DNA of 64,000 nucleotides from Fictibacillus enclensis (GTDB lineage: Bacteria; Bacillota; Bacilli; Bacillales; Fictibacillaceae). Positions within the stretch are counted from its first letter, which is position 1. Every line of letters starts with the position of its first letter. Shown here piece after piece: positions 1 to 64,000 of this stretch. Under the pieces are notes generated by a model. That model worked only from the letters and a program-made list of their open reading frames with translations. It was not told where the DNA came from and did not search any database. The stretch spans positions 434,001 through 498,000 of the forward strand of contig NZ_KQ758617.1 in assembly GCF_001457035.1 (NCBI RefSeq), read 5' to 3'. Position numbers and translations under genes: made by a program.

Positions 1-276
1 ATGCTCAGCTTTGCCGTAAAAGGCGGAGTGGAAACGGTACGGGACCTTCTTCCAAAATTGCAATATGCCAACCGGGCGGCAAACCTTGGTGCTGTGGAAA
101 CAACAGTCGGGCCGGCACGGACCACAAGCCATGTGGAGTGTACACCGGAAGAGCGGGCAGCCATGGGCATCCCGGAAGGATTAATCCGGATCTCCTGTGG
201 CATTGAAGATATTGAGGACATTATTGCCGATTTCGAACAAGCCTTTCAGCATGTGGAAAGCGGGTTGAAAGTTTAA
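1..276 (+). CDS. PLP-dependent trans-sulfuration enzyme, C-terminal part (partial)
   Basis: Only the last 91 residues are present; the gene begins before the window and the Met at base 1 is probably internal. The visible part is the C-terminal domain of the Cys/Met metabolism PLP enzyme family (cystathionine gamma-synthase, cystathionine lyases, methionine gamma-lyase): LSF.VKGG, the ANLG segment, TT.H, and the hallmark ending GLIRISCGIEDIEDII. The lysine that binds PLP lies outside the window, so the exact reaction cannot be assigned. It is followed after 34 bases by an M20 amidohydrolase and then homoserine dehydrogenase and aldehyde dehydrogenase on the same strand. This suggests a catabolic gamma-lyase or gamma-replacement role on a homoserine- or methionine-like compound rather than biosynthesis. 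The family call is firm; the substrate is inference. Confidence 0.9.
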   Translation: MLSFAVKGGVETVRDLLPKLQYANRAANLGAVETTVGPARTTSHVECTPEERAAMGIPEGLIRISCGIEDIEDIIADFEQAFQHVESGLKV

Positions 277-310
277 GAAAATTTTCCGGGTTTGAGGAGA
301 TGAGTGATCT

Positions 311-1546
311 ATGAAACATCCGGAAAGTATAGGAAGCATGAAAGAAAAGCTTATGACCTGGCGGCGGCAGATTCATCAAAGGCCGGAACTCAGTTTTCAG
401 GAGTTTGAAACGTCAAGCTATATTGCTAATGCTTTGAGACAGATGCCGGGAATGAAGACCAAGACGGGAATAGGCTGGGCTACCGGGGTAGTGGGCACAC
501 TCTCTTCCGGTGAAGGGCCCGTGATCGCGATCAGGGCAGATATCGATGCCCTGCCGATTACGGAGGAAAACAAAGTGAGTTACTCTTCCGGAAACGAAGG
601 GGTGATGCACGCCTGTGGCCATGATGCGCATACCTCGATTGTCCTCGGCGTGGCCTCATTGCTCTCGGAACAGTTCGAGCGCGGTGATATACAGGGAACC
701 GTGAAATTTATTTTTCAGCCGGCAGAAGAAAGTATCGATGAAAACGGGCTATCCGGCTCTCCGTATATGATCAGAGCCGGAGCGTATGATGGGGTGGATG
801 CAGCTATTGCCCTTCACATGTGTCCGTGGCTACCCGTCGGTTCCATGCAAGTGAACGACGGGTACAGCATGGCCAATGTCGACGTGTTTCAAGGCAAAAT
901 TAAGGGGACCGGCGGACATGGGGCCTACCCGGAGCAGGGCACAGACCCGATATGGATGCTGGGCCCGGTGCTGCAGGCTCTTCATGGCATTGTTGCAAGG
1001 AAGCTATCGGCATTGGATTCGGCTGTTGTCAGTATTGGAGAGGTACACGCGGGTTCAGCAAGCAACATCATTCCTACCGAAGTCTCCATAACTGGCACCT
1101 TGCGCAGCTATTCCCCGGAAGTGCGGGATAAGCTGGCGGTGGAACTGCAGCGGGCGTTTTCCATTGTTGAACCGCTCGGCGGAGAGTATTCCTTTCGAAT
1201 CGACCGCGGCGAGCCGGCATTGAAAAACGATCCGGCGGTGAACCAGTGGTTTATTGAGGCGGCTCAACAGTGGTATCCAAAAATCAATATTACAAGAGGG
1301 CCTTTCGGAATGGGCGGGGAGGATTTTGGATACGTAACGGAACGGGTACCGGGTGCGTTGTTTTTTCTGGGATGTGCTGAACCTGGCGGTGAGCAAAGGG
1401 ATTTACATACCCCGATATTTGACATTGATGAGGAGTGCCTGCCGATGGGTACGGCAATCCTGGCACAAACAGCGATCAATTATTTAAAGGGCGAGGCAGT
1501 TTTGCCAAACCGTAAAAAGGTGGAGGTCGACATTCATGGCACATAA
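311..1546 (+). CDS. M20 family metallo-amidohydrolase / aminoacylase
   Basis: A 411-residue protein of the M20D amidohydrolase family (hippurate hydrolase, N-acyl-amino acid deacylases, IAA-amino acid hydrolases). The metal-binding segment HACGHDAHTS lies near residues 99-108, AEE near 140, and GMGGEDFGYV near 335 carries the late ligand region. Such enzymes hydrolyse an N-acyl or peptide-like amide to a free amino acid plus carboxylate and are usually cytosolic. The ATG at 311 follows GAGGAGATGAGTGATCT. Its 3' end overlaps the start of homoserine dehydrogenase by 11 bases, a sign of translational coupling. In this operon it probably releases an amino acid (homoserine or a related compound is my inference) from an imported N-acyl conjugate. 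Confidence 0.92.
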   Translation: MKHPESIGSMKEKLMTWRRQIHQRPELSFQEFETSSYIANALRQMPGMKTKTGIGWATGVVGTLSSGEGPVIAIRADIDALPITEENKVSYSSGNEGVMHACGHDAHTSIVLGVASLLSEQFERGDIQGTVKFIFQPAEESIDENGLSGSPYMIRAGAYDGVDAAIALHMCPWLPVGSMQVNDGYSMANVDVFQGKIKGTGGHGAYPEQGTDPIWMLGPVLQALHGIVARKLSALDSAVVSIGEVHAGSASNIIPTEVSITGTLRSYSPEVRDKLAVELQRAFSIVEPLGGEYSFRIDRGEPALKNDPAVNQWFIEAAQQWYPKINITRGPFGMGGEDFGYVTERVPGALFFLGCAEPGGEQRDLHTPIFDIDEECLPMGTAILAQTAINYLKGEAVLPNRKKVEVDIHGT

Positions 1547-2591
1547 ACTCGCATTTATCGGGTTTGGGACGGTCGGTCAGGGGCTGGCTGAAATTTTAAA
1601 AAATAAGAAAGAGCAGTTAAAGATGAATGAACAATTTGAAGCTGAAATTGTCGCCATATCAGATTTTAAAAAAGGTTCCATCTATCACCCAAGAGGCCTT
1701 GATATAGAAACCGCGCTTGAAGTGCTCAAGGAAACCGGAAATCTTGAGAACTATCCTTCTTCACCGGGTCTTGTAACGGGATGGGACAGCCTGACGACCA
1801 TCCGGGAATCCAATGCGGATACCATTGTGGAGGTTTCCTATACCGATGTCCAAACCGGGCAGCCTGCGATTGACCATTGCCGCACTGCCTTTCTGGCCAA
1901 AAAGAATGTGGTGATGACAAACAAGGGTCCGGTCGCACTGGCCTATCAGGAGTTATCACAGCTGGCTGAAAAGCAAGGTGTTCATTGGGGTTTTGAAGGC
2001 ACGGTGATGAGCGGGACACCATCCTTGCGCATGCCAATTGCTGCCCTTGCCGGAAATGAAATCTATGAAATCCGCGGCATTTTGAACGGGACGACCAACT
2101 ATATCCTGACAAAAATGGAGGATGAAGGCGTTACGTATGAGGAAGCACTGAAGGAAGCTCAGGCGCTTGGATATGCGGAAGCCGATCCGACCAGCGATGT
2201 GGAAGGATTTGACGCGCGGTACAAGATTGCCATTCTTGCAAACTATGTCATGAAAGAGCCGCTTTCTGTAGAAGAAATCTCCTGCAGAGGAATCACGAAT
2301 ATTACCCGGCATGATATTGAAACGGCGAAGGCCCAGGGCAAGCGGTGGAAGCTTCTTGCGAAGGTACGAAAGGAAAACGGAAGAGTCATCGCTTCCATTG
2401 CTCCTGAAAAGGTGGAGATAACGGATCCGCTCGCATCCATTAAGGGAGCGGTAAATGCCATTGCTTATGAATGTGACCTGTTAGGTACGGTAACCCTGAG
2501 CGGAGCCGGCGCAGGCAAAGTGGAAACGGGGTTCTCTCTGCTCATTGATTTGATCAACATAGACCGTGAACGGAAACTGGTAAACATCTAA
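1536..2591 (+). CDS. Homoserine dehydrogenase family protein without ACT domain
   Basis: A 351-residue NAD(P)-dependent oxidoreductase. An N-terminal Rossmann fold starts with GFGTVGQGL (residues 8-16), and the homoserine dehydrogenase catalytic domain contains NGTTNYILT and GYAEADPTSDVEGFDARYK. The usual TANK motif appears as TNKGPVAL. It ends after the catalytic domain, so the C-terminal ACT domain that gives threonine feedback in the roughly 430-residue biosynthetic Bacillus Hom is absent. The reaction interconverts L-homoserine and aspartate semialdehyde. Between an amidohydrolase upstream and an aldehyde dehydrogenase 19 bases downstream, the oxidative direction (homoserine to aspartate semialdehyde) is plausible. 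The ATG at 1536 lies inside the preceding gene, behind a GGTGGAGGTC ribosome site. Confidence 0.9.
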   Translation: MAHKLAFIGFGTVGQGLAEILKNKKEQLKMNEQFEAEIVAISDFKKGSIYHPRGLDIETALEVLKETGNLENYPSSPGLVTGWDSLTTIRESNADTIVEVSYTDVQTGQPAIDHCRTAFLAKKNVVMTNKGPVALAYQELSQLAEKQGVHWGFEGTVMSGTPSLRMPIAALAGNEIYEIRGILNGTTNYILTKMEDEGVTYEEALKEAQALGYAEADPTSDVEGFDARYKIAILANYVMKEPLSVEEISCRGITNITRHDIETAKAQGKRWKLLAKVRKENGRVIASIAPEKVEITDPLASIKGAVNAIAYECDLLGTVTLSGAGAGKVETGFSLLIDLINIDRERKLVNI

Positions 2592-2610
2592 ACGAGAAAG
2601 GCGGGAAAAT

Positions 2611-4050
2611 ATGACCATTCAGCTTGCTGGCCAAAAGATGTTTGTAGGAGGCTCCTGGGTAAATCGCGAAAACGTCATTGAGGTAAGGGACCCGCAGGAT
2701 AACACAGTGATTGATACCGTTCCCGCGGCTTCTAAGGAAGATATGCTGTCCTGTATCGAACTGGCAAAAGAAGGAGCAAAGATCGCGGCCGCCATGCCGG
2801 TATACGAACGGATGGCAGTCATTCACAGAGCGGCTGATTATATCGAAGCGAACAAGGAAAAATACGCTTCAATCATCGCTCAAGAAGGCTCGAAAACCAT
2901 CCGGGAAGCGGCAAAGGAGACGGCAAGATGCATTCAGACTCTCCGGATCAGTGCCGAAGAGGCAAGACGTATCCATGGTGAGACGATTCCGTTTGACCAG
3001 ATGGAAGGCAGCCAAAACCGTGTGGGCTACTATCAGCGGTTTCCCATTGGCATCATCGGAGCGATCACTCCGTTTAATGATCCTTTGAACCTGGTGGCCC
3101 ATAAAGTGGGACCTGCCATCGCTTCCGGAAATGCCATCATTGTAAAACCTGCTACCGTTACGCCTCTCAGTGCGTTGCTGCTTGCCGAAGCTTTTTCACA
3201 AAGCGGCCTTCCGCCCAAAGTGCTGTCCGTGATTACTGGGCATGGAAGCGAAATTGGCGATGTATTGGTCACACACCCGGCGGTCCGCATGATTTCATTT
3301 ACAGGCGGTGTAGAAGCGGGGGAAGAGATCGTCAAGAAAGCGGGATTAAAAAAGATCAGCATGGAGCTTGGCTCCAATTCCCCTGTTATTGTCCTTGAGG
3401 ACGCAGATCTTGGAGAGGCAGTGGAATCAACAGTTTCGGGAGCGTTTTGGGCCGCAGGACAAAATTGCTTGAGCGTCCAGCGAATTTACGTCCAGAGGAG
3501 TGTGATGGAAAAATTTGAGGAAGAATTCGTCCAACAGACCAACCAGTACCGTGTGGGTGACAAGCTGTCAGAGCTGACAGATATGGGGCCTCTTATTACA
3601 GAAAAAGAGGCCATTCGTGTAGAGAATCTCGTAAATGAAGCCATTAAAAAAGGTGCTGAGCTGCTGACTGGCGGAGAAAGAAAGGGTGCCTTCTATTCAC
3701 CAACGGTATTAAAAAACGTTCCTGAGCATTGCTCCATTGCCAGGGAAGAAATTTTTGGTCCGGTCGTTCTTCTTTTTGAAGTGGAGAACCTGGATGAGGC
3801 AATTGAAAAAGCGAATGCAGTCAGCTATGGCCTGCAGGGAGGCATCTTTACCAAGAATATGGATCAAGCCCAAAAAGCCATCGCCAACATGGAAGTCGGA
3901 GGCATCATGATCAATGACAGCAGTGATTACCGGATTGACGCTATGCCATTTGGCGGGGTGAAAAAATCGGGTCTTGGAAGGGAAGGCATCAAGTTCGCGA
4001 TCCAAGAGATGACAGAGCCAAAAGTTGTTTGCTACAAATTATCAAATTGA
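2611..4050 (+). CDS. NAD(P)-dependent aldehyde dehydrogenase
   Basis: A 479-residue member of the ALDH superfamily, a normal full length. Visible motifs are the cofactor-binding region with KPA (near 173), FTGG (near 229), the general base Glu in MELGSNSP (near 252), the catalytic Cys in AAGQNC (near 286), EEIFGPV and FGGVKKSGLGREG close to the C-terminus. It oxidises an aldehyde to the carboxylate in the cytosol. Its position directly after an unregulated homoserine dehydrogenase makes aspartate semialdehyde a reasonable substrate, giving aspartate, but the sequence does not prove this and succinate-, glutarate- or malonate-type semialdehydes are alternatives. The start ATG follows GAAAGGCGGGAAAAT. 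The symporter genes follow on the same strand. Confidence 0.93.
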   Translation: MTIQLAGQKMFVGGSWVNRENVIEVRDPQDNTVIDTVPAASKEDMLSCIELAKEGAKIAAAMPVYERMAVIHRAADYIEANKEKYASIIAQEGSKTIREAAKETARCIQTLRISAEEARRIHGETIPFDQMEGSQNRVGYYQRFPIGIIGAITPFNDPLNLVAHKVGPAIASGNAIIVKPATVTPLSALLLAEAFSQSGLPPKVLSVITGHGSEIGDVLVTHPAVRMISFTGGVEAGEEIVKKAGLKKISMELGSNSPVIVLEDADLGEAVESTVSGAFWAAGQNCLSVQRIYVQRSVMEKFEEEFVQQTNQYRVGDKLSELTDMGPLITEKEAIRVENLVNEAIKKGAELLTGGERKGAFYSPTVLKNVPEHCSIAREEIFGPVVLLFEVENLDEAIEKANAVSYGLQGGIFTKNMDQAQKAIANMEVGGIMINDSSDYRIDAMPFGGVKKSGLGREGIKFAIQEMTEPKVVCYKLSN

Positions 4051-4107
4051 AAAGTGAAAGAGGGTTTTGGAAAGAGGCAAAATTACGGTAATAAGAGGAG
4101 GTACAGT

Positions 4108-5589
4108 GTGGAAAGAGGACAAATCAATAAGCTGACCAAGGAAGATATCACGGTTGTAGATACGAAAATAGCGAAGAAATCCATATTTGGAACGTCTCTC
4201 GGCAATGCCATGGAATGGTTTGATTTTGGGATTTATTCCTATCTGGCAGTAACGATTGGCAAAGTGTTTTTCCCTGAAATCGATCCTTCTGCCCAGTTGA
4301 TCTATGCTTTTGCAACGTTCGCTGTCGCATTTATTGCCCGGCCGATCGGCGGTCTGGTCTTTGGAATGCTGGGTGACCGTTTAGGCCGAAAGAAAGTCCT
4401 TGCTATCACACTGATCATGATGGCCGTTGCCACCTTGAGCATCGGCCTGATCCCCGGTTATGCCACTATTGGTGCAGCCGCTCCGGTTTTACTGCTGGCT
4501 GCCCGCCTGGTTCAGGGGTTTTCCACAGGCGGCGAGTATGCTGGTGCCATGACGTTTATTGCTGAATCCACCCCTGATAAAAAGCGGAGCTTTATGTCCA
4601 GCTTCCTTGAAGTAGGCACTCTTGTCGGCTTTATTGCAGGCTCGGGCCTTGTAACATTGCTTACTTTTCTGCTGGGATCTGAAACCATGCTGGCATGGGG
4701 CTGGAGAATTCCATTTTTCATTGCAGCTCCATTAGGCATGATTGGCTTGTATTTCCGTTCACATCTGGAGGAAACGCCTGCATTTAAAGAAATGAAGGAA
4801 ACCACCAAGGAAAGAAAGGATCAAGCCTCCCTGAAGAAGATTTTTACAGAACACTGGCGGTCTCTGCTCATCTGCATTGGTGTGGTTTTCTTTTATAACA
4901 CCATTAACTATATGATTCTTACGTATATGCCATCCTACTTATCAGAACAGATTGGTTTTGGAGAAATGAAAGGCCTTGTGCTCATCCTGTTTGTCATGAT
5001 CGCGATGATTCCCTGTGTTTTGCTCATGGGACGCTGGGCTGACCGTATTGGCAGGAACCGGCTGATCATAACGGGATTAGTCGGCACAATCGTTCTCAGC
5101 ATTCCGGCATTTTACCTGATGGATACCGGTTCAAGCGTGGCAGCATTTATTGGTCTATTGGTGTTAAGCTGTTTATTCACAGCCTTCCAGGGGACACTGC
5201 CGGCCGCACTGCCATCCTTGTTTTTTACAGAGGTACGGTACGGTTCATTGGCACTTACCTATAATGTATCCACCTCCATTTTTGGTGGTACAACACCTCT
5301 TGTGGTCGCATGGCTTGTGAAAGCAACCGGCATAAATATGCTCCCTGCTTACTTTTTGATCGGTGTATGTGTAATTGGTCTCTTTGTTGTCACTCTGTTC
5401 GTAAAAGAAACAGGTGGCCGTTCATTGAGAGGCTCCAAGCCTACAGTGGAGCACGAGAGTGAAGCAGCAGAACTCGATTCCCAATCCGCTTTCTGGTGGA
5501 AGGAAGAAGTCGCGAAAAGACAAGAACGAGCAGGAATTACCCCTGGATTATTGGGATCTCAGCAGAAAAATGTAAGCAAAATTCAATAA
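4108..5589 (+). CDS. MFS metabolite:H+ symporter (MHS/ProP-like), copy 1
   Basis: A 12-helix major facilitator of the metabolite:H+ symporter family (ProP, KgtP, ShiA, CitA relatives). It shows WFDFGIYSYLAVTIGK in helix 1, the loop signature GDRLGRKK after helix 2, RLVQGFSTGGEYAG in helix 4, and HLEETPAF in the central loop. I chose the GTG at 4108 because GAGGAGG (4095-4101) sits 6 bases before it; an upstream GTG at 4054 has no comparable site. It probably imports the substrate of the operon together with protons; osmolytes, citrate, 2-oxoglutarate and shikimate are known substrates of relatives. It is followed by a terminator and then by a close paralogue, indicating tandem duplication. 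Confidence 0.92.
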   Translation: MERGQINKLTKEDITVVDTKIAKKSIFGTSLGNAMEWFDFGIYSYLAVTIGKVFFPEIDPSAQLIYAFATFAVAFIARPIGGLVFGMLGDRLGRKKVLAITLIMMAVATLSIGLIPGYATIGAAAPVLLLAARLVQGFSTGGEYAGAMTFIAESTPDKKRSFMSSFLEVGTLVGFIAGSGLVTLLTFLLGSETMLAWGWRIPFFIAAPLGMIGLYFRSHLEETPAFKEMKETTKERKDQASLKKIFTEHWRSLLICIGVVFFYNTINYMILTYMPSYLSEQIGFGEMKGLVLILFVMIAMIPCVLLMGRWADRIGRNRLIITGLVGTIVLSIPAFYLMDTGSSVAAFIGLLVLSCLFTAFQGTLPAALPSLFFTEVRYGSLALTYNVSTSIFGGTTPLVVAWLVKATGINMLPAYFLIGVCVIGLFVVTLFVKETGGRSLRGSKPTVEHESEAAELDSQSAFWWKEEVAKRQERAGITPGLLGSQQKNVSKIQ

Positions 5590-5593
5590 TGAA

Positions 5594-5627
5594 AAAGGCT
5601 GCCAGAACATCAGGCAGCCTTTCTGTT
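5594..5627 (+). terminator. Rho-independent terminator after first symporter
   Basis: The arms AAAGGCTGCC (5594-5603) and GGCAGCCTTT (5613-5622) form a perfect 10-bp stem around a 9-base loop, followed by a T-rich run. A near-copy occurs after the second symporter gene. Confidence 0.85.
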
Positions 5628-5755
5628 TTATATGGTGGGTCACTAGGCTTACTGGATGATTGGAGCGTCAAGCTTGCTTAAGATTAATAAAATTTAGTTT
5701 GGGGAATTGGTTTAGTAAAGTAACTAAATTTTTAAGAAATTGAAGGAGGCACGCT

Positions 5756-7207
5756 GTGGGTAAAGGAGTTAAAAGGAAATTACAAAAAGGGGATATAACA
5801 GTAGTAGATAAGAAAATTGCGAAGCAGTCGATTTTGGGAACTTCCCTTGGCAACGCGATGGAATGGTTTGATTTTGGTATTTATTCTTATTTAGCAGTGA
5901 CCATCGGCAAAGTGTTTTTCCCGGAAGTTGAACCTTCCGCCCAGGTCATTTATGCATTTGCGACCTTCGCGGTCGCATTTATTGCCAGGCCGATCGGCGG
6001 AATTGTATTTGGAATGCTGGGTGACCGGCTCGGCAGAAAAAAGGTGCTGGCCATTACATTGATCATGATGGCTATTGCCACATTAGCTATCGGGCTGATT
6101 CCTGGTTATTCGTCCATTGGTATAGCGGCACCCATTCTCTTACTGGTTGCCCGGCTCGTTCAAGGATTTTCCACAGGAGGAGAATATGCGGGCGCTATGA
6201 CGTTCATTGCAGAATCGACCCCTGATAAAAAGCGAAGTGTGATGTCAAGTGTGCTCGAAGTCGGAACACTGGTTGGTTATATTGCGGGCTCAGGCCTGGT
6301 TACACTGCTAACGTTCATTCTTGGGTCAGACACCATGCTTGAATGGGGATGGAGGGTACCGTTCTTTGTTGCTGCGCCACTGGGGCTGATCGGCCTCTAT
6401 TTCCGTTCCCATCTTGAAGAAACGCCAGCATTTAAAGCCATGGAGGAAGAAAAAGAGGAAAGTAAAAGCAAGTCTTCCCTCAAAGAAATATTCGTTAATC
6501 ACTGGAAATCTCTATTGATCTGTGTGGGGGTTGTATTGTTTTATAATACAATCGTTTATATGGTATTAACCTATATGCCGTCTTATCTTTCGGAACAGCT
6601 CGGGTATGGGGAGACCAAAGGATTGCTGCTTATTCTTATCGTGATGGTCATCATGATTCCGTTTGTTATTGGAATGGGTTATTTGGGTGACCGGATAGGG
6701 CGGAATAAGATCCTGATTTCAGCTCTGATTTTAACGATCATTTTAAGCATCCCGGCATTTATGCTGGCAGGAAACAGCAATGGGATCAACGCCTTTTGGG
6801 GAGTACTGATCCTGGGCTGCCTGCTGACCGCCTTTCAAGGAACACTTCCCGCGACCCTGCCATCTTTATTTTTCACAAATGTACGGTATGGCTCGCTTGC
6901 ATTAACCTACAATGTGTCCACTTCCATATTTGGAGGAACCACACCGCTGATTGTCGCCTGGCTTGTTAAAGAAACAAATAATAACATGGTACCGGCCTAT
7001 TATTTAATGGCAGTCTGTATCATCGGAATTATTGTCGTTGCCTTTTTCGTCAAGGAGACAGCTGGCCGCTCACTCCGCGGTTCACTGCCGGTAGTGGAGG
7101 AACCGGCGGAAGTAGAAGAAGTGTTGAAAAATCCGGAAGAAGCCCTGTGGTGGGAGGAAGAAGTAACGGATAATACTCCAAGACATGTGAAAAGTATTAA
7201 TCAATAA
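5756..7207 (+). CDS. MFS metabolite:H+ symporter (MHS/ProP-like), copy 2
   Basis: A 483-residue 12-helix symporter clearly paralogous to the gene just upstream. Long blocks are identical (WFDFGIYSYLAVTIGKVFFP, GDRLGRKKVLAITLIMMA, ARLVQGFSTGGEYAGAMTF, NVSTSIFGGTTPL). Divergence is concentrated in the central cytoplasmic loop (EEEKEESKSKSSLKE) and the acidic C-terminal tail. The GTG at 5756 is chosen because AAGGAGG (5743-5749) precedes it by 6 bases and the protein then begins in register with copy 1. The role is proton-coupled uptake of a small polar metabolite, with specificity unknown. Two adjacent paralogues, each with its own ribosome site and terminator, may differ in substrate or affinity. 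Confidence 0.92.
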   Translation: MGKGVKRKLQKGDITVVDKKIAKQSILGTSLGNAMEWFDFGIYSYLAVTIGKVFFPEVEPSAQVIYAFATFAVAFIARPIGGIVFGMLGDRLGRKKVLAITLIMMAIATLAIGLIPGYSSIGIAAPILLLVARLVQGFSTGGEYAGAMTFIAESTPDKKRSVMSSVLEVGTLVGYIAGSGLVTLLTFILGSDTMLEWGWRVPFFVAAPLGLIGLYFRSHLEETPAFKAMEEEKEESKSKSSLKEIFVNHWKSLLICVGVVLFYNTIVYMVLTYMPSYLSEQLGYGETKGLLLILIVMVIMIPFVIGMGYLGDRIGRNKILISALILTIILSIPAFMLAGNSNGINAFWGVLILGCLLTAFQGTLPATLPSLFFTNVRYGSLALTYNVSTSIFGGTTPLIVAWLVKETNNNMVPAYYLMAVCIIGIIVVAFFVKETAGRSLRGSLPVVEEPAEVEEVLKNPEEALWWEEEVTDNTPRHVKSINQ

Positions 7208-7213
7208 TCAGTA

Positions 7214-7246
7214 AAGGCTGCCGAGACTGTTGAGGCAGTCTTTTTT
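7214..7246 (+). terminator. Rho-independent terminator after second symporter
   Basis: AAGGCTGCC (7214-7222) pairs with GGCAGTCTT (7234-7242) around an 11-base loop, followed by TTTT. The stem is nearly the same as the one after copy 1, so the duplication seems to have included the terminator. Confidence 0.8.
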
Positions 7247-7348
7247 ATGTGATAGTTTTGAACCTTCACTTAAAAACAGAAAAGGATTTAAGCCGGACGA
7301 GCAGAATAAATGGCGTAGAACAACTTAAAGAGAAAGGGAACGAAATCC

Positions 7349-7813
7349 ATGAAGCTGGAAACAAAGCGATTAACGATCATGCCGTGTACACGTCCGTATG
7401 TGGCCTCATTGTCAGAGAATGAATATCCCCTGGGCGGGCATATCATCACACACTTGAAGAAGCTGGATCAGGATCCCGAGGAATACGGCTGGGGCGTGTG
7501 GCTGGTAACGGAAAAAGAAACCGGCCGAATTGTGGGAGATATCGGATTCAAAGGAAAGCCGGATGCAGAAAAAAAGGTGGAAGTCGGGTACGGGTTTGAT
7601 CCATCTGCCCGCCATCAGGGATATGCCACGGAAGCGGTTGAAAGACTGATCCAATGGGCATTCACCTCCGACTGTATCGAAAGGATTATTGCTGAATGCC
7701 TCAGTGACAATGGTCCATCGATACGCGTATTGGAAAAGCTGGAGATGAAACGTACCGGACAAGAGGGAGATATGGTGTATTGGGAGCTGAAGAAGGAGGA
7801 AAACAATGAGTAA
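7349..7813 (+). CDS. GNAT family N-acetyltransferase
   Basis: A 154-residue protein of the RimJ/RimL-like GNAT fold. It opens with LETKRLTIMPC, has the acceptor-side strand GRIVGDIGFKG, the acetyl-CoA loop ARHQGYATEAVERLIQWAF, and a closing NGPSIRVLEKLEMKRTG. Such enzymes transfer an acetyl group from acetyl-CoA to an amine of a protein N-terminus, antibiotic or metabolite; the acceptor here is not predictable. The ATG at 7349 follows GAAAGGGAACGAAATCC. The 3' end overlaps the next gene (DinB family) by 8 bases, so the two are co-translated. Confidence 0.9.
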   Translation: MKLETKRLTIMPCTRPYVASLSENEYPLGGHIITHLKKLDQDPEEYGWGVWLVTEKETGRIVGDIGFKGKPDAEKKVEVGYGFDPSARHQGYATEAVERLIQWAFTSDCIERIIAECLSDNGPSIRVLEKLEMKRTGQEGDMVYWELKKEENNE

Positions 7814-8291
7814 ATTTGAACTGTTAGTGCGTGAGATGAGGCACGCGTATGATCAAAGAGATTGGTATGCCCCGTTAAAGCCCGCGCTCGAAGGTTTGTC
7901 AGCCCAACAGGCAAGCTGGCGGCCAGAAGGATACGGTGTGAACACGATCTGGGAGACAGCCAATCATTTGCTGTATTACAAGCGACAGCTCCTGCATTAT
8001 TTAAAAGGTGTGGAGATGTCAAATTGCTCACAAACCAACAACGAAACGTTTAAAGTAGACTCTCCTCATGATGAGGAGGCCTGGCGGCAGACTGTTTTAC
8101 AGATAGAAGAAGTTCAGCAGGAATTGCTCAATATCGTAGGAACCAAAAATGACGAAGATTTTGATACCCTTCTTGCTGATGGTGATCCAATGGGGAATTA
8201 TATTTCGAGCCTTGTAAGGCATGATTCGTTTCATACCGGACAGATCATTCAGCTGCGAAAACTCCAGGGTTCATGGCCTTCCAAACGATAA
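7806..8291 (+). CDS. DinB / DinB_2 family putative metal-dependent enzyme
   Basis: A 161-residue four-helix-bundle protein of the DinB superfamily. The metal-ligand pattern is a His after the first long helix (TANHLLYYKRQLL) and two near the end (RHDSFHTGQIIQLRKLQGSWP). Family members include bacillithiol and mycothiol transferases and DNA-damage-induced proteins, but many are uncharacterised. It starts inside the GNAT gene behind AAGGAGGAAAACA, so the pair form one operon. A hairpin terminator follows at 8303. No substrate can be read from the sequence. Confidence 0.85.
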   Translation: MSKFELLVREMRHAYDQRDWYAPLKPALEGLSAQQASWRPEGYGVNTIWETANHLLYYKRQLLHYLKGVEMSNCSQTNNETFKVDSPHDEEAWRQTVLQIEEVQQELLNIVGTKNDEDFDTLLADGDPMGNYISSLVRHDSFHTGQIIQLRKLQGSWPSKR

Positions 8292-8302
8292 ATAGCCTGA
8301 AG

Positions 8303-8333
8303 AAGTCTTTCTTACAGAAAGGCTTATTTTTTT
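8303..8333 (+). terminator. Terminator after DinB gene
   Basis: AAGTCTTTCT (8303-8312) pairs with AGAAAGGCTT (8316-8325) and is followed by ATTTTTTT. Confidence 0.75.
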
Positions 8334-8390
8334 ACAATTTATAGGGAAATTTGTGGTAAAATGAGGAATGGAACAGGAGGATGAAAAAAC

Positions 8391-8465
8391 ATGGAATTTC
8401 TCTTGAATTTGTTTGGACAGGGAAGTTTAATGATGGTTGGATTTGGAAGTTGGTGTGAACTATAA
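8391..8465 (+). CDS. Short ORF with strong ribosome site, overlapping next gene
   Basis: The best ribosome binding site in this stretch, AGGAGG at 8375-8380, points to the ATG at 8391. That frame encodes only 24 residues (MEFLLNLFGQGSLMMVGFGS then WCEL) and stops at 8465, 8 bases after the GTG of the membrane protein gene. It may be a small leader peptide that couples translation into the next gene. Alternatively it is the original N-terminus of that gene, separated by a frameshift. I do not recognise the peptide. Confidence 0.4.
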   Translation: MEFLLNLFGQGSLMMVGFGSWCEL

Positions 8466-8967
8466 ATGGCTCATAATATTGCTTCTTGTTTTGGCCGTTC
8501 CTTCCCTTTACTTAGCTGTTGTCCATTTCAGGTATCAGTCAAAAAGTGAGGCGCTGAAATCGGCGATTAATAAGGAAGCAGAAGAACTCAATACAAGAAA
8601 CTATCAATCTGTACCTGGTGAAAACAGTCCTTATTCGCTTGCCATCACAGATACTCCTCACCAAATTTATGTTTTTAAAATAACAAAACATTTCAGCAGA
8701 TATCATGCTGACCTGGCTCAAGTGAATAACCTGTATGAAAGCACCACTAAAAATTCGATGGTTTACGATAAAAATAGGCTGGCATTTGGTTTTGACAGTG
8801 AGAAGGCGAGGGATAAGGATATTTGGATAGAAGGCGAGAAAATGAAAACGGTCCCGCTGAGTTCTTTTTTTCAGAAAAGCCGTTATGCCTGGAACTATCG
8901 CAATCTATCATTTTATTATCCTGTACACCCGCTGCGGACCACTGCGGACCAGCCGGAATATCATTAA
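8455..8967 (+). CDS. Membrane-anchored protein of unknown function
   Basis: I do not recognise this family. From the GTG at 8455 it gives about 170 residues, with a TTG at 8437 as the alternative start. One N-terminal membrane segment (WLIILLLVLAVPSLYLAVV) is followed by a hydrophilic domain, presumably extracytoplasmic, with several Tyr and Lys residues and no recognised catalytic motif. Neither start has a good ribosome site of its own; translation may be coupled to the 24-codon frame at 8391. A weak hairpin with a T run (8973-9011) follows. It precedes a penicillin-binding protein gene but is separated from it by about 220 bases that appear to contain the latter's promoter. Confidence 0.6.
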   Translation: MNYKWLIILLLVLAVPSLYLAVVHFRYQSKSEALKSAINKEAEELNTRNYQSVPGENSPYSLAITDTPHQIYVFKITKHFSRYHADLAQVNNLYESTTKNSMVYDKNRLAFGFDSEKARDKDIWIEGEKMKTVPLSSFFQKSRYAWNYRNLSFYYPVHPLRTTADQPEYH

Positions 8968-9189
8968 AGCACAAACGGAACATGACCTCATCCGTTCTTG
9001 TTCTTTTTTTAAACGCATATTATGTAAGCAGTTGGATAAATCTAGTGCTTCTTACCTGTTTGTAATAAAGTTGTAACATTTCCGGGTGATATTCGTATGA
9101 TTTTCTATGAAAATAGTATAAAATTGGTGTTCAGGATAATATTAACTATTTCAGCATAGGGAATAACATGGAACAATTTAAGGAGAGTT

Positions 9190-11679
9190 ATGATGGAAAA
9201 GAATAATTCAGCTTCAAGAATGGAAAGAAGAAAACAGAACAAAAAGCCACCCAAGCGTTTTCGAAAATTCCTAACATACACTGCAGTAACTTTTCTTGTT
9301 CTCTTTCTTGTCATAGTCGTTGGCGGCGGCATCACGGTCTTTTCAATGATCAAAAATGCCCCGGAATTGAATGCACAAAACTTAAAGTATGCAAGCTCTT
9401 CTACCGTGTATGATATGAACAGTAAAAAGGTCATATCGATCAACGGAAAGGAAAAACGGGATTATGCATCAATCAAGGACATTCCACCCCGCGTGAGAAA
9501 TGCCTTTATCGCGACAGAGGATGTCCGCTTTTATAAGCACTCAGGGATTGATCCCAAACGTGTAGCGGGTGCGATTATGTCAAACATTACACACGGCTTT
9601 GGATCAGAGGGAGCAAGTACCATTACCCAGCAGGTCATCAAGAACTCTTTTCTTTCACCGGAAAAAACGGTAACACGAAAGATTCAGGAGGCCTATCTCG
9701 CCTTAAAGCTTGAGCGGGAATACTCCAAAGATCAGATTCTCGAATTCTATTTAAACAAGATTTATTTTGGCCATGGAGCATACGGTGTTAAAACAGCTGC
9801 TAAAGTGTACTTTGATAAGTCACTCGATCAACTGACAACCAGCGAGATTGCGCTGCTTGCGGGATTGCCGCAGCGCCCGAACGGCTATGATCCTGTTAAA
9901 CGTCCGGATCTGGCGAAAGATCGTAGAAATGTCGTTCTGTCACTTATGGAGAAGAATGGATACATTTCAGAGCAGGAAAAAGAGAAAGCACAGTCTGTGC
10001 CAATAGAAAAGATGGTTGTTAAACAAAAAGAAGAGACGGGTCCAAGATATGAAGCTTTCCTTCAACAGGTAATTGATGACGCTGAAAAGGAAGGCATTTC
10101 TGAAAAAGATTTGTTTGAGGGCGGCCTGAAAATCTACACCACACTGGACCCGGATGCCCAGTCACAGGCTGAAAAAATCCTGAGTACCGACGATTATGTT
10201 GTGTACCCGGACAAACAATTTCAGGCAGGTGTCGTACTTCTTGATACAAAAACCGGAGAGATCCGTGCGATTGGCGGAAACCGTCTGAGTGAAAAAGAAC
10301 AAGTGTCGAGAGGATTCAACTATGCCACAGACACACAGAGACAGCCTGGCTCAACCATTAAGCCGGTGTTAGATTACGGTCCTGCGATTGAATACCTGAA
10401 GTGGTCCACGAACACACCAATCAAGGATGAACCGCTTGAAATCAACGGTAAGCAAGTGCAGAACTGGGATAAATCCTACCATGGTACCCTTACGATGAGA
10501 GAAGCGCTTGTGCAATCCTACAATATCCCAGCCATTAAAGCCTACCAGGCGGTTGGTGAAGATAACGCGAAGAAGTTTGCCAATAATTTGGGGCTTGGAT
10601 TGGATAAGATTTACCCGTCGTATGCGATCGGCGGATTTGAAACCGGTGTGTCGCCATTGAAGATGGCAGGTGCATTTTCCGCCTTTGGAAACCAAGGGGT
10701 TTATAATCAGCCGACAACCCTTCGAAAGATTGAATATCCTAATGGTAAAGTCCGCGAGATTAAACATAAACCGAAAAAAGCGATGAGCGATTACACCGCA
10801 TATATGGTAACCGACATGCTGAAGAGCGTAGTGAGCAGAGGAACCGGCCGGATGGCCCAGATTCCTGGACTGGATGTTGCCGGAAAAACAGGAACGACCA
10901 ACCTGCCGCAAGGTGTGTATGGCAATGGTTCGAGTGACTCCTGGTTTGTCGGCTATACGACCCGCTATACAGCAGCGGTATGGACCGGGTATGACAAGAC
11001 CGGATCAAACATGTATGTACGAAAAGACGATCAGGTAATCGCCAAGTTGATTTTCAAGCAGCTTATGTCCCATGCTTCCCAAGGGAAAATGACTGCTGAT
11101 TTTGAAAAACCGGGTTCAGTGGTAGCCCGCGGCTCTGAGCTGTATGTTCAAGGTACCTCTGTACCGGCTTTAGCTCAGCCGAAATACGCAAAGAGTGATG
11201 AGGATACATCGAAATCGGATCAAACCGAAGAGGCGAAAAAGGAAGAAGACGCCACTAAAGAAAAAGATAAAAAAGAAGAAGAAAAGAAAACGGATCAAGA
11301 GAAGCCAAAGGATGATGGAACAACCACCACGACTCCTGATACCCCGGCAACGCCGCCAAAGGATGATCAGGGCGGCAGCGATCAGGGAGGAAATGGAGAC
11401 AACGGGCAAGGAGCATCCAATCAGGATGGCGGCAATAACCAGGATGACGGAACCAATCAGGACGGTGGAACGGATCAGGGAGGGGACAACGGGCAGGACG
11501 GTGGCCAGCAGGATAAACCTGACACACCAGTCACACCGCCAAAGGACGATAATAAACCAGACAAACCAGCCAAGCCAGAGAAACCAACCGAGCCGACCAC
11601 ACCTCCGAAAAAAGATACGATTCAGTCAAACAGCGTAAGCAGCAACCGCAGTAAAGCCCAATCAGATACGAGCAATTAA
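9190..11679 (+). CDS. Class A penicillin-binding protein (transglycosylase/transpeptidase)
   Basis: An 829-residue bifunctional peptidoglycan synthase. A cytoplasmic Arg/Lys-rich N-terminus is followed by one membrane helix (about residues 28-52). The GT51 glycosyltransferase domain contains ATEDVRFYKHSG (near 108) and STITQQVIKN, and the transpeptidase domain contains SxxK as STIKP (near 388), SxN as SYN, and KTGTT (near 563). The last 150 residues are low complexity: a charged KKEE stretch, then Asp/Gln/Gly-rich and Pro/Lys-rich segments, probably a wall-spanning linker. The ATG at 9190 follows AAGGAGAGTT. It polymerises and cross-links lipid II strands at the outer membrane face. It resembles PBP1a (PonA), but the recU neighbour of classical ponA is absent, so it may be a second class A PBP. 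Confidence 0.93.
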   Translation: MMEKNNSASRMERRKQNKKPPKRFRKFLTYTAVTFLVLFLVIVVGGGITVFSMIKNAPELNAQNLKYASSSTVYDMNSKKVISINGKEKRDYASIKDIPPRVRNAFIATEDVRFYKHSGIDPKRVAGAIMSNITHGFGSEGASTITQQVIKNSFLSPEKTVTRKIQEAYLALKLEREYSKDQILEFYLNKIYFGHGAYGVKTAAKVYFDKSLDQLTTSEIALLAGLPQRPNGYDPVKRPDLAKDRRNVVLSLMEKNGYISEQEKEKAQSVPIEKMVVKQKEETGPRYEAFLQQVIDDAEKEGISEKDLFEGGLKIYTTLDPDAQSQAEKILSTDDYVVYPDKQFQAGVVLLDTKTGEIRAIGGNRLSEKEQVSRGFNYATDTQRQPGSTIKPVLDYGPAIEYLKWSTNTPIKDEPLEINGKQVQNWDKSYHGTLTMREALVQSYNIPAIKAYQAVGEDNAKKFANNLGLGLDKIYPSYAIGGFETGVSPLKMAGAFSAFGNQGVYNQPTTLRKIEYPNGKVREIKHKPKKAMSDYTAYMVTDMLKSVVSRGTGRMAQIPGLDVAGKTGTTNLPQGVYGNGSSDSWFVGYTTRYTAAVWTGYDKTGSNMYVRKDDQVIAKLIFKQLMSHASQGKMTADFEKPGSVVARGSELYVQGTSVPALAQPKYAKSDEDTSKSDQTEEAKKEEDATKEKDKKEEEKKTDQEKPKDDGTTTTTPDTPATPPKDDQGGSDQGGNGDNGQGASNQDGGNNQDDGTNQDGGTDQGGDNGQDGGQQDKPDTPVTPPKDDNKPDKPAKPEKPTEPTTPPKKDTIQSNSVSSNRSKAQSDTSN

Positions 11680-11686
11680 ACGATAG

Positions 11687-11722
11687 AAGCAGATTTCCAA
11701 TTACGGAAATCTGCTTTTTTTA
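11687..11722 (+). terminator. Terminator after penicillin-binding protein
   Basis: AAGCAGATTTCC (11687-11698) and GGAAATCTGCTT (11705-11716) form a perfect 12-bp stem with a 6-base loop, followed by a T run. Confidence 0.9.
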
Positions 11723-11798
11723 TAGGCAGAGTGTGGGATTAGCATAAAAAGGTTTGGGTATATACATAGAGTAGAGATGAACGATTAAAGGAGTGAGC

Positions 11799-13457
11799 AT
11801 GTTGGCAGAAAGAAAGACATTAGGATTGTATTTACTGGATTGCTTAAAGAAAGAAGGAATTCAAGAAATTTTCGGTGTACCGGGAGATTACAACTTTTCC
11901 CTGCTTGATACGCTGAAAGATTATGAAGGGATTCAATTTGTAAACAACAGAAATGAATTGAACGCTGGCTATGCGGCAGATGCCTATGCCCGGCTGAACG
12001 GAATCTCTGCTCTCATAACGACGTTTGGAGTGGGAGAGTTGAGCGCATGCAATGCGATTGCGGGTTCATACAGTGAAAGCGTCCCGGTAATCCACATTGT
12101 TGGTTCTCCCAAGTCAGCCATGCAGGAGGAAAAGGCACTTGCCCACCATACGCTGATGGACAGGGACTTTGATGTGTTCAGGAAAGTGTATGACAACCTC
12201 ACTGCTTATACAGCGGTTTTGACACCGGAAAACGCCGCACGGGAAATACCGGCTGCCATTGAGGTAGCGAAGAAAAAGAAAAAACCAGTGTATCTAAGTG
12301 TTGCCATTGATCTGGTCACACAGCCCATCATCCCTTCCGAAAAACAGACCATTGAGGAGGGCACAAAGGACTCTGCTTTAAAAGCGGCGATCGCCCACAG
12401 CAATACGTTGCTGGCTGGCGCAAAAAATGCCGTCATTCTGGCGGACATGAAAACGATCAGATACGGCCTGCAGGATCTGGTACAGCAGCTGGCTGAGCAA
12501 TGGAACGTTCCCGTCACCTCTTCCATGCAGGGGAAAAGCGCCTTTGATGAGAGCCATCCACAGTACATAGGAGTATACGGCGGGGCGTTTGGAGATCAGG
12601 AAGTGACAAAGATTGTAGAAGGTGCTGATACGGTCATCGCGGTCGGAGCATTATGGTCAGATGTGAACACATCCAAAAATACCATCAAGCTTGATCCGCT
12701 CAAAGTGGTGGAAATACAGCCGGACTCCGTAAAAGTGGGAGAAGCAAGCTATATGAAGATCCAGGCTGCCGATTTTATCCGGGAATTAAGCGGTATAGGA
12801 TTCAAGCAGGAAGGTAAGCTGCCTGAGACTTCGTTTCCGTATGACACCGTTACAGGAGGAGCAGAGGAACCAATCAGGGCGGCCTCCTATTATCCAAGGA
12901 TTCAGCACATGCTGAAGGAGAATGATGTCATCGTAACGGAAACAGGCACCTTTTCTTATGGGATGTCACAGGTGAGGCTGCCTAAAGGTGCAACCTATAT
13001 TGCTCAGGGGGGCTGGCAAAGCATAGGTTACGCGACACCGGCTGCTTTTGGGTCATGCATCGCCGCCAGGGACCGGCGAGTCCTGCTCTTTACAGGGGAT
13101 GGTTCACTTCAGCTGACCGTCCAGGAAATCAGCTCGATGCTTGAGAATGACTGCAAACCCATCATTTTTGTTTTAAACAATGACGGCTATACGATTGAAA
13201 AATACCTGAATGTCCAGGTGAAAGTGGAAAAACAAACCTACAATGAAATTCCGATGTGGAACTATACGAAACTGCCGGAGGTATTTGGCAGAGACGTGTT
13301 TACCGCACAGGTAAAAACAAACGCTCAGCTGGATGAAGCCATTTCACAAGTGGAAAAATTAAACGGTGAACAATTCTGCCTGATCGAGCTCATTGTGGAC
13401 GACCCGATGGATGCACCGTCCTATCTGCAAAAGATGCAGGAGGCAATGGAACAGTAA
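11799..13457 (+). CDS. ThDP-dependent 2-keto acid decarboxylase (indolepyruvate/pyruvate decarboxylase type)
   Basis: About 552 residues with the three-domain ThDP enzyme layout. The N-terminal domain has FGVPGDYNFSLLD and the cofactor-activating Glu in NRNELNAGYAADAYAR (near 52). The His-His pair LAHHTLMDRDF is typical of pyruvate/indolepyruvate decarboxylases. The C-terminal GDGSLQLTVQEIS..NNDGYTIE motif (near 432) binds Mg-ThDP. The HH pair separates it from acetolactate synthases. It converts a 2-keto acid to the aldehyde plus CO2; indolepyruvate, phenylpyruvate and branched-chain keto acids are usual substrates. I prefer the ATG at 11799 (AAAGGAG, 5-base spacer) over the GTG at 11793. 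A P450 gene follows 78 bases later and may share the transcript. Confidence 0.9.
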   Translation: MLAERKTLGLYLLDCLKKEGIQEIFGVPGDYNFSLLDTLKDYEGIQFVNNRNELNAGYAADAYARLNGISALITTFGVGELSACNAIAGSYSESVPVIHIVGSPKSAMQEEKALAHHTLMDRDFDVFRKVYDNLTAYTAVLTPENAAREIPAAIEVAKKKKKPVYLSVAIDLVTQPIIPSEKQTIEEGTKDSALKAAIAHSNTLLAGAKNAVILADMKTIRYGLQDLVQQLAEQWNVPVTSSMQGKSAFDESHPQYIGVYGGAFGDQEVTKIVEGADTVIAVGALWSDVNTSKNTIKLDPLKVVEIQPDSVKVGEASYMKIQAADFIRELSGIGFKQEGKLPETSFPYDTVTGGAEEPIRAASYYPRIQHMLKENDVIVTETGTFSYGMSQVRLPKGATYIAQGGWQSIGYATPAAFGSCIAARDRRVLLFTGDGSLQLTVQEISSMLENDCKPIIFVLNNDGYTIEKYLNVQVKVEKQTYNEIPMWNYTKLPEVFGRDVFTAQVKTNAQLDEAISQVEKLNGEQFCLIELIVDDPMDAPSYLQKMQEAMEQ

Positions 13458-13535
13458 CGCTGTAACCCTTGATTGCAAACTTAAAAACGAGGGTATCATT
13501 TAAAGAGAATTCCGATGGAAAGGATGTGGAAGAAC

Positions 13536-14810
13536 ATGAGCAAACAATTAAACATACCAAAGGAAGAAGGATTGGACCACAGTTTGGCTCTCATACAGGA
13601 AGGATATCAATATATTACGAGCCGCCGGACGAAATTCAAGTCGGACCTTTTTGAAACCCGCCTTCTGGGGCAGAAGGTCGTCTGCATTGGCGGACAAGAG
13701 GGGGCCGAGCTTTTCTATGACAACGAAAAGTTCGAAAGGAAAGGGGCCGTGCCGAAGCGGATTCAAAAATCTCTTTTTGGAGAAAACGCGATCCATACGC
13801 TGGACGGAGAAGCGCATGAACATCGCAAGCTTTTATTTATGTCCTTGATGACGGAAGAAAGGCTGGAGCTGCTTGCCGAACTGACGAGAGAAGAATGGAG
13901 GCTCGCAGCGGCCGAGTGGGCGAAGATGGAACAAGTCGTCCTTTTTGACGAGGTACAGCAAATACTGTGCCGGGTGGCCTGCAGGTGGGCAGGTGTTCCG
14001 ATTGATGCCATTGAGGTTAAGCCGTTGGCCAGAGATTTTATTGCGATGGTCGATGCATTTGGCGCTGTCGGGCCAAGGCATCAGAAAGGGCGCAAGGCGA
14101 GAAAGAAGATGGAAGATTATTTTAAAGGGCTGATTATTGAAATACGTCATAGAAGAATAGAGCCGATTGAAGGCACGGCGCTTCACAAAATAGCATGGCA
14201 TCGCGATCATAAGGAGAAGCATCTGGACGAACATACCGCTGCAGTCGAGCTATTGAATGTCCTGCGTCCGATCGTAGCGATTACGTACTTAGTAACGTTC
14301 GGTGCCCTTGCGCTGTTTGAGCATAATGTGTGGAAGGAAAAGCTGCAGAGCGGTGATGAAGAGAGCGTTCAGATGTTTGCTCAGGAAGTGAGACGCTTCT
14401 ATCCGTTTGCTCCTTTCCTTGGTACGAAAGTGAAGAATGGATTTGAATGGAAGGGCCATACATTTGAAAAAGGGCAGCTTGTTCTCCTCGATGTATACGG
14501 GACTAACCATGATAACCGGCTTTGGGAAGAACCTTATGTGTTCAACCCTGAACGATTCAGGAACTGGAACGGGGGAATGTTTGACCTGATTCCCCAAGGC
14601 GGGGGAGATGAGTACACTGGACACCGCTGTCCGGGTGAAATGGCAACCATTCAGGTTATGAAAACAAGCTTTTCGTTTTTAACTAACGAAATGATCTACA
14701 ATGTACCAGTGGGCCAGGATTTAAGCTACAGTCTTTCTCGAATGCCCACTTATCCGGAGAGCGGGTTCATCATTCAGGGAGTCAGCATAAAAAGCCAAAC
14801 AACGGTATAA
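13536..14810 (+). CDS. Fatty acid peroxygenase, cytochrome P450 CYP152 family
   Basis: About 424 residues, closely following the plan of B. subtilis YbdT/CypC (P450 BS-beta): LDHSLALIQEGY and FETRLLG at the start, PKRIQKSLFGENAIHTLDGEAHEHRKL, the Arg-Pro pair in NVLRPIVAITY (near 243-244) that anchors the fatty acid carboxylate in this family, and the heme-ligand Cys in GHRCPGE (near 365). CYP152 enzymes use hydrogen peroxide rather than a reductase to hydroxylate fatty acids at alpha/beta positions. The start at 13536 is preferred because it matches the family N-terminus; ATG 13515 in the same frame is the alternative. A terminator follows at 14829. Confidence 0.93.
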   Translation: MSKQLNIPKEEGLDHSLALIQEGYQYITSRRTKFKSDLFETRLLGQKVVCIGGQEGAELFYDNEKFERKGAVPKRIQKSLFGENAIHTLDGEAHEHRKLLFMSLMTEERLELLAELTREEWRLAAAEWAKMEQVVLFDEVQQILCRVACRWAGVPIDAIEVKPLARDFIAMVDAFGAVGPRHQKGRKARKKMEDYFKGLIIEIRHRRIEPIEGTALHKIAWHRDHKEKHLDEHTAAVELLNVLRPIVAITYLVTFGALALFEHNVWKEKLQSGDEESVQMFAQEVRRFYPFAPFLGTKVKNGFEWKGHTFEKGQLVLLDVYGTNHDNRLWEEPYVFNPERFRNWNGGMFDLIPQGGGDEYTGHRCPGEMATIQVMKTSFSFLTNEMIYNVPVGQDLSYSLSRMPTYPESGFIIQGVSIKSQTTV

Positions 14811-14828
14811 AAAAGAGAAGTAAAGCAG

Positions 14829-14856
14829 AAAACAGCCCATTTCAGGGCTGTTTTTG
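14829..14856 (+). terminator. Terminator after P450 gene
   Basis: AAAACAGCCC (14829-14838) and GGGCTGTTTT (14845-14854) flank a 6-base loop; a T run follows. Confidence 0.85.
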
Positions 14857-14927
14857 TGTGTTTTATAGAATTGAGAGCATTTAGCCTGGGTGAAATCAGG
14901 ACAGGGAGCCATTTACAAGCCGGTTTG

Positions 14928-15011
14928 GAAGATTTACTTTCCCAAACGAAGAACTTACTGGCCGAAATTCGAAATTTACTGGCCAAACACAGAATCCTTC
15001 TGTCCAACTCC
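14928..15011. repeat. Four degenerate tandem units of about 21 bases
   Basis: Between the convergent P450 and PepF genes are four head-to-tail units: 14928-14947, 14948-14970, 14971-14991 and 14992-15011. The common core is GAA..TTACTGGCCAAAC: unit 1 has GATTTACTTTCCCAAAC, unit 2 AACTTACTGGCCGAAA, unit 3 ATTTACTGGCCAAAC, and unit 4 TCCTTCTGTCCAAC. Spacing is 20-23 bases. No long open frame or hairpin explains them. Confidence 0.6.
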
Positions 15012-15027
15012 TCATTATGTTAACTGC

Positions 15028-16821
15028 TTATACTCGTGAAAATTCCTCAACCAGATCTCCAAAGCGGTTCAGCGCATTCACGATAGGCTCTGGTGTCGAA
15101 AGGTCGACTCCCGTCTTTTTCAAGAGCTCAAGCGGATAGTCGGAGCTCCCGCTTTTCAGGAACTCCAGGTACGCTTCAAGGGTTTCTAAATCTCCCTCAA
15201 GGATCTTTGTTGCGAGATGAATGGCAGAGGCAAACCCGGTTGCGTATTTGTATACATAAAACGGACGGTAAAAGTGAGGAATTCGTGACCAGCCATATTT
15301 TACTTCCTCATCGAACATTACGGTTTCTCCGTTGTATTCCCTGAACAGCTGTTCATAGACCTGGCTGAAAACCTCAGCATTCAGCGGCTGCCCCTGTTCG
15401 GCAAGCTCATGGGTTTTCATTTCAAACTCTGCAAACATGACCTGCGTAAAGAGCGTGCCCTTGAATTGGTCGATAAAATGGTTCAAAAGATGCTTACGGA
15501 TTTGAGGATTTTCTTCTTTATTGAGCAGGTAATTGATCAGCAGCACTTCATTGACCGTGGAAGCCACCTCCGCCACAAAAATGCTGTAGCCTGCCGTGAT
15601 CTTCGGCTGATGCTTGTTGGAATAATAGCTGTGCATGGCGTGGCCCATCTCGTGGGCAAGGGTAAACAAGCTGTCCAAATCGTCCTGATGGTTGAGCAGG
15701 ACAAACGGATGCACACCGTACAATCCGAGGTTGTAGGCACCAGACCGCTTTCCGGGCGTTTCCCGGACATCAATATACCGTGCGTCTTTAAATTCCTTGA
15801 GCTTGATCACATAATCACTGCCTAGCGGGGCGAGCGCTTTCAGCATCGTTTGATAGGCTTCTTCATAAGAGATATCCAGCTTGACGCCAGCAACTAGCGG
15901 CGTGCTCAAGTCATATTGGCGCAGTTCATCGAGTCCAAGCTTTTCTTTTCGAAGCGCACTGTATTGGTGCATGGAACCGATGTTTTCTTTGGTCGTGCGA
16001 ATCAGGTTTTCGTACACTTCCTTTGGGACATTATCACCGAACAGTCCTTTTTCAAGAGCGGACGGGTAGTTTCGGATTTCTGCTACGGCTACATTGTTTT
16101 TGATGGCCGCCGAAAGCGTCGAAGCAATGGTATTTTTAAGAGATAAGTAAGGCTTGTAGTAAGCTTTGTAAGCTTCTTTCCGTACATTGCGGTCCTCATC
16201 TTCAATTAATTTGGAATACATGCCCCGTGTCAGTTCTACTTTTTCTCCATCTGGCTTTGTGACCTCGCCAAATTGGATGTCGGCATTGTTAATCATGTTA
16301 AATGTACCGCTTGGGGAAGAGAGGGCTTCTCCGAGGCGGGAGACAACCTGTTCCTGCTCTTTGCTCAGGATATGGGATTTGTAGCGGAACGAATCAAATA
16401 GATCTTCTTCAAAATAGCGCAGTCCTTCTTCTTCTGCGATGTACGCTTTTAGTTGTTCCTCGTCGAGGCTTAAAAGGAAAGGCATGAAGAAGGAGGTAGC
16501 CGAACTGATTTTTACCCCGGCATGCTTGGCCCGGTCGAGCAGAGACTGAGCTTGGGAATCACGGGTATCGACATCCACGCTCAGCATGGCATAGACATAA
16601 ACCTTGTTAAACATGAGAGAAAGGCTTTCCTGCTTTGTAAGAAACTCCAGCAGGGATTTTGCAGAATTAATGTTTCCATCATAATTCTTTAATTCTTGGG
16701 CTTGTTCTTTTACCGTTTCGAAATCCTTCTCCCATTCAGGAAGGGAAGGGTAAATATCGTTCAGGTTCCACTTTTCTTGAACGGGTACCTCTTTTCTTGA
16801 TAGGTAGGTTGTCATAAACAT
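15028..16821 (-). CDS. pepF: Oligoendopeptidase F (M3B metallopeptidase)
   Basis: A 597-residue cytosolic zinc peptidase. The N-terminal half has the helical oligoendopeptidase F domain (WNLNDIYPSLPEWEKDF onward) and the C-terminal half has the M3 catalytic domain with HEMGHAMHS, the HExxH zinc motif, near residue 390. It degrades short peptides of roughly 6-17 residues. Two in-frame starts are possible: ATG 16821 (8 bases after the first AGGAG) and ATG 16815 (8 bases after AAGGAG); both give essentially the same protein. The gene is monocistronic or follows the MnmH gene on the same strand. Length and motifs are normal for the family. Confidence 0.95.
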   Translation of the reverse strand: MFMTTYLSRKEVPVQEKWNLNDIYPSLPEWEKDFETVKEQAQELKNYDGNINSAKSLLEFLTKQESLSLMFNKVYVYAMLSVDVDTRDSQAQSLLDRAKHAGVKISSATSFFMPFLLSLDEEQLKAYIAEEEGLRYFEEDLFDSFRYKSHILSKEQEQVVSRLGEALSSPSGTFNMINNADIQFGEVTKPDGEKVELTRGMYSKLIEDEDRNVRKEAYKAYYKPYLSLKNTIASTLSAAIKNNVAVAEIRNYPSALEKGLFGDNVPKEVYENLIRTTKENIGSMHQYSALRKEKLGLDELRQYDLSTPLVAGVKLDISYEEAYQTMLKALAPLGSDYVIKLKEFKDARYIDVRETPGKRSGAYNLGLYGVHPFVLLNHQDDLDSLFTLAHEMGHAMHSYYSNKHQPKITAGYSIFVAEVASTVNEVLLINYLLNKEENPQIRKHLLNHFIDQFKGTLFTQVMFAEFEMKTHELAEQGQPLNAEVFSQVYEQLFREYNGETVMFDEEVKYGWSRIPHFYRPFYVYKYATGFASAIHLATKILEGDLETLEAYLEFLKSGSSDYPLELLKKTGVDLSTPEPIVNALNRFGDLVEEFSRV

Positions 16822-16942
16822 AGCTCCTTCTCCTGTAAGTTATCCTTATTCCTTTAAGTGTATTATAGGCAGGGCAAAATGAGTATCAATATGCTGAATG
16901 AGTGTGGGGAAATGTAAGAAAAGCCGGCCGGAACCGTAAAAA

Positions 16943-17995
16943 TTACAGTACCGTATGAGCCGGCTGACGCTTTTCAATAATCTCTTTAATTTTTACAATG
17001 GCCTCGCTGCTGTTTTGGACACGCAGGTTGATCCGTTTATTCTCATCATAATTATTTTCATGAAATTCGTATCGTGGATCGTAATAATGCTCCAATAGCA
17101 GTCGGACCGCAGCATGATAGTCTCCGCTCTTCAAATCTTCTTCAATTTGGGCAGCAATCGGAGTATGAATTCTCCGTTTAATACGCATGAAAGCTTCCAG
17201 GCATTCCTCGTGATGCTCCCATGGAAGGTAATCCTCCAAAATATGGTTCACGCGTTCGCTGATCGGCATGTCGATAAAAATATGCAAGCCCTTTTGTTTC
17301 TTCTGAGACACAAACCCGGGCAGAACCACCTTGCCCACTCGTTTGCTTTCGGCTTCCATCAGGATATAAGGTGAAGATTTAAGCTTGTCCAACTCATGAA
17401 AGAGAAGGGATTCGAACATTTTTTGGTTGTTGGGCTCAAGGCCGATCTCACCAAAAATCGAACCTCTGTGGCCGGCAAGGCCTTCCAGGTCCAAAACCGG
17501 ATACTCTTGTTTCGCCAATTCCTGGAGAATCAAAGTTTTTCCTGTTCCAGTATTTCCGTGCAGGACATAAGCTTCGGGTGTGAAATCGATAGCATCAAGC
17601 TGTTTGACAATCCATTGCCGATAAGTACGAAAGCCCCCTTGCAGGCGTTGCGCATGAATCCCCATAAGATCGAGTACAGTTGCTGCCGTCCGGCTTCTCA
17701 TGCCCCCGCGCCAGCAAAACACGGCTTTTGGACCGTCGATCGCGGCAAAGGTTTTAATGAAATGAGGAAGCTTGGCCGAAAAGATTTCAAGGCCTCGTTC
17801 TTTAGCCGCTTCCGAGCTATTCTGTTTATAGATGGTTCCCACTTCTGCCCGTTCCTCTTCATTAAAGAGGGGAATGTTCAAACTTCCCGGTATGGTGGAA
17901 TCTTTATATTCCGATGGAGACCGCACATCGATGAGAGTAATCTCATTATTATTGTAAGCAGCCATTAATTCTTCGATTGCAATATCTTGAAACAC
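16943..17995 (-). CDS. mnmH: tRNA 2-selenouridine synthase (rhodanese plus P-loop)
   Basis: A 350-residue two-domain protein matching MnmH/SelU (YbbB). The N-terminal rhodanese domain has DVRSPSEY, IPGSLNIPLFNEEERAEVG and the active loop CWRGGMRSR carrying the catalytic Cys. The following domain has a Walker A motif, GNTGTGKT, and the family signature EAESKRVGKVVLP. In E. coli the enzyme geranylates 2-thiouridine at tRNA position 34 and exchanges it for selenium using selenophosphate. No selD lies in the window, so whether selenation or only the geranyl step occurs here is open. The stop overlaps a hairpin (16919-16968) that ends the minus-strand transcript. It diverges from the permease gene at 18164. 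Confidence 0.93.
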   Translation of the reverse strand: MFQDIAIEELMAAYNNNEITLIDVRSPSEYKDSTIPGSLNIPLFNEEERAEVGTIYKQNSSEAAKERGLEIFSAKLPHFIKTFAAIDGPKAVFCWRGGMRSRTAATVLDLMGIHAQRLQGGFRTYRQWIVKQLDAIDFTPEAYVLHGNTGTGKTLILQELAKQEYPVLDLEGLAGHRGSIFGEIGLEPNNQKMFESLLFHELDKLKSSPYILMEAESKRVGKVVLPGFVSQKKQKGLHIFIDMPISERVNHILEDYLPWEHHEECLEAFMRIKRRIHTPIAAQIEEDLKSGDYHAAVRLLLEHYYDPRYEFHENNYDENKRINLRVQNSSEAIVKIKEIIEKRQPAHTVL

Positions 17996-18163
17996 TGGCT
18001 TTTCCGCCTTTCTTTTTAAAACGTCTATTTAATATTATAAAATATTTTTACATAAAATGCATGTTCGCCCGCATGACAATCCTTTATCTGTCAAAAAACT
18101 AATTGCTTGTGATATAATGAGGGGTGTTGAATAAAGACTGTAAATAGTTAAGGTGGGGATAAA

Positions 18164-19234
18164 ATGTCTCAAATAAATCATTCTGTTCAACAAGGGCGTT
18201 CCAGAAACAAGGAAGCCATCTGGGCTCTTGTTATTTTTTTGATAGTGGCCGCAGCGGGTCTTCTATATGTGAAGTGGTGGCCGTACCTTCAAAAAGCCAT
18301 TAGTTCATCTGCTACACATACCATTGGGCCATCCATATTGGGCGATCAGTCAGCTTCAAGTTCGCCATGGGCATCTGCCTGGGATTATGCGAAGGTTTAT
18401 TTTCTGTCAGTATGGAAAGCCGCCGCACTCGGAATTCTTTTAGGTTCTTTGATACAAGTGCTTCTGCCTTCAAGGTGGCTGCTTAAAGTACTGGGAAAAA
18501 CAACGTTTGGAAGTACGGTTGCTGGAGGACTGGCATCTATTCCGGGCATGATGTGCACGTGCTGTGCTGCCCCGATGGCAGTCGGCATGCGCAAAAAGAA
18601 AGTCTCCATCGGCGCAAGCATAGCGTTCTGGCTGGGCAACCCGACCATCAACCCAGCAACCTTAATTTTTATGACTTTTGTGCTGTCATGGAAATTTACG
18701 GTGCTTCGTCTGGTCTTCGGACTCATCCTTGTATTTGGTGTCAGTTATCTTGCCAACCGATTTGCTAAAGACGCTGAACCCGTGAATTTGGAAGATGTAC
18801 CGGAAAGTGAGACCTTTGAAGAGGAGCAGGGACCATTTTTCACAAGATGGATGAAGAGCCTTGGAGCCATGCTGCTTCATATCGGTCCAGCGTATATTCT
18901 TTCCGTCCTATTGCTTGGTGCTGCCCGAATTTGGCTGTTTCCGCAGCTAAGTGAAACGGCGTCAAACAGCTTGTTTGCGATCATCGGTTTTGCGCTCGCC
19001 GGAATGCTGTTTGTGATTCCGACGGCTGCTGAAATTCCAATCATTCAGACATTCATGCTTGTCGGGTTGGGTGAAGGACCGGCCGCGGCCTTGCTCATTA
19101 CGCTTCCTGCGCTCAGCCTGCCTTCATTGTTGATCGTAGCTCGCTCCTATCCAAAGCGTGTGCTTGGGTTTGTTACAGCTTCAGTAGTGGTTTTGGGAGT
19201 ACTGAGCGGCATTGCAGGTATGCTTTTCCTTTAA
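18164..19234 (+). CDS. Permease of the UPF0718/YraQ (ArsP-like) family
   Basis: A 356-residue integral membrane protein with about 8 helices in two halves. It shows the PF03773-type motifs LASIPGMMCTCCAAPMAVGMRKK with a Cys cluster (MCTCC), WLGNPTINPATLIF, and a second half with FVIPTAAEIPIIQTFMLVGLGEGPAAALLITLPALSLPS. Relatives include ArsP, a trivalent organoarsenical exporter, but most YraQ-like permeases have no known substrate. The Cys cluster may bind a thiophilic ligand. The start ATG follows GGTGGGGATAAA. No arsenic regulator or ars gene is nearby, so I do not assign a substrate. The ABC-F leader promoter lies downstream. Confidence 0.85.
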   Translation: MSQINHSVQQGRSRNKEAIWALVIFLIVAAAGLLYVKWWPYLQKAISSSATHTIGPSILGDQSASSSPWASAWDYAKVYFLSVWKAAALGILLGSLIQVLLPSRWLLKVLGKTTFGSTVAGGLASIPGMMCTCCAAPMAVGMRKKKVSIGASIAFWLGNPTINPATLIFMTFVLSWKFTVLRLVFGLILVFGVSYLANRFAKDAEPVNLEDVPESETFEEEQGPFFTRWMKSLGAMLLHIGPAYILSVLLLGAARIWLFPQLSETASNSLFAIIGFALAGMLFVIPTAAEIPIIQTFMLVGLGEGPAAALLITLPALSLPSLLIVARSYPKRVLGFVTASVVVLGVLSGIAGMLFL

Positions 19235-19353
19235 GGTTTTTTTGTCACCTCTTTTGCTCTTGCAAGTAGTTGATTTCCGTTCCAACCTTTGAATTCTAAC
19301 GATAAAAGGCCATCGCTGAATAAGTGGTGGTTTTTTAATATCCGAAAAGCCCA

Positions 19354-19383
19354 TTCACTTTTTTCTGGAAACTGTGATATACT
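19354..19383 (+). promoter_or_regulatory. Sigma-A type promoter of the ABC-F leader
   Basis: TTCACT (19354-19359), an 18-base spacer and TATACT (19378-19383) with an upstream TG make a good extended -10 promoter. Transcription would start near 19390, placing the AGAAGGAGG ribosome site almost at the 5' end of the RNA. Confidence 0.65.
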
Positions 19384-19411
19384 AACAGCAACAAAAAGAA
19401 GGAGGTATCCA

Positions 19412-19564
19412 ATTAGACACGATGTGGAACTAATCCCTTTGTCGATCATGAAATTTGATTGCATGGCAAAAGAGCTCTGCGGCTGCGGAGCGGGATGGGA
19501 TACGTCTGTCTATGGATATACTCGGGATTCGGTTTGTCCGTTTGTGTTACGAAGCGGGAGGTAG
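19412..19564 (+). CDS. Possible leader peptide with ATT start
   Basis: AAGGAGG at 19399-19405 is followed 6 bases later by ATT (19412), which opens a 50-codon frame ending at TAG 19562-19564. The first ATG in the same frame is 36 bases further on, too far from the ribosome site. The peptide is Cys-rich in the middle (CMAKELCGCGAGWD). The frame lies wholly between the promoter (19378) and a terminator (19602) ahead of an ABC-F gene, an arrangement seen for antibiotic-responsive attenuators. ATT is a rare start (infC is the classic case), so the frame could instead be non-coding leader RNA. Confidence 0.4.
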   Translation: MRHDVELIPLSIMKFDCMAKELCGCGAGWDTSVYGYTRDSVCPFVLRSGR

Positions 19565-19601
19565 TCCGTTGTATTTCTTGTATCTTTTTTCGCTTGGCTG
19601 A

Positions 19602-19627
19602 GACCGCAGAAGCTTCTGCGGTCTTTT
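19602..19627 (+). terminator. Leader terminator (attenuator) before ABC-F gene
   Basis: GACCGCAGAAG (19602-19612) and CTTCTGCGGTC (19613-19623) are a perfect 22-base palindrome followed by TTTTGTGT. It lies 62 bases before the ABC-F start and after its own promoter, so it must be read through for expression. An upstream CTCTGCGGCTGCGGAG (19473-19488) has two CTGCGG copies able to pair with the CCGCAG arm and could serve as antiterminator. Confidence 0.75.
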
Positions 19628-19688
19628 GTGTATTCAAATTTCATATGTCCACTTAAGCCTGTAAATGATGATACAAAGCGGTGATCGT

Positions 19689-21416
19689 ATGGAACTCATT
19701 AAATGTTATGAAGTACAAAAGGAATTCGGTGAGCAGAAAGTGCTCAGCAATGTAACGATGGAGATTGGCCAACACGAAAAAATAGGGCTCGTCGGGGCAA
19801 ATGGTGCGGGAAAGACCACGCTCGCGAATATTATTTTCGGATCCATGCAGCAGGATGGGGGCACGGTAACAAGGTTTAAAAATTCGCTGAAGGTCGGCTA
19901 CCTTAAGCAATCCACCTCTTATACAGCAAATACGCTGACAGACATGGCCAATGAACAGAAGGATTTTCTTCAGAACACAAGCCGCCTCGGACTCCAAAAA
20001 GTGAATGAATGGAATGAAGAAAGGTATGAGGGTTTAAGTGGCGGAGAGAAGACCAAGATGGCCATCGCTCATATTTGGTCCGATAATCCGGATATTTTGA
20101 TTCTTGATGAGCCGACCAACCATCTTGATTTTCAAGGAGTGGAATGGCTGATCAAGGAGCTGAAATCGTTTCAGGGAGCCGTGCTGATTATATCCCATGA
20201 CCGGTACTTCCTGGATCAAACCGTGGAGCGGATCGTTGAATTAATGGATGGCCAGTCTCATGATTTCATCGGGAATTATACCGAATATCGCAAAGAAAAG
20301 GAACGACGGTATCAGGCACAGCTCCATGATTACGAAAATCAGAAAAAATATGAGCAAAAAATTCAGGAAGAGATCAGCCGTCTGAACAACTGGTCCTCCA
20401 AAGCCCACAAGGAAGCCGGTAAAACCGGAAAGATGGCGGATATGCGCGGGACAAAGGAATTTTACCGAAGCAAAGCGAAGAGCATGGATAAACATATCAA
20501 ATCCAGAATTAAACGGCTGGAAAATTTGGAGCTTGAAGGTGTCGAGCGTCCAAAAGAGGAAGCGAAGATCCAATTTGGGTGGGAAGATCCCGAAAAGCGG
20601 GGGAAACGTTTGGCGGCGGCATCCGACATCTCAAAATCCTTTGGAGAGAGGCTCCTGTTCCAAAACAGCTCTTTCTATATTCAACGCGGGGAACGGATTG
20701 GCTTAACAGGGCCGAACGGATGCGGAAAAACAACGTTCCTTAACATGCTGACAGGAAAGGAAACTTCAGATTCGGGCGACCTTTGGATCAGTCCCACAGC
20801 GAAAATCGCGTATCTGACCCAAGACGTGACGGATCTTAAACCTGAAAAGACAGTGCTTTCCCTCATACAGGATCTCTTTGAAATTCGGTCAGAGGCAGCG
20901 AAAGCGAGAACACTTCTGGCCAATATGGGATTTCATGAAAATATGCTGAAACAGCCCATCAAGACGCTAAGCCTTGGTGAACGAATGCGTGTGAAGCTCG
21001 CGCTGCTGATCCTGCAGCAGCATGATCTGCTAATTCTTGATGAGCCCACCAATCATCTGGACCTGGCGAGCAGGGAGCAATTGGAGGAAGCACTGCTTTC
21101 ATTCAGCGGCACTTTGCTGGTTGTGTCACATGACCGCTTTTTCCTCGAAAAAACATGTGAGAAGCTGTTGGTTTTCCGTGACCAAACCATTGTCAAAACG
21201 GAAGAAGGATTTAAGGAATATATTGAGGGGAAGCGTCAAAGCCCTCGTATTAAAAAGGAAACAAACGATGAAAAAGAGGAAAGGAAAATGGTCATTGAGA
21301 CTCGGATCACAGCCATATTGGGGGAACTCAGTGTGCTAGTGCCCGGTCAAAAGGAATATGTGCAATTGGATGAGGAATTTAAAGAATTGATGGCTGAAAA
21401 AAGAAAGCTTCAATAA
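19689..21416 (+). CDS. ABC-F family ribosome-protection type ATPase
   Basis: About 575 residues with two soluble ABC domains and no membrane segment. Domain 1 has Walker A GANGAGKTT, signature LSGGEKTKM and Walker B LILDEPTNHLD. A long charged interdomain linker with coiled-coil character follows (about residues 190-300, including NNWSSKAHKEAGKTGKMADM). Domain 2 has GPNGCGKTT, LSLGERMRV and LILDEPTNHLD. The layout and the NNWSSKAH linker resemble VmlR/Vga-type antibiotic-resistance ABC-F proteins, which bind the ribosomal E site and dislodge lincosamides, pleuromutilins or streptogramin A. ATG 19689 follows a weak GGTGAT site; ATG 19665 has none. Expression is probably controlled by the attenuator at 19602. 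Resistance function and spectrum are inference. Confidence 0.88.
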   Translation: MELIKCYEVQKEFGEQKVLSNVTMEIGQHEKIGLVGANGAGKTTLANIIFGSMQQDGGTVTRFKNSLKVGYLKQSTSYTANTLTDMANEQKDFLQNTSRLGLQKVNEWNEERYEGLSGGEKTKMAIAHIWSDNPDILILDEPTNHLDFQGVEWLIKELKSFQGAVLIISHDRYFLDQTVERIVELMDGQSHDFIGNYTEYRKEKERRYQAQLHDYENQKKYEQKIQEEISRLNNWSSKAHKEAGKTGKMADMRGTKEFYRSKAKSMDKHIKSRIKRLENLELEGVERPKEEAKIQFGWEDPEKRGKRLAAASDISKSFGERLLFQNSSFYIQRGERIGLTGPNGCGKTTFLNMLTGKETSDSGDLWISPTAKIAYLTQDVTDLKPEKTVLSLIQDLFEIRSEAAKARTLLANMGFHENMLKQPIKTLSLGERMRVKLALLILQQHDLLILDEPTNHLDLASREQLEEALLSFSGTLLVVSHDRFFLEKTCEKLLVFRDQTIVKTEEGFKEYIEGKRQSPRIKKETNDEKEERKMVIETRITAILGELSVLVPGQKEYVQLDEEFKELMAEKRKLQ

Positions 21417-21444
21417 GCCTGGGCGCCTGCCCGGGCTTTTTTTA
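21417..21444 (+). terminator. Terminator after ABC-F gene
   Basis: GCCTGGGC and GCCCGGGC form a GC-rich stem (one T-G pair) with a 4-base loop, followed by seven T residues. It overlaps the 3' edge of the convergent lipoprotein gene. Confidence 0.8.
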
Positions 21445-21933
21445 ATCGAACGGCAACGGCTTCTTTAAAAAGGTCAAATGATCCGATACAGTAATCACTT
21501 CATCGTGATATTCTGAATCCTTTGTTTGCCAGGAGATGTAAAACTCCGTGTTGTGGAACCACTGTTTGATTTCCTTGTTGGAGGTGCTTTTTGTATATAG
21601 CAGTACGTTGGCCTCATAGATATCTTGATCGTTTACGTTCTTCCAATAAGATCCGGTCACGTAGTTTTTTCTGGGGATGCTCCTCCGGATGATAAAAGGA
21701 TTTATGTCAAGGTCTTTGATTAAATCTCGGTTCACAATTTTGATTTTCAAGATGAGCCTTCTGTAATCTTTAGCTTTGTACTTAAGACCTGCTTCTATAA
21801 CTTCCTTTTCGGATAAAGGGCGAACCTCAAATGTTGGCATTGAAAAGGGTTTAATCAGCTTGGGAACTTCACAAGAAGTTAAAAGGGTGCTTAACAGAGC
21901 AAGCAGTACGATTATTTTCAACCATCTCTTCAT
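21442..21933 (-). CDS. Putative lipoprotein of unknown function
   Basis: A 163-residue protein with a lipoprotein signal peptide: basic MKRWLK, hydrophobic IIVLLALLSTLL, then the lipobox LTSC with the lipidated Cys near residue 20. The mature part is hydrophilic and Lys-rich with no motif I recognise. It would be anchored to the outer face of the cytoplasmic membrane. It is convergent with the ABC-F gene and shares the terminator zone at 21417. The region upstream (21934-22120) is AT-rich and holds promoters for this gene and the recombinase gene on the other strand. Confidence 0.75.
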   Translation of the reverse strand: MKRWLKIIVLLALLSTLLTSCEVPKLIKPFSMPTFEVRPLSEKEVIEAGLKYKAKDYRRLILKIKIVNRDLIKDLDINPFIIRRSIPRKNYVTGSYWKNVNDQDIYEANVLLYTKSTSNKEIKQWFHNTEFYISWQTKDSEYHDEVITVSDHLTFLKKPLPFD

Positions 21934-22062
21934 ACAAACTCTCCCTTTTCAGTGGAAATTAGTTTCTAATTATTCTATTGTCTAAAATCGTGCTTATGAC
22001 AGAGAATACCAATGAAAAAAAGAAAATGTTATGAAAATGTGACAGATAATGCAAGTTATTTA

Positions 22063-22102
22063 ATGTTACATAATCATATGTTAAAATGATATTAAGTAAC
22101 AT
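22063..22102. promoter_or_regulatory. Inverted repeat before recombinase gene (operator candidate)
   Basis: ATGTTACATAAT (22063-22074) and ATTAAGTAACAT (22091-22102) are 12-base inverted arms with one mismatch flanking a 16-base AT-rich centre. They lie 19 bases before the recombinase start, where the promoter is expected. The right arm ATTAAGTAAC recurs at 24621-24630 just before the PadR gene. Confidence 0.5.
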
Positions 22103-22120
22103 AAAATAAGGTGATGACTA

Positions 22121-22672
22121 ATGGAATATGTAGAAGCGTTACGGGATGTTAAACAGATCAACATGATGAAAAGGTATTTGAAGAAGCATTCGGAGAGGGA
22201 TTATGTTCTGTTCGTCTTTGGCATCAATACCGGCCTTAAGATTACCGAGATGCTGGAAATCAAGGTAAAAGAGGTAATGGAGGAAGGCAAGATGCTCGAC
22301 TTCTTCCGGCTACCAGGCAGCAAAGCAGAAATTTATCTCAACCAAAAAGTGAAGAACGCGCTGCTCCACTATATTGAAGCCAGTGACCTTTCGGGAGACA
22401 GCTTCCTTTTCTCGTCAAGAAAAACAAAGCTTCCGATTACCCGCCAGCAAGCATACCGGGTCATTCATCAGGCCGCTGAAGCTGTGGGAGTCAAGGGGAA
22501 GATCGGAACCAACTCGATGAGAAAGACCTTCGGCTACCACGCGTACCGACGGGGAGTAGCGATATCCTTGCTGCAAAAGCATTTTCACCATGCAACTCCC
22601 TCGGAAACGCGTAAATACCTTGGCATCCAAAAAGATGAAAACATCCGTACCACAATTGATGTCAATCTGTAG
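22121..22672 (+). CDS. Stand-alone tyrosine recombinase-like catalytic domain, substituted active site
   Basis: A 183-residue protein comprising only the catalytic domain of phage-integrase family recombinases; the N-terminal core-binding domain is absent. Expected landmarks are recognisable but altered. Box I normally reads TGLRI and here reads NTGLKITEML, replacing the first catalytic Arg with Lys. The HxxR motif reads TNSMRKTFG, with Asn for His and the Arg kept. The late HH in FHHATPSETRKYLGI and the presumptive nucleophile Tyr in RKYLGI are present. Short integrase-domain proteins are common in Bacillus, usually with Arg and His intact. It may be catalytically weak or act as a DNA-binding protein. 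It lies 44 bases before khtT on the same strand and may share its transcript. Confidence 0.8.
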   Translation: MEYVEALRDVKQINMMKRYLKKHSERDYVLFVFGINTGLKITEMLEIKVKEVMEEGKMLDFFRLPGSKAEIYLNQKVKNALLHYIEASDLSGDSFLFSSRKTKLPITRQQAYRVIHQAAEAVGVKGKIGTNSMRKTFGYHAYRRGVAISLLQKHFHHATPSETRKYLGIQKDENIRTTIDVNL

Positions 22673-22716
22673 TGTATTGCCTTAACTGTGTTACACCATT
22701 ACAAGGAGGAATGAAA

Positions 22717-23202
22717 TTGGATATTCGAGAGGGCGAGTTACCGGGTATTGGACGGAAATTTGAGATTATTACTAAAGCGGGAGAAAAAATTGTGGTTGTT
22801 ATTCATGATGACGGGCGGCGTGAGCTGTACCATTTTGACTCCGATCATGAAGAAAGCATCTCAAGTGTGACTTTTAATGATTCGGAGGCACGGCAGATTG
22901 CTTCCATCATTGGTGGTATGGTCTACAAGCCACAGGCAATCGAAAGCATGGAAATGGCGCTTGAAGGCCTGGTCATTGAGTGGTATAAGGTTGAAGCTCA
23001 AGCGTCGGCTATCGGTGCAACGATCGGCGGAATCGATATTCGCAACAAGTATAATGTTACCGTCATTGCGATGTTAAAGAAGAACATGAAAAAGCTGTTC
23101 AACCCTGGCCCGGAAACCTTTATTGAGGCAGGGGACATGCTGGTTCTGTCCGGAGAAAGGCATGATTTGAAAAAGCTGATCAGTGATCGATTATCTACTT
23201 AA
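22717..23202 (+). CDS. khtT: K+/H+ antiporter regulatory subunit KhtT (TrkA-C/RCK_C domain)
   Basis: About 161 residues. The N-terminal domain starts DIREGELPGIGRKFEI as in B. subtilis KhtT (YhaT) and includes VVVIHDDGRRELYHF. The C-terminal RCK_C (TrkA-C) domain, with GLVIEWYKVEAQASAIGATIGGIDI and FIEAGDMLVLSGE, binds regulatory nucleotide; in B. subtilis this includes c-di-AMP. It is the soluble regulator of the KhtU antiporter. I chose the TTG at 22717 because AAGGAGG (22703-22709) is 7 bases upstream; the ATG at 22711 is only 1 base from it. khtU follows after 13 bases. The third B. subtilis gene of the operon, khtS, is not here; a recombinase-like gene occupies that place. Confidence 0.92.
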   Translation: MDIREGELPGIGRKFEIITKAGEKIVVVIHDDGRRELYHFDSDHEESISSVTFNDSEARQIASIIGGMVYKPQAIESMEMALEGLVIEWYKVEAQASAIGATIGGIDIRNKYNVTVIAMLKKNMKKLFNPGPETFIEAGDMLVLSGERHDLKKLISDRLST

Positions 23203-23215
23203 GGGGTGATAACTA

Positions 23216-24442
23216 TTGGATCATTTAGTATTTGAAGTCGGAACGGCTCTGTTATTGGTAGCATTTGCGGCCATCATTGCAGGCAAGCTCAAGTTTTCCA
23301 TCATCCCGTTTCTGATTATCATCGGAATGCTTGTCGGACCGCATGCGCCGCATATTGGTGTGATTAGCCTGAAATTTATCGAAAGTGAAGAGATCATTGC
23401 GTTTCTTGGCAGGATCGGCGTATTGTTCCTGTTATTCTACCTGGGCCTTGAATTTTCAGTGAAAAAGCTCGTGAAGTCCGGAAGATCCATTGTGGTCGGA
23501 GGAACCATCTATATTGCGATTAATTTCACGATGGGTGTATTGTATGGAATGGTTATGGGCTTCCCGCTGCTGGAAGTTTTGATCGTTGCAGGGATTATCA
23601 CGATTTCTTCGAGTGCAATTGTTGCAAAGGTTCTTGTTGATCTCCGCCGGACGGGTAACAAGGAAACCGAATTGATCCTGGGAATTATCATGTTCGAAGA
23701 TATCTTCCTCGCCGTCTATCTGTCCGTTGTATCCGGGCTCGTATTGGGTGACTCCACCTCGCTCGGTGGCTCTGTTATCTCCATTTTAACTGCACTTGGT
23801 TACATGCTCTTATTTTTCATCGTCGCCAGAAAAGCGACGCCGCTGCTCAATAAATTATTAAACATTTCCTCTAATGAAATCTTTATCATTGTTGTGTTTG
23901 CCGTATTGTTCTTTGTTGCTGGTTTTTCAGAAACCATTCATGTCGCAGAAGCCATTGGTGCATTGCTCCTGGGTCTGGTCTTTTCAGAGACCGAGCATAG
24001 CGACCGCATCGAACACCTTGTTGTTCCATTTAGGGATTTCTTTGGAGCCATCTTTTTCTTCAGTTTTGGACTGAGTATTGATCCGTTCGCCCTTGGAGGA
24101 GCGGTGTGGCTCGCGTTGGGTGCAGTTTTCATTACCATCCTTGGTAACTTTATCGCAGGAATGATTGCCGGAAGGAGAGCCGGTCTTTCGCATAAAGCGT
24201 CAGCGAACATTGGATTGACCATCGTTTCACGAGGCGAATTTTCCATTATTATGGCCAACCTGGGTATCGCTGGAGGCCTCATGCCAATGTTGAAACCATT
24301 CTCCGCGCTGTATGTCCTGATCCTTGCAATTCTTGGTCCGCTCATGACAAAGGAATCGAAAAAAATCTACCTCTTTTGCGATAAAATCTTTAAATGGAGT
24401 AACAAACAAGAGAAAAAGAAAGCAGAACCATCCTCTTCTTAA
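23216..24442 (+). CDS. khtU: K+/H+ antiporter KhtU (CPA2 family)
   Basis: A 408-residue integral membrane protein with about 12-13 helices of the CPA2 monovalent cation:proton antiporter family. It contains FLIIIGMLVGPHAP, LFLLFYLGLEFS, ITISSSAIVAKVL, GIIMFEDIFLAVYLSV with the acidic ED pair of helix 5, and AEAIGALLLGLVFSETEH. It lacks the C-terminal TrkA-N/RCK extension of KefC, consistent with using the separate subunit KhtT. It expels K+ (and NH4+) in exchange for protons at alkaline pH or high K+. The TTG at 23216 follows AAGGGGTGATAACTA. The Lys-rich tail (NKQEKKKAEPSSS) ends just before a strong terminator. Confidence 0.92.
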   Translation: MDHLVFEVGTALLLVAFAAIIAGKLKFSIIPFLIIIGMLVGPHAPHIGVISLKFIESEEIIAFLGRIGVLFLLFYLGLEFSVKKLVKSGRSIVVGGTIYIAINFTMGVLYGMVMGFPLLEVLIVAGIITISSSAIVAKVLVDLRRTGNKETELILGIIMFEDIFLAVYLSVVSGLVLGDSTSLGGSVISILTALGYMLLFFIVARKATPLLNKLLNISSNEIFIIVVFAVLFFVAGFSETIHVAEAIGALLLGLVFSETEHSDRIEHLVVPFRDFFGAIFFFSFGLSIDPFALGGAVWLALGAVFITILGNFIAGMIAGRRAGLSHKASANIGLTIVSRGEFSIIMANLGIAGGLMPMLKPFSALYVLILAILGPLMTKESKKIYLFCDKIFKWSNKQEKKKAEPSSS

Positions 24443-24461
24443 GGGAAGGGAGCGAGAAGTG

Positions 24462-24504
24462 AAAAAGAAAGAGGAAAGCCTCCAGGCTTTCCTCTTTCTT
24501 TTTT
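24462..24504 (+). terminator. Terminator after khtTU
   Basis: AAAAAGAAAGAGGAAAGCCT (24462-24481) and its complement starting at 24484 form a 20-bp stem closed by CC, ending in a T-rich run. Confidence 0.9.
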
Positions 24505-24560
24505 GTTTTGTGAAATGGGGGTAGAAAAAATAGGTAAATTCTGTTGTTTTAATAGTCACA

Positions 24561-24608
24561 ATAGTGTATGAAACACAGTATGATATAGTGTACGATATAC
24601 AGTATCGT
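24561..24608. promoter_or_regulatory. Two 24-bp direct repeats, probable PadR operator
   Basis: Units 24561-24584 and 24585-24608 are tandem and largely identical; each begins ATAGTGTA and contains ACAGTAT, giving internal dyad character (ATA.TGTA against TACA.TAT). They lie 41 bases before the padR start, where autoregulation by PadR-type dimers is usual. Confidence 0.6.
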
Positions 24609-24648
24609 TAGTCGTACTACATTAAGTAACAAAGAAATGAGGTGTCCT

Positions 24649-24993
24649 GTGACATTACTTCAATCTTTAACAACAGAACTAAGAAGAGGAACACTTACAC
24701 TGGCCGTTCTTAGTCAGCTCCGGAAACCGCAGTATGGCTATTCTCTCGTACAATCGTTGGAAGCATCAGGAATCAGCATTGATCAGAGCACATTATATCC
24801 ATTGCTTCGCAGACTGGAGAAGCAAGAGCTTGTCACTAGCAGCTGGGACACATCAGAAAGCAGACCGCGCAAGTATTACGTGTTAAGCGAGTATGGAACG
24901 GAGATCCTTCAGCAGCTGAAAGAAGAGTGGAAGAAAACATCAGATGAACTTTCGATATTGTTAAAAGGAGAGGAAGAGGATGAATCTGATTGA
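24649..24993 (+). CDS. PadR family transcriptional regulator
   Basis: About 114 residues, with a winged-helix domain covering nearly the whole protein: RRGTLTLAVLSQLRKPQYGYSLVQSLE, the recognition-helix segment DQSTLYPLLRRLEKQELV, and the wing SESRPRKYYVLSEYG. The short C-terminal helix suits a PadR-s2 type dimer. I chose the GTG at 24649 because AGGTG (24640-24644) precedes it; the ATG at 24637 lies upstream of that site. It overlaps the following HAAS-domain membrane protein gene by 14 bases, the standard PadR plus DUF1700/HAAS pairing, and probably represses this operon through the repeats at 24561-24608. The inducer is unknown. Confidence 0.92.
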   Translation: MTLLQSLTTELRRGTLTLAVLSQLRKPQYGYSLVQSLEASGISIDQSTLYPLLRRLEKQELVTSSWDTSESRPRKYYVLSEYGTEILQQLKEEWKKTSDELSILLKGEEEDESD

Positions 24994-25960
24994 GCTTTAC
25001 ATTCAAGAAGTGACCCGCCGGCTTCCGGAAAAAAGCAGAAAAGATATTGGGTTGGAACTTCAGTCAACCATCGAAGATATGCTTCCTGAAGATTTTACGG
25101 AGGAGGATGTAAAAGAGGTATTGAAAAAGCTCGGAAATCCTGCTGTGCTGGCAAGCGGATACCGTGATCGTCCACAGTACCTCATCGGACCGGAAATCTA
25201 TGATATTTATATTTCGCTGTTAAAAATGGTTCTTCCCATAGCAATAACCATTTCCGTTATGGCATTGGTGGCAGAGAAGGTAATGGGCTATTCGGGCAAC
25301 GAATCGGTCATGCAAGTGATCCTTTCCGTAATCGGAAAAGGGATATGGAATGCCATCTCCACCGGTATGCAAGTGTTTTTCTGGATTACACTGGTCTTTG
25401 CGATCCTTGAACGTACCGGTACAGGTATTGCCCAGTATTCGATGACAACATGGCAGAAAGAATGGAAGCCGGAAGATTTAAAGGATATCCCATATGTCCC
25501 AAAGAAAAAAGCCATCACCAGATGGGAGGTCTCAGGAAGTGTGATCTGGACGGCGATTTGGGGAAGCCTTTATTATTACGCATCAAATTTGGTTGGTGTT
25601 TATAGAAGCGGGGACAACGGGCTCGAACTGACCACTCCAGTCTTTAATGAACACGTTCTTCACTCATATTGGCCGCTGGTGGTCATTGCCATATTGTTGG
25701 AACTCCTTTTGGCGATCTCCAAATTCAGGATAGGAAAATGGACGATGCGATTGGCCTTTTTCAATCTGAGCACCCAGTTCATCGCCTTTGTCATATTAAT
25801 CATCATCTTTACCAATAACCAAATTTTTGCCACAGCGTTCATGGATTTATTGTCCATTGTTTCTGCGGGACAAAAGGAACTGATCGGTGCTGTAATTATC
25901 ATCTTCGGTATATCTGCTGCCATCGATGTATTCAGCGGATTCAGGAAAGCAAGAATTTAA
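24980..25960 (+). CDS. HAAS/DUF1700-type signalling-domain membrane protein
   Basis: A 326-residue protein. The first 70 residues form the HAAS domain seen next to PadR regulators (YIQEVTRRLPEKSRKDIGLELQSTIEDML, then EEDVKEVLKKLGNPAVLASGYRDRPQYLIGP). The rest has about 6 membrane segments. HAAS domains are thought to bind the partner PadR regulator and link it to a membrane component. It starts within the padR gene behind AAAGGAGAGGAAGAGG, so the two are co-translated. The membrane part has no transporter signature I recognise. A terminator follows at 25965. Confidence 0.85.
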   Translation: MNLIELYIQEVTRRLPEKSRKDIGLELQSTIEDMLPEDFTEEDVKEVLKKLGNPAVLASGYRDRPQYLIGPEIYDIYISLLKMVLPIAITISVMALVAEKVMGYSGNESVMQVILSVIGKGIWNAISTGMQVFFWITLVFAILERTGTGIAQYSMTTWQKEWKPEDLKDIPYVPKKKAITRWEVSGSVIWTAIWGSLYYYASNLVGVYRSGDNGLELTTPVFNEHVLHSYWPLVVIAILLELLLAISKFRIGKWTMRLAFFNLSTQFIAFVILIIIFTNNQIFATAFMDLLSIVSAGQKELIGAVIIIFGISAAIDVFSGFRKARI

Positions 25961-25964
25961 AATG

Positions 25965-26004
25965 AAAAAAGTCAGGAGCCTTTCATGAGCTTTCTGACTT
26001 TTTT
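25965..26004 (+). terminator. Terminator after PadR-HAAS operon
   Basis: AAAAAAGTCAG (25965-25975) pairs with CTGACTTTTTT (25994-26004), with a further short internal pairing. Confidence 0.8.
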
Positions 26005-26118
26005 GGTTTACCATGTGATTATAAAAGGCAATCACAGTGGAGATAAGCTTTAGTTTCGTGATTTATTTAAAGGGTATGAATACCATATACATCAAGATGA
26101 CGAAAGGGATTCTGTTTC

Positions 26119-26244
26119 ATGTGGTTCTTTGGTATTTTACTCGTGATTTTATCGATATTCTTTGTCCTTTATGAGGAGTTGTTTTTAGCTGGGGCTTCAT
26201 TTTTATTTGGTTTATTTGAAATAGTGAAAAGTAAATTCAGATAA
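26119..26244 (+). CDS. Small hydrophobic protein (41 aa), hypothetical
   Basis: An open frame from ATG 26119 to TAA 26244 encodes 41 residues: one strongly hydrophobic segment, MWFFGILLVILSIFFVLYEE, a second hydrophobic stretch, LFLAGASFLFGLFEI, and a basic tail, VKSKFR. CGAAAGGGAT lies about 10 bases upstream as a weak ribosome site. Topology and length are typical of small membrane proteins and it lies 28 bases before the DUF2243 gene. I do not recognise a family. Confidence 0.45.
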   Translation: MWFFGILLVILSIFFVLYEELFLAGASFLFGLFEIVKSKFR

Positions 26245-26272
26245 AATTCTTTACAGGTAAGGGGAGGATACC

Positions 26273-26764
26273 ATGGAAGGTGAGCAGTTTGTACATAATA
26301 ATTATTTAACACGAAATGTTTGGTCGGGTGTGTTTTTTGGCCTTGGCCTGATTGCCTTTATTGATGAAGGGGTATTTCATCAACTGTTGCACTGGCATCA
26401 TTTTTATGATAAATCCACCTTGGAAGTCGGCCTTGTGTCTGATGGTTTTTTTCATGCGTTCAGCTGGTTTGCTACAATTGCAGGACTGTTTATGGTAGCG
26501 GATCTCCGCCGGCGCCGAGTGTGGATCGTCAAACGGTGGTGGGGCGGCGTTCTTTTGGGTGCCGGCCTTTTCCAGCTCTATGATGGTCTCATTCAGCATA
26601 AAATATTTGGTCTGCACCAGATCCGTTATGTGGATAATGTTATCTATTATGACTGGGTGTGGAATGTGATAGCCGTCATCATGATTGCAGCAGGAGGGAT
26701 GCTCCTGAAGGCGACCGGCAAAATGCCTCAGAATAAAAGGGAGAAGAAGGTCCATGGAGCATGA
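26273..26764 (+). CDS. DUF2243 family membrane protein
   Basis: A 163-residue protein with about four membrane helices matching DUF2243: GVFFGLGLIAFIDEGVFHQLLHWHHFYD, SDGFFHAFSWFATIAGLFMVADL and GVLLGAGLFQLYDGLIQHKIFGLHQIRY. Many conserved His and Asp residues in or near helices suggest metal or heme contact, but no function is established. The start follows AAGGGGAGGATACC. It overlaps ctaG by 11 bases, and this pairing supports a role connected with respiratory oxidase or copper handling; that link is inference from neighbourhood. Confidence 0.88.
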   Translation: MEGEQFVHNNYLTRNVWSGVFFGLGLIAFIDEGVFHQLLHWHHFYDKSTLEVGLVSDGFFHAFSWFATIAGLFMVADLRRRRVWIVKRWWGGVLLGAGLFQLYDGLIQHKIFGLHQIRYVDNVIYYDWVWNVIAVIMIAAGGMLLKATGKMPQNKREKKVHGA

Positions 26765-27566
26765 GCATTCGTTTCTCTGGAATTCAGGAGATACACTCAT
26801 TCTGTTATTAGCCGGGATCATTTGGACAGGCTACTTTATGGCCGGTATTGTATCAAACAGACATAGGAGCCTTCAAAAGTGGCCTCGTTACCGGTATGTG
26901 TTATGGACCGCTGGAATCCTTTGTGCCGGAGCAACGGTGGTTGGGCCTCTTCCGAAGCTTGCTCATCATGATTTCACCTTACATATGGCGGGGCACTTGC
27001 TTTGGGGCATGCTGGCACCACTGCTAATCGTGCTGGCTGCGCCAATCACCTTGATGCTGCGTACACTTCCGGTTTCTATGGGCCGGCGTTTGTCCCGGCT
27101 CTTGCAGCTTACCTATTTTCATTGGGTTATCCATCCTGTTATGGCTGCCCTTTTGAACACCGGTGGACTTTGGCTTTTATATACAACAGATTTATTTATG
27201 TTAATGCATAAGAAAGTTTGGATTAACCTTTTGATCCATTTCCATGTGTTTATGGCAGGTTTTGTCTTTACAATGTCCTTCATTTACATTGAACCCGTTT
27301 CCCGCCGCTATAGTTTTAAGTACCGTGCGATTGTTTTAGTGACAGCGCTTGCGGGGCATGGCATTTTGTCCAAATATTTGTATGCCCATCCACCTGCAGG
27401 GATAGAGAAAACGGATGCGGAGACCGGCAGTATGCTGATGTACTATGGCGGGGATGTGATTGATGCATTGCTGATCATCGTATTTTGTTATCAATGGTAT
27501 CAAGCAGCCCGCCCACGGGTATATGAAAATTTCCCTTCTCAGCAAAAGGAGGCAAAAACAACATGA
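26754..27566 (+). CDS. ctaG: CtaG-type cytochrome c oxidase assembly factor (caa3_CtaG)
   Basis: A 270-residue polytopic membrane protein with 7 helices. Family motifs are HHDFTLHMAGHLLWGMLAPLLIVLAAP, HPVMAALLNTGGLWLLY, HFHVFMAGFVFTMSF and YGGDVIDALLIIVFCYQWY. In B. subtilis CtaG is needed for an active caa3 oxidase and is thought to help deliver copper to the CuA/CuB sites. Here it is not beside ctaCDEF but with DUF2243. It starts inside the DUF2243 gene behind AAAGGGAGAAGAAGG. Its stop overlaps the start codon of the VOC gene as ATGA, so three genes form one coupled operon. Confidence 0.9.
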   Translation: MEHEHSFLWNSGDTLILLLAGIIWTGYFMAGIVSNRHRSLQKWPRYRYVLWTAGILCAGATVVGPLPKLAHHDFTLHMAGHLLWGMLAPLLIVLAAPITLMLRTLPVSMGRRLSRLLQLTYFHWVIHPVMAALLNTGGLWLLYTTDLFMLMHKKVWINLLIHFHVFMAGFVFTMSFIYIEPVSRRYSFKYRAIVLVTALAGHGILSKYLYAHPPAGIEKTDAETGSMLMYYGGDVIDALLIIVFCYQWYQAARPRVYENFPSQQKEAKTT

Positions 27567-28038
27567 CTGCCATAACCCACATTGGATTAGCGGTGCCGAT
27601 TTGGAAGGTGCCATCAAATGGTATGAAGAAGTATTGGGCTTTACGCTGCTCGAAGGACCCTACATGTTTAACGCAAAGACCGCCGGAGAGCCAAACATGA
27701 CGAATGATGTATTAGGTGCGCATATCAAAAAAATGAAAAACGCCCATCTGATGTCTGAAAATCAAGTGGGCATTGAGCTGTTTGAATTTGTGGAGCCAAA
27801 AATGCCGGAAACTAAAAACGGGGTATACAGCGGTTTTTTTCATGTGTGTGTCATAGCGGAAGACCTTGAACAAAAGGCGGAAGAGATTGTTGCCGCTGGA
27901 GGGAAGAGACGCAGTGACAGATGGAATACATGGAAAGGGAAACCGTACCACCTGATCTATTGTGAAGATCCTTATGGAAATATTATCGAATTGTACAGCC
28001 ACTGTACGGCCGTGATGTATGCCAATAAAGACGGATAA
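27563..28038 (+). pseudogene. VOC (glyoxalase/bleomycin resistance) family gene, frameshifted
   Basis: The ATG at 27563, with AAAGGAGG 10 bases upstream and overlapping the ctaG stop as ATGA, encodes MTAITHIGLAVP. After codon CCG (27596-27598) the reading must move to another frame to continue DLEGAIKWYEEVLGFTLLEG, the normal VOC continuation. One base (expected GCCGGATTTG, found GCCGATTTG) is missing. Downstream the frame is intact to 28038 and shows GAHIKKMK, GIELFEF and the second module FHVCVIAEDLEQKAEEIV..PYHLIYCEDPYGNIIELY. The intact protein would resemble a methylmalonyl-CoA epimerase or lactoylglutathione lyase-like enzyme of about 158 residues. It is a true pseudogene or a base-calling error; no slippery heptamer is visible. 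Confidence 0.85.
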
Positions 28039-28039
28039 A

Positions 28040-28078
28040 AAAGAGCCCGCAACGTTAGTAGCGGGCTGTTTTTTTTTA
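28040..28078. terminator. Bidirectional terminator between VOC and DUF3231 genes
   Basis: AGCCCGC (28044-28050) and GCGGGCT (28061-28067) are flanked by A runs on the left and nine T residues on the right, so it can serve both convergent genes. Confidence 0.85.
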
Positions 28079-28594
28079 TGCGTGGATTGCTTCTGGCATT
28101 TCCATGTGAAGCGGTGGAGGGATCAACCATCCTTTTTCTTTCATGATACGAAGAAGTCGAACTCCATATTGGGCTTTTGCCATGTGAAATTGGCCAAACA
28201 TCGCTCCAATGTCTTCACGGATGGATTGTCCCATAATCTGGCTGCATGCAACAAGTCCGGCTGCACCATCCTTGGCAACAGATGCTGCAATTTCCGCGTC
28301 ATTAAAACGGGCACCGGCAGGAATGCTTTCCAAGGATGCAGTTGGACGTTCAGGTGGAGCTGGAGGCAAGGCGATACCGTTAGCTTTTAAGATTTTTTCC
28401 ACCTGTTCAATTTCTTGTTTCATGGCTTGAACAGAATCTTCCAGGAATTTTTTCAAATCACCGTCACCGGTATGGTTGATCAGTGTTTCGTATCCTGCGA
28501 CATATCCCTTATTTCCTGCAAGATAGCTCCATAATGCGAAAACTTCTCCGTAATGCATTGGTTCATTTTGTGGATTTCCGCTTAAAATGCCCAT
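28076..28594 (-). CDS. DUF3231 family protein (CotF-like, spore-associated family)
   Basis: About 172 residues. It is helical and ferritin/CotF-like, typical of DUF3231: NEPMHYGEVFALWSYLAGNKGYVAGYETLINHTGD, then a helix TLIN..LKKFLEDSVQAMKQEIEQVEKILKANGI, a Pro-rich hinge ALPPAPPERP, and a second bundle with SIREDIGAMFGQFHMAKAQYGVRLLRIMKEKGWL. Family members in bacilli are often linked to spores, and catalytic function is unknown. The ATG at 28594 is chosen because GGGGAGG lies 6 bases before it on the minus strand; upstream in-frame Met codons have no such site. It is a single gene ended by the shared hairpin at 28044. Confidence 0.85.
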   Translation of the reverse strand: MGILSGNPQNEPMHYGEVFALWSYLAGNKGYVAGYETLINHTGDGDLKKFLEDSVQAMKQEIEQVEKILKANGIALPPAPPERPTASLESIPAGARFNDAEIAASVAKDGAAGLVACSQIMGQSIREDIGAMFGQFHMAKAQYGVRLLRIMKEKGWLIPPPLHMEMPEAIHA

Positions 28595-28805
28595 GATTGT
28601 CCTCCCCATAGAGATCAAATTAGTTGCACGCAATGTGGACCACCCTTTCTGTTTCGTCGTTTGGCCACAATCTTTAGATTGTCTAAATGCGAGGAGACTA
28701 TCCGCAGAATGCCTTCTAAATAAAAGGTAAATTTTATGTGGCTGGCTGCCGCATAAGTACTCTTTTTCAGGAAAAATTAAGGCGTACGGAAGGAGGGAAA
28801 ATCAC

Positions 28806-29114
28806 ATGTCAAAAGTAACAGCATTGGTGTGTATGCTTATGGTATCTCTATTCATGTTCAGCATGCCGGCGTTTGCCGATCGTGCAAGTGACATGGTGGA
28901 CCGCGGAGACCGGATCACTACGGACCGTGGAGCGGACTTGAACAACGGCAACCTCAACTATAATGATACTAATTATAACGACCGCGGCCCTGCGACACGG
29001 AACGTGTCCACCGCAAATAACAACGATGATGACACGAACTGGGAATGGCTCGGTCTTTTAGGGCTGGTTGGCCTTTTCGGCCTTAAGCGCCGGGACAGGG
29101 AAGAAGTCCGTTAA
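28806..29114 (+). CDS. WGxxGxxG family secreted or surface protein
   Basis: A 102-residue protein. The signal peptide (MSKVTALVCMLMVSLFMFSM, cleavage likely after PAFA near residue 24) precedes a low-complexity Asp/Asn-rich middle (NNGNLNYNDTNYNDRG). The C-terminal sorting-like tail WEWLGLLGLVGLFGLKRRDREE has the W..LG..GL..G pattern plus a basic end, as in the WGxxGxxG family of Bacillales and cyanobacteria. The tail resembles a membrane-anchor or processing signal; no protease partner is visible in the window. The start ATG follows GGAAGGAGGGAAAATCAC. A terminator follows immediately. Confidence 0.82.
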   Translation: MSKVTALVCMLMVSLFMFSMPAFADRASDMVDRGDRITTDRGADLNNGNLNYNDTNYNDRGPATRNVSTANNNDDDTNWEWLGLLGLVGLFGLKRRDREEVR

Positions 29115-29118
29115 AATA

Positions 29119-29158
29119 AAATCCCTTGCAGCCGTTAAGTCTGCAGGGGATCTTTCTA
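29119..29158 (+). terminator. Terminator after WGxxGxxG gene
   Basis: AATCCCTTGCAG (29121-29132) pairs with CTGCAGGGGATC (29142-29153), followed by TTTCT. It touches the 3' end of the convergent MerR gene. Confidence 0.75.
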
Positions 29159-29914
29159 GTTGCTTGTATAAACATGAATAGCATCTCGTAAAAATTCCGC
29201 AGTTCCTGGCTGGTTCTTGTCATAATGCTGTTTGAAACGTTCATCGTCTACATACATTTGTGCGAGTCCTCTATGGGCTTCTTTGCTGTAGCTGTCCCAA
29301 TAAAAACAAAGCCATTTCTTGTGGAGTTCTGCTGCTTTTTGTGCGAGATCTCCAGCTGGATCACCTGTTTTGAAGGCCTCACCCAATGTTTCATAAAGTT
29401 CGTCAGCCAGGCGGGTAAGTTCCTCATGTTCGTGTGCGGTCATCCTTTTTAGTTTATCGTTGGAGCGGTTAACCGCATCCTGTCCATATTTTTCCCGGAT
29501 TTCTTTTCCGTACAATTTTTCATTCTCCTCAATGAGCTTCTCTTTGAAGCCTTCAAACTTCTCCTGGTCGGTCATCGTTATTCCCCTTTCGTTTGCAGCA
29601 ATGGACTTCTCCACATTTGCAATGAGAAGGTCAAGCTGCTCCTTTTTGTTCAGGAGGTTCTCATGATGATCTTTTAATGCCTTTGTACTGTCAAAATCTG
29701 GATCGTTCATAATATCGCGGATCTTTTCCAAATGGAGTCCAAGTTCCCTGTAAAATAAGATTTGCTGGAGCCGGTTCACTTCTTGCTGGCCATAAATACG
29801 ATATCCCGATGAATTGATCCTTGCCGGCTTAAGGAGCCCAATTTCATCATAATACCTGAGGGTCCGTGTACTGACACCTGCGAGCTGTCCCAGTTTTTGA
29901 ACAGTATATTCCAT
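29156..29914 (-). CDS. MerR family regulator with TipAS drug-binding domain
   Basis: A 252-residue activator. The N-terminal MerR winged helix is EYTVQKLGQLAGVSTRTLRYYDEIGLLKPARINSSGYRIYG (as spans within residues 2-45), followed by a dimerisation coiled coil (about 75-115). The C-terminal TipAS domain (about 120-252) contains KLYGKEIREKYG, LYETLGEAFKTGDPAG and HKKWLCFYWDSYSKEAHRGLAQMYVDDERFK. Such proteins (B. subtilis Mta, Streptomyces TipA) bind thiopeptides or other large ligands and activate efflux or their own genes. The start follows AGGAGGTGATGAC. Its own promoter has the 19-bp spacer and inner dyad typical of MerR control (29937-29967). No transporter lies next to it, so targets beyond itself are unknown. 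Confidence 0.92.
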   Translation of the reverse strand: MEYTVQKLGQLAGVSTRTLRYYDEIGLLKPARINSSGYRIYGQQEVNRLQQILFYRELGLHLEKIRDIMNDPDFDSTKALKDHHENLLNKKEQLDLLIANVEKSIAANERGITMTDQEKFEGFKEKLIEENEKLYGKEIREKYGQDAVNRSNDKLKRMTAHEHEELTRLADELYETLGEAFKTGDPAGDLAQKAAELHKKWLCFYWDSYSKEAHRGLAQMYVDDERFKQHYDKNQPGTAEFLRDAIHVYTSN

Positions 29915-29936
29915 GTCATCACCTCCTGACAGTTTA

Positions 29937-29967
29937 ACCTTACACGTTGACGCTGCGTAAAGGTCAA
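29937..29967 (-). promoter_or_regulatory. MerR-type promoter with 19-bp spacer and operator
   Basis: On the minus strand TTGACC (29967-29962) and TAAGGT (29942-29937) are separated by 19 bases, longer than the usual 17, and the arms ACCTTTAC and GTGTAAGGT form a dyad across the spacer. This is the standard MerR-activated architecture and implies autoregulation. Confidence 0.75.
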
Positions 29968-30024
29968 ACCCATTTTTATTTAAAATATTTAAAACCCGTT
30001 CTTTTCTGGAGCGGGCATCGGATA

Positions 30025-30972
30025 TTACATGAGTTCACCGGTCATGATTGACATAAAATCATGATAGAAGACTTGATAATCAAAATTAAAGGCGATTCTG
30101 TGTTTGCTTTCCAAATTATTAAGAGTAGCATACGGCCGGATATCAGCAATGGTCTGTCCCTTGGTAACGGTGCCATTTGGGCTAACATGAACTGGAAGCG
30201 ATTGGTACGAACACATCGAGGGTTTGATGGTTGCCATCAAAGTAAGAGCATCATGTACAGGACTTCCCTTTATCGCGGGATTTCGTTTTTTATAAAACTC
30301 ATAATAAAAGTCGAGAAGAGGCTTAATGATCTTTGCCTTGCCCTTGGATTGAATATAATCCACCATTCGAGGGGTTACAATCGCGCGTTCCGTGACGTTC
30401 AACGGGATAATGGTCAGGTTTCTGGCGTAACGGAATACGATATTGGCCGCAATCGGATCACCATGAATATTCGCTTCCGATACAGCGGTAACATTGCCTG
30501 GTACCCAAAACGCGCCCCCCATAACATATACTTCTTTCACTTTTTTCATGAGATCATTGAACAAGATATACATACTCGCAAGAGAGGTAAGCCTGCCGGT
30601 GTTCACAATGACGAGTTCTCCTGCGTACTGGTTGATTAAATTTACAACTTCATAGAAATTTTCGGTAAACCCGCCTTCTGGCAAGTCCGGTGGCTTGATG
30701 TATCCTAGTCCGTACTGACCATGTATCTCTGGGTAGAATACGGGGTCTTCGCCCGTCATCGGTTTCTCAGCTCCGAGGACCACTTTTGTCTGATTGGCTA
30801 TATTGAAAAGGTTAATTAAATACGAAATATTGCGCAAGCCCATCTGCCGCGGGACATTGCCATAATCCGCCACCACTCCGATCAGATCAACCTGTCTGCT
30901 CAAACATCCATAAATCAGAGCGATTGTATCATCGATCCCCACGTCAGCGAAAAGCAGTACCTTCTTGGCCAT
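30025..30972 (-). CDS. Nucleoside hydrolase (IUNH family)
   Basis: A 315-residue N-ribohydrolase that cleaves a ribonucleoside to base and ribose. The N-terminal Ca-binding region reads LLFADVGIDDTIAL; of the usual DxDxGxDD cluster the first Asp is replaced by Phe, while the later D, DD are kept. NTGRLTSLASMY, VMGGAFWVPGNVTAVSEANIHGDPIAA and a distal SPVHDALTLMA carrying the late Asp ligand are present. The protein lies alone on the minus strand behind CAGGTGATAAT. Substrate specificity (purine, pyrimidine or inosine-uridine) cannot be read. The Phe substitution could alter ribose binding. Confidence 0.88.
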   Translation of the reverse strand: MAKKVLLFADVGIDDTIALIYGCLSRQVDLIGVVADYGNVPRQMGLRNISYLINLFNIANQTKVVLGAEKPMTGEDPVFYPEIHGQYGLGYIKPPDLPEGGFTENFYEVVNLINQYAGELVIVNTGRLTSLASMYILFNDLMKKVKEVYVMGGAFWVPGNVTAVSEANIHGDPIAANIVFRYARNLTIIPLNVTERAIVTPRMVDYIQSKGKAKIIKPLLDFYYEFYKKRNPAIKGSPVHDALTLMATIKPSMCSYQSLPVHVSPNGTVTKGQTIADIRPYATLNNLESKHRIAFNFDYQVFYHDFMSIMTGELM

Positions 30973-31311
30973 ATTATCACCTGTTTAAAGAATTTATACA
31001 GCTTATGACCGTTCGATATGTAAAAGAATGGGAATTGGAAGAAGTGTGTCTTTTAGCCTGTATTAGGAGGACACCGAAAGTTCTGTTCGTTTCGGTTCCT
31101 ATTACAGCGACTGCAAGCGAACGAGAAAAAGCATCTGAAAAAGCGGTGCATATGTAGCACTCGGAGATTCCAGCACCGTAGGAGGTAACGCCATATGGTG
31201 AGATCGGTTAAAGCTACTCGATTTTCATCAAGAACTTCACTTTTAAACAAAATACATTATCGTACATTGTATGTATGATTATATCTATTTTCTTACATAA
31301 CGAGCCTATCC
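30973..31311. other. Intergenic stretch without a supported gene
   Basis: This 339-base stretch lies between two minus-strand genes. A 28-codon frame (31195-31278) follows GGAGGTAACGCCAT and would give a small basic peptide, but nothing else supports it. No terminator or RNA gene was identified with confidence. Confidence 0.4.
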
Positions 31312-31758
31312 CTATAGTATTTTATATTTTCGCAGTAGTTTATAATAAATAAATACGACCAAATATCCAATGAAATAACTAATTGCCGTGAAACCGATAT
31401 TCCAGCCGTTTCTATAGATAATTTCCCCTTCTTTTAAAGCCCAGAATTCAATCAATGTAGTGAAAATTGTAAACAGGATTAGCGAAAGAAATGTATTAAG
31501 TTTCGTGTAGTGAATCGAGCTTATGAACAAGCATCCCAAAATGGGAAACAACCCTATATTATATGGGACAGAAGCGAGCGATAAGTTTTTATATGAATGT
31601 TTCAATCTCCAGAAGTAATTAAAACCCCAATCATTAATTAAAAATGCAGTTGAAATGCCAATTGGAACAATCATTAGCATAAATTTAGGTTTCTTAAAAC
31701 AAAGATAAGTACCCACCATCCAAGGAATGATAAGACCTACGATTACTTGATATATCAT
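31312..31758 (-). CDS. CBO0543 family membrane protein
   Basis: A 148-residue protein with about five membrane helices. It shows the family pattern FLINDWGFNYFWRLKHSYKNLSLASVPYNIGLFPILG in the N-terminal half and LIEFWALKEGEIIYRNGWNIGFTAISYFIGY towards the end. The CBO0543 family is common in spore-forming Firmicutes and has no known function. The start ATG follows AAAGGAGTGTAAGAA. It is AT-rich relative to the neighbours. No operon partner is apparent. Confidence 0.82.
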   Translation of the reverse strand: MIYQVIVGLIIPWMVGTYLCFKKPKFMLMIVPIGISTAFLINDWGFNYFWRLKHSYKNLSLASVPYNIGLFPILGCLFISSIHYTKLNTFLSLILFTIFTTLIEFWALKEGEIIYRNGWNIGFTAISYFIGYLVVFIYYKLLRKYKIL

Positions 31759-31908
31759 TTCTTACACTCCTTTATTTGAATGTTAACTATTATGTCCCTA
31801 ATTTCTTGGTTGGTGTACCATCATTAAATAAATTTAATTCGACAATTAATCAAGATTTAGGATACTATTACAGGGTATTACATAATGAAGTTTATGGAGT
31901 GTTTAAAC

Positions 31909-32085
31909 ATGATAAAAGTTCAAGGAGAAAGAATCAAAGGGTTTTTATATGATTCTCTAGAAACTGCACAGAGTGACTTAGAGGTTAATGAAGTCATTGT
32001 CACGAATAATCCTGGCACGTTTGTCATTATTAATAGGATGGATTTAGATAAGGTAAAGACTATTGGATATGCAGAGGTATACTAA
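31909..32085 (+). CDS. Small hypothetical protein (58 aa)
   Basis: From ATG 31909 the frame gives 58 residues, IKVQGERIKGFLYDSLETAQ onwards to KVKTIGYAEVY. ATG 31885 would add 8 residues, but GGAG at 31894 better serves 31909. The sequence looks like a small alpha/beta domain with many Val/Ile and no motif I know. A hairpin with a T run follows at 32161-32200, supporting a short transcript. Codon use is AT-rich like the adjacent CBO0543 gene. Confidence 0.55.
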   Translation: MIKVQGERIKGFLYDSLETAQSDLEVNEVIVTNNPGTFVIINRMDLDKVKTIGYAEVY

Positions 32086-32160
32086 ATCTAAATCTTGTAT
32101 TCCTTTTTCCTATATAATGTATTTAAGGGAAATTACCGATTGATCCCAACGGGTGGCAAT

Positions 32161-32201
32161 AAAGGGTGAAAGAGCTCTGGATCACCTCCCTTTCTTTTTT
32201 T
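32161..32201 (+). terminator. Terminator-like hairpin resembling the 16S rRNA 3' end
   Basis: AAAGGGTG (32161-32168) can pair with CACC.CCCTTT (32183-32193), followed by CTTTTTTT. The 3' side reads CTGGATCACCTCC (32177-32189), then C and TTTCT, which matches the conserved 3' terminus of Bacillus 16S rRNA apart from the extra C. No other 16S sequence is present. Confidence 0.45.
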
Positions 32202-32421
32202 AAATCCTATTTTTAATGACTTATATACATGCTTTTGTAGCTGTTGATTGGGCATTAAGCAGTAATCATTTCATGATGGATGAAATTAAAAACAATTACA
32301 TCTTGCGTTTGGGCTTGTGCAAATACTTCCTTATAAGGCGAATTTAGAAAGGAGAGTGCACTGTTAATGCACCTGGGGGTTTTACAGTCGAGGTTTTATG
32401 TCCAGCTGACAATATTCCAAA

Positions 32422-32478
32422 CTAGGTAAATATATAAATGGTACAGTACTTGAAATAGATGGAGGCATTTTATTTTAA
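32422..32478 (+). pseudogene. C-terminal remnant of a short-chain dehydrogenase
   Basis: Bases 32422-32478 read LGKYINGTVLEIDGGILF then stop. This is the characteristic end of SDR-family reductases (G..LEVDGG). The frame is closed by a stop a few codons upstream (TGA at 32407-32409), so only about 20 residues remain. It sits in 550 bases otherwise lacking genes and marks a deletion or rearrangement. The rest of the interval (32202-32421 and 32479-32597) shows no supported feature. Confidence 0.55.
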
Positions 32479-32597
32479 TTGAAGTAGGTATGTACTTTGA
32501 CGTACAGATGACGAAAATCTTATGAGGACATCTTGTCAGCCGCCAAAATGATCACTCGGATGGAGAGTATCCCGAAAAACGGTGAGTAAATTTTAAA

Positions 32598-32626
32598 AAA
32601 GCACAGGCGCGGTCAGCCTGTGCTTT
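32598..32626 (-). terminator. Terminator after FAD monooxygenase gene
   Basis: AAAGCACAGGC (32598-32608) and GCCTGTGCTTT (32616-32626) form a perfect 11-bp stem; on the minus strand it is followed by a T run. Confidence 0.85.
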
Positions 32627-32635
32627 CCTATTTCT

Positions 32636-34156
32636 TTAAAAAAGAGAAGAAAGATTAAATTCTTTAAGGTATTGCTGCAACACCATGAGATCCTGTGCGC
32701 CATCCGCAATGGCAACATAGCCGTCGGGCCTGACGAGATACGCTGCATTTCGTTTCAGGTCTGCCTCATCCATTGATGCTTCCCACGGAAAGATGTGAAG
32801 GGGAAGGCCGGCGCTTTCACAAAATCTCTTATAATCGGGTTTTGCTTCTCCATACACGTGGACCTGCCAATCCAGTGACCGAAGAGCATCGAAATTGTTT
32901 CCCTGGATGGTCCGGCACCAGGGCAAACGGTCTCCACCATGTACTTTTCCAGCTTTGCCCTTGCTTAATGCGCTGTCTTGATATTCGATCCCGAGCTGGG
33001 AAACCATGCCGAAAAAGATTCTTCGCGTCATGCTGAAGCCAAACAGAAGGGGAGCGGCGTACGGAATCAGGACAGTACGGGCCAATCTATTGGGAAAGTT
33101 CTTGCCCACCATAACCTGAAATGCGCGGTCCGTAGTGGAAATCAGCGTGCGGGCAAATGCAATCCTTTCCGTTTCATACGTATCCAGAATAGAAGGATCC
33201 GCTTTCTCCTGAAGCACCGCTGCCAGTTTCCAGGCTAAATTAATAGCATCGGAAATTCCTGTATTCATACCTTGTCCGCCGGCGGGACTGTGAATGTGCC
33301 CGGCATCTCCGGCAATGAAGCAACGGCCTTTTCTGAAATGGTCACTGACCCGATGATGCACGCGGTACGTCGAAAACCAGTTCACACCGGTCACCTGGAT
33401 CCCAATTTGTTTCTCGGCGACAGGCTGGACATCCTGAAATTGAAGGGATTCCCGGTCCTTCAATTCCGGGGGAACGATGCCGATCAGCCGCACCATCCCA
33501 GTTGTCCTTACCGGCATGAAGATGCACAGGCCATTGTTGCTTAAATGAACTTTTAACGCATGTTCTTGCGCTTTTACATCAGAGGATTCCACATCGGCCA
33601 CGTAAAAAAGTTCTTCATAGGTTCCACCCGAGAAGCCGAGTCCGAGACCTTTTCGGACGATGCTGTGCGCCCCGTCGCATCCACAGAGATAAGCAAACTC
33701 CGCCTCTTCCTTCACTTCATTCTTGATTAAAACCGTCTTTACGCTTCCGCCTTCATCAGAAAATGAATACAGCTCGGTGTTCCATTCGATTGTGATTCCC
33801 ATTTCGTCCAGCTTCTTCACAAGGTATCTTTCATGAACATCCTGTGCCAGACAAAGAGCGAACGGGTAGGGGCTGATGTCCTTTTTCAAATCACTGAATT
33901 TCAACTGAGCTTTTTCCTTTAATCCTTCATGAAGCTGCACCGAATCCAACGGAATTCCAAGGTCAATCACTTCATCTGTAATGCCAAGCTGCCGGTAGAA
34001 CTCCAGAATACGGGAATGGACGACCAGGGCCCGGGAAGCTTCCCCGGGTCCGGAATGTTTTTCAACGATACGAAAAGGTATGCCAAAATGGGCGAGCTGC
34101 AGAGCAAGGACAAGGCCGGTTGGCCCTGCTCCGGCAATAAGTATTTTTGAATTCAT
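32636..34156 (-). CDS. FAD-dependent aromatic monooxygenase (PheA/TfdB, Rox-like)
   Basis: About 506 residues. Class A flavin monooxygenase motifs are GAGPTGLVLALQLAHFG (residues 6-22, FAD Rossmann), the DG motif GCDGAHSIVRKGLG, and GDAGHIHSPAGGQGMNTGISDAINLAWKLA with the second FAD-ribityl motif GD. A thioredoxin-like C-terminal domain follows, ending with LVRPDGYVAIADG. Family members hydroxylate phenols, tetracycline or rifampicin using NAD(P)H and oxygen. ATG 34156 is preferred because GAGGGAGGG precedes it by 7 bases. It follows a YhgE/SNG1-like membrane protein on the same strand, 41 bases away, and both face a TetR regulator, which fits an inducible detoxification or drug-response operon. 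Confidence 0.9.
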   Translation of the reverse strand: MNSKILIAGAGPTGLVLALQLAHFGIPFRIVEKHSGPGEASRALVVHSRILEFYRQLGITDEVIDLGIPLDSVQLHEGLKEKAQLKFSDLKKDISPYPFALCLAQDVHERYLVKKLDEMGITIEWNTELYSFSDEGGSVKTVLIKNEVKEEAEFAYLCGCDGAHSIVRKGLGLGFSGGTYEELFYVADVESSDVKAQEHALKVHLSNNGLCIFMPVRTTGMVRLIGIVPPELKDRESLQFQDVQPVAEKQIGIQVTGVNWFSTYRVHHRVSDHFRKGRCFIAGDAGHIHSPAGGQGMNTGISDAINLAWKLAAVLQEKADPSILDTYETERIAFARTLISTTDRAFQVMVGKNFPNRLARTVLIPYAAPLLFGFSMTRRIFFGMVSQLGIEYQDSALSKGKAGKVHGGDRLPWCRTIQGNNFDALRSLDWQVHVYGEAKPDYKRFCESAGLPLHIFPWEASMDEADLKRNAAYLVRPDGYVAIADGAQDLMVLQQYLKEFNLSSLF

Positions 34157-34197
34157 GATATCGCCCTCCCTCAATTTCTTTGATTCCTCTCCCGCTT

Positions 34198-35400
34198 TTA
34201 TGAAACGGAAACCTTCTCTTCGGCATCAGCCGGGATTTTTTGTTTTTCATTTTGAATCAGGGCTGACAGCAGCAAAAGTACAAGGCTTGTGATGCCGATC
34301 CCGCAAAGGACTTGCACGCTTTGATCCCAGCTCAGTCCGTTTCCAAAAAAGAAAAGGTCTCTTAGCCCGTCTGTCATATAACGCATCGGGAGCCATGGAT
34401 AAATCCAGTTCTGATAAAACTCCGGCATGATTTCCGGTGCCATTGACAGCAAGGGAGCGCCAAAAAACAGAAGAAGCGCAAAGAGCGGAAATCCTTTCAT
34501 TCCAATCCATGATACGACTGCGAGCATCATTAAAAGAAAGCTGAGATACGCCATCGATAAAAAGATCGCCGTGTCCATTTTGGAGGGGATATCAAGCTCC
34601 AGAATCCCATCGGCAAACCATGTAATTCCCCATCCGGACAATGCGGCCAAAAAGATGCCAACAAGGAACTGTTTCGTGATGAACTGAAACTTTTCCTTTC
34701 TACTGATGAAAACTGTTTTTTTCATCACCACAAACAATAAAACAGCCCCAACAAGGCTTCCCATCCAGAGTGGCTGAAAAAGGGAAACCGGAGAGTTTCC
34801 ATTTGCACTGTGAGTACCGAATGCATTGACATTCATGGTTTCTTTTTTGATCGGTGTGGCGAGAACTGAAACAGTATCAATGGAAAGTGGATCTTTTTTC
34901 TGTTTCAAACCACTGATGATTTGTTCCCGCACCTTACCATTAATTTGATCGACCACTCCGTTCAGCAGTTGGCTTGCCATGGCTGAAGCAGAACTGTTCA
35001 TGCCCTGATTCACCAGAATTTGCAGCTTGGGGGAAGAGGGAGAAGCAGTCTGCAGTGAAACAAGGTTTTTGCTGAAATCCTTCGGAAGAATGAGCGCACC
35101 GTAATACTCTCGCTCGTTCATCCCTTTCATGGCTTTACTTTTCTCGTTAAGCTTAACCCATTTAACAGGTTGCTGGCCTTCTTTTTGAGAGAACGCCTTT
35201 TTTGACATGGCAGTCACTTGATCACCCATATTGATGTTGGATTTGTCAGGGAGCACAGCGCCCTCATCTTCGTTCACCAATGCAATCGGTAGTTCACGGG
35301 GGACAGGGTGAATCGAAGGGAGACTGGCAAGGCTAAACAGCAAACCCACCGCAAGAGTTATTATTGGCGACCATAACAGCAGCTTGTTTTTTAAAATCAT
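34198..35400 (-). CDS. YhgE/Pip or DUF3533-like membrane protein (ABC-2 permease fold)
   Basis: A 400-residue protein. One N-terminal membrane helix (LLLWSPIITLAVGLLFSLAS) is followed by a roughly 180-residue extracytoplasmic domain opening with LPIALVNEDEGA and including EREYYGALILPKDFSKNL, then about five C-terminal helices. This matches the YhgE/Pip and ABC-2-type permease families, which act in export of drugs, lipids or proteins. No ATPase gene is adjacent. The start follows AAAGGAGTGTCCAATAA. With the monooxygenase downstream it forms a two-gene operon divergent from tetR, and the palindrome at 35511-35541 lies in the shared control region. Confidence 0.85.
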   Translation of the reverse strand: MILKNKLLLWSPIITLAVGLLFSLASLPSIHPVPRELPIALVNEDEGAVLPDKSNINMGDQVTAMSKKAFSQKEGQQPVKWVKLNEKSKAMKGMNEREYYGALILPKDFSKNLVSLQTASPSSPKLQILVNQGMNSSASAMASQLLNGVVDQINGKVREQIISGLKQKKDPLSIDTVSVLATPIKKETMNVNAFGTHSANGNSPVSLFQPLWMGSLVGAVLLFVVMKKTVFISRKEKFQFITKQFLVGIFLAALSGWGITWFADGILELDIPSKMDTAIFLSMAYLSFLLMMLAVVSWIGMKGFPLFALLLFFGAPLLSMAPEIMPEFYQNWIYPWLPMRYMTDGLRDLFFFGNGLSWDQSVQVLCGIGITSLVLLLLSALIQNEKQKIPADAEEKVSVS

Positions 35401-35510
35401 TTATTGGACACTCCTTTCATTATTGAACAGACTGTTGATTAGTTGATTTAGAGTTTATTATAATGACATTAGAAGGAATAACAATAATCAATATTTCTCA
35501 ACCTGTTCCA

Positions 35511-35541
35511 TACTCAACAGATAAAGCGAATGTGTTGAGTA
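35511..35541. promoter_or_regulatory. Perfect inverted repeat, probable TetR operator
   Basis: TACTCAACA (35511-35519) and TGTTGAGTA (35533-35541) are perfect 9-base arms separated by 13 bases. They lie between the divergent membrane protein gene and tetR, 24 bases before the tetR start. Confidence 0.7.
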
Positions 35542-35565
35542 ATATTAAAAAAAGGAGTTGAAGGG

Positions 35566-36204
35566 ATGTCGTTGAACAACACCGACCGGCGGATCCGGCG
35601 AACCAAACAAATGATCAGGGATGCGTTAACCGAACTGATGGAGGATGTAGGGTTTGATGCCATCACCGTCAGAGATTTAACGGAAAAAGCGGATATCAAC
35701 CGGGGAACCTTTTATTTGCACTATAAGGATAAATTCGATTTGCTCGAGCAATGTGAGAGAGAAGTGCTGGATGAGCTGGCACAAGTTCAGGGACATGTAG
35801 AGGGACTTCAGCTGGAGAATTTCTACGAGCATTTTAACAGAGGCGAGCCCTTGCCTTTCATTGTAAAATTATTTGAGTACTTGAAAGAAAATGGAGCATT
35901 TATGAGGGTGATTCTGGGACCAAAAGGAGATCCCTTGTTTCAAGTGAAGTTAAAGGAAATGCTGGCTGAACACCTGCTGAAGCACATGGTAAAGAAAGCG
36001 AGAATCGAAATGGCTGTTCCTTTTGACTATTTTAAAGCGTACGTCATTTCTGCTCACCTCGGCGTCATCCAGGAATGGCTGTTCAGAGGGATGAAGGAAT
36101 CACCAAAAGAAATTGCCATGACCGCGTTTAAGCTGACCTTTCTGGGACCGAGACGGGCAGCCGGCCTGATATCCGATGAACAAAATGAAAAAAACTCGCC
36201 ATAA
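35566..36204 (+). CDS. TetR/AcrR family transcriptional regulator
   Basis: A 212-residue regulator. The N-terminal helix-turn-helix reads RRTKQMIRDALTELMEDVGFDAITVRDLTEKADINRGTFYLHYKDKFDLLE (as spans within residues 10-62). The C-terminal domain is the TetR_C_7 type found in YhgD-like proteins, with LPFIVKLFEYLKENGAFMRVILGPKGDPLF and VISAHLGVIQEWLFRGMKESP. In B. subtilis yhgD neighbours yhgE, the same pairing as here. It probably represses its own gene and the divergent operon (YhgE-like protein and monooxygenase) through the repeat at 35511-35541. The start follows AAAGGAGTTGAAGGG. The ligand is unknown. Confidence 0.92.
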   Translation: MSLNNTDRRIRRTKQMIRDALTELMEDVGFDAITVRDLTEKADINRGTFYLHYKDKFDLLEQCEREVLDELAQVQGHVEGLQLENFYEHFNRGEPLPFIVKLFEYLKENGAFMRVILGPKGDPLFQVKLKEMLAEHLLKHMVKKARIEMAVPFDYFKAYVISAHLGVIQEWLFRGMKESPKEIAMTAFKLTFLGPRRAAGLISDEQNEKNSP

Positions 36205-36244
36205 AAGAACTGTCAGACACCAGACCGTTCTTAGGGCGGGTTTT

Positions 36245-36467
36245 TTATTTTTTATGAATCATGGTTCCGCCAATGATAATGAGAAACAAACCGGCTAAAG
36301 CACTAAGCAAAGGGTACAGGAATGGAAAGAAAAGAGCAGGATAGAATTCAACAGCGTTACGTTTATATCCAAGGGTTATGGGTGAAATACTGCCAGCATT
36401 AATGATATCCGTATGCTGAGAGAAGGAAGAGCAAGATTCCGAGTAAAAATGGCAAATTTGTTTTCAT
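36245..36467 (-). pseudogene. Small two-helix membrane protein gene split by a frameshift
   Basis: On the minus strand AGGGAGG is followed by 8 bases and ATG (36467), giving MKTNLPFLLGILLFLLSAYG and then a stop at 36399. Shifting frame just before that stop restores coding: DIINAGSISPITLGYKRNAV, then a second hydrophobic segment, FFPFLYPLLSALAGLFLIII, and the end GGTMIHKK with TAA at 36245. The combined length is 223 bases, one more than a multiple of three. The joined product would be about 73 residues with two membrane helices. I do not recognise the family. A natural frameshift or a sequencing error would both explain it. Confidence 0.6.
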
Positions 36468-36589
36468 AAATAAGCCTCCCTCTTCAGAATAAACAAAAAC
36501 CCAATAAAAGGAAATGAGAACCACAAAATAATCCAGAATTTTGCAAAAAAGTACAGATGATGAGTGAATTCTTTTCATTTTTTAAATGG

Positions 36590-36612
36590 TATTCTTTTTG
36601 TAAGCGTATTCA
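36590..36612 (+). promoter_or_regulatory. Extended -10 and CcpA cre site of the GH3 gene
   Basis: TGGTATTCT supplies an extended -10 (TATTCT 36590-36595). TTGTAAGCGTATTCA (36598-36612) matches the cre consensus WTGNAANCGNWNNCW at every fixed position. The site covers the expected transcription start, so CcpA binding should repress strongly. Confidence 0.75.
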
Positions 36613-36636
36613 ACCCATCTTATAGGAGGGCAAAGA

Positions 36637-38523
36637 ATGAAAAGACATTCGGCGATGTACAAAGTTCTTACCTGCCTCATGATTTTTGCATTGGCGTTCA
36701 GTGTGAGTCTTACCGGAAGCAAGAATAATGCAAACGCACAAGGAACGAAGCCTCTCTACAAAAATCCAGATTATCCAATCGGCATCCGGGTGACTGATCT
36801 ATTAAACCGGATGACCCTTGATGAAAAAATCGGGCAAATGGTTCAGCCAGAGCGTACTTCTGTAACACAGGATGACATCCGTGATTATGGTATTGGCTCT
36901 GTCTTGAGTGGCGGTGGTTCTGTTCCACAGCAGAATACGCCACAAGGCTGGGCAGATATGGTCGATAACTTCCAAAAAGGCGCGATGACCTCCCGGCTCG
37001 GGATTCCGATCATTTACGGAGTAGATGCCGTCCACGGACATAACAACGTAAAAGATGCTGTGATCTTCCCACACAATATCGGTCTTGGAGCAGCGAACGA
37101 TCCTGCGCTGATGAAGAAAATCGGAAGTGCGACAGCAGAAGAAGTGCGCGCAACAGGTATCAGCTACACGTTTGCACCATGTCTCTGTTCTCCGCAAAAC
37201 ATCCGCTGGGGAAGGACATATGAAGGATACAGTGAAGATCCCAAGCTTGTTGGAAAATTGGGAACTGCCATAGTGAAGGGACTGCAGGGTAATCAAAACA
37301 GCAAAGGATTCTTGAAAGGGGATAAGGTCGTTTCCTCGATTAAGCATTTTGTCGGTGACGGTTTGACTGAAAACGGACAGGATCAGGGGAATGTAACGGA
37401 GTATTCCGAAAAGGAACTTCAAAAGTACATCAAGCCTTACCAGAAAGCGATCAAGGCCGGGGCACGAACCGTGATGGTGACCTACAGCAGCATCAACGGC
37501 CTTAAAACCCATGGTGACCGCCACATGATTACGGACGTTTTGAAAAGAGATCTTGGATTTACAGGATTTGTGATCTCTGACTATAACGGTCCGCAGCAGG
37601 TTGTCCCTGGAGATTTCAGAGCATCCATGAAGCAAAGCATTAACGCAGGTATCGATATGTTCATGATCCCGAATGACTGGAAACAGTTCCTCACTGTTAC
37701 AAAGGATCTGGTCCAAAAGAAAGAAATCTCCGTGAACCGTATCAATGATGCTGTAACCCGGATTTTGCGCGTGAAATTTGAAAACGGTCTGTTTGAAGAG
37801 CCGTATGCTGACCCCGATCTGGTGGCTAAAGGGGTCGGCACACAGGAGCACCGTGAAATCGCACGTGAAGCCGTACGAAAATCACAAGTGTTGCTCAAAA
37901 ATAAAAATAAGTTCCTTCCGCTGAAAAAGGACGGACAACGCATTTTTGTTGCCGGAAAGAAATCCGATAGCATCGGCTACCAGGCTGGAGGATGGACCAT
38001 CAGCTGGCAGGGCGGATCTCCGAACTGGGGAGGAGCACCGGAAGCTGATCTTACTAAAGGTACAACCATTTATGAAGGGATCAAAAACGCAGCCGGTAAA
38101 AACACCACAGTGGATTACAGTGCAGATGGAACCGGAGCAGCGGGCCACGATGTTGCCGTAGTGGTCATCGGTGAACCGCCATATGCAGAAATGTATGGAG
38201 ACCGAACCGATCTTGGTCTTCTTCAGGAAGACATTGATTTATTAAACAAGGTAAAAGCTTCAGGTGTGCCAATGATTGTTCTTTTGCAATCCGGCCGCCC
38301 GATGATCGTTACCGATCAGGTAAAAGATTGGGATGCATTTATTGCTTCCTGGCTGCCAGGAACAGAAGGCGATGGAGTGGCAGATGTCCTCTTCGGCAAC
38401 TACCAGTTCACAGGCAAGCTTTCTTACACCTGGCCGCGCAATATGGAGCAAATCAACACACATGACAAGAGCAACCCTCTCTATCCAATTGGATATGGAT
38501 TGACAACTAAAGGAAGGAAATAA
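36637..38523 (+). CDS. Secreted glycoside hydrolase family 3 beta-glucosidase/exoglucanase
   Basis: A 628-residue exported enzyme. The signal peptide (MKRHSAMYKVLTCLMIFALA, cleavage likely after NANAQ near 35) is followed by the GH3 N-terminal barrel with LTLDEKIGQM-like MTLDEKIGQMVQ, GVDAVHGHNNV, APCLCSPQNIRWGRTYEGYSEDP and KHFVGDG. The nucleophile Asp is in GFVISDYNG (near 311). The C-terminal GH3 domain has VLLKNKNKFLPLKK, GGWTISWQGG, and GEPPYAEMYGDRTDL carrying the probable acid/base Glu. The motif set resembles exo-1,3/1,4-beta-glucanases, so beta-glucan oligosaccharides are likely substrates. The start follows ATAGGAGGGCAAAGA. The cre site at its promoter implies glucose repression. 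Confidence 0.93.
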   Translation: MKRHSAMYKVLTCLMIFALAFSVSLTGSKNNANAQGTKPLYKNPDYPIGIRVTDLLNRMTLDEKIGQMVQPERTSVTQDDIRDYGIGSVLSGGGSVPQQNTPQGWADMVDNFQKGAMTSRLGIPIIYGVDAVHGHNNVKDAVIFPHNIGLGAANDPALMKKIGSATAEEVRATGISYTFAPCLCSPQNIRWGRTYEGYSEDPKLVGKLGTAIVKGLQGNQNSKGFLKGDKVVSSIKHFVGDGLTENGQDQGNVTEYSEKELQKYIKPYQKAIKAGARTVMVTYSSINGLKTHGDRHMITDVLKRDLGFTGFVISDYNGPQQVVPGDFRASMKQSINAGIDMFMIPNDWKQFLTVTKDLVQKKEISVNRINDAVTRILRVKFENGLFEEPYADPDLVAKGVGTQEHREIAREAVRKSQVLLKNKNKFLPLKKDGQRIFVAGKKSDSIGYQAGGWTISWQGGSPNWGGAPEADLTKGTTIYEGIKNAAGKNTTVDYSADGTGAAGHDVAVVVIGEPPYAEMYGDRTDLGLLQEDIDLLNKVKASGVPMIVLLQSGRPMIVTDQVKDWDAFIASWLPGTEGDGVADVLFGNYQFTGKLSYTWPRNMEQINTHDKSNPLYPIGYGLTTKGRK

Positions 38524-38553
38524 CGAAAAAAGGAAAGACAAGGATTTTTTAAT

Positions 38554-38592
38554 AAAAACAGGAATTTTCATTGTGAAAATTCCTGTTTTTAT
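38554..38592 (+). terminator. Terminator after GH3 gene
   Basis: AAAAACAGGAATTTTCA (38554-38570) and TGAAAATTCCTGTTTTT (38574-38590) form a perfect 17-bp stem with the loop TTG. Confidence 0.9.
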
Positions 38593-38659
38593 TTGAAGGG
38601 AATTGGGTGAAAGAGTCGAATTCCCCATCAGGAAAACGTAAAAAAAGAGGAGTGCATCC

Positions 38660-39034
38660 ATGTTTATTAAGCAAGCATTAGACGAGTTTTTAGGGTTTGA
38701 ATATACAAGGCTGAATGAAACGCAAGTACAGCTGCGATTGCCTGTACAGGATTTGTTTGTGAACTCGGCAGGTGTGATTCATGGGGGAGTAATCTCCTCA
38801 TTAGCTGATGTTGCCATGTCCAATCTGATACCAGCGACAGGGAACGGGATTCAGCAGGCGTTAACGGTCGATTTAAATGTTTCTTTCTTAAAAGCGGCAA
38901 CCGGGGAATACCTGATTGCTCATGCGAAAATAGAGAAACAGGGCCGAACGCTCATCCATACAGAATGCGAGATTTTCAACGATAAGGAGGAACTGGTAGC
39001 GAAATCCAGAGCGATTCTTTTCCGAAAGGTGTGA
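38660..39034 (+). CDS. PaaI family hotdog-fold thioesterase
   Basis: A 124-residue single hotdog domain: LGFEYTRLNETQVQLRLPV, the catalytic helix region NSAGVIHGGVISSLADVAMSN with the HGG motif and following Asp, then LTVDLNVSFLKAATGEYLIAHAKIEKQGRTLIHTECEIF. These enzymes hydrolyse acyl-CoA thioesters, often phenylacetyl- or hydroxyphenylacetyl-CoA, or serve as a general CoA-recycling activity. It appears monocistronic, between a terminator and the small gene before gnd, and starts behind AAGAGGAGTGCATCC. Substrate is not predictable. Confidence 0.9.
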   Translation: MFIKQALDEFLGFEYTRLNETQVQLRLPVQDLFVNSAGVIHGGVISSLADVAMSNLIPATGNGIQQALTVDLNVSFLKAATGEYLIAHAKIEKQGRTLIHTECEIFNDKEELVAKSRAILFRKV

Positions 39035-39104
39035 GCTTCCTTTTTAAAATCCAGCCGCTTCTCAGCTAAGCCTCAAATAATACAAAAGTACAGGAGGCTA
39101 TGAA

Positions 39105-39248
39105 ATGAACCACTATACCAAGCATTTGAACCCGTTTTGCTCCAACTCGTATAAAACACAGTTTTTTCAATGTTTTCAGAAAAAGGACCTTGTGCTCAAG
39201 AACGATTATGGTATAGTCAAACAAAAGCTTAACAGGCTTAACCAATAA
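39105..39248 (+). CDS. Small ORF (47 aa) with ideal ribosome site upstream of gnd
   Basis: AGGAGG (39092-39097) is exactly 7 bases from ATG 39105. The frame encodes MNHYTKHLNPFCSNSYKTQF, then FQCFQKKDLVLKNDYGIVKQ and KLNRLNQ, stopping at 39248. The product is basic, with two Cys and several aromatic residues, and has no membrane segment. It ends 17 bases before gndA and could be a coupled small gene or leader. I do not recognise it. Confidence 0.5.
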   Translation: MNHYTKHLNPFCSNSYKTQFFQCFQKKDLVLKNDYGIVKQKLNRLNQ

Positions 39249-39265
39249 TGAAAGGATAAGTGATC

Positions 39266-40681
39266 ATGGCCAAACAACAAATCGGAGTAATCGGATTAGC
39301 AGTCATGGGAAAGAACCTCGCACTTAATATTGAAAGCCGGGGCTATTCTGTCGCGGTGTTTAACCGTTCCTATGAAAAAACAGAAGATTTTTTAAAAAAT
39401 GAGGCAGAAGGCAAAAACTTTTTTGGTGCGACTTCCATTGAGGAATTCGTAAATGCACTGGAAAAGCCACGTAAAATTTTGCTCATGGTCAAGGCAGGTG
39501 CGGCAACGGATGCGACGATTGATTCGTTAAAGCCTTACCTCGATAAGAATGATATTTTAATAGATGGAGGAAACACGTTCTTCAAGGATACGATTCGCCG
39601 TAATCATGAGCTCGAGGATTCAGGTATTCATTTTATCGGGACAGGCGTTTCCGGAGGAGAGGAAGGCGCACTGAAGGGACCTTCCATTATGCCTGGCGGT
39701 CAAAAAGAGGCGTACGAATTGGTTGAGCCGATTCTAAAAGCCATTTCTGCCCAAGTCAATGACGATCCTTGTTGTACATATATTGGACCGAATGGCGCGG
39801 GCCACTATGTAAAAATGGTTCACAACGGCATTGAGTACGGAGATATGCAATTAATCTCCGAAGCTTATTTTATTCTGAAAAGTGTTCTGGGATTAAGCGC
39901 AGAAGAGCTTCATGAAGTGTTTGCGGAGTGGAACAAGGGAGAGCTCGACAGCTACCTTATTGAAATCACAGCTGACATCTTCACGAAGAAGGACGTGGAA
40001 ACGGGCAAGCCTCTTTTGGATGTGATTCTTGATACAGCAGGCCAGAAGGGAACAGGAAAATGGACAAGCCAAAGTGCCCTCGATCTCGGGGTTCCGCTTC
40101 CGATCATTACCGAGTCTGTTTTTTCCCGCTTTATTTCCGCCATGAAGGAAGAGCGAGTGAAAGCAAGCAAAGTGCTGTCCGGACCAGAGCGCCAGGCTTT
40201 TGCAGGGAACAGGGAGGAGCTCATTGAAGCGGTCCGCAAAGCGTTGTACATGAGCAAAATTTGTTCGTATGCACAAGGATTCGCCCAAATGAGAGCAGCA
40301 TCAGATGAATATGACTGGAACCTTCAATATGGAAATATCGCAATGATTTTCCGGGGTGGCTGCATTATCCGTGCCCAGTTCCTGCAAAAGATTAAAGAAG
40401 CGTACGACCGGGATGCAGGTCTTACCAATCTATTACTGGATTCTTATTTTAAAGATATTGTTGAAAACTATCAGGGCGCATTGCGCGAAGTGCTCAGTCT
40501 CGCCATTCAATCCGGTATTCCGGTACCTGCCTTCTCAAGTGCACTGGCGTATTATGACAGCTACCGCACAGAAACGCTGCCTGCCAATCTATTGCAGGCT
40601 CAGCGCGATTATTTTGGTGCCCACACGTATCAGCGGTTGGACAAGGAAGGAATCTTCCATACCGAATGGCTTCAAAAGTAA
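39266..40681 (+). CDS. gndA: 6-phosphogluconate dehydrogenase (decarboxylating)
   Basis: A 471-residue oxidoreductase of the pentose phosphate pathway, converting 6-phosphogluconate plus NADP+ to ribulose 5-phosphate, CO2 and NADPH. The N-terminal Rossmann motif is [20 protein letters not shown] with NRS after the second strand, favouring NADP+. The substrate loop [23 protein letters not shown], catalytic [13 protein letters not shown] and a C-terminal tail with YFGAHTYQR are all standard. The ATG at 39266 follows AAAGGATAAGTGATC. It is full length and normal. A terminator (40697-40721) closes the unit. Confidence 0.96.
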
Positions 40682-40696
40682 TGAAATGAGGTAAGG

Positions 40697-40722
40697 GACT
40701 GGCTTTTGGTCAGTCTCTTTTT
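40697..40722 (+). terminator. Terminator after gndA
   Basis: GACTG and CAGTC, extended by flanking pairs (40697-40715), are followed by TCTTTTTTCTT. Confidence 0.65.
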
Positions 40723-40743
40723 TCTTATCTTTCTTGTGGCCTA

Positions 40744-40838
40744 TTGTTGATGAAAATGGAATATGCTATGGTAAACAGGGCTTATTAAAGGCGTTTAATA
40801 AGTTTTATCATAAACACTTATTAAAGACGTTAAAAAAG
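40744..40838 (+). promoter_or_regulatory. Promoter and two operator copies for the ROK-MFS operon
   Basis: TTGTTG (40744-40749), 17 bases, TATGGT (40767-40772) form the promoter. Just downstream, CTTATTAAA-ggcg-TTTAATAAG (40781-40802) is a perfect 9-base inverted repeat, and CTTATTAAA-gacg-TTAAAAAAG (40817-40838) is a near copy 36 bases later. Both fit autorepression by the XylR/NagC-type regulator that follows. Confidence 0.75.
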
Positions 40839-40861
40839 TAATAGAACAGGAAGGAGAAGCA

Positions 40862-41881
40862 ATGGAATCCCTATTTACGACTCCGGAATCAAAGAAAAAA
40901 GCCATCCTGCTTGGGATTCGCAAGGCACTTCTGGACATGGGAAGCGCCACCAAAGCCGAACTCAGCGAGAAGCTGGGCATCAGCTTTCCAACCGCGAGCA
41001 AATTTCTTTCGCAAATGGTAAAGGACGGCGAAGTTTTAGCGATGGGGCTGGATCACTCCAGTGGCGGAAGAAGAGCGCACCGTTACCGGTATAATCCGGA
41101 GCACATGCTCGGTTTGGCCGTGTTTTTGGAGAAAACAGAAACGGTCTATACCATATTTAATTGCCTCGGTGAAGTGAAGGAGCAGGGAACTGTGTCCAGC
41201 GTACTCTCCGAATCAGCACTGGAATCATTTACTCATTTGTTGAATGGACTCCTTCAAAAGCATCCCAAAATCAGTGCGATGTCCATTGGTGTTCCCGGTG
41301 CGGTTAACCAGGGGCATGTCATTTATATACCGGGCTATCCACCGTTTCAAAATAAGGATATCAAAGGATATTATGAAGAACGTTTTTCCATACCGGTTGT
41401 GGTGGAAAATGACATGAACGCAGCGGTGCTCGGGTATTCCAACACGAAAAAAATGATAGATAATCCGTCACTTGTGTATCTGTGCTTCGGTCAAAATGGA
41501 CCCGGTTCAGGGATCTTGATCAACGGTGATGTGGTGAGAGGCAGCACATTTTTTACAGGGGAGATTTCGTTTGTTCCGCAATATGATCATCAAAACTTTC
41601 TGCAGGCTCTCCAGAACCAGGAACAGAGAATTGACGCGATCAGCCGGCTGATTGCCTCATTTACAGCTATTCTTAATCCGCACAGAATTCTGTTCAGCCA
41701 GGAGGAAATGACATCATTCATGCTTCGTGACATCCAAGAAAGAAGCTCACGCTATATTCCGGGGGAGCACCTGCCAGAGCTGGTTGTTAGTGATTGGAAG
41801 CAGGATTATTTGAATGGACTACAAAGTCTTGGGCTTGAACTCATGATTTTTACTACTTCTATAGGAACCAACACTACATAA
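40862..41881 (+). CDS. ROK family transcriptional regulator (NagC/XylR type)
   Basis: A 339-residue regulator. The N-terminal winged helix (residues about 10-75) has LLDMGSATKAELSEKLGISFPTASKFLSQMVKDGEV and GGRRAHRYRYN. A ROK sugar-kinase-like effector domain follows with IGVPGAVNQGHVIYIPGYPP, VVENDMNAAVLGY and FGQNGPGSGILINGDVVRG. The usual zinc-binding ROK cluster (GHxxxxxxxxxCxCGxxGC) is missing; FTGEISFVPQ occurs at that place. It presumably senses a sugar or sugar derivative and represses itself and the MFS gene 13 bases downstream via the repeats at 40781-40838. The start follows AGGAAGGAGAAGCA. Confidence 0.9.
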   Translation: MESLFTTPESKKKAILLGIRKALLDMGSATKAELSEKLGISFPTASKFLSQMVKDGEVLAMGLDHSSGGRRAHRYRYNPEHMLGLAVFLEKTETVYTIFNCLGEVKEQGTVSSVLSESALESFTHLLNGLLQKHPKISAMSIGVPGAVNQGHVIYIPGYPPFQNKDIKGYYEERFSIPVVVENDMNAAVLGYSNTKKMIDNPSLVYLCFGQNGPGSGILINGDVVRGSTFFTGEISFVPQYDHQNFLQALQNQEQRIDAISRLIASFTAILNPHRILFSQEEMTSFMLRDIQERSSRYIPGEHLPELVVSDWKQDYLNGLQSLGLELMIFTTSIGTNTT

Positions 41882-41894
41882 AAGGAGGCACCAC

Positions 41895-43127
41895 ATGGCA
41901 ACATTTTTCCTGGTCATTATTTATTTGGCGTTTATCAGTTTAGGTCTTCCCGACTCCCTGTTGGGCGCTGCCTGGCCTGTTATGCAACGCGATTACGGCG
42001 TGTCCCTTGACACTGCCGGTTTGCTGTCCATGTCAATGGCAGGGGGTACAATCATTTCAAGCCTGGCGAGCGGAAAAGTTATTGGCCGTTTCGGAACAGG
42101 CAAGGTCACCTTTGTCAGTGTGCTCATGACCGCTGTCGCACTGCTCGGTTTTTATTTCTCGCCCTCGCTTGTTTGGTTATTCATCTTCGCGATTCCGCTC
42201 GGTTTAGGGGCAGGATCGGTGGATGCCGGACTGAACAACTATGTCGCAACTCACTACAAAGCACATCATATGAGCTGGCTTCATTGCTTTTGGGGTGTAG
42301 GGGCAACGATGGGTCCAATCATCATGTCGCAGTTTATCTCCACACAGAATTCATGGAGAAACGGTTATCTGACGATCTCTCTTATCCAGTTCGCGCTTGT
42401 TGTTGTTCTCTTTTTAACTCTTCCTTTATGGAAAAAAGTCGGCGGGGCAGGGATGGTTGACGATACAAAGGAAGTACCAGCTACCACTCCACAAGAACCG
42501 GGTGAACAGCTGAAAAAGGCAAACCCGCTGCGCATCAAGGGTGTAAAGCTGGCGATGGTCTCCTTTTTGCTGTATTGCGGTGCAGAAGCTGCTGCAGGCC
42601 TTTGGGGAAGCAGCTTTCTTGTGGCGGTGAAGGATCTGCCTGCAGGTGTGGCCGCACAATGGGTTTCCCTCTATTATGGGGGGATTACAGCGGGACGGCT
42701 TATTACCGGTTTTATTACGTTTAAGATGAGCAACATTGCATTAATCCGTTCAGGTCTATTGGTCGCCATGTTCGGTGCCGTGCTTGTCATATTGCCGCTG
42801 CCGTCCGTTTTTCTTCTGACTGGCTTTATTCTGATTGGCATGGGATTCGCCCCTGTTTTTCCATGCATGATCCATGAAACACCCGTCCGGTTCGGCAAGG
42901 AACATTCCCAGGCCATCATCGGCTATCAGATGGCATTGGCCTATACGGGAAGTACATTCATTCCTCCTTTACTCGGCTTGATGGCAGCCCACATCACCAT
43001 TGGAATCTTTCCATATTTCATCGCCATACTGGTTGTCGCTCTGTTTGCCTGCTCAGAGAGATTGAATATTCTTGTGAAAAAAGGGATACTTTTTAAGGGA
43101 ACAAAGAGAAACACGACGGCGATGTAG
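41895..43127 (+). CDS. MFS transporter, probable sugar permease
   Basis: A 410-residue 12-helix major facilitator of the type seen in FucP/YfkF-like sugar uptake systems: LPDSLLGAAWPVMQRDYGVSLDTAGLLSM at the start, GAGSVDAGLNNYVATHY in helix 4, and SWLHCFWGVGATMGP in helix 5. A central hydrophilic loop and a second six-helix half (GAEAAAGLWGSSFLV, GITAGRLITGFI) follow. Co-transcription with a ROK regulator makes a sugar or sugar derivative the likely substrate. The start follows AAAAGGAGGCACCAC. No sugar kinase or isomerase gene is adjacent, so the downstream route is not visible here. Confidence 0.88.
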   Translation: MATFFLVIIYLAFISLGLPDSLLGAAWPVMQRDYGVSLDTAGLLSMSMAGGTIISSLASGKVIGRFGTGKVTFVSVLMTAVALLGFYFSPSLVWLFIFAIPLGLGAGSVDAGLNNYVATHYKAHHMSWLHCFWGVGATMGPIIMSQFISTQNSWRNGYLTISLIQFALVVVLFLTLPLWKKVGGAGMVDDTKEVPATTPQEPGEQLKKANPLRIKGVKLAMVSFLLYCGAEAAAGLWGSSFLVAVKDLPAGVAAQWVSLYYGGITAGRLITGFITFKMSNIALIRSGLLVAMFGAVLVILPLPSVFLLTGFILIGMGFAPVFPCMIHETPVRFGKEHSQAIIGYQMALAYTGSTFIPPLLGLMAAHITIGIFPYFIAILVVALFACSERLNILVKKGILFKGTKRNTTAM

Positions 43128-43212
43128 AACGTGCTGCTCGCAACAGACTGCAATTTTTACTATGATAAAGGAAGAACTCAAGAATCTCCCTCAGGAAAGG
43201 AGCCGAAGCCAA

Positions 43213-46200
43213 GTGAATATTAAGGTAAACCCATCCATCATCAAAGAGCGGTGCGGGGCGGTCTCCTTTAAAAAGGGAGACTCTTTTTATCGCAATGGAA
43301 AAGTAGAGATTACCCGTTTTGAACCAGATGTTTGCGAAGCGACGGTAAGAGGCACAGAAGACTTTCATGTGACGGTCGAACAGGAAGGTGAAGCAAGCTT
43401 TCGCACTACCTGTTCTTGCCCCAAGCTTGCTTCCTTTCAAAAAGAATGCCAGCACGTCGCTGCTGTTTTGCTGAGTGTAGCTGAACGTCAAAAGACGGGC
43501 GGCAATGAGAGGCTGACAGAAGATTTTCTGAACTTGTTTGAAAACAAGAGAAGAATCTCTAGCGGCCAACAGCTGTATTTTGAAAAAAGAAAAGTACTGA
43601 ATGCGGTCTTTACCTGCAGACCGGTAAGAGTGGATCAAGATCAGCATTTGATGGAAGTTGAGGTTAAGGTGGGGCCCTACCCGGTAAAAAATATCCGTGA
43701 GGTACTCAAGGAATGGAAGAAAGGGGTTCCAAGCCCCATTTCTCTCTCGTTCACCTTTGATCCCCAACAGCATTGTTTTGAAAAAGAGACGAATGAAGTT
43801 ATCGAGCAGCTGATCCATGTCATGCAGGATGAACGGGTGTACATGGAAAGCATGGGATCATCCAGAATGGCACTTCAACCGGACACGCTCGTTATACCGC
43901 CGTCTTCCTGGGCGAACCTGCAGCCGCTGCTGGAAAAAGCGCCCTATGTGAAGCTGCAGCATGCCGTTACAACCTATGAAGGTATAAGGACAGTGACCGA
44001 ACCCCTCTCTTTATCGTTCGTATTCTCCGAGTCAGAAGGCGGCCGGTATCAGCTGAAGATTCAGGGGTTAAAACAAATGGTGGTGCTGAGTGCCTACGGG
44101 CTCGTTTTGTCGCACGGTAATCTGTATTCGTTAAGCGAAGAGGACTGCCTGCGCCTGTCAGAACTTAAGCGCATGATGAAAGCTTCCGCGACAGAAATCA
44201 TTCCCATTCCCAAACCACAGATGGCCATGTTTTTGGAAAAAGTAGTTCCGGGGCTGAAGAGGCTGGGGGAAGTGAAGCTGTCAGACGCTCTCGCCAAACA
44301 GTTCGCCAAAACTCCTTTGACGGCGAAGCTCTACTTGGACCGGGTAAAAAACCGTCTCCTGGCGGGAGTGGAATTTCACTATGACCATGTGATCATCAAC
44401 CCGCTGGAAGAAAACAGTCAAAGAGAACATTCAACTATCATCCGCGATCTTGAAAAGGAAAATCGAATCCTTAAGATTATGGAAGAGAGCCAGTTTGCCA
44501 AAACTGACGGCGGCTATTATTTGCACAATGAAGAATTAGAGTATGAATTTCTCTATCGCGAGATGCCCCGGCTTCAAAAGTTTGTCCAAATCTATGCGAC
44601 CACGTCGGTACGAAACCGAATCATTCGCAAAAGTCCGCCACCCCAGATCCGGGTGAAGCATAAAAGGGAGCGGACAAACTGGCTGGAATTCAAGTTCGAT
44701 ATTGACGGCATCCCGCAAAAAGAAATCAGTGATATTCTTTGGGCACTCGAAGAAAAACGAAAATATTACCGGCTGAAGAACGGGGCTCTTCTTTCATTAG
44801 AAACAAGGGAATATGAAGAAATCCAGCGGTTTTTGCATGCTGTTCCTGAACAGAAGAAAGACCTTGAAAAAGGGTTCGAAGTCCCGGTGATCAAGGGGCT
44901 GCAGCTGCTCGATGCCGCTGATGACTCGGCTTTTGCACTTGAAAAGTCGTTTACCGATTTTCTTCATCATCTGAAAAATCCGGACCGGGATCTATTCGAT
45001 CTGCCAGGAGGGTGGGAAAGCGTTCTGAGGGATTACCAAAAACAGGGCTACCGATGGATGAAAACGCTGGCCAGCTTTGGGTTTGGCGGTATCCTTGCCG
45101 ATGATATGGGGCTGGGGAAGACGATTCAAAGCCTGGCGTTCATCGTTTCAGAATTGCCAACGATCCGGAAAACGAAGAAACCAGCACTCATCGTCTGCCC
45201 GTCCTCTGTAACCTACAACTGGCTCAATGAATGCCGAACGTTTGCCCCAGAGTTTAAAGCGGTTTGCGTGGACGGCAGTCAACAGGAGAGAAGCTGGATC
45301 CAAAAAAACACCGACGGCAATGACGTAATCATTACTTCATATCCACTGCTGCGCAAAGATATCGGATGGTATGAAAAGCAGAGCTTTCATATCGCGTTTT
45401 TTGATGAGGCACAGTACTTTAAGAATCCGATCACCCAAACGGCACGGGCAGTTCAGAAGATTAATGCGAACCACCGGTTTGCCTTGACCGGTACGCCCGT
45501 AGAAAATTCAATCGAGGATGTATGGTCGATCTTCCATATCATTTTTCCGGAGCTTCTGGGCGGATTGAAGGATTTCAGCCACCTTACGCGAAAGAAAATG
45601 TCCCGGCGGATTTCACCGTTTCTGCTCAGGCGGATCAAAGAGGATGTTCTTGCCGAACTGCCTGGAAAAGTGGAATCAAGTGCGGCATCTGAATTGCTGC
45701 CGGAACAAAAGAAGCTCTATGCCGTATACCTGGCCAAGCTTCGCCATGAAACACTGAAGCATCTGGATAAAGATACCTTCCGGAAGAACAAGATCAAGAT
45801 TCTTGCGGGACTTACGCGGCTTCGCCAAATATGCTGCCATCCGGCCCTGTTTGTGGACGGATATAAAGAGTCGTCCGCAAAATTCAATCAGCTTCTTCAG
45901 ATCGTGGAAGAAGCGAGGGTTTCAGGGAGACGGGTGCTGATCTTCTCCCAATTTACAAAAATGCTCGATTTGATCGGCAGAGAGCTGGATACCAGAGGGC
46001 TTTCCTTTTTCTATCTGGACGGACAGACTCCGTCCATGACCCGGGTGGAATTGTGCAATCGGTTCAACGGGGGTGAGAGGGACATGTTTCTCATTTCGCT
46101 AAAAGCCGGAGGAACCGGTCTTAACCTGACAGGTGCGGATACGGTCATCCTTTACGATCTTTGGTGGAATCCGGCGGTGGAAGAACAAGCGGCAGACCGT

Positions 46201-46380
46201 GCCCACCGGATGGGTCAAACTCAAGCCGTGCAGGTCATCAAGCTTGTTGCCAGAGGCACAATCGAAGAGAAAATAAATGAATTGCAGGATAAAAAGAAGA
46301 ACCTCATCGAGGAGCTGATTGGTGAGAAACCGTCAGCCTCCCTTACCGAAGAGGATATACGGGAGATACTGATGATCTGA
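43213..46380 (+). CDS. SNF2-family DNA translocase/helicase with SWIM zinc finger
   Basis: About 1055 residues. Near the N-terminus is a SWIM finger, CSCPKLASFQKECQH (CxC...CxH, near 67-82), then a long bacterial SNF2-associated region, and a C-terminal Snf2/RapA-type motor (from about 590). Motor motifs are ADDMGLGKT (Walker A, near 629), FFDEAQYFKN (DEAQ box, near 730), LTGTPVENS, LIFSQFTKMLD, LYDLWWNPAVEEQAADRAHRMGQ (motif VI). SWIM-SNF2 proteins of this class are common in Bacillus, act on DNA or protein-DNA complexes, and have no defined role. The GTG at 43213 is preferred because GAAAGGAG lies 10 bases before it; the ATG at 43162 has no ribosome site. A terminator follows at 46383. Confidence 0.93.
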   Translation: MNIKVNPSIIKERCGAVSFKKGDSFYRNGKVEITRFEPDVCEATVRGTEDFHVTVEQEGEASFRTTCSCPKLASFQKECQHVAAVLLSVAERQKTGGNERLTEDFLNLFENKRRISSGQQLYFEKRKVLNAVFTCRPVRVDQDQHLMEVEVKVGPYPVKNIREVLKEWKKGVPSPISLSFTFDPQQHCFEKETNEVIEQLIHVMQDERVYMESMGSSRMALQPDTLVIPPSSWANLQPLLEKAPYVKLQHAVTTYEGIRTVTEPLSLSFVFSESEGGRYQLKIQGLKQMVVLSAYGLVLSHGNLYSLSEEDCLRLSELKRMMKASATEIIPIPKPQMAMFLEKVVPGLKRLGEVKLSDALAKQFAKTPLTAKLYLDRVKNRLLAGVEFHYDHVIINPLEENSQREHSTIIRDLEKENRILKIMEESQFAKTDGGYYLHNEELEYEFLYREMPRLQKFVQIYATTSVRNRIIRKSPPPQIRVKHKRERTNWLEFKFDIDGIPQKEISDILWALEEKRKYYRLKNGALLSLETREYEEIQRFLHAVPEQKKDLEKGFEVPVIKGLQLLDAADDSAFALEKSFTDFLHHLKNPDRDLFDLPGGWESVLRDYQKQGYRWMKTLASFGFGGILADDMGLGKTIQSLAFIVSELPTIRKTKKPALIVCPSSVTYNWLNECRTFAPEFKAVCVDGSQQERSWIQKNTDGNDVIITSYPLLRKDIGWYEKQSFHIAFFDEAQYFKNPITQTARAVQKINANHRFALTGTPVENSIEDVWSIFHIIFPELLGGLKDFSHLTRKKMSRRISPFLLRRIKEDVLAELPGKVESSAASELLPEQKKLYAVYLAKLRHETLKHLDKDTFRKNKIKILAGLTRLRQICCHPALFVDGYKESSAKFNQLLQIVEEARVSGRRVLIFSQFTKMLDLIGRELDTRGLSFFYLDGQTPSMTRVELCNRFNGGERDMFLISLKAGGTGLNLTGADTVILYDLWWNPAVEEQAADRAHRMGQTQAVQVIKLVARGTIEEKINELQDKKKNLIEELIGEKPSASLTEEDIREILMI

Positions 46381-46382
46381 GC

Positions 46383-46428
46383 AAAAAGCCTGGAAAGTGA
46401 TTGTTCATCAACTTTCCAGGCTTTTTTA
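46383..46428 (+). terminator. Terminator after SNF2 gene
   Basis: AAAAAGCCTGGAAAGT (46383-46398) pairs with ACTTTCCAGGCTTTTT (46411-46426). Confidence 0.9.
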
Positions 46429-46650
46429 GGCATAAAAAAAGCACCCTCCAATGAGCGTGGTTTTGTATTAAAAGAACACATGTTCGTTTTATGTAACATT
46501 TAAACGACAAGGTCGTACCCTTGACTTTCATATTAATATTATAAATCATCTGAAATTATAAGTCTATTTCTTTTTGAAAAATTGTTCTATAGTATCTATA
46601 CCTGGCCGGGAAACGTATGAATGACGCTGCATCAGAAAAGAGGGGTTTTT

Positions 46651-47898
46651 GTGGGGAAGTTTATTTGGGATACTAACCTGAAAGTCAGATTAATCGGTGA
46701 AGGGCTGTTCAACCTGCTGTTTTGGATGTACTTTCCCTTCATCACCATGTATTTTGGGGAAGCGTTGGGATATCAAACGGCAGGTTTGTTAATGGCCGTT
46801 CCTCCTGTGTTCGGTATGCTCGGAAGTCTGCTCGGTGGAGCGTTGGCAGACCGGCTGGGACGGCGTCCGGTCATGCTGATCGGAACTGTGCTTCAAACGT
46901 TGATGTTCGCCTGCTTTGCGCTGTCACCGTCATATTGGATCGACTATATCTCATTCATCGGTATCGGAATTGGAGGCGCGATCTACCGTCCAGCCAGTTC
47001 TGCCATGGTCGCTGATCTAGTACCGGCCCAACACTTGCGCCGGGCCTTTGCCACGTTTTCAACTTCAAATAATGTGGGAGCTGTCCTTGGGCCCGTGCTT
47101 GGAGCCATCTTCTTCTTTCATTACCGCCAGGAACTTTTGTGGACTTGTACCGTCATATTATTTTTATATTTTATTGCGATCAACCATCTGGTTCATGAAA
47201 CATGTCCTTCCTCTTTAAACAAAGAGCGTGAACCAAGTTCTGTTTTACACGTTTTTAAGAAACAATGGCATGGATATGGCATCATTTTCCGGGATAAAGT
47301 GTTTTTAGTTTATATTGTTGCCGGTATTTTTGCCCTCATTCCGATTATGCAGCTGGATATGTATCTGCCCGTGTACGTGATGGAGCACGTGCCCCCACAA
47401 GCAATGTTCTTTTGGAAAGGAGATTCCTTTATGCTGAGCAGCAAGGAGATCTTCGGATGGCTGGTAGGGTTTAATGGTCTGCTTTTTGTACTTTTCATCC
47501 TGCCTGTCACGAAATGGTTCCAGCATTGGAAAGAGCGGAATGTATTTATCCTGTCCTCTTTGCTGGCAGGTGCAGGAACATTCCTCGTTGGGGTGAACAG
47601 CAACATATGGTATCTGTTTTTTATCACCATCATTTTTACCTTCGGGGAAATGGTCCGTTCACCCGTGACACAAAGCTTCATCAGCCGCTATGCCCCGGGA
47701 CACGCAAGGGGACAATACATGGCAGCTGACAGCCTGCAGAACACCATCGGTAAGTTCTTGGCACCCATTACCGTTTTTCTCTCCAGCTGGGTTCCGCCTA
47801 TGGGAATATTCAGCCTTATCCTTGGCTTTTCATTGATTAGTATCATGTTATATATTCAGCTGTTTCAAATGGATGTGGAGCGAGGAATCAGTGTATAA
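46651..47898 (+). CDS. MFS transporter (DHA1-like, probable drug efflux)
   Basis: About 415 residues with 12 membrane helices. The MFS loop-2/3 signature is GGALADRLGRRPVMLIG, helix 4 has GIGGAIYRPASSAMVADL, and the helix-5 antiporter motif region reads NNVGAVLGPVLGAIFFF. A long central loop with ERE..VLHVFKK separates the halves. Motif C-like glycine spacing suggests an exporter. The GTG at 46651 follows AGAGGGG; the ATG at 46621 has no good site. Upstream, TTGAAA and TATACC with a 17-base spacer form a plausible promoter. It is a single gene ended by a strong hairpin. No regulator is adjacent, so the substrate is unknown. Confidence 0.85.
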   Translation: MGKFIWDTNLKVRLIGEGLFNLLFWMYFPFITMYFGEALGYQTAGLLMAVPPVFGMLGSLLGGALADRLGRRPVMLIGTVLQTLMFACFALSPSYWIDYISFIGIGIGGAIYRPASSAMVADLVPAQHLRRAFATFSTSNNVGAVLGPVLGAIFFFHYRQELLWTCTVILFLYFIAINHLVHETCPSSLNKEREPSSVLHVFKKQWHGYGIIFRDKVFLVYIVAGIFALIPIMQLDMYLPVYVMEHVPPQAMFFWKGDSFMLSSKEIFGWLVGFNGLLFVLFILPVTKWFQHWKERNVFILSSLLAGAGTFLVGVNSNIWYLFFITIIFTFGEMVRSPVTQSFISRYAPGHARGQYMAADSLQNTIGKFLAPITVFLSSWVPPMGIFSLILGFSLISIMLYIQLFQMDVERGISV

Positions 47899-47914
47899 AA
47901 TGAATGGTTTTCTA

Positions 47915-47952
47915 ACAGAAAAAACGTCCCACTTGCGGACGTTTTTTCTGTG
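47915..47952 (+). terminator. Terminator after MFS gene
   Basis: ACAGAAAAAACGTCC (47915-47929) and GGACGTTTTTTCTGT (47937-47951) form a perfect 15-bp stem. Confidence 0.9.
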
Positions 47953-48011
47953 AACCGCATGATCTTTGGGATTATAATGGAAATGAATTGAAAACCAGAG
48001 GAGGAGATGAA

Positions 48012-48788
48012 ATGCCGGAAATAAACGTAAACGGAGTACAGCTGTATTACGAAGAGTACGGCAGCGGGGAACCGTTTATCCTGCTGCATGGGCTTGGTGG
48101 CGATCATCATATGTTCGAGGGCGAAATCAATGCGTTAAAGAAATCGTATCGGGTCATCGCTCTGGATTCCAGAGGGCATGGCAAGTCGGAGAAAGTTCCT
48201 TATTATACGCTGGATGATCATGTCCAGGACGTCATTGCGTTTATGGATGAACTGAACATCGAGAAAACCAATCAGTTAGGTGCTTCCATGGGAAGTTATG
48301 TGGCGCAGGGAGTAGCAGTTTCCATTCCGAATCGGATAAAGAAAATGATTCTGGTTGTAGCAAAAGCTTATGGAAAAACATCATCCACCGCAAGGCTTCA
48401 GGCTGAACATGCGGATGAACTAAAAGGCCTCACGGAGGAAGAACAGATGTATGCCCTCTCCAAGTATATTTTTCATAACCTGGAGGCGGTCGGGGAATGG
48501 TCACAGCGGGTGGCCGTTGATGTGCCTGTCCTTACATCTGAACAACAGGAAGCGGCCAGAAAAGCACTGGTGAACTTCGATTTTCGCCCCCAGTTACATA
48601 AGGTTACAGCAGAAACGCTAGTCATTAATGGGAGATATGATGGACTTAATCCGCCAAAGGAGGGCAGGGAAGTTGTCAAATTCATACCACACGCTACGTT
48701 TGTTGAATTTGAACATTCAGGACATGCGCCGAGTGTGGAGGAACCGGAAAGATTCAAGCAAGTGGTTACGGCATTTTTGGCTGGGTAG
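48012..48788 (+). CDS. Alpha/beta-fold hydrolase
   Basis: A 258-residue hydrolase with the classic layout: oxyanion region LLHGLGGDHHMF, DSRGHGKSEK, the nucleophile elbow LGASMGSYVAQG with Ser in GxSxG form (G-A-S-M-G), NGRYDGLNPP carrying the acid, and EHSGHAPSVEEPERF carrying the catalytic His. It resembles 3-oxoadipate enol-lactonase and haloperoxidase-like enzymes; the exact ester or lactone is unknown. I chose ATG 48012 because AGGAGG precedes it by 7 bases. A terminator (48795-48820) follows. Confidence 0.9.
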   Translation: MPEINVNGVQLYYEEYGSGEPFILLHGLGGDHHMFEGEINALKKSYRVIALDSRGHGKSEKVPYYTLDDHVQDVIAFMDELNIEKTNQLGASMGSYVAQGVAVSIPNRIKKMILVVAKAYGKTSSTARLQAEHADELKGLTEEEQMYALSKYIFHNLEAVGEWSQRVAVDVPVLTSEQQEAARKALVNFDFRPQLHKVTAETLVINGRYDGLNPPKEGREVVKFIPHATFVEFEHSGHAPSVEEPERFKQVVTAFLAG

Positions 48789-48794
48789 TAAGAA

Positions 48795-48821
48795 AAGGCC
48801 GCATTAGTGCGGTCTTTTTTG
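48795..48821. terminator. Terminator between hydrolase and small membrane gene
   Basis: AAGGCCGCA (48795-48803) pairs with TGCGGTCTT (48808-48816) around TTAG and is followed by T residues. Confidence 0.75.
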
Positions 48822-48833
48822 TTGGATATGTAT

Positions 48834-49013
48834 TCAATTACTTATAGGCTTTACAGTCATCAGTACCATAAAAAAAACAGCCGCAAAGAGTGCCCCTTGG
48901 ATAATGTAATGATTTTTCGGCTTAATGCCTTTCTTCCTGTCCCCAAGATAGGAAATGAACGGAAAAAGAATACCTCCAACGATCGCTGTAAAAAGCGTTA
49001 GCAATATGACCAT
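48834..49013 (-). CDS. Small two-helix membrane protein (59 aa)
   Basis: From ATG 49013 (behind AAAGGAGGAGAGTCC on the minus strand) the frame gives 59 residues: helix MVILLTLFTAIVGGILFPFI, a basic loop, SYLGDRKKGIKPKN, and a second helix, IIQGALFAAVFFMVLMTV. An upstream ATG at 49031 would overlap the ribosome site. The topology is typical of small bacillar membrane proteins. I do not recognise the family and no neighbour hints at a role. Confidence 0.65.
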   Translation of the reverse strand: MVILLTLFTAIVGGILFPFISYLGDRKKGIKPKNHYIIQGALFAAVFFMVLMTVKPISN

Positions 49014-49121
49014 GGACTCTCCTCCTTTCAAGAAGAACGCTTTAGCATTGTATCACAGATTGAATATGAAGAATGTCGGTTCGATAAAAAAAAAAAACAA
49101 GACCTGATGGCCTCGTTTTTT

Positions 49122-49376
49122 TTAATGGGTGGGGCATTGAATGAAGGAGCGGACCTCATCAAGGCTCAGTCCCATCTGTTTTGCTTCATGAATGAGTTTT
49201 ACCCACTCCCGATCCAAAAACAACTCAGGTTTTTTTCTTATTTTATAGGCTAACAATCTGGAATGCTGTGCAGTAGTTTTGTTGATTGACAAAAGGCGAT
49301 GTGATGGTTGGGTGGCCACTATTAACTTCTTATGTAGAGCTTTTGTTTTTGCAACCATATACTGTTGTTTCATCAC
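49122..49376 (-). CDS. SinI-type antirepressor domain protein with N-terminal extension
   Basis: An 84-residue protein whose residues about 53-78, LFLDREWVKLIHEAKQMGLS and LDEVRSFI, match the SinR-binding helical hook of SinI (B. subtilis has LDQEWVELMVEAK...ISPEEIRKYL). In B. subtilis SinI binds SinR and frees biofilm matrix genes. Here a 50-residue basic extension (MVAKTKALHKKLIVATQPSH region) precedes the domain, whereas SinI itself is 57 residues with the motif near the N-terminus. ATG 49376 follows GAAAGGAAG; internal Met codons give only slightly shorter forms. No SinR-like gene is adjacent. A weak hairpin and T run (49099-49117) end it. Confidence 0.75.
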   Translation of the reverse strand: MMKQQYMVAKTKALHKKLIVATQPSHRLLSINKTTAQHSRLLAYKIRKKPELFLDREWVKLIHEAKQMGLSLDEVRSFIQCPTH

Positions 49377-49913
49377 TGGTTTTACTTCCTTTCGTTTTAA
49401 AGGGTTAGATGGTTTTATAAGGTATTGCTTATGATATGTGACTCCCGAAATCTCTCTTTAAAACTGGTTTCTCTGGCACTTTCGTCAATCTTCGTAAATT
49501 CTTAATAGGACTTTCTGCCTTTTCTAATAATAGATTAGCATATATGGAATGTTTTTGAAACTATTAACTTTTTATGTAAAAAATGAAATTGATAATTTAT
49601 ACCTATAAAATTCGGATTTGTTAGGTATATAGCGTTATTTCGGTATCATCAATGAATAAATTAATAGTAAGTTAGACCTGATTTAATTGCTTTCTACTGT
49701 TTTTGAATAATTGGTAAAAAGGAATAAATTTGCGTGATTAGCGAATAATTGAGCAATTTTATTCAACTTTACAAAAATATTAAACATTGAATATTCGCTA
49801 AAATTAATCACAAAGACCTATATGCCGACAAATGTAGCTTTTTTGTAAAAAGAAGGAAACGTAAGAATTGGGAGCGAATGTATATGAGTTGCGGTAATAA
49901 AGGAGGGAGCAGA
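49377..49913. other. AT-rich intergenic region with long inverted repeat
   Basis: A 537-base stretch much richer in A+T than its neighbours and without an open frame I would support. It contains the promoter regions of the SinI-like gene (minus) and the O-methyltransferase (plus), and the inverted repeat described separately (49735-49811). Confidence 0.5.
49735..49811. repeat. Interrupted inverted repeat
   Basis: The left arm GTGATTAGCGAATA (49735-49748) and the right arm region TATTCGCTAA (49792-49801), continued by TTAATCAC (49804-49811), are inverted copies. The core TTAGCGAATA / TATTCGCTAA is perfect, and the outer GTGATTA / TAATCAC pair is offset by a few bases. The arms enclose about 43 AT-rich bases. 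Confidence 0.55.
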
Positions 49914-50576
49914 ATGAGAGAAATATGGGGCAATGTGGATGAGTATTTCATATCAAATCTCCACCCACAGGATATGGTTCTTGAACATGTCCTGCAAGCC
50001 AATCATGAAGCCGGCCTGCCATCGATCGATGTTACGCCCACCCAGGGAAAGTTCCTCTATTTGCTGGCAAAATTAAAAGGAGCAAAACGTATCCTTGAAA
50101 TTGGTACACTTGGTGGTTACAGCAGTATCTGGATGGGCAGGGCACTTCCTGAGGATGGGAAGCTGGTTACGCTGGAATACAGCCAGAAACACGCAGAGGT
50201 TGCGAGGGAAAACATCAAAAAAGCGCGGTTGGAACCCAAAATTGAAATCATGGTGGGACCAGCTCTTGAATCGCTACCCACGTTAAAAGATAAAGGATAT
50301 CCCTCTTTTGATTTCATTTTTATTGATGCCGATAAACCAAACAATCCGCACTACCTAAAGTGGGCTCTTGCTTATTCGCAGCCAGGTACCGTTATTATTG
50401 GAGATAATGTTGTTCGAAACGGAAGAGTGGCAGATCAGAACAATGAGGACCCTGATGTAAAAGGATCTCGCGCCCTCATTGACCTATTAGCCAAAGAGAG
50501 CCGGATTGAAGCCACAGCCCTGCAGACGGTTGGAAGCAAGGGCTATGACGGTTTTGTGATGGGGATTGTGAAATAA
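49914..50576 (+). CDS. SAM-dependent O-methyltransferase (CCoAOMT/MF3 family)
   Basis: A 220-residue class I methyltransferase. The SAM motif I is RILEIGTLGGYSSIWMGRAL (near 60-79), motif II VTLEYSQKHAEVARENI, and FDFIFIDADKPNNPHYLKWAL contains the metal/SAM Asp residues (D..DADK) characteristic of the cation-dependent catechol/caffeoyl-CoA family. GTVIIGDNVVRNGRV follows. It methylates catechol-type or related hydroxyl groups. ATG 49914 is chosen because AAAGGAGGG ends 6 bases upstream; ATG 49878 lies before that site. It is convergent with the YfiT gene, with only 3 bases between them. Confidence 0.9.
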   Translation: MREIWGNVDEYFISNLHPQDMVLEHVLQANHEAGLPSIDVTPTQGKFLYLLAKLKGAKRILEIGTLGGYSSIWMGRALPEDGKLVTLEYSQKHAEVARENIKKARLEPKIEIMVGPALESLPTLKDKGYPSFDFIFIDADKPNNPHYLKWALAYSQPGTVIIGDNVVRNGRVADQNNEDPDVKGSRALIDLLAKESRIEATALQTVGSKGYDGFVMGIVK

Positions 50577-50579
50577 AGG

Positions 50580-51101
50580 TTACCATCCTTCACGTGTACA
50601 AAGAGAAGTAATATGGGAAATATGATGCCTGCTGTGCCAGGAATAGAGACCAATATTTTGGGCGAGTGTTACCACACCCGAATCCGGATGAGTAAATGTT
50701 TTGGTCAGATCATGTGGTGATAGTGATTTGAGAAGCACAACCCACCGGGCATGCAGGTTTTCAAGTAAAGGAAGCGAGATTTCTATGGGAAGCCTGGAGT
50801 CAGGAAGTTCCGCCCATAAAGCCTCTTCGTAGGGTTTAATCACAGGATTCTCTTCTGTAAGTGCAAGCTTGAAACGGATATAGCTGTTCAGGTGGCTGTC
50901 TGCCAGATGGTGAACAACTTGCCTTACTGTCCAGCCGCCGGGACGGTAGGGGGTATCCAATTGAAGGCCGTTCAGGTTTTTAACCGCTTTTTTCAATTCT
51001 TGTGGAGCGGATTCAATGTCTGAGGTCCACTGGTTAATCTCTTTTGACGTGATTTCCTGGTTTATATTAAACAATCCAATCGGATAACGCAAATCCATCA
51101 T
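50580..51101 (-). CDS. YfiT/BstA-like putative bacillithiol transferase
   Basis: A 173-residue DinB-superfamily protein that follows B. subtilis YfiT closely: LRYPIGLFN at the start, [39 protein letters not shown] with the first metal His, and [13 protein letters not shown] with the other two near the C-terminus. YfiT-type proteins bind a divalent metal through three His residues and are annotated as metal-dependent hydrolases or bacillithiol S-transferases that detoxify electrophiles. The ATG at 51101 follows GAAGGGAGACGTTCAA, with a second ATG directly after it. The substrate is unknown. Confidence 0.9.
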
Positions 51102-51250
51102 TTGAACGTCTCCCTTCTCTGATCAAATATACATACCCAGGGCCATCCGTTGTGACCGGCTGGGTTTTTGATGTTTGCTTGCGGTTCAATTCGAATATCA
51201 TTAGTTTATCATTAAAAGCTGATACAGAGCAGGGGGCAGAACACGATAGA

Positions 51251-51847
51251 ATGAACGCCTATTTACAGGGGCTTATAGCTCATATACCACCATTAGATAA
51301 AGGCCAGCGGTTTATTCTTGGAATTGATGGATTAAGCCGTTCAGGTAAAAGCACACTAACCAGGGCGTTGGAAGAACAAATGCACAAAAAAAATATTCCG
51401 TGCTTTACCATACATATAGATGATCATATTGTTGAGAGGAAACATCGCTACAACACGGGGCAAAAGGAATGGAGAGAATACTACTTTTTACAATGGGATA
51501 TAGTTGGGCTCGCTGAAAACTTGTTCCATTTGGTTAAAACTGAAACTCAATTAACTCTTCCTTTTTACCATGAAAAACTCGATTTGCAGATTATGCGTGA
51601 GGTAAGGTTACCTGACAAATGTGTAATTGTTATAGAAGGTGTGTTTTTGCAAAGAAAAGATTGGCGGTCGTTTTTTGATTTCGTTGTGTATCTTGAATGT
51701 GATAGAGAATTAAGGCTATCGAGGGAAGCGGAAGAAACAAAAAAAAACATTGATAAATTTTCAAACCGTTATTGGCCGGCTGAAGATCATTATTTGGCTG
51801 AAGAGCAGCCTTTACGCAAAGCTGATTTGATTTTCAAAATAGGTTAA
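51251..51847 (+). CDS. P-loop nucleoside/nucleotide kinase-like protein (uridine kinase family)
   Basis: About 198 residues with a Walker A GIDGLSRSGKST (near 26-37), IHIDDHIVERKHRYNTGQKEW as the substrate-binding segment similar to uridine kinases, VIVIEGVFLQRKDW as Walker B, and a lid-type REAEETKKNIDKFSNRYWPAEDHY. It would phosphorylate a small hydroxyl substrate with ATP; which one is unknown. The in-frame ATG at 51251 starts the recognisable domain, though its ribosome site (AGGGGG about 15 bases upstream) is poorly spaced, and an upstream start at 51152 cannot be excluded. A bidirectional terminator follows. Confidence 0.8.
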   Translation: MNAYLQGLIAHIPPLDKGQRFILGIDGLSRSGKSTLTRALEEQMHKKNIPCFTIHIDDHIVERKHRYNTGQKEWREYYFLQWDIVGLAENLFHLVKTETQLTLPFYHEKLDLQIMREVRLPDKCVIVIEGVFLQRKDWRSFFDFVVYLECDRELRLSREAEETKKNIDKFSNRYWPAEDHYLAEEQPLRKADLIFKIG

Positions 51848-51876
51848 AGAACCAGCGTTCATCAACGCTGGTTCTC
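51848..51876. terminator. Bidirectional terminator between kinase and hydrolase genes
   Basis: AGAACCAGCGTT (51848-51859) and AACGCTGGTTCT (51864-51875) form a perfect 12-bp stem with the loop CATC. It overlaps the end of the minus-strand hydrolase gene. Confidence 0.85.
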
Positions 51877-52605
51877 TTTATTAAGCCAGGAGAGAATGGT
51901 TTTAAAAATTTCCTCCTGCTGTTTTTTATTTGAAATCTTGGCTTTTTTGTCACCTGCTTGTGTACCGTACATTCCGAACTGGGCGTGGTTTCCGCCTTTT
52001 ATTTCATGATAGGTGGTATCGGTGGGATTGAATTTTTTGCTTCCCTTAATTTTGGCCGGTGTACTGAGGCCATCCCGTTCTCCCGTAATCGAGAGGAGAG
52101 GGAAGTTAGCTTTTGATAAATCCGAGCTTTCGGTCGTGTATGAACCTAAGAAAATCAAGCCCTTGATCTTCTCCTGATGTTTTAGGCTGTAGGAGGCAGA
52201 TGCAGGACCACCGAGAGAGTGACCGCCAATATACCATTTTTGGATGGAAGGGTACAATTTCATCGCCTCTTCTGCTTTATTTTTCCCCAATAGCGCCAGA
52301 TTCAGCGGCATTTCAGGGATGATCACGAGATAGCCTTCGTCTGAGAGTTTTTTCGCCCAATAGGAATACGCTTCAGGTTCTACCTTAGCTCCGGGATAAA
52401 AGATAAAGCCGTCTTTTATGTCTTTGGATTTCGGCTTGTAAATATATAGATCGTCTTTATGCTGTACTTCCTGCTTTAGGTTGACCAGATGGTTTAGCTG
52501 CGAAGTCGGTTTAAAGGTCTGTTTTGACCAAATTAAAAAGCCGCCCGCATAGACAATAAGCACAACCAACACAATGATTAACGCAAATTTTAGCTTCTTA
52601 TTCAA
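51862..52605 (-). CDS. Membrane-anchored alpha/beta hydrolase
   Basis: About 247 residues from TTG 52605, which follows GGAGGATTCAC on the minus strand; a longer frame to 52695 lacks a site. One N-terminal membrane anchor (FALIIVLVVLIVYAGGFLIW) precedes an extracytoplasmic alpha/beta hydrolase of the PF12695 type. FIFYPGAKVEPEAYSYWAK is the oxyanion region, WYIGGHSLGGPASASY has the Ser elbow GHSLGG, ITGERDGLSTPAKI carries the acid, and KGGNHAQFGMYG carries the His. Similar proteins are widespread in bacilli without known substrate. It is probably monocistronic. The gene marks the last ordinary chromosomal gene before the IS remnant and catabolic cluster. Confidence 0.85.
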   Translation of the reverse strand: MNKKLKFALIIVLVVLIVYAGGFLIWSKQTFKPTSQLNHLVNLKQEVQHKDDLYIYKPKSKDIKDGFIFYPGAKVEPEAYSYWAKKLSDEGYLVIIPEMPLNLALLGKNKAEEAMKLYPSIQKWYIGGHSLGGPASASYSLKHQEKIKGLIFLGSYTTESSDLSKANFPLLSITGERDGLSTPAKIKGSKKFNPTDTTYHEIKGGNHAQFGMYGTQAGDKKAKISNKKQQEEIFKTILSWLNKENQR

Positions 52606-52928
52606 GTGAATCCTCCAGATGTTCTTCCACTTAGGAAAGTTAATACCTATTCTAGTATGGACAAAATTCAAACTTCTGACAACAAAAGTGTCCAATTGCC
52701 GAGGCTATCATGAAGTGCCGACACGGAAACTTTTAAAGGCGGAGTTATCATTAAAAACGTCTGGTAATTGTATAATGTTATTCAACTCCCCCGGTAACTA
52801 AGTACTAACGGAACGGGTCTTAGCCCTTTTGTTGAATACACCCAGTACTCCGTACATATTTGAGATTCTGCGAAAACATCAATATTCAATAATATAGTGT
52901 TTGTCATTCACTTAAAATAAAGATAGTT

Positions 52929-53247
52929 TTAAGCAGCTTGTAAGAGATGTATCTTTTCCGGATTATAAACTTTTTGATTCTTGGCATTCCAACGAGAATA
53001 CGAGCGAACTTACCAAGCAGCTTCATCAACGATTTCAATCTGCGCATACCCCTTTCTTGAACATTATAGATATGTCTTGTTTTGAACTCCTGATTGTTGT
53101 TGGTTAAATTCATTGTAGCCATGTAGAGAACCTTCGTAATCGTGACCGTCCTCTTTTAGAAATTACCGTTTGTTCACGCCACTTTCCTGAACTGGCTTCC
53201 ACAAGATTGAGTCCGGCAAGTCTTAATAGGGCATTCCCATGAGAAAA
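52929..53247 (-). pseudogene. Decayed IS110-family transposase, C-terminal fragment
   Basis: Reading the minus strand from 53247, successive frames give GNALLRLAGLNLVEASSGKW, ISKRGRSRLRR, FLYMATMNLTNNNQEFKTRH, KSLMKLLGKFARILVGM and finally KNQKVYNPEKIHLLQAA with a stop at 52929-52931. This order (LAGL..SSGK, KRGR.RLR, then K.L.KL.GK..RIL) is the conserved C-terminal part of IS110-type transposases. At least two frameshifts separate the blocks and the N-terminal DEDD catalytic part is absent, so it cannot function. Intact family members insert without terminal inverted repeats. The remainder of 52606-53681 holds two perfect hairpins and no other supported gene. Confidence 0.75.
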
Positions 53248-53390
53248 CTGAATAAATATAATGAGGACATAACTTGAAAAAGTCACAACTTGTCAACCTT
53301 GACATAGGATAGTTAATAGGAGAAAACACGCAAAAATAAAAGTTCGCTACCTTCTATTTTTAGAGCTTCATTTATATATTTCCCAACGCA

Positions 53391-53433
53391 AAAACCCTGA
53401 ATTCAGGCTTGTTCCGCCGAATTCAGGGTTTTG
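53391..53433. terminator. Perfect 14-bp hairpin, terminator-like
   Basis: AAAACCCTGAATTC (53391-53404) and GAATTCAGGGTTTT (53419-53432) flank a 14-base loop. T or A runs on both sides permit use in either direction, but no intact gene ends here; it may be left from a lost gene. Confidence 0.7.
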
Positions 53434-53593
53434 TTTGGTTGTTGCATTTTAAACCAGAGGTAAGTTTAATATTATCATAAATTTGATCTAACGCTCTGGG
53501 AGTAACAAATCAAGATCACATTATCCGCTTGAAGAACATGTCGACGGTAAAAGCAGTGTTGGCTATATCTAAGTCTTCTCAAAACTAGTAGAA

Positions 53594-53625
53594 AACCACC
53601 GCCTTATTAGCATAAGGCGGTGGTT
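53594..53625 (-). terminator. Terminator of the Nramp-like gene
   Basis: AACCACCGCCTTA (53594-53606) and TAAGGCGGTGGTT (53613-53625) form a perfect 13-bp stem with a 6-base loop. The minus strand continues TTTTC, fitting termination of the transporter transcript. Confidence 0.75.
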
Positions 53626-53681
53626 GCGGTACGACTATTTTTGTTTAATTACGATGATCTGAACGACACCTCTCAGGGTAT

Positions 53682-55007
53682 TTAACTTAGAAAATCAATA
53701 GCCAGTTTGATAGAGGACCAAAGGGCAAGAACGGTACAAGCGACTAACAGCACATTTTCATACCATTTGTTGACATACTGCCCCAATGACTTTTTCTGAT
53801 TCGTCATAATCAGAAGGCCTATGGATATTACTGGTAAACCAACCACGGATAGTATATTTATAAATACGACCAAACTAACGAACCCAGGCATACCTGGAAT
53901 CGACCATATGACCGGAGTAATAAGGATAAACATACTAAACCATTTGAACAATGGATCGTTTTGGGGTTTGTCACCGTATTTTTTCTTACGTTCTTTATTC
54001 GCGGTATGAAGACCATCAATTGCGACTTTCGGAAACACCGTAGCAAAGGCAACCGCACTACTAAATAACCCGCCGATGACACCAAGGTAGAACACAACAA
54101 ATCCGAAAGTGCCTAGATGAACAGCAAGGGCTTGAGCGAGATCTTGAAGACTAGTGATTCGAATACCGTTTGGTTTTAATACCTCCGCTCCAACCACCCA
54201 TACGGCCAGGTCAAGAACGATAGCCACACAAATCGCGAATAACAAGTCTCTACGTTGAAATTTTAAATGAATAGGTTTCGTCCATCCTTTTTCCTTAAAA
54301 CCATATGGGTAGATAAAATTCGCAATAGAGCCAGATACAGCACCTACAAGTGAAATCGCCATTAGAAAGGCACCATATACACCAACATCTTTAGGGATGC
54401 TAAAACCAACTGTTCCTTTTGCAATGGCACCCACATCCGGTGTCGCCATAATGGCTACCAGAATTAAACAAAAGGTTTTGAGTGCGAGTAATAACTTCAT
54501 CCCATTTTCAAGCGTATTATATATACTACGTCCAATTAGAATAAAACCAGCAAGAACGACAATAATAGCCCACATAAAGACATTGCCAAAGCCTAAAAGA
54601 TGCGTTAATCCCTCAGCAGCACCTTTGATCATGTAAGAGTTAAATAAATGGCCCATAATGAGGGCATATCCTCCAAGGAAATAAGGATAGAACTTGTGAA
54701 GGCGGCTGAAACCTTGTATAAGAGTAAGGCCTTCTACGTTACATAGTGTGTACCGTGACATGATGGAGACGATTACATAACGAATGATTAAAGAAAGTGC
54801 GAGGACCCACATGAGGGCATATCCGTAGTGGGCTCCAGCAATGGAAGAGTCAACGAGGTCGCCGGCTCCAAGCCATGCTAGAACAGCAATAACGCCCGGT
54901 CCAAATGAAGCCAATAATTCTTTAAATCTTTGTAATCTAGATTTCGCTGGAAATGCGGTTGACGTTTCAGGCGATAACTCAAGATTCGAATTTGGCTGAT
55001 TTTCCAT
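53682..55007 (-). CDS. Nramp-family transporter with altered metal-site motif
   Basis: A 441-residue membrane protein with about 11 helices and the Nramp (SLC11) fold: FGPGVIAVLAWLGAGDLVDSS in helix 1 and AGAHYGYALMWVLALSLIIRY in helix 2. Canonical Nramp metal transporters have DPGN in helix 1 and MPH in helix 6. Here helix 1 reads LGAGD, and the helix 6 region reads VGAVSGSIANFIYPYG, with no Met or His at the expected place. The ligands for Mn2+ or Fe2+ are therefore missing, as in Nramp-related proteins of other specificity. The start follows TAGGGAGGATTAGTTGA. A palindromic cre site lies 53 bases upstream. Being divergent from a GntR-controlled catabolic operon, it may import that pathway's substrate; this is inference. 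Confidence 0.85.
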   Translation of the reverse strand: MENQPNSNLELSPETSTAFPAKSRLQRFKELLASFGPGVIAVLAWLGAGDLVDSSIAGAHYGYALMWVLALSLIIRYVIVSIMSRYTLCNVEGLTLIQGFSRLHKFYPYFLGGYALIMGHLFNSYMIKGAAEGLTHLLGFGNVFMWAIIVVLAGFILIGRSIYNTLENGMKLLLALKTFCLILVAIMATPDVGAIAKGTVGFSIPKDVGVYGAFLMAISLVGAVSGSIANFIYPYGFKEKGWTKPIHLKFQRRDLLFAICVAIVLDLAVWVVGAEVLKPNGIRITSLQDLAQALAVHLGTFGFVVFYLGVIGGLFSSAVAFATVFPKVAIDGLHTANKERKKKYGDKPQNDPLFKWFSMFILITPVIWSIPGMPGFVSLVVFINILSVVGLPVISIGLLIMTNQKKSLGQYVNKWYENVLLVACTVLALWSSIKLAIDFLS

Positions 55008-55059
55008 TCAACTAATCCTCCCTAAAGTTGATGTTCTAACCATATTTTTTTTCAAACTC

Positions 55060-55074
55060 TTGAAACCGCTTTCA
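55060..55074 (-). promoter_or_regulatory. Palindromic CcpA cre site upstream of the Nramp-like gene
   Basis: TTGAAACCGCTTTCA satisfies the cre consensus WTGNAANCGNWNNCW and extends to the palindrome TTGAAA-ccgc-TTTCAA (55060-55075). It lies 53-67 bases before the transporter start, near the expected promoter. Confidence 0.7.
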
Positions 55075-55093
55075 ATTTTCAGGTGGTATTAAA

Positions 55094-55483
55094 ATGAATT
55101 TGTACCTACTCAGCTCTACAATCTACATTAACAAAATAGAGGCAATTACAGAGACAGAAAGAAACTCAGCAAGCCAAAAATGGTCAGCGTATGCAGATAC
55201 GGTTCGTTTTGGATATGAGCTTAAACTTCTTCTGGAAACGCCTTACGTTCATTCTCATTGCTTTCTATTTCAAAGTGGAGAAGAGGTAAAACAAGAATAC
55301 AAAAGAAACTACCTGGAAGAAGTTACAATATCTATGTATGTTCTAAAAAGAGTGTTTGATAGATGTACGCTAAGTCAAGCCATTGCCTGGCTTGTACCCT
55401 TTCGTCTGGCACGACCATTTTTAATGATGATGTATAACTTCTCTTGTTTTTCTTCAATATCTGATGATATCCCTTTTTACTGA
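55094..55483 (+). CDS. Doubtful 129-codon open frame
   Basis: An open frame of 129 codons exists (MNLYLLSSTIYINKIEAITE onward) but it has no convincing ribosome site, no motif and an unremarkable composition. It lies in the roughly 800-base interval between the divergent Nramp-like and GntR genes. It may be a chance frame or a decayed gene. I list it only so that the interval 55008-55812 is accounted for; besides this frame it holds the cre site and the GntR promoter. Confidence 0.15.
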   Translation: MNLYLLSSTIYINKIEAITETERNSASQKWSAYADTVRFGYELKLLLETPYVHSHCFLFQSGEEVKQEYKRNYLEEVTISMYVLKRVFDRCTLSQAIAWLVPFRLARPFLMMMYNFSCFSSISDDIPFY

Positions 55484-55664
55484 ATGGTCACAAAGCTAAC
55501 TTGGACCCCTCAACCCCTTTTCTGTAACCCCCTTTCGTTTAAACATACGAAAACACTGAGCTTACGAACGTTTCTACTTCCTAAAACAGGGTGTTAGAGT
55601 ACGTCATCGCAATCATGACAGTTACCCGTCTTCACTGATTAGTAGTAGACGTTTACATAAACCA

Positions 55665-55702
55665 TTGCAAATAGTCGTGATGTCTTGTATACTTGTACTC
55701 AA
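55665..55702 (+). promoter_or_regulatory. gntR promoter with overlapping operator
   Basis: TTGCAA (55665-55670), a 17-base spacer and TATACT (55688-55693) are a good sigma-A promoter. TTGTATACTTGTACTCAA (55685-55702), matching 15 of 18 positions of the perfect palindrome at 56538, covers the -10, so the GntR protein probably represses itself. Confidence 0.7.
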
Positions 55703-55812
55703 AGTTTATTTTATATTCAGAATATTGTCAAATTAATATTTTTTTTGGAATTTTAATTGCTGAGTTCAAGATATTCAATAGCAGATTTAGAAAAGGTGGG
55801 AGGAAGCTCACA

Positions 55813-56517
55813 ATGACGAACAGCCCTTTTAAACTGAATTATACAGAAGACCTTAACCTAGACCCTTTAGATCATAATCAAGCGTTTATCCCCCTTGGTG
55901 AAGCCGTGTATCAAAAATTGAAAACAGCCATTGTACAAGGTCACTTAATACCAGGACAGCTATTAAGCGAAAACAAGATTGCAGAAAAGTTAGCTGTGAG
56001 TCGTACACCTGTCCGTGAAGCCATTCGAGTATTGGGATCTAAAAATTTAATTACGTTTCTGCCAGGGAGAAAAGTTATTGTCTCGATCCCGACGGTCCAA
56101 GACATTAAAGAAGTTTTCGAAATTCGCATGCTTTTAGAAACAGAAGCATTGAGGAGAATAACGAACCAACATACAAAAATCATCGAACAAATGGATGAGT
56201 CCGTCCAAATGGGGGAAGCGTACCGTAAACAAGGGGATCTTGTAAAAATGGGTGAGATGAACACTCGTTTCCATCTCACCATTATCTCTGCTCTTGAAAA
56301 CCAAAGAGTGCAACGCTTTATCGATTCACTTCATGAAACCATATCCCGGTTACGTTCTTATTCGCTAACAGCAGAGTGGAAGATCGATAGGGAAAAAGAA
56401 CATAAGGAAATTGTTACGCTCGTAAAAAAGGGCTTTACGGAAGAAGCAGTATCCGTCTTAAAGCAGCATTTAACCACCTCTCAAGAAAATTTACTGACTT
56501 TATTTGCGCAGAAATAA
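55813..56517 (+). CDS. GntR family regulator, FadR/FCD subfamily
   Basis: A 234-residue regulator. The N-terminal GntR winged helix (about residues 30-95) reads AVYQKLKTAIVQGHLIPGQL, then SENKIAEKLAVSRTPVREAI and LITFLPGRKVIVS. The C-terminal FCD all-helical ligand domain has EVFEIRMLLETEALR, the metal/ligand-binding NTRFHLTIIS segment and KEHKEIVTLVKKGFTEEAVSVLKQHL (Asp/His positions of FCD). FCD regulators usually bind carboxylate intermediates of the pathway they control. ATG 55813 is used because GGGAGGA lies 8 bases upstream; the longer frame to 55693 includes the promoter itself. It precedes the amidohydrolase operon by 66 bases, which contain the 18-bp palindrome. Confidence 0.92.
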   Translation: MTNSPFKLNYTEDLNLDPLDHNQAFIPLGEAVYQKLKTAIVQGHLIPGQLLSENKIAEKLAVSRTPVREAIRVLGSKNLITFLPGRKVIVSIPTVQDIKEVFEIRMLLETEALRRITNQHTKIIEQMDESVQMGEAYRKQGDLVKMGEMNTRFHLTIISALENQRVQRFIDSLHETISRLRSYSLTAEWKIDREKEHKEIVTLVKKGFTEEAVSVLKQHLTTSQENLLTLFAQK

Positions 56518-56537
56518 GAGGAAAAAGCTGTTTTTAG

Positions 56538-56555
56538 TTGTATACATGTATACAA
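56538..56555. promoter_or_regulatory. 18-bp perfect palindrome, probable GntR operator
   Basis: TTGTATACATGTATACAA is fully self-complementary and of the TTGTATACAA type used by FadR/FCD regulators. It lies between the gntR stop (56517) and the first amidohydrolase start (56584). TTGTAT here is also spaced 17 bases from TATAGA (56561-56566), so it could overlap a -35 element. Confidence 0.75.
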
Positions 56556-56583
56556 ATTACTATAGAGCAAAGGAGAATAAAAC

Positions 56584-57681
56584 ATGGATGATGCCATAAC
56601 ACTGGAAAAGGAAACCTTGGGCAACCGAGCCAAGACTGCTGTAATCGACTGTGATGTACATAATGCCGTTCCTTCCATACAGGCTCTTTTCCCCTATCTA
56701 CCGGACAGGTGGCGCGATTATGTGGTGGAACACGGAATTAAAAGCTTAGAACCCAATTATTACCCAAGGGGAAGTTCCTTATCTGCAAGGCCCGATTCGG
56801 TATTGCCAAACGGCGATCCTCCGGGTTCGGATCTTGAGGTTTTGCAACGACAGGTGCTGGAACCCTGGAATATGGAATATGCGATCCTTAATTGCCTTTA
56901 CGGCGTACAGATGATCCACAATGAGGATTGGGCGGCAGCCATGGCCCGCGCGGTAAACGATTGGCAGATCGCTGAATGGTTGGATAAAGAACCAAGGCTG
57001 CGTGCCTCAATCGTCGTTGCCAGTCAGAATCCGGAGCAGGCGGCGGAGGAAATTCACCGGTTAGGCAAACATCCCGGTTTCGTACAAGTTCTTTTGATGG
57101 TACGTTCCGAAATGCTCTACGGAAAAAAACATTTCTGGCCGATTTACGAAGCAGCCCAGCAGTATGGGTTAGTGATCGGAATTCATGCGGGTGGGGTTAC
57201 CGGTTATCCAACGATGCCTGTCGGTTGGCCTTCTTATTACCTTGAGGATTACGTCAGTCAATCACAAGCCTTTCAGTCGCAAATCGTCAGCTTGGTATGT
57301 GAAGGTACCTTCCAAAAGTTTCCTCGCCTTCGAGTCGCGCTTCTTGAAAGCGGTTTCACCTGGATGCCCGCACTGATGTGGCGATTGGATAAGAATTGGA
57401 AGGGCCTACGCCGAGAAATTCCATGGGTGGACCGGTTACCGTCAGAGATTATAAGGGAACATTTTCGGTTGACGATCCAGCCGCTAGATGAATCACCAAA
57501 GCCCGAACACTTGCTGCAAACGATGGAACAAATGCGTTCCCAAGACATGCTGCTCTTTTCAACCGATTATCCACATTGGCACTTCGATGAGAAAGAAGAG
57601 GCTCTCCCAGCCAATCTCCCGCCAAGCCTGGAGAAGAAGATTCTATCGGAAAACGCCCGCTCTTTTTACCGTTTTGATTGA
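56584..57681 (+). CDS. Amidohydrolase-2 family (ACMSD-like) enzyme, copy 1
   Basis: A 365-residue TIM-barrel protein of the PF04909 group, which includes 2-amino-3-carboxymuconate semialdehyde decarboxylase, gamma-resorcylate decarboxylase and several ring-derived acid hydrolases. The first strand reads VIDCDVHNAVPS, where classical members have DxHxH, so only one His of the pair is kept and Asp occupies the other place. Further on are ASIVVASQNPEQAAEEI, VIGIHAGG (barrel His), ALLESGFTWMPALMWRLDKNW with the Glu..W pattern and LFSTDYPHWHFDE with the late catalytic Asp. Decarboxylation or hydrolysis of a carboxylated ring-cleavage product is the family norm. The start follows AAAGGAGAATAAAAC, and a paralogue follows 37 bases downstream. 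Confidence 0.88.
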   Translation: MDDAITLEKETLGNRAKTAVIDCDVHNAVPSIQALFPYLPDRWRDYVVEHGIKSLEPNYYPRGSSLSARPDSVLPNGDPPGSDLEVLQRQVLEPWNMEYAILNCLYGVQMIHNEDWAAAMARAVNDWQIAEWLDKEPRLRASIVVASQNPEQAAEEIHRLGKHPGFVQVLLMVRSEMLYGKKHFWPIYEAAQQYGLVIGIHAGGVTGYPTMPVGWPSYYLEDYVSQSQAFQSQIVSLVCEGTFQKFPRLRVALLESGFTWMPALMWRLDKNWKGLRREIPWVDRLPSEIIREHFRLTIQPLDESPKPEHLLQTMEQMRSQDMLLFSTDYPHWHFDEKEEALPANLPPSLEKKILSENARSFYRFD

Positions 57682-57718
57682 TAAATAAAGGGATTATCCC
57701 TAGTGAGGAGGAACATAC

Positions 57719-58834
57719 ATGCCCATTGTAAATACTAAGTCGATAGAGGACAAGCGAAAAACCGGAATCCGTTTCATCGACTGTGATATTCATAATGAAG
57801 TTCCGTCAAACGAGGTGCTTAAACAATATCTTCCGACACGTTGGAAGAATTATATGGATATGGTCGGCCTGCGCGGCTACCATGGCTTTGTTCAAAATAT
57901 TCCATATCCAAAAGGGAATCCGGGTGGGACACGGGCAGACGCCTGGCTGCCGAACGGTCAAATCCCCGGCTCCGACCTAAAGTTCATGCAAGAACAGCTA
58001 TTGGATCCTTTGAATATGGAGATCGGTATCTTAAACTGCCTGTATCGTGTCGGGGAACAGCTGAACGATGAATACGGAGCAGCACTGGCCCGCGCGGTCA
58101 ACGATTGGCAGATGGCCGAATGGCTGGACAAAGAACCGAGGTTGCGCGCATCCATTGTCATCCCGTACGAGAACGCCGATCTGGCGGTAGAAGAAATTAA
58201 TCGGCGCGCTAGCCATCCTGGTTTTGTGCAAGTGTTATTCATGCCCCGTACCCGGGAACCGATGGGTCGTCGCAAATATTGGAAAATCTTTGAGGCGGCG
58301 GAAAACCACGGACTACCAATCGCGATTCATTTTGGAGGTTTGGGTGGAAACGCAATCACCTCTTCTGGATTTCCTTCATTTTATATCGAGGATCACACCG
58401 ACATGGCTCAGGCGTTCCAATGCCAGGTCATTAGTATGGTTTGTGAAGGGGTGTTTGAACGGTTTTCCAACCTGCAAACTGTGATGCTCGAAGGCGGGTT
58501 TGCTTGGGTGCCTTCCTTGATGTGGCGGCTCGACAAGCACTGGAAGCGACTGCGTGAAGAAGTCCCTTTCTTGAAGCGAAAGCCATCCGAATACATTCGA
58601 GGGCATATGCGATTTACCACCCAGCCGATAGAGGAGCCGCCGGTTCAGGACTATCTCCTTCAGGTAATCGATCACCTGGGATCCGATGACATGCTCATGT
58701 TTGCTACTGATTATCCGCACTGGGATTATGATGCACCCGATCATACCTTTCGAGGGAAGTTTCCAGAAACCCTAAAACAGAAAATCTTTTATGAAAACGC
58801 TCGTTCTTTATACCGATTTCCGGAGAAGGAGTGA
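57719..58834 (+). CDS. Amidohydrolase-2 family (ACMSD-like) enzyme, copy 2
   Basis: A 371-residue paralogue of the preceding protein. Shared blocks include FIDCDIHNEVPS at the start, LARAVNDWQMAEWLDKEPRL, IAIHFGGLGG at the barrel His, EGGFAWVPSLMWRLDKHWKR and MFATDYPHWDYD. The N-terminal region (YHGFVQNIPYPKGNPGG) and the specificity loops differ from copy 1, so the two may form a heteromer or act on successive or alternative substrates. It has its own strong ribosome site (GAGGAGGAACATAC) and is followed after 7 bases by a Rieske protein gene. The same substitution in the DxHxH motif occurs in both copies. Reaction is inferred only at family level. Confidence 0.88.
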   Translation: MPIVNTKSIEDKRKTGIRFIDCDIHNEVPSNEVLKQYLPTRWKNYMDMVGLRGYHGFVQNIPYPKGNPGGTRADAWLPNGQIPGSDLKFMQEQLLDPLNMEIGILNCLYRVGEQLNDEYGAALARAVNDWQMAEWLDKEPRLRASIVIPYENADLAVEEINRRASHPGFVQVLFMPRTREPMGRRKYWKIFEAAENHGLPIAIHFGGLGGNAITSSGFPSFYIEDHTDMAQAFQCQVISMVCEGVFERFSNLQTVMLEGGFAWVPSLMWRLDKHWKRLREEVPFLKRKPSEYIRGHMRFTTQPIEEPPVQDYLLQVIDHLGSDDMLMFATDYPHWDYDAPDHTFRGKFPETLKQKIFYENARSLYRFPEKE

Positions 58835-58841
58835 TGAATCT

Positions 58842-59279
58842 ATGAAAAAATACTTTGTGGCAACTGTCGATGAGATCCCACCCGGTCACCGAAAGATCAT
58901 TTCTATTGCCGGGAGGTCTATCGGTATTTTTAACATAAACGGTGAATTTTTTGCCATTCGAAACCGGTGCCCACATGGAGGGGCCCCGCTTTGTGAAGGA
59001 GAATTGTCCGGTTTTGTTCATTCCCCAGTCCCGGGGGAATACACCTACACTCGAAAAGGAGAGATTATCCGCTGTCCATGGCATCAATGGGAATTCGACG
59101 TCAAGACCGGACAATCATGGTTCGATCCAGTCAAAACCCGTGTTCGTTCTTACGACGCGAAGGTCGAACAAGGATGCGCTATCGCTGAATCTACCGGGAC
59201 CAAATTGGAAGAAGGGCCCCACGTGGCGGAAACCTTCCATGTTTCCCTGGACAAAGATTATGTAGTGCTTGAGATGTGA
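58842..59279 (+). CDS. Rieske [2Fe-2S] ferredoxin-like protein
   Basis: A 145-residue single-domain Rieske protein. The cluster ligands are in CPHGGAPLC (CxH, near residue 45) and CPWHQWEFD (CxxH, near 83), with a roughly 30-residue insert between them (VHSPVPGEYTYTRKGEI) longer than in simple ferredoxins. No transmembrane anchor is present, so it is a soluble electron carrier or a subunit of an oxygenase. No Rieske oxygenase alpha subunit lies in the window. ATG 58842 follows AAGGAGTGATGAATCT, overlapping the previous gene's end. Similar proteins accompany amidohydrolase-2 genes in catabolic clusters; here it may shuttle electrons to an oxygenase encoded elsewhere or to the FAD protein downstream. 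Confidence 0.9.
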   Translation: MKKYFVATVDEIPPGHRKIISIAGRSIGIFNINGEFFAIRNRCPHGGAPLCEGELSGFVHSPVPGEYTYTRKGEIIRCPWHQWEFDVKTGQSWFDPVKTRVRSYDAKVEQGCAIAESTGTKLEEGPHVAETFHVSLDKDYVVLEM

Positions 59280-59412
59280 CCTTAAACGTTAAAGGTGAAA
59301 TTTAATGAAGGTTCCATCGCGTAAACCGTGGGGTTTGGAGAGATTTTAGTAAGGAAGGTTATAACGGCTTACTAGCATACTGTTTTGAAAATAAAAAAGG
59401 AGGTCACAAATT

Positions 59413-60780
59413 ATGTTGGACATGGATTGTGATGTATTAGTTATTGGAGGTGGCGTAACAGGCGTAGCCGCGGCGACCGCTGCCGCACGCAATGGTGCCA
59501 ATACGATTCTGCTTGAATCCAAACCGTTTCTGGGTGGTAATGCGACAACAGGACTTTGCTTACATAATTTTATTACACGATACGGTCGTCAAGTTGTGTT
59601 CGGAATCGCCCAGGAAATTGTGGATCGATTGATTAAAATGGGAGGCGCTGTCGGACATATTCCATATGGGGGATTTGTTCATTCTGTCACTCCAGTGGAT
59701 GGAGAACTATTCCGAATCCTATCCACTGAGTTATTAGATGAAGCAGGGGTTACTGTATTTTTAGGGGTAAATGTAGTTGGAACTGTGCGTGACCGAGGAA
59801 ATGTCACGGGCGTTCAAGTTGCGGTAAAGGGTGGGATACGAACCATTAGAGCCAAAACGTACATTGACGCAAGTGGAGATGCTGATGTTGTAGCAGCTGC
59901 CGGCGCAAACTATACGAAGGGCGATCGAAAAACTGGAAAAATGCAGCCTGTTTCGATGGTCCTTCGCTGTTATGGAACCAACAATAAGGAGATCGCTCAA
60001 GCCATCGCCGTCTCTACACCTGCAATGGCCACACGAGCTGACCATCCCGAACCGATTCCTGTTTACTTTAATGGGGCATTCAGTCAATGGAATGATATCA
60101 TTCGTGAGAATCAGATCTTCCCGAATGAAGATCACAAAGTGTTTTTTAATACGGTTTGGCCGAATCACATTAATGTTAACACTTCTGCGGTGGTGGGTAT
60201 TGATGGTACGGATCCCCTTTCGTTATCCCGCGCTACCGTTGAATTAACAAAACAAGTATATCGAATTAGTCAATTTCTAAAAGAAAATGTTCCCGGGTTC
60301 CAAAATGCCTACTTTGTTCCTTCGGCATTTGCAGGTGTAAGGGAAACACGAAGAATTGAAGGACTCTATGAGATTACGGACGAGGATGTTACCATAGGAC
60401 GAAAATTCGAAGATACCATCGGACAAATTTGCTTCCCTGTTGATATTCACGATCCCGATACGGGTCAGGCTTCTTTTTACCAAATCGGAGACGATGGAGC
60501 ATTTGATATTCCGTTCCGGGCATTAATTCCAAAAGGCCTGCAAAATATCCTGGTGGCAGGGAGATGCGTTTCAGCTACATCTTTTGCCAACGGAGCCACT
60601 CGAAATATGGCGCCGTGTTTAGTAATGGGGCAGAGTGCCGGCGTCGCAGCCGCTATGGCATCTCAGCAAAACCTGACTTTTACACAATTGAACATTCATA
60701 AACTTCAGGAAAACCTTGAGGAACAAGGTGTCTATTTAGGAGAACGAAGCAACAAAAGAGTCACACATCCCACCATCTGA
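59413..60780 (+). CDS. FAD-dependent oxidoreductase (PF12831, succinate dehydrogenase flavoprotein-like)
   Basis: A 455-residue flavoprotein. The N-terminal dinucleotide fold is DVLVIGGGVTGVAAATAAAR (residues about 7-26) with ESKPFLGGNATTG, followed by TYIDASGDADVVAAAGA, and a C-terminal FAD contact at NILVAGRCVSATSFANGATR and MGQSAGVAAAMAS. The FAD_oxidored family (PF12831) includes proteins of poorly known function in catabolic clusters. It probably oxidises or reduces a C-C or C-N bond of a pathway intermediate, perhaps coupled to the Rieske protein. AAAGGAGG lies 9 bases before ATG 59413. The 133 bases upstream contain a 14-codon frame (59304-59348) of unclear meaning. It is the last gene of the plus-strand operon. 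Confidence 0.88.
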   Translation: MLDMDCDVLVIGGGVTGVAAATAAARNGANTILLESKPFLGGNATTGLCLHNFITRYGRQVVFGIAQEIVDRLIKMGGAVGHIPYGGFVHSVTPVDGELFRILSTELLDEAGVTVFLGVNVVGTVRDRGNVTGVQVAVKGGIRTIRAKTYIDASGDADVVAAAGANYTKGDRKTGKMQPVSMVLRCYGTNNKEIAQAIAVSTPAMATRADHPEPIPVYFNGAFSQWNDIIRENQIFPNEDHKVFFNTVWPNHINVNTSAVVGIDGTDPLSLSRATVELTKQVYRISQFLKENVPGFQNAYFVPSAFAGVRETRRIEGLYEITDEDVTIGRKFEDTIGQICFPVDIHDPDTGQASFYQIGDDGAFDIPFRALIPKGLQNILVAGRCVSATSFANGATRNMAPCLVMGQSAGVAAAMASQQNLTFTQLNIHKLQENLEEQGVYLGERSNKRVTHPTI

Positions 60781-61005
60781 CTTAAAAAGTAAAAAAGGAA
60801 GATAGGTAGTCTGTAAAAGACAAAAAGGATAGAATTGAGGATGAATCACACCATCTTTTGTACTCTTTTTTTGCAAGTGGTAGATGATTACAGTGGGAGG
60901 CCACCAAAGCCGTTTATACAGTATAGGGAGGACAAGCTGATTGGAAGGGGAAAAGGTCCTCCATTTTTCCAGCTCAGCAAATCCGAACGAATAATAGATA
61001 CTGGC

Positions 61006-61051
61006 AAAACAACAATCGAGGAACCATTATTGGTTCCTCGATTGTTGTTTT
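61006..61051. terminator. Strong bidirectional terminator
   Basis: The arms at 61006-61026 and 61031-61051 are perfectly complementary over 21 bases with loop TTAT, beginning AAAACAACAATCGAGG and ending in T runs. It separates the convergent plus-strand and minus-strand halves of the catabolic cluster. The 225 bases before it (60781-61005) have no supported gene. Confidence 0.9.
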
Positions 61052-61054
61052 GAT

Positions 61055-61768
61055 TCAAGCACCTAATTGTTGGGCTAAATCGATGAAATCTCTTGCTACC
61101 ACATCATAGTTTTCTTCAGGCATTAGATTAGGGATTGCCTCACATCCATACTCCAATGGTCGAAAAACATAAGCTGTTTTCATCCCTAGCTTTTTGGCTG
61201 CCTGTAAGTCATGTTGATGCGCCGCAACCATCATGACTTCATTGGGTTGAAGATCAAGAAAGTCGATAGCCATGTGGTAAACGTTTGGATCGGGTTTGTA
61301 ACTTTTGATCATTTCAGGGGACAAGATCAAATCCCAAGGTAGTCCACTATGTTTTGCCATATTGGTGAGTAAAGATACATTCCCGTTTGATAGTGGACTG
61401 ATTATGAATTTTTGTTTCAAGCGTTGAAGACCTGGAACCGCATCACCCCATGGCTCCAAACGATGCCAGACTCGATTGAGGTGAATGATTTCTTCCTCTG
61501 TTAGATGGTTGATCTCAAATTCATCAAGAAGCTTTCGTAATACCATCAAATGCAATGAATCCAAATTCATCCACGAAAGCTCGCCGCTTAGAATACGATC
61601 CAAGTTGGGACGATAAGCCCCTCGCCAGGCATCAGCAAACTTCGGCGAATTCAGCTCAAGGTCTTTCATCTCATTCAATTTTTCGCATTCTTTAATGATC
61701 GATGATCGATAATCTACAACCGTTCCAAACACGTCGAAGATAAGTGCTTTAAGCCCGTTAGTTTTCAT
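61055..61768 (-). CDS. HAD superfamily hydrolase, haloacid dehalogenase type II
   Basis: A 237-residue protein with the type II L-2-haloacid dehalogenase motif set: nucleophile Asp in LIFDVFGTVVD (near residue 12), SPLSNGN for motif II, Lys in MIKSYKPDPNVYH for motif III, and VMMVAAHQHDLQAAKKLGM for motif IV, where type II dehalogenases have AAHxxDL. These enzymes hydrolyse the C-halogen bond of short 2-haloacids through an ester intermediate. Many family members have other substrates, so dehalogenation is not certain. ATG 61768 follows AAGGATGGTGATGATGAC. It lies 73 bases downstream of the ThDP enzyme gene on the same strand and may be co-transcribed. Confidence 0.88.
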   Translation of the reverse strand: MKTNGLKALIFDVFGTVVDYRSSIIKECEKLNEMKDLELNSPKFADAWRGAYRPNLDRILSGELSWMNLDSLHLMVLRKLLDEFEINHLTEEEIIHLNRVWHRLEPWGDAVPGLQRLKQKFIISPLSNGNVSLLTNMAKHSGLPWDLILSPEMIKSYKPDPNVYHMAIDFLDLQPNEVMMVAAHQHDLQAAKKLGMKTAYVFRPLEYGCEAIPNLMPEENYDVVARDFIDLAQQLGA

Positions 61769-61841
61769 GTCATCATCACCATCCTTTTATATGAATAGAT
61801 CCATACATTAACAATAAGTATAGAGATGTTTCACTCTATTA

Positions 61842-63524
61842 CTACGCTTTTAATAACTGCACCTTTGCTTTTCGTAAATCCTCTATTGTAGCGGAAACTG
61901 AAATTTGTTCAGGGCTTATCGCCACTTCAATAATGGAAGGTTTACCTGACTGGAGTGCTCGAGTAAACGCTGCCTCAAATTCTTCGTTAGAATCGATGTA
62001 CTCACCATGGCCACCAAACAATTTAGCCAATTGGGCGTAGTCAGGATTTGTGAGCAACGTCCCGGAAATTCGCTCAGGATACTCGCGTTCTTGGTGCATC
62101 CGAATGGTGCCGTACATATTGTTATTAAAGACTAACGCGATAACAGGAACCTTATAACGAACGGCTGTTTCAAATTCTTGCATGGTCATCATAAAACCGC
62201 CATCACCGGATAAGGAAACCACAACACGATCGGGATGTGCTAATTTAGCTCCAACTGCAGCGGGAAAACCATAACCCATGGCACCATTTGTCGGGCCAAT
62301 ATAGGTTCCAGGTTGTTCAAACTGGTAAAATTGGTGTAGCCAGCCACAAAAGTTTCCTGCATCGTTTGTTATAATGGCATCTGCAGGCGTTAGACGCTGA
62401 AGATCGGCTAAGAGTTTCTTCATATTTAATTTGCCACTTTGATCTAATTCGTCATGAATCCATTGACCGTACAAACGGCGACGCTCGGAAATCCAATCCA
62501 GACGTTCTTTTTTAGTTTCTGGTTGATATTGGTTAGAAGCTTCAACTAACGCATTTAGTGCTTCTCCTGCATCTGCTACAATACCAAGAGCTGGATTATA
62601 TACTTTACCGATACTATTTGGGTCAATATCAATATGAATAATCGTTTGCTCCTTTGAAAATAACGAGTACCCTTGTGTGACAATTTCTGAAAAACGCATC
62701 CCCACTGCCACAATCAGATCAGCAGTTTTCACTGTTTCTAATATATTCTTAGGCGTACCCAGTCCAATATGGCCTAAATACTGCGAATGGTGGTTTGGAA
62801 ATACATCATGGCGGCGGAAAGACGATAAAACAGGTAAAGCCATGGATTCCGCAAATTGAATCAATGGTTCGTGTGCGCCGCTACGAACTACACCGCCACC
62901 AGCAATCATAATAGGATGCTTGGCCTGAGAAATGAGAGAAAGTGCCCGAGCCACTTCATCTTTGCCTGGAGCTGGCTTTGGAATAGTGATGACTTGGCCT
63001 ATTTCCATTTCCACTTCTGCATCGATGACATCCACTGGCAATCCGACCACAACCGGACCCGGTCTACCGCTTTTAGCAATCCGAAAAGCCCGTTGAACCA
63101 GCTCCGGAATTCGATGGGTGTCCGTAATTTCAATGGTCCACTTTGAAATCGGTGCAAAAAAGTTTTCTTGATTGACCTCCTGGAACCCTTCCCGTGTCCG
63201 AAAATGACTATGTACTTGTCCTAAAAACACCACCATAGGGGTTGAATCTTGCATAGCGGTATGGACACCGATAGAGAGGTTCGCTCCGCCTACACCTCTT
63301 GTAGCCATACAAACGCCGGGCTTATTGGTTGCCTTCGCATATCCTTCTGCCATAAAACTGGCTCCGCCTTCGTGGCGAGCGGAAATCAGGTTTATTTCCT
63401 CCGTTTCATAGATTGCATCTAATACACTTAGATAGCTTTCACCTGGCACACAAAAAACTTGATCCACGCCTTCTCTTCGAATACATTCAACCACCGCTTG
63501 AGCACCAGTCATTTTCTTTTTCAT
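61842..63524 (-). CDS. ThDP-dependent enzyme, acetolactate synthase-like
   Basis: About 560 residues with the three-domain acetohydroxyacid synthase layout: FCVPGESYLSVLDAI, the activating Glu in ARHEGGASFMAEGYAKATNK (near 52), a middle domain with AGGGVVRSGA, and the C-terminal ThDP/Mg site SLSGDGGFMMTMQEFETAVR..NNNMYGTIRMHQE. It is probably a catabolic relative (acetolactate synthase, glyoxylate carboligase, oxalyl-CoA decarboxylase or sulfoacetaldehyde acetyltransferase types) rather than the biosynthetic IlvB, since no small subunit follows. ATG 63524 follows AAGGAGTGAACGAAAC and overlaps the preceding gntR stop as ATGA, so the two are translationally coupled. The alternative in-frame ATG 63557 lies inside gntR. 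Confidence 0.9.
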   Translation of the reverse strand: MKKKMTGAQAVVECIRREGVDQVFCVPGESYLSVLDAIYETEEINLISARHEGGASFMAEGYAKATNKPGVCMATRGVGGANLSIGVHTAMQDSTPMVVFLGQVHSHFRTREGFQEVNQENFFAPISKWTIEITDTHRIPELVQRAFRIAKSGRPGPVVVGLPVDVIDAEVEMEIGQVITIPKPAPGKDEVARALSLISQAKHPIMIAGGGVVRSGAHEPLIQFAESMALPVLSSFRRHDVFPNHHSQYLGHIGLGTPKNILETVKTADLIVAVGMRFSEIVTQGYSLFSKEQTIIHIDIDPNSIGKVYNPALGIVADAGEALNALVEASNQYQPETKKERLDWISERRRLYGQWIHDELDQSGKLNMKKLLADLQRLTPADAIITNDAGNFCGWLHQFYQFEQPGTYIGPTNGAMGYGFPAAVGAKLAHPDRVVVSLSGDGGFMMTMQEFETAVRYKVPVIALVFNNNMYGTIRMHQEREYPERISGTLLTNPDYAQLAKLFGGHGEYIDSNEEFEAAFTRALQSGKPSIIEVAISPEQISVSATIEDLRKAKVQLLKA

Positions 63525-64000
63525 GTTTCGTTCACTCCTTGTTTGTTCTCTTTGCAAAACGAGAGGGTACGTCGTATATGGTCACGCATCGCTTCTTCAG
63601 CACCATCCGGATCGTTTGAACCAACTTTGGTAAATATTAAATGATGCTCTTCATAGGCACGGTCAAGTTCATTGACATTAGCTAATGCGTGCTTTCTAAC
63701 GACATTAGCAAAGGCCTTTAGGGAAGTTATCTGTTTTTCGATATAATCATTTTTCGCTGCCTTGATAATGAAGTGATGGAATGCTTCATTACTTTTCCTT
63801 AATCCATCGCTGTTTTTAGCCACCGTATAAACTTCCATTTGTTCTATGATGGTACCCAGCTGTTTTTTTTGCTCCTCTGTAATCTTGGACGCGGCCAAGC
63901 GGGCAGCTACTCCCTCAAGCGAGGATCTCGCTAACGTGATCTCTTCCACCGACTTCATAATTTGGGTGGAAACAAAGGTACCCCTTCTTGGACGAGTATA
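63521..64000 (-). CDS. GntR family regulator, FCD domain (partial, runs off window)
   Basis: Coding continues from the window end: upstream of the ATG at 63958 the frame reads YTRPRRGTFVSTQI, the wing of a GntR DNA-binding domain, so that ATG is internal and the start lies beyond 64000. The visible part is the FCD ligand-binding domain, with ITLARSSLEGVAARLAASKI, EAFHHFIIKAAKNDYIEKQI and DRAYEEHHLIFTKVGSNDPDGAEEAMRDHIRRTL (Asp/His metal-ligand positions). It is coupled to the ThDP enzyme gene by an ATGA overlap and probably controls the minus-strand operon. It is a second FCD regulator, different from the one at 55813. Confidence 0.88.
   Translation of the reverse strand, partial: YTRPRRGTFVSTQIMKSVEEITLARSSLEGVAARLAASKITEEQKKQLGTIIEQMEVYTVAKNSDGLRKSNEAFHHFIIKAAKNDYIEKQITSLKAFANVVRKHALANVNELDRAYEEHHLIFTKVGSNDPDGAEEAMRDHIRRTLSFCKENKQGVNET

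Follow-up and report, generated by a model that had tools for sequence, protein, structure and literature searches.

A putative catabolic gene cluster of Fictibacillus enclensis built on predicted amidohydrolase-fold dinuclear monooxygenases, with an Nramp-related permease

The window analysed in our study is a stretch of 64,000 nucleotides of Fictibacillus enclensis (contig NZ_KQ758617.1, positions 434,001 to 498,000). The region from 53682 to the end of the window was found to contain open frames of all the families that a sequence-only reading had named (Nramp, FCD twice, Amidohydro_2 twice, Rieske, FAD_oxidored, HAD-II, and ThDP). The features are as follows.

About 53110-53290, minus strand: remnant of an IS110-family transposase, outside the system (PF02371, E 2.5e-8; coordinates by eye)
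53682..55007, minus strand: Nramp-related permease, 441 aa (PF01566, 139.6 bits)
55813..56517, plus strand: GntR/FCD regulator 1 (PF00392 and PF07729; open frame from 55693, the ATG at 55813 being the likely start)
56584..57681, plus strand: A1, predicted AibH1-type (auxiliary, alpha') subunit of an amidohydrolase-related dinuclear oxygenase (ARO), from the tree, the His at the AibH2 Asp342 position, and PDB matches
57719..58834, plus strand: A2, predicted AibH2-type (catalytic, alpha) ARO subunit, from the tree, the kept ligands, and 43% identity to AibH2
58842..59279, plus strand: Rieske [2Fe-2S] ferredoxin 1 (PF00355; motif CPH...CPWH; open frame from 58791, presumed start at 58842)
59413..60780, plus strand: FAD-dependent oxidoreductase (PF12831 FAD_oxidored, E 7e-107)
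61005..61052, no strand: hairpin resembling a bidirectional terminator (perfect inverted repeat with 22-bp arms and a loop of 4 bases)
61055..61768, minus strand: HAD type II hydrolase of the dehalogenase or epoxide-hydrolase type (TIGR01428)
61842..63524, minus strand: ThDP enzyme, PRK08199 subfamily (751 bits; open frame from 63557, the likely start at 63524 overlapping the stop of the regulator gene)
63521..64000, minus strand: GntR/FCD regulator 2, running on past the window end to 64240 (contig position 498240; whole frame 239 aa)

The minus-strand genes extended 5.1 kb beyond the window, to contig position 503124, and included another permease, another Rieske gene, the third PF04909 protein of the cluster (A3), and a D-2-hydroxyacid dehydrogenase of the glyoxylate-reductase-like type. 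From their spacing and strand, the convergent gene sets are presumably operons. The hairpin between them, with arms at 61005-61026 and 61031-61052, is real, whereas its length is 22 bp and not 21 bp as previously claimed; it was absent from the list of a simple terminator scan. No Rfam match was found in 50000-64000. The decayed insertion sequence noticed earlier was confirmed as an IS110-type remnant, and a comparison of its region (631 bases) with its own genome gave, apart from the region itself, only one match of 53 bases.

The PF04909 domain was found above the cut-off in A1, A2, and A3. The best match of both A1 and A2 was the ARO 8SM7, and the E-values of A1 and A2 against the AibH1 and AibH2 crystal chains were 3e-89 and 6e-87. 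AibH1H2 was described in papers of 2021-2024 as a Mn/Fe 2-aminoisobutyrate (Aib) hydroxylase that receives its electrons from a small Rieske ferredoxin. In a tree of 43 sequences A1 grouped with AibH1 (100/98) and A2 with AibH2 (100/99); the two adjacent genes thus encode one subunit of each clade, as in an AibH1H2-type heteromer. The heteromer clades of this tree spanned Bacillota, Actinomycetota, Pseudomonadota, Chloroflexota, and Poribacteria, and formed one pair of sister-type clades.

The six dinuclear-metal ligands of AibH2 (D25, H27, H211, E265, D337, and H340) were all kept in A2, as D23, H25, H204, E258, D331, and H334, with D336 in addition, and all six were kept in A3. They were conserved throughout the A2 sequences (14/14) and the homomeric sequences (15/15) of the tree set. 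The position of AibH2 Asp342 contained Asp in all 29 of these sequences and His or Gln in all 14 A1 sequences, seven of which came from a pattern scan and are biased toward His/Gln at this position, the other seven (the window, Peribacillus cavernae, AibH1, and four plasmid sequences) being free of the favouring pattern. A1 of the window carried His. According to the part of PMC10401708 available to us, an Ala mutant of AibH2 Asp342 showed diminished activity. In the tree set, this one residue separates catalytic-type from auxiliary-type subunits, and A1 is probably non-catalytic.

Two patterns, DYPHW[HQ]F and WPIY[AE]AA[EQ], served to collect relatives of A1 from genome contigs, and the best 80 of 565 were used. 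Genes in the A1 loci were counted by tblastn, gene calls being poor in high-GC loci. In 44 of the 83 A1 loci, from several phyla, A1, A2, and Rieske followed one another directly in this order; when the genes were counted anywhere in the same loci, the figures were 68/83 and 50/83, and A2 was not found in the locus DNA of 15/83. The loci are not independent, because many are from Poribacteria or Acetobacteraceae.

PF04909 also includes decarboxylases, and the two proteins had first been read as hydrolases or decarboxylases of ring-cleavage products, with the Rieske protein serving an oxygenase elsewhere. Decarboxylases of gamma-resorcylate and 5-carboxyvanillate were indeed matched, though more weakly (E about 1e-12), and an acknowledged ARO, PtmU3, scored likewise low (62 bits). 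However, A1 scored 222-316 bits with the AibH and SM-series AROs (316 and 303 for the best two dinuclear monooxygenases) and at most 51 bits with any decarboxylase; the presence of all six ligands and the ordered adjacency of A1, A2, and Rieske also speak against hydrolysis or decarboxylation, which we consider highly improbable. A1/A2 are very probably an AibH1H2-type ARO, as judged from the sequence. Since they are very probably the halves of a C-H-hydroxylating enzyme, the oxygenase that was said to be lacking is present as the A1/A2 pair itself, with A3 beyond the window. The placement of the Rieske protein is explained as well, because A1/A2 are closest to dinuclear monooxygenases.

A small Rieske protein with CxH...CxxH was found to adjoin A1/A2 as well as A3, and Rieske 1 is predicted to be an AibG-like electron donor. 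A3 grouped with SfbO, 8SM7, 8SM8, and 8SM9 in the 43-sequence tree (100/98), had 51.5% identity to 8SM7, and shared with this clade the ligand set and a Rieske gene of its own. A3 is with high probability an ARO too, apparently of the homomeric type, with its Rieske gene just beyond the window. The native substrates of the SfbO, 8SM7, 8SM8, and 8SM9 proteins were not inferable in a 2024 paper, and no literature report was found of their pairing with an AibH1H2-type ARO, unlike A3 here. Neither an AibF-type FMN/2Fe-2S reductase nor a large Rieske oxygenase alpha subunit was found among the cluster genes, including those beyond the window. Bacillales ARO clusters contain a flavin reductase, and a relative of it with 62% identity was present elsewhere in the genome, at 467475-468443 of another contig.

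The arrangement resembles that of AibH1H2GF of Rhodococcus wratislaviensis, where AibH1- and AibH2-type PF04909 subunits are likewise followed by a small Rieske ferredoxin; A2 keeps the catalytic ligands of that enzyme and A1 shows the auxiliary signature. In Rhodococcus, however, an AibF-type reductase follows the Rieske gene, and the cluster here is without it, which counts against our reading. The cluster might also be the known Aib catabolic pathway, whose oxygenase is likewise heteromeric and paired with a Rieske ferredoxin; the aib cluster includes AibN too, an NAD(P)/FAD-dependent oxidoreductase whose function is not known (likened by description only). The methylserine dehydrogenase, aldehyde dehydrogenase, SHMT-like decarboxylase, and alanine dehydrogenase genes of aib, however, have no counterpart here (none of AibD1, AibE, AibC, and AibA among the cluster gene families, compared with Table 1 of PMC7782822), and a second ARO and other enzymes are found instead. 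The identity of A1/A2 to AibH1/AibH2 was only 42-43%, and AibH1 and AibH2 lay on long branches within their own clades of the 43-sequence tree. We regard identity with the Aib pathway as barely credible. Two further candidates were dropped: tetramethylpyrazine degradation (tpd), where TpdA is a putative flavin monooxygenase and the available portion of the paper mentions neither amidohydrolase nor Rieske, and a riboflavin pathway with Rieske and thiamin enzymes, where the Rieske dioxygenase has alpha and beta subunits, as far as the accessible text describes it.

Of 397 Bacillales genomes, only that of the window and that of P. cavernae gave an A1 relative above 53% identity. In P. cavernae the gene order is Rieske2-A3-A1-A2-Rieske1 with an adjoining Nramp-related gene; copies of the FAD oxidoreductase with 80-82% identity were present in P. 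cavernae in a stretch without ARO. A Rubrobacter MAG contained A1-A2-Rieske followed by a 75% identical FAD oxidoreductase, where the contig ends. Three genomes, each of a different family, carried relatives of the second-half genes together (permease, 2-hydroxyacid dehydrogenase, ARO, and Rieske). Co-occurrence in other genomes, on which the sequence-only reading had made its cluster depend, was therefore partial: sub-blocks recur and the full set was seen nowhere else, the genome-wide searches having left out the HAD-II and 2-hydroxyacid dehydrogenase.

These distributions bear on whether the two gene sets belong together. Possibly, only A1-A2-Rieske-FAD oxidoreductase is a functional unit, and the genes on the minus strand serve a neighbouring pathway that is unrelated to it and merely happens to use an ARO as well. 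The sets have separate regulators and separate strands, only the four genes are seen in the Rubrobacter MAG (up to its contig end), and the three genomes with ARO, 2-hydroxyacid dehydrogenase, and related permease carry them in stretches without A1A2. In P. cavernae, however, A3 and Rieske2 adjoin A1A2 on the same strand. A separate neighbour pathway is a real possibility but the less favoured one, and we lean toward A1A2 and A3 acting in one pathway.

The HAD-II protein scored 162.8 bits with TIGR01428 (cut-off 125.4), which confirmed the type II dehalogenase family. Among its closest solved relatives, the best haloacid dehalogenase reached 221 bits and cis-epoxysuccinate hydrolase 185 bits; removal of halogen, as claimed before, is possible from these matches, with epoxide hydrolysis close behind. 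The ThDP enzyme exceeded the PRK08199 cut-off of 539 bits, and its relatives (E up to 1e-150) occurred in 78/397 genomes; in nine stretches inspected by eye, the contexts were varied (amino-acid, peptide, and acid) and gave no pointer to the substrate. Scanning covered the 83 A1 loci (genome-contig relatives: best 80 of 565) and 24 Bacillales ARO stretches that we selected among the places found in the Bacillales search, and in no other of these was a HAD-II found beside an ARO. In P. cavernae, a 55% relative of the ThDP enzyme and an ARO were some 4 kb apart; otherwise the matches were only 25-32%, in 4 of the 107 stretches (best 80 of 565 included). The membership of HAD-II and ThDP rests mainly on position, because they were rarely or never found with other AROs. 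The FAD oxidoreductase is predicted to oxidise a pathway intermediate.

A canonical Nramp metal transporter contains DPGN in TM1 and MPH in TM6. The permease contained GAGD in TM1 and no MPH in TM6, and with its PF01566 match it fits the Nramp-related type, defined in the accessible part of PMC12873925 as an Nramp family member without DPGN/MPH. The same genome encodes a canonical MntH-like protein with both motifs. The closest solved structure to the permease by sequence was PDB 7QIA (64 bits), with Asp in TM1 where the permease has Gly; we take this structure to be EleNRMT, an Nramp-related Mg transporter. In 13 of 18 places, the Bacillales relatives of the permease had a 2-hydroxyacid dehydrogenase gene next to them or sugar-acid genes nearby, and no ARO; of the eight places with a dehydrogenase, five belong to a single genus and two to a second one.

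Import of manganese for the Mn/Fe cofactor, instead of a substrate, would agree with the Mn requirement of AibH1H2 (PMC10401708) and with the accessible text of PMC10448178, which reports Mn import by YcsG, a member of the Nramp family in B. subtilis. The lack of both motifs beside a canonical MntH-like gene, the gene contexts of the relatives, and the Nramp-family protein PxpT, required for growth on 5-oxoproline according to the available portion of PMC13274462, argue against manganese import, which we hold to be unlikely. PxpT and YcsG belong to 5-oxoproline operons and, as here, place an Nramp-family protein in a catabolic operon, although they were likened by description only. Given the absent metal motifs and the 2-hydroxyacid dehydrogenase or sugar-acid genes that accompany most of its relatives, the permease would more likely carry an organic acid than manganese.

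We propose, with a probability of about 0.8, that the cluster is catabolic and centres on two dinuclear monooxygenases of the amidohydrolase fold. The permease would import an organic acid, which the FCD regulators would sense. A2 would bind a dinuclear metal centre (Mn/Fe or Fe2) and, with its A1 partner, the Rieske ferredoxin, O2, and NAD(P)H reducing equivalents, would hydroxylate an unactivated C-H bond; the family and residues were observed, and the hydroxylase activity of A2 and the A1A2 complex are deduced from them. The cluster has no ferredoxin reductase, and the Rieske protein is probably supplied by a general flavin reductase encoded at another site of the genome. A3 with its own Rieske probably performs a second oxidation, and the FAD oxidoreductase, ThDP enzyme, HAD-II, and D-2-hydroxyacid dehydrogenase would convert the hydroxylated acid to central metabolites.

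As proposed earlier, the cluster is regulated and, by its genes, probably catabolic, and it was unassigned to any pathway in the literature searched. The substrate had been called carboxylated and perhaps ring-derived or halogenated. Carboxylated probably holds and halogenated is possible with the HAD-II, whereas no support for aromatic ring degradation was found in the neighbourhoods examined. A small hydroxy-, keto-, or branched carboxylic acid is the preferred substrate over an aromatic one, by some margin of plausibility. Sugar-acid markers were found in few of the 83 A1 loci (best 80 of 565): GalD in 4, DUF1537 in 2, KdgD in 1, and PdxA in 1. Sugar-type ABC permease matches numbered 14 near the A1 loci in 590 kb and 4 further out in 644 kb. 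This context is suggestive and does not fix the substrate, because such permeases were within 4 kb of only 7/86 A1 loci (best 80 of 565). More tentatively, and with the odds against it, the Nramp-related clade with GAGD-like TM1 and no MPH may consist of hydroxy-, keto-, and sugar-acid carriers, here feeding two successive C-H hydroxylations by A1A2 and A3.

The ARO enzyme class is already known; the literature searched contained no description of two AROs arranged together with an Nramp-related permease. The apparent paradox of a Rieske ferredoxin without an oxygenase is removed, and the case illustrates that AROs are readily mistaken for hydrolases. The AibH2 Asp342 position offers a directly testable marker of catalytic-type and auxiliary-type subunits, and the cluster is a defined gene set in which a new native ARO substrate may be sought. 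If the Nramp-related permease does carry organic acids, this would be a further role for the metal-transport fold.

In the 4.5-Mb genome of Fictibacillus enclensis (G000; the window is G000:C1:434001-498000, C1 being contig NZ_KQ758617.1), two convergent gene sets were found, of which the minus-strand set extended beyond the window end.

Features of the cluster (window coordinates unless C1 is given)
53682-55007, minus strand: Nramp-related gene, upstream of the plus-strand set, adjoining an IS110 remnant
plus strand: GntR/FCD regulator of the plus-strand set
56584-57681, plus strand: A1 (PF04909)
57719-58834, plus strand: A2 (PF04909)
58842-59279, plus strand: Rieske1, small Rieske protein
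plus strand: PF12831 FAD oxidoreductase
between the two convergent sets: perfect inverted repeat of 22 bp with a 4-base loop
minus strand: HAD-II protein and ThDP enzyme
end at C1:498240, minus strand: second FCD regulator
C1:498694-500031, minus strand: second permease, 445 aa, matching no Pfam or NCBIfam family at E 0.001
C1:500295-500720, minus strand: Rieske2, second Rieske protein
C1:500757-501983, minus strand: A3, third PF04909 protein
C1:502144-503124, minus strand: D-2-hydroxyacid dehydrogenase, closest to glyoxylate reductase (433 bits, below the curated cut-off of 455)
after the dehydrogenase: fragment with a weak FAD-oxidoreductase match

The two sets, each with its own regulator gene, and the hairpin between them, as described in the sequence-only reading, were borne out. 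A second hairpin followed by a T-rich stretch was seen by eye at 53397-53430 of the window, in the gap separating the IS remnant from the Nramp-related gene.

The two PF04909 proteins of the window had been read as probable hydrolases or decarboxylases, an assignment that the PDB comparison did not support. A1 scored 316 bits with 8SM7, a structurally characterised amidohydrolase-related dinuclear oxygenase (ARO), 303 with AibH1 and 260 with AibH2, followed by 62 with PtmU3 (also an ARO) and 51 with the best decarboxylase. A2 scored 308 bits with 8SM7, 295 with AibH2 and 215 with AibH1, and A3 scored 390 with 8SM7. The amidohydrolases of the cluster can thus be assigned with confidence, from their sequences, to the oxygenases of the ARO class. 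This class has been known since 2021; AibH1H2 is the hydroxylase part of the three-component 2-aminoisobutyrate monooxygenase (PMC7782822) and requires a Mn/Fe cofactor held by six AibH2 residues (PMC10401708). In the 2024 paper defining the AROs, a neighbouring Rieske gene served as the search mark (PMC10811679); the Rieske protein, earlier thought to lack an oxygenase, is therefore a mark of the ARO class. A fourth PF04909 ARO in this genome, belonging to the homomeric clade and having its own Rieske gene, was present at G000:C1:2019058-2020095 (L040).

In a tree of 43 proteins, A1 grouped with AibH1 (14 rows, 100/98), A2 with AibH2 (14 rows, 100/99), and A3 with SfbO, 8SM7, 8SM8 and 8SM9 in the homomeric type (15 rows, 100/98). 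The six dinuclear ligands were complete in every A2 and homomeric row (29 rows); in the A1 rows two ligand positions were variable, each having lost His in 2 of 14. The position of the second-sphere AibH2 Asp342 contained Asp in 29/29 catalytic-type rows, whereas none of the 14 A1 rows contained Asp (His in eight, Gln in six); seven A1 rows came from a scan with patterns favouring His/Gln there, and the other seven were free of such bias. Since the AibH2 D342A mutant kept its metals with diminished activity (PMC10401708), we infer that A2 is the catalytic subunit and A1 auxiliary; a review also calls AibH1 auxiliary (PMC12141560). The AibH1-type subunits of L049 (Actinopolymorpha) and L092 (Microlunatus) had lost metal-binding histidines (DQYEDHQ and DQQEDHQ), as expected if that subunit is non-catalytic.

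The spread of the module was examined in 83 A1 loci (80 from genome contigs, the best 80 of 565 matches, and three from plasmids). Adjacent A1-A2-Rieske genes in this order were found in 44 of the 83; where the DNA reached 2.5 kb or more beyond A1 (76 loci), the figure was 42. Anywhere in the locus, A2 was present in 68 and Rieske1 in 50. Within the DNA covered, A2 was not found in 15 loci, nine of them Poribacteria (MAG loci L052-L056, L060-L062 and L066, with an AibH1-type gene and no AibH2-type gene). A Rubrobacter MAG showed identical gene order (A1 72%, A2 66%, Rieske 63%, FAD oxidoreductase 75%), and in Saccharopolyspora soli a relative of the Nramp-related gene (35%) came after A1-A2-Rieske. 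Peribacillus cavernae contained Rieske2-A3-A1-A2-Rieske1 on a single strand, adjoined by a 64% Nramp-related gene. Among 397 Bacillales genomes, A1 relatives above 53% identity occurred only in the window's genome and P. cavernae (86%), which makes the heteromeric type a rarity within the order. The genome of P. cavernae (G211; contigs C1 and C24; L037, L038, L179) contained seven or more ARO-type genes. One of them shared an 18-kb stretch with genes for KdgD, an FCD regulator, a tripartite transporter and a ThDP enzyme of PRK08199 type.

Of the neighbourhood, A1-A2-Rieske recurred in other genomes. When 83 A1 stretches and 24 Bacillales ARO stretches were scanned for markers, HAD-II gave no match, and the ThDP enzyme matched at no more than 25-32%, in two of the 83 and two of the 24; in P. 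cavernae, a 55% relative of it lay some 4 kb away from an ARO. In three genomes, each from a different family (G197, G115, G319), an ARO and a Rieske gene were accompanied within about 10 kb by a 2-hydroxyacid dehydrogenase (37-39% identity) and a homologue of the second permease (24-26%), and two of these stretches contained FCD regulators. The G115 ARO was 93% identical to 8SM9. This shared gene company supports one working set of second permease, dehydrogenase, A3 and Rieske2.

A PDR/VanB-type reductase, absent from the G000 cluster, followed Rieske in Rhodococcus pseudokoreensis and lay near the A1-A2 pair in Microvirga terrae. Ten of the 24 Bacillales ARO stretches encoded a thioredoxin-reductase-like flavoprotein, and G000 encodes a 62% relative elsewhere. 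A BCCT transporter was present in five stretches and a counterpart of the L197 aldehyde dehydrogenase in 11 (at least 69% identity in eight). Such homomeric-type ARO and Rieske clusters were seen in L184, L191, L193, L194, L197, L198, L199 and further Bacillales ARO stretches; the L197 dehydrogenase and transporter exceeded the NCBIfam cut-offs for betaine-aldehyde dehydrogenase (712 vs 668.6) and glycine betaine transporter (652.4 vs 650), respectively. The ARO of these clusters is possibly a choline or other quaternary-amine oxygenase; no title of such kind was among the matches listed.

The Nramp-related protein contained GAGD in TM1 instead of the canonical DPGN and was devoid of MPH in TM6; the genome also encodes a canonical copy with both motifs. 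At E up to 1e-50, this type was found at 18 places in 15 of the 397 Bacillales genomes, the window's own included, and the surroundings of every one were inspected. A 2-hydroxyacid dehydrogenase lay within 0.1 kb at eight places (five from one genus); two of these enzymes were tested and were closest to GhrB, below its cut-off. Glucarate, galactonate or tetronate-type genes were present at six places (one overlapping the eight), AROs at three, and none of these at two. The curated cut-offs for glucarate dehydratase, KdgD and galactonate dehydratase were reached there; that of the D-threonate kinase model was not. In the same marker scan, the 24 ARO stretches contained galactonate dehydratase in one, 2-hydroxyacid dehydrogenase in four, and KdgD, glucarate dehydratase, PdxA or DUF1537 in none. 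Within the family, growth on 5-oxoproline depends on PxpT (PMC13274462), YcsG is a reported Mn importer (PMC10448178), and groups beyond NRMT-like and MntG are described as uncharacterised in a 2026 preprint (PMC12873925); no title on a sugar-acid role was among the matches listed. We favour, at somewhat better than even odds, an organic-acid carrier.

In the parts of the ARO-class literature covered, no description was found of a cluster combining a heteromeric with a homomeric ARO, or of an Nramp-related permease with AROs (a search for 'Nramp' in PMC10401708 and PMC10811679 gave no occurrence). Only the oxygenase identity is confidently shown; in the most likely overall plan, the substrate would be imported, undergo two O2-dependent hydroxylations, be oxidised by the FAD enzyme, and then enter the ThDP, HAD and 2-hydroxyacid dehydrogenase steps.
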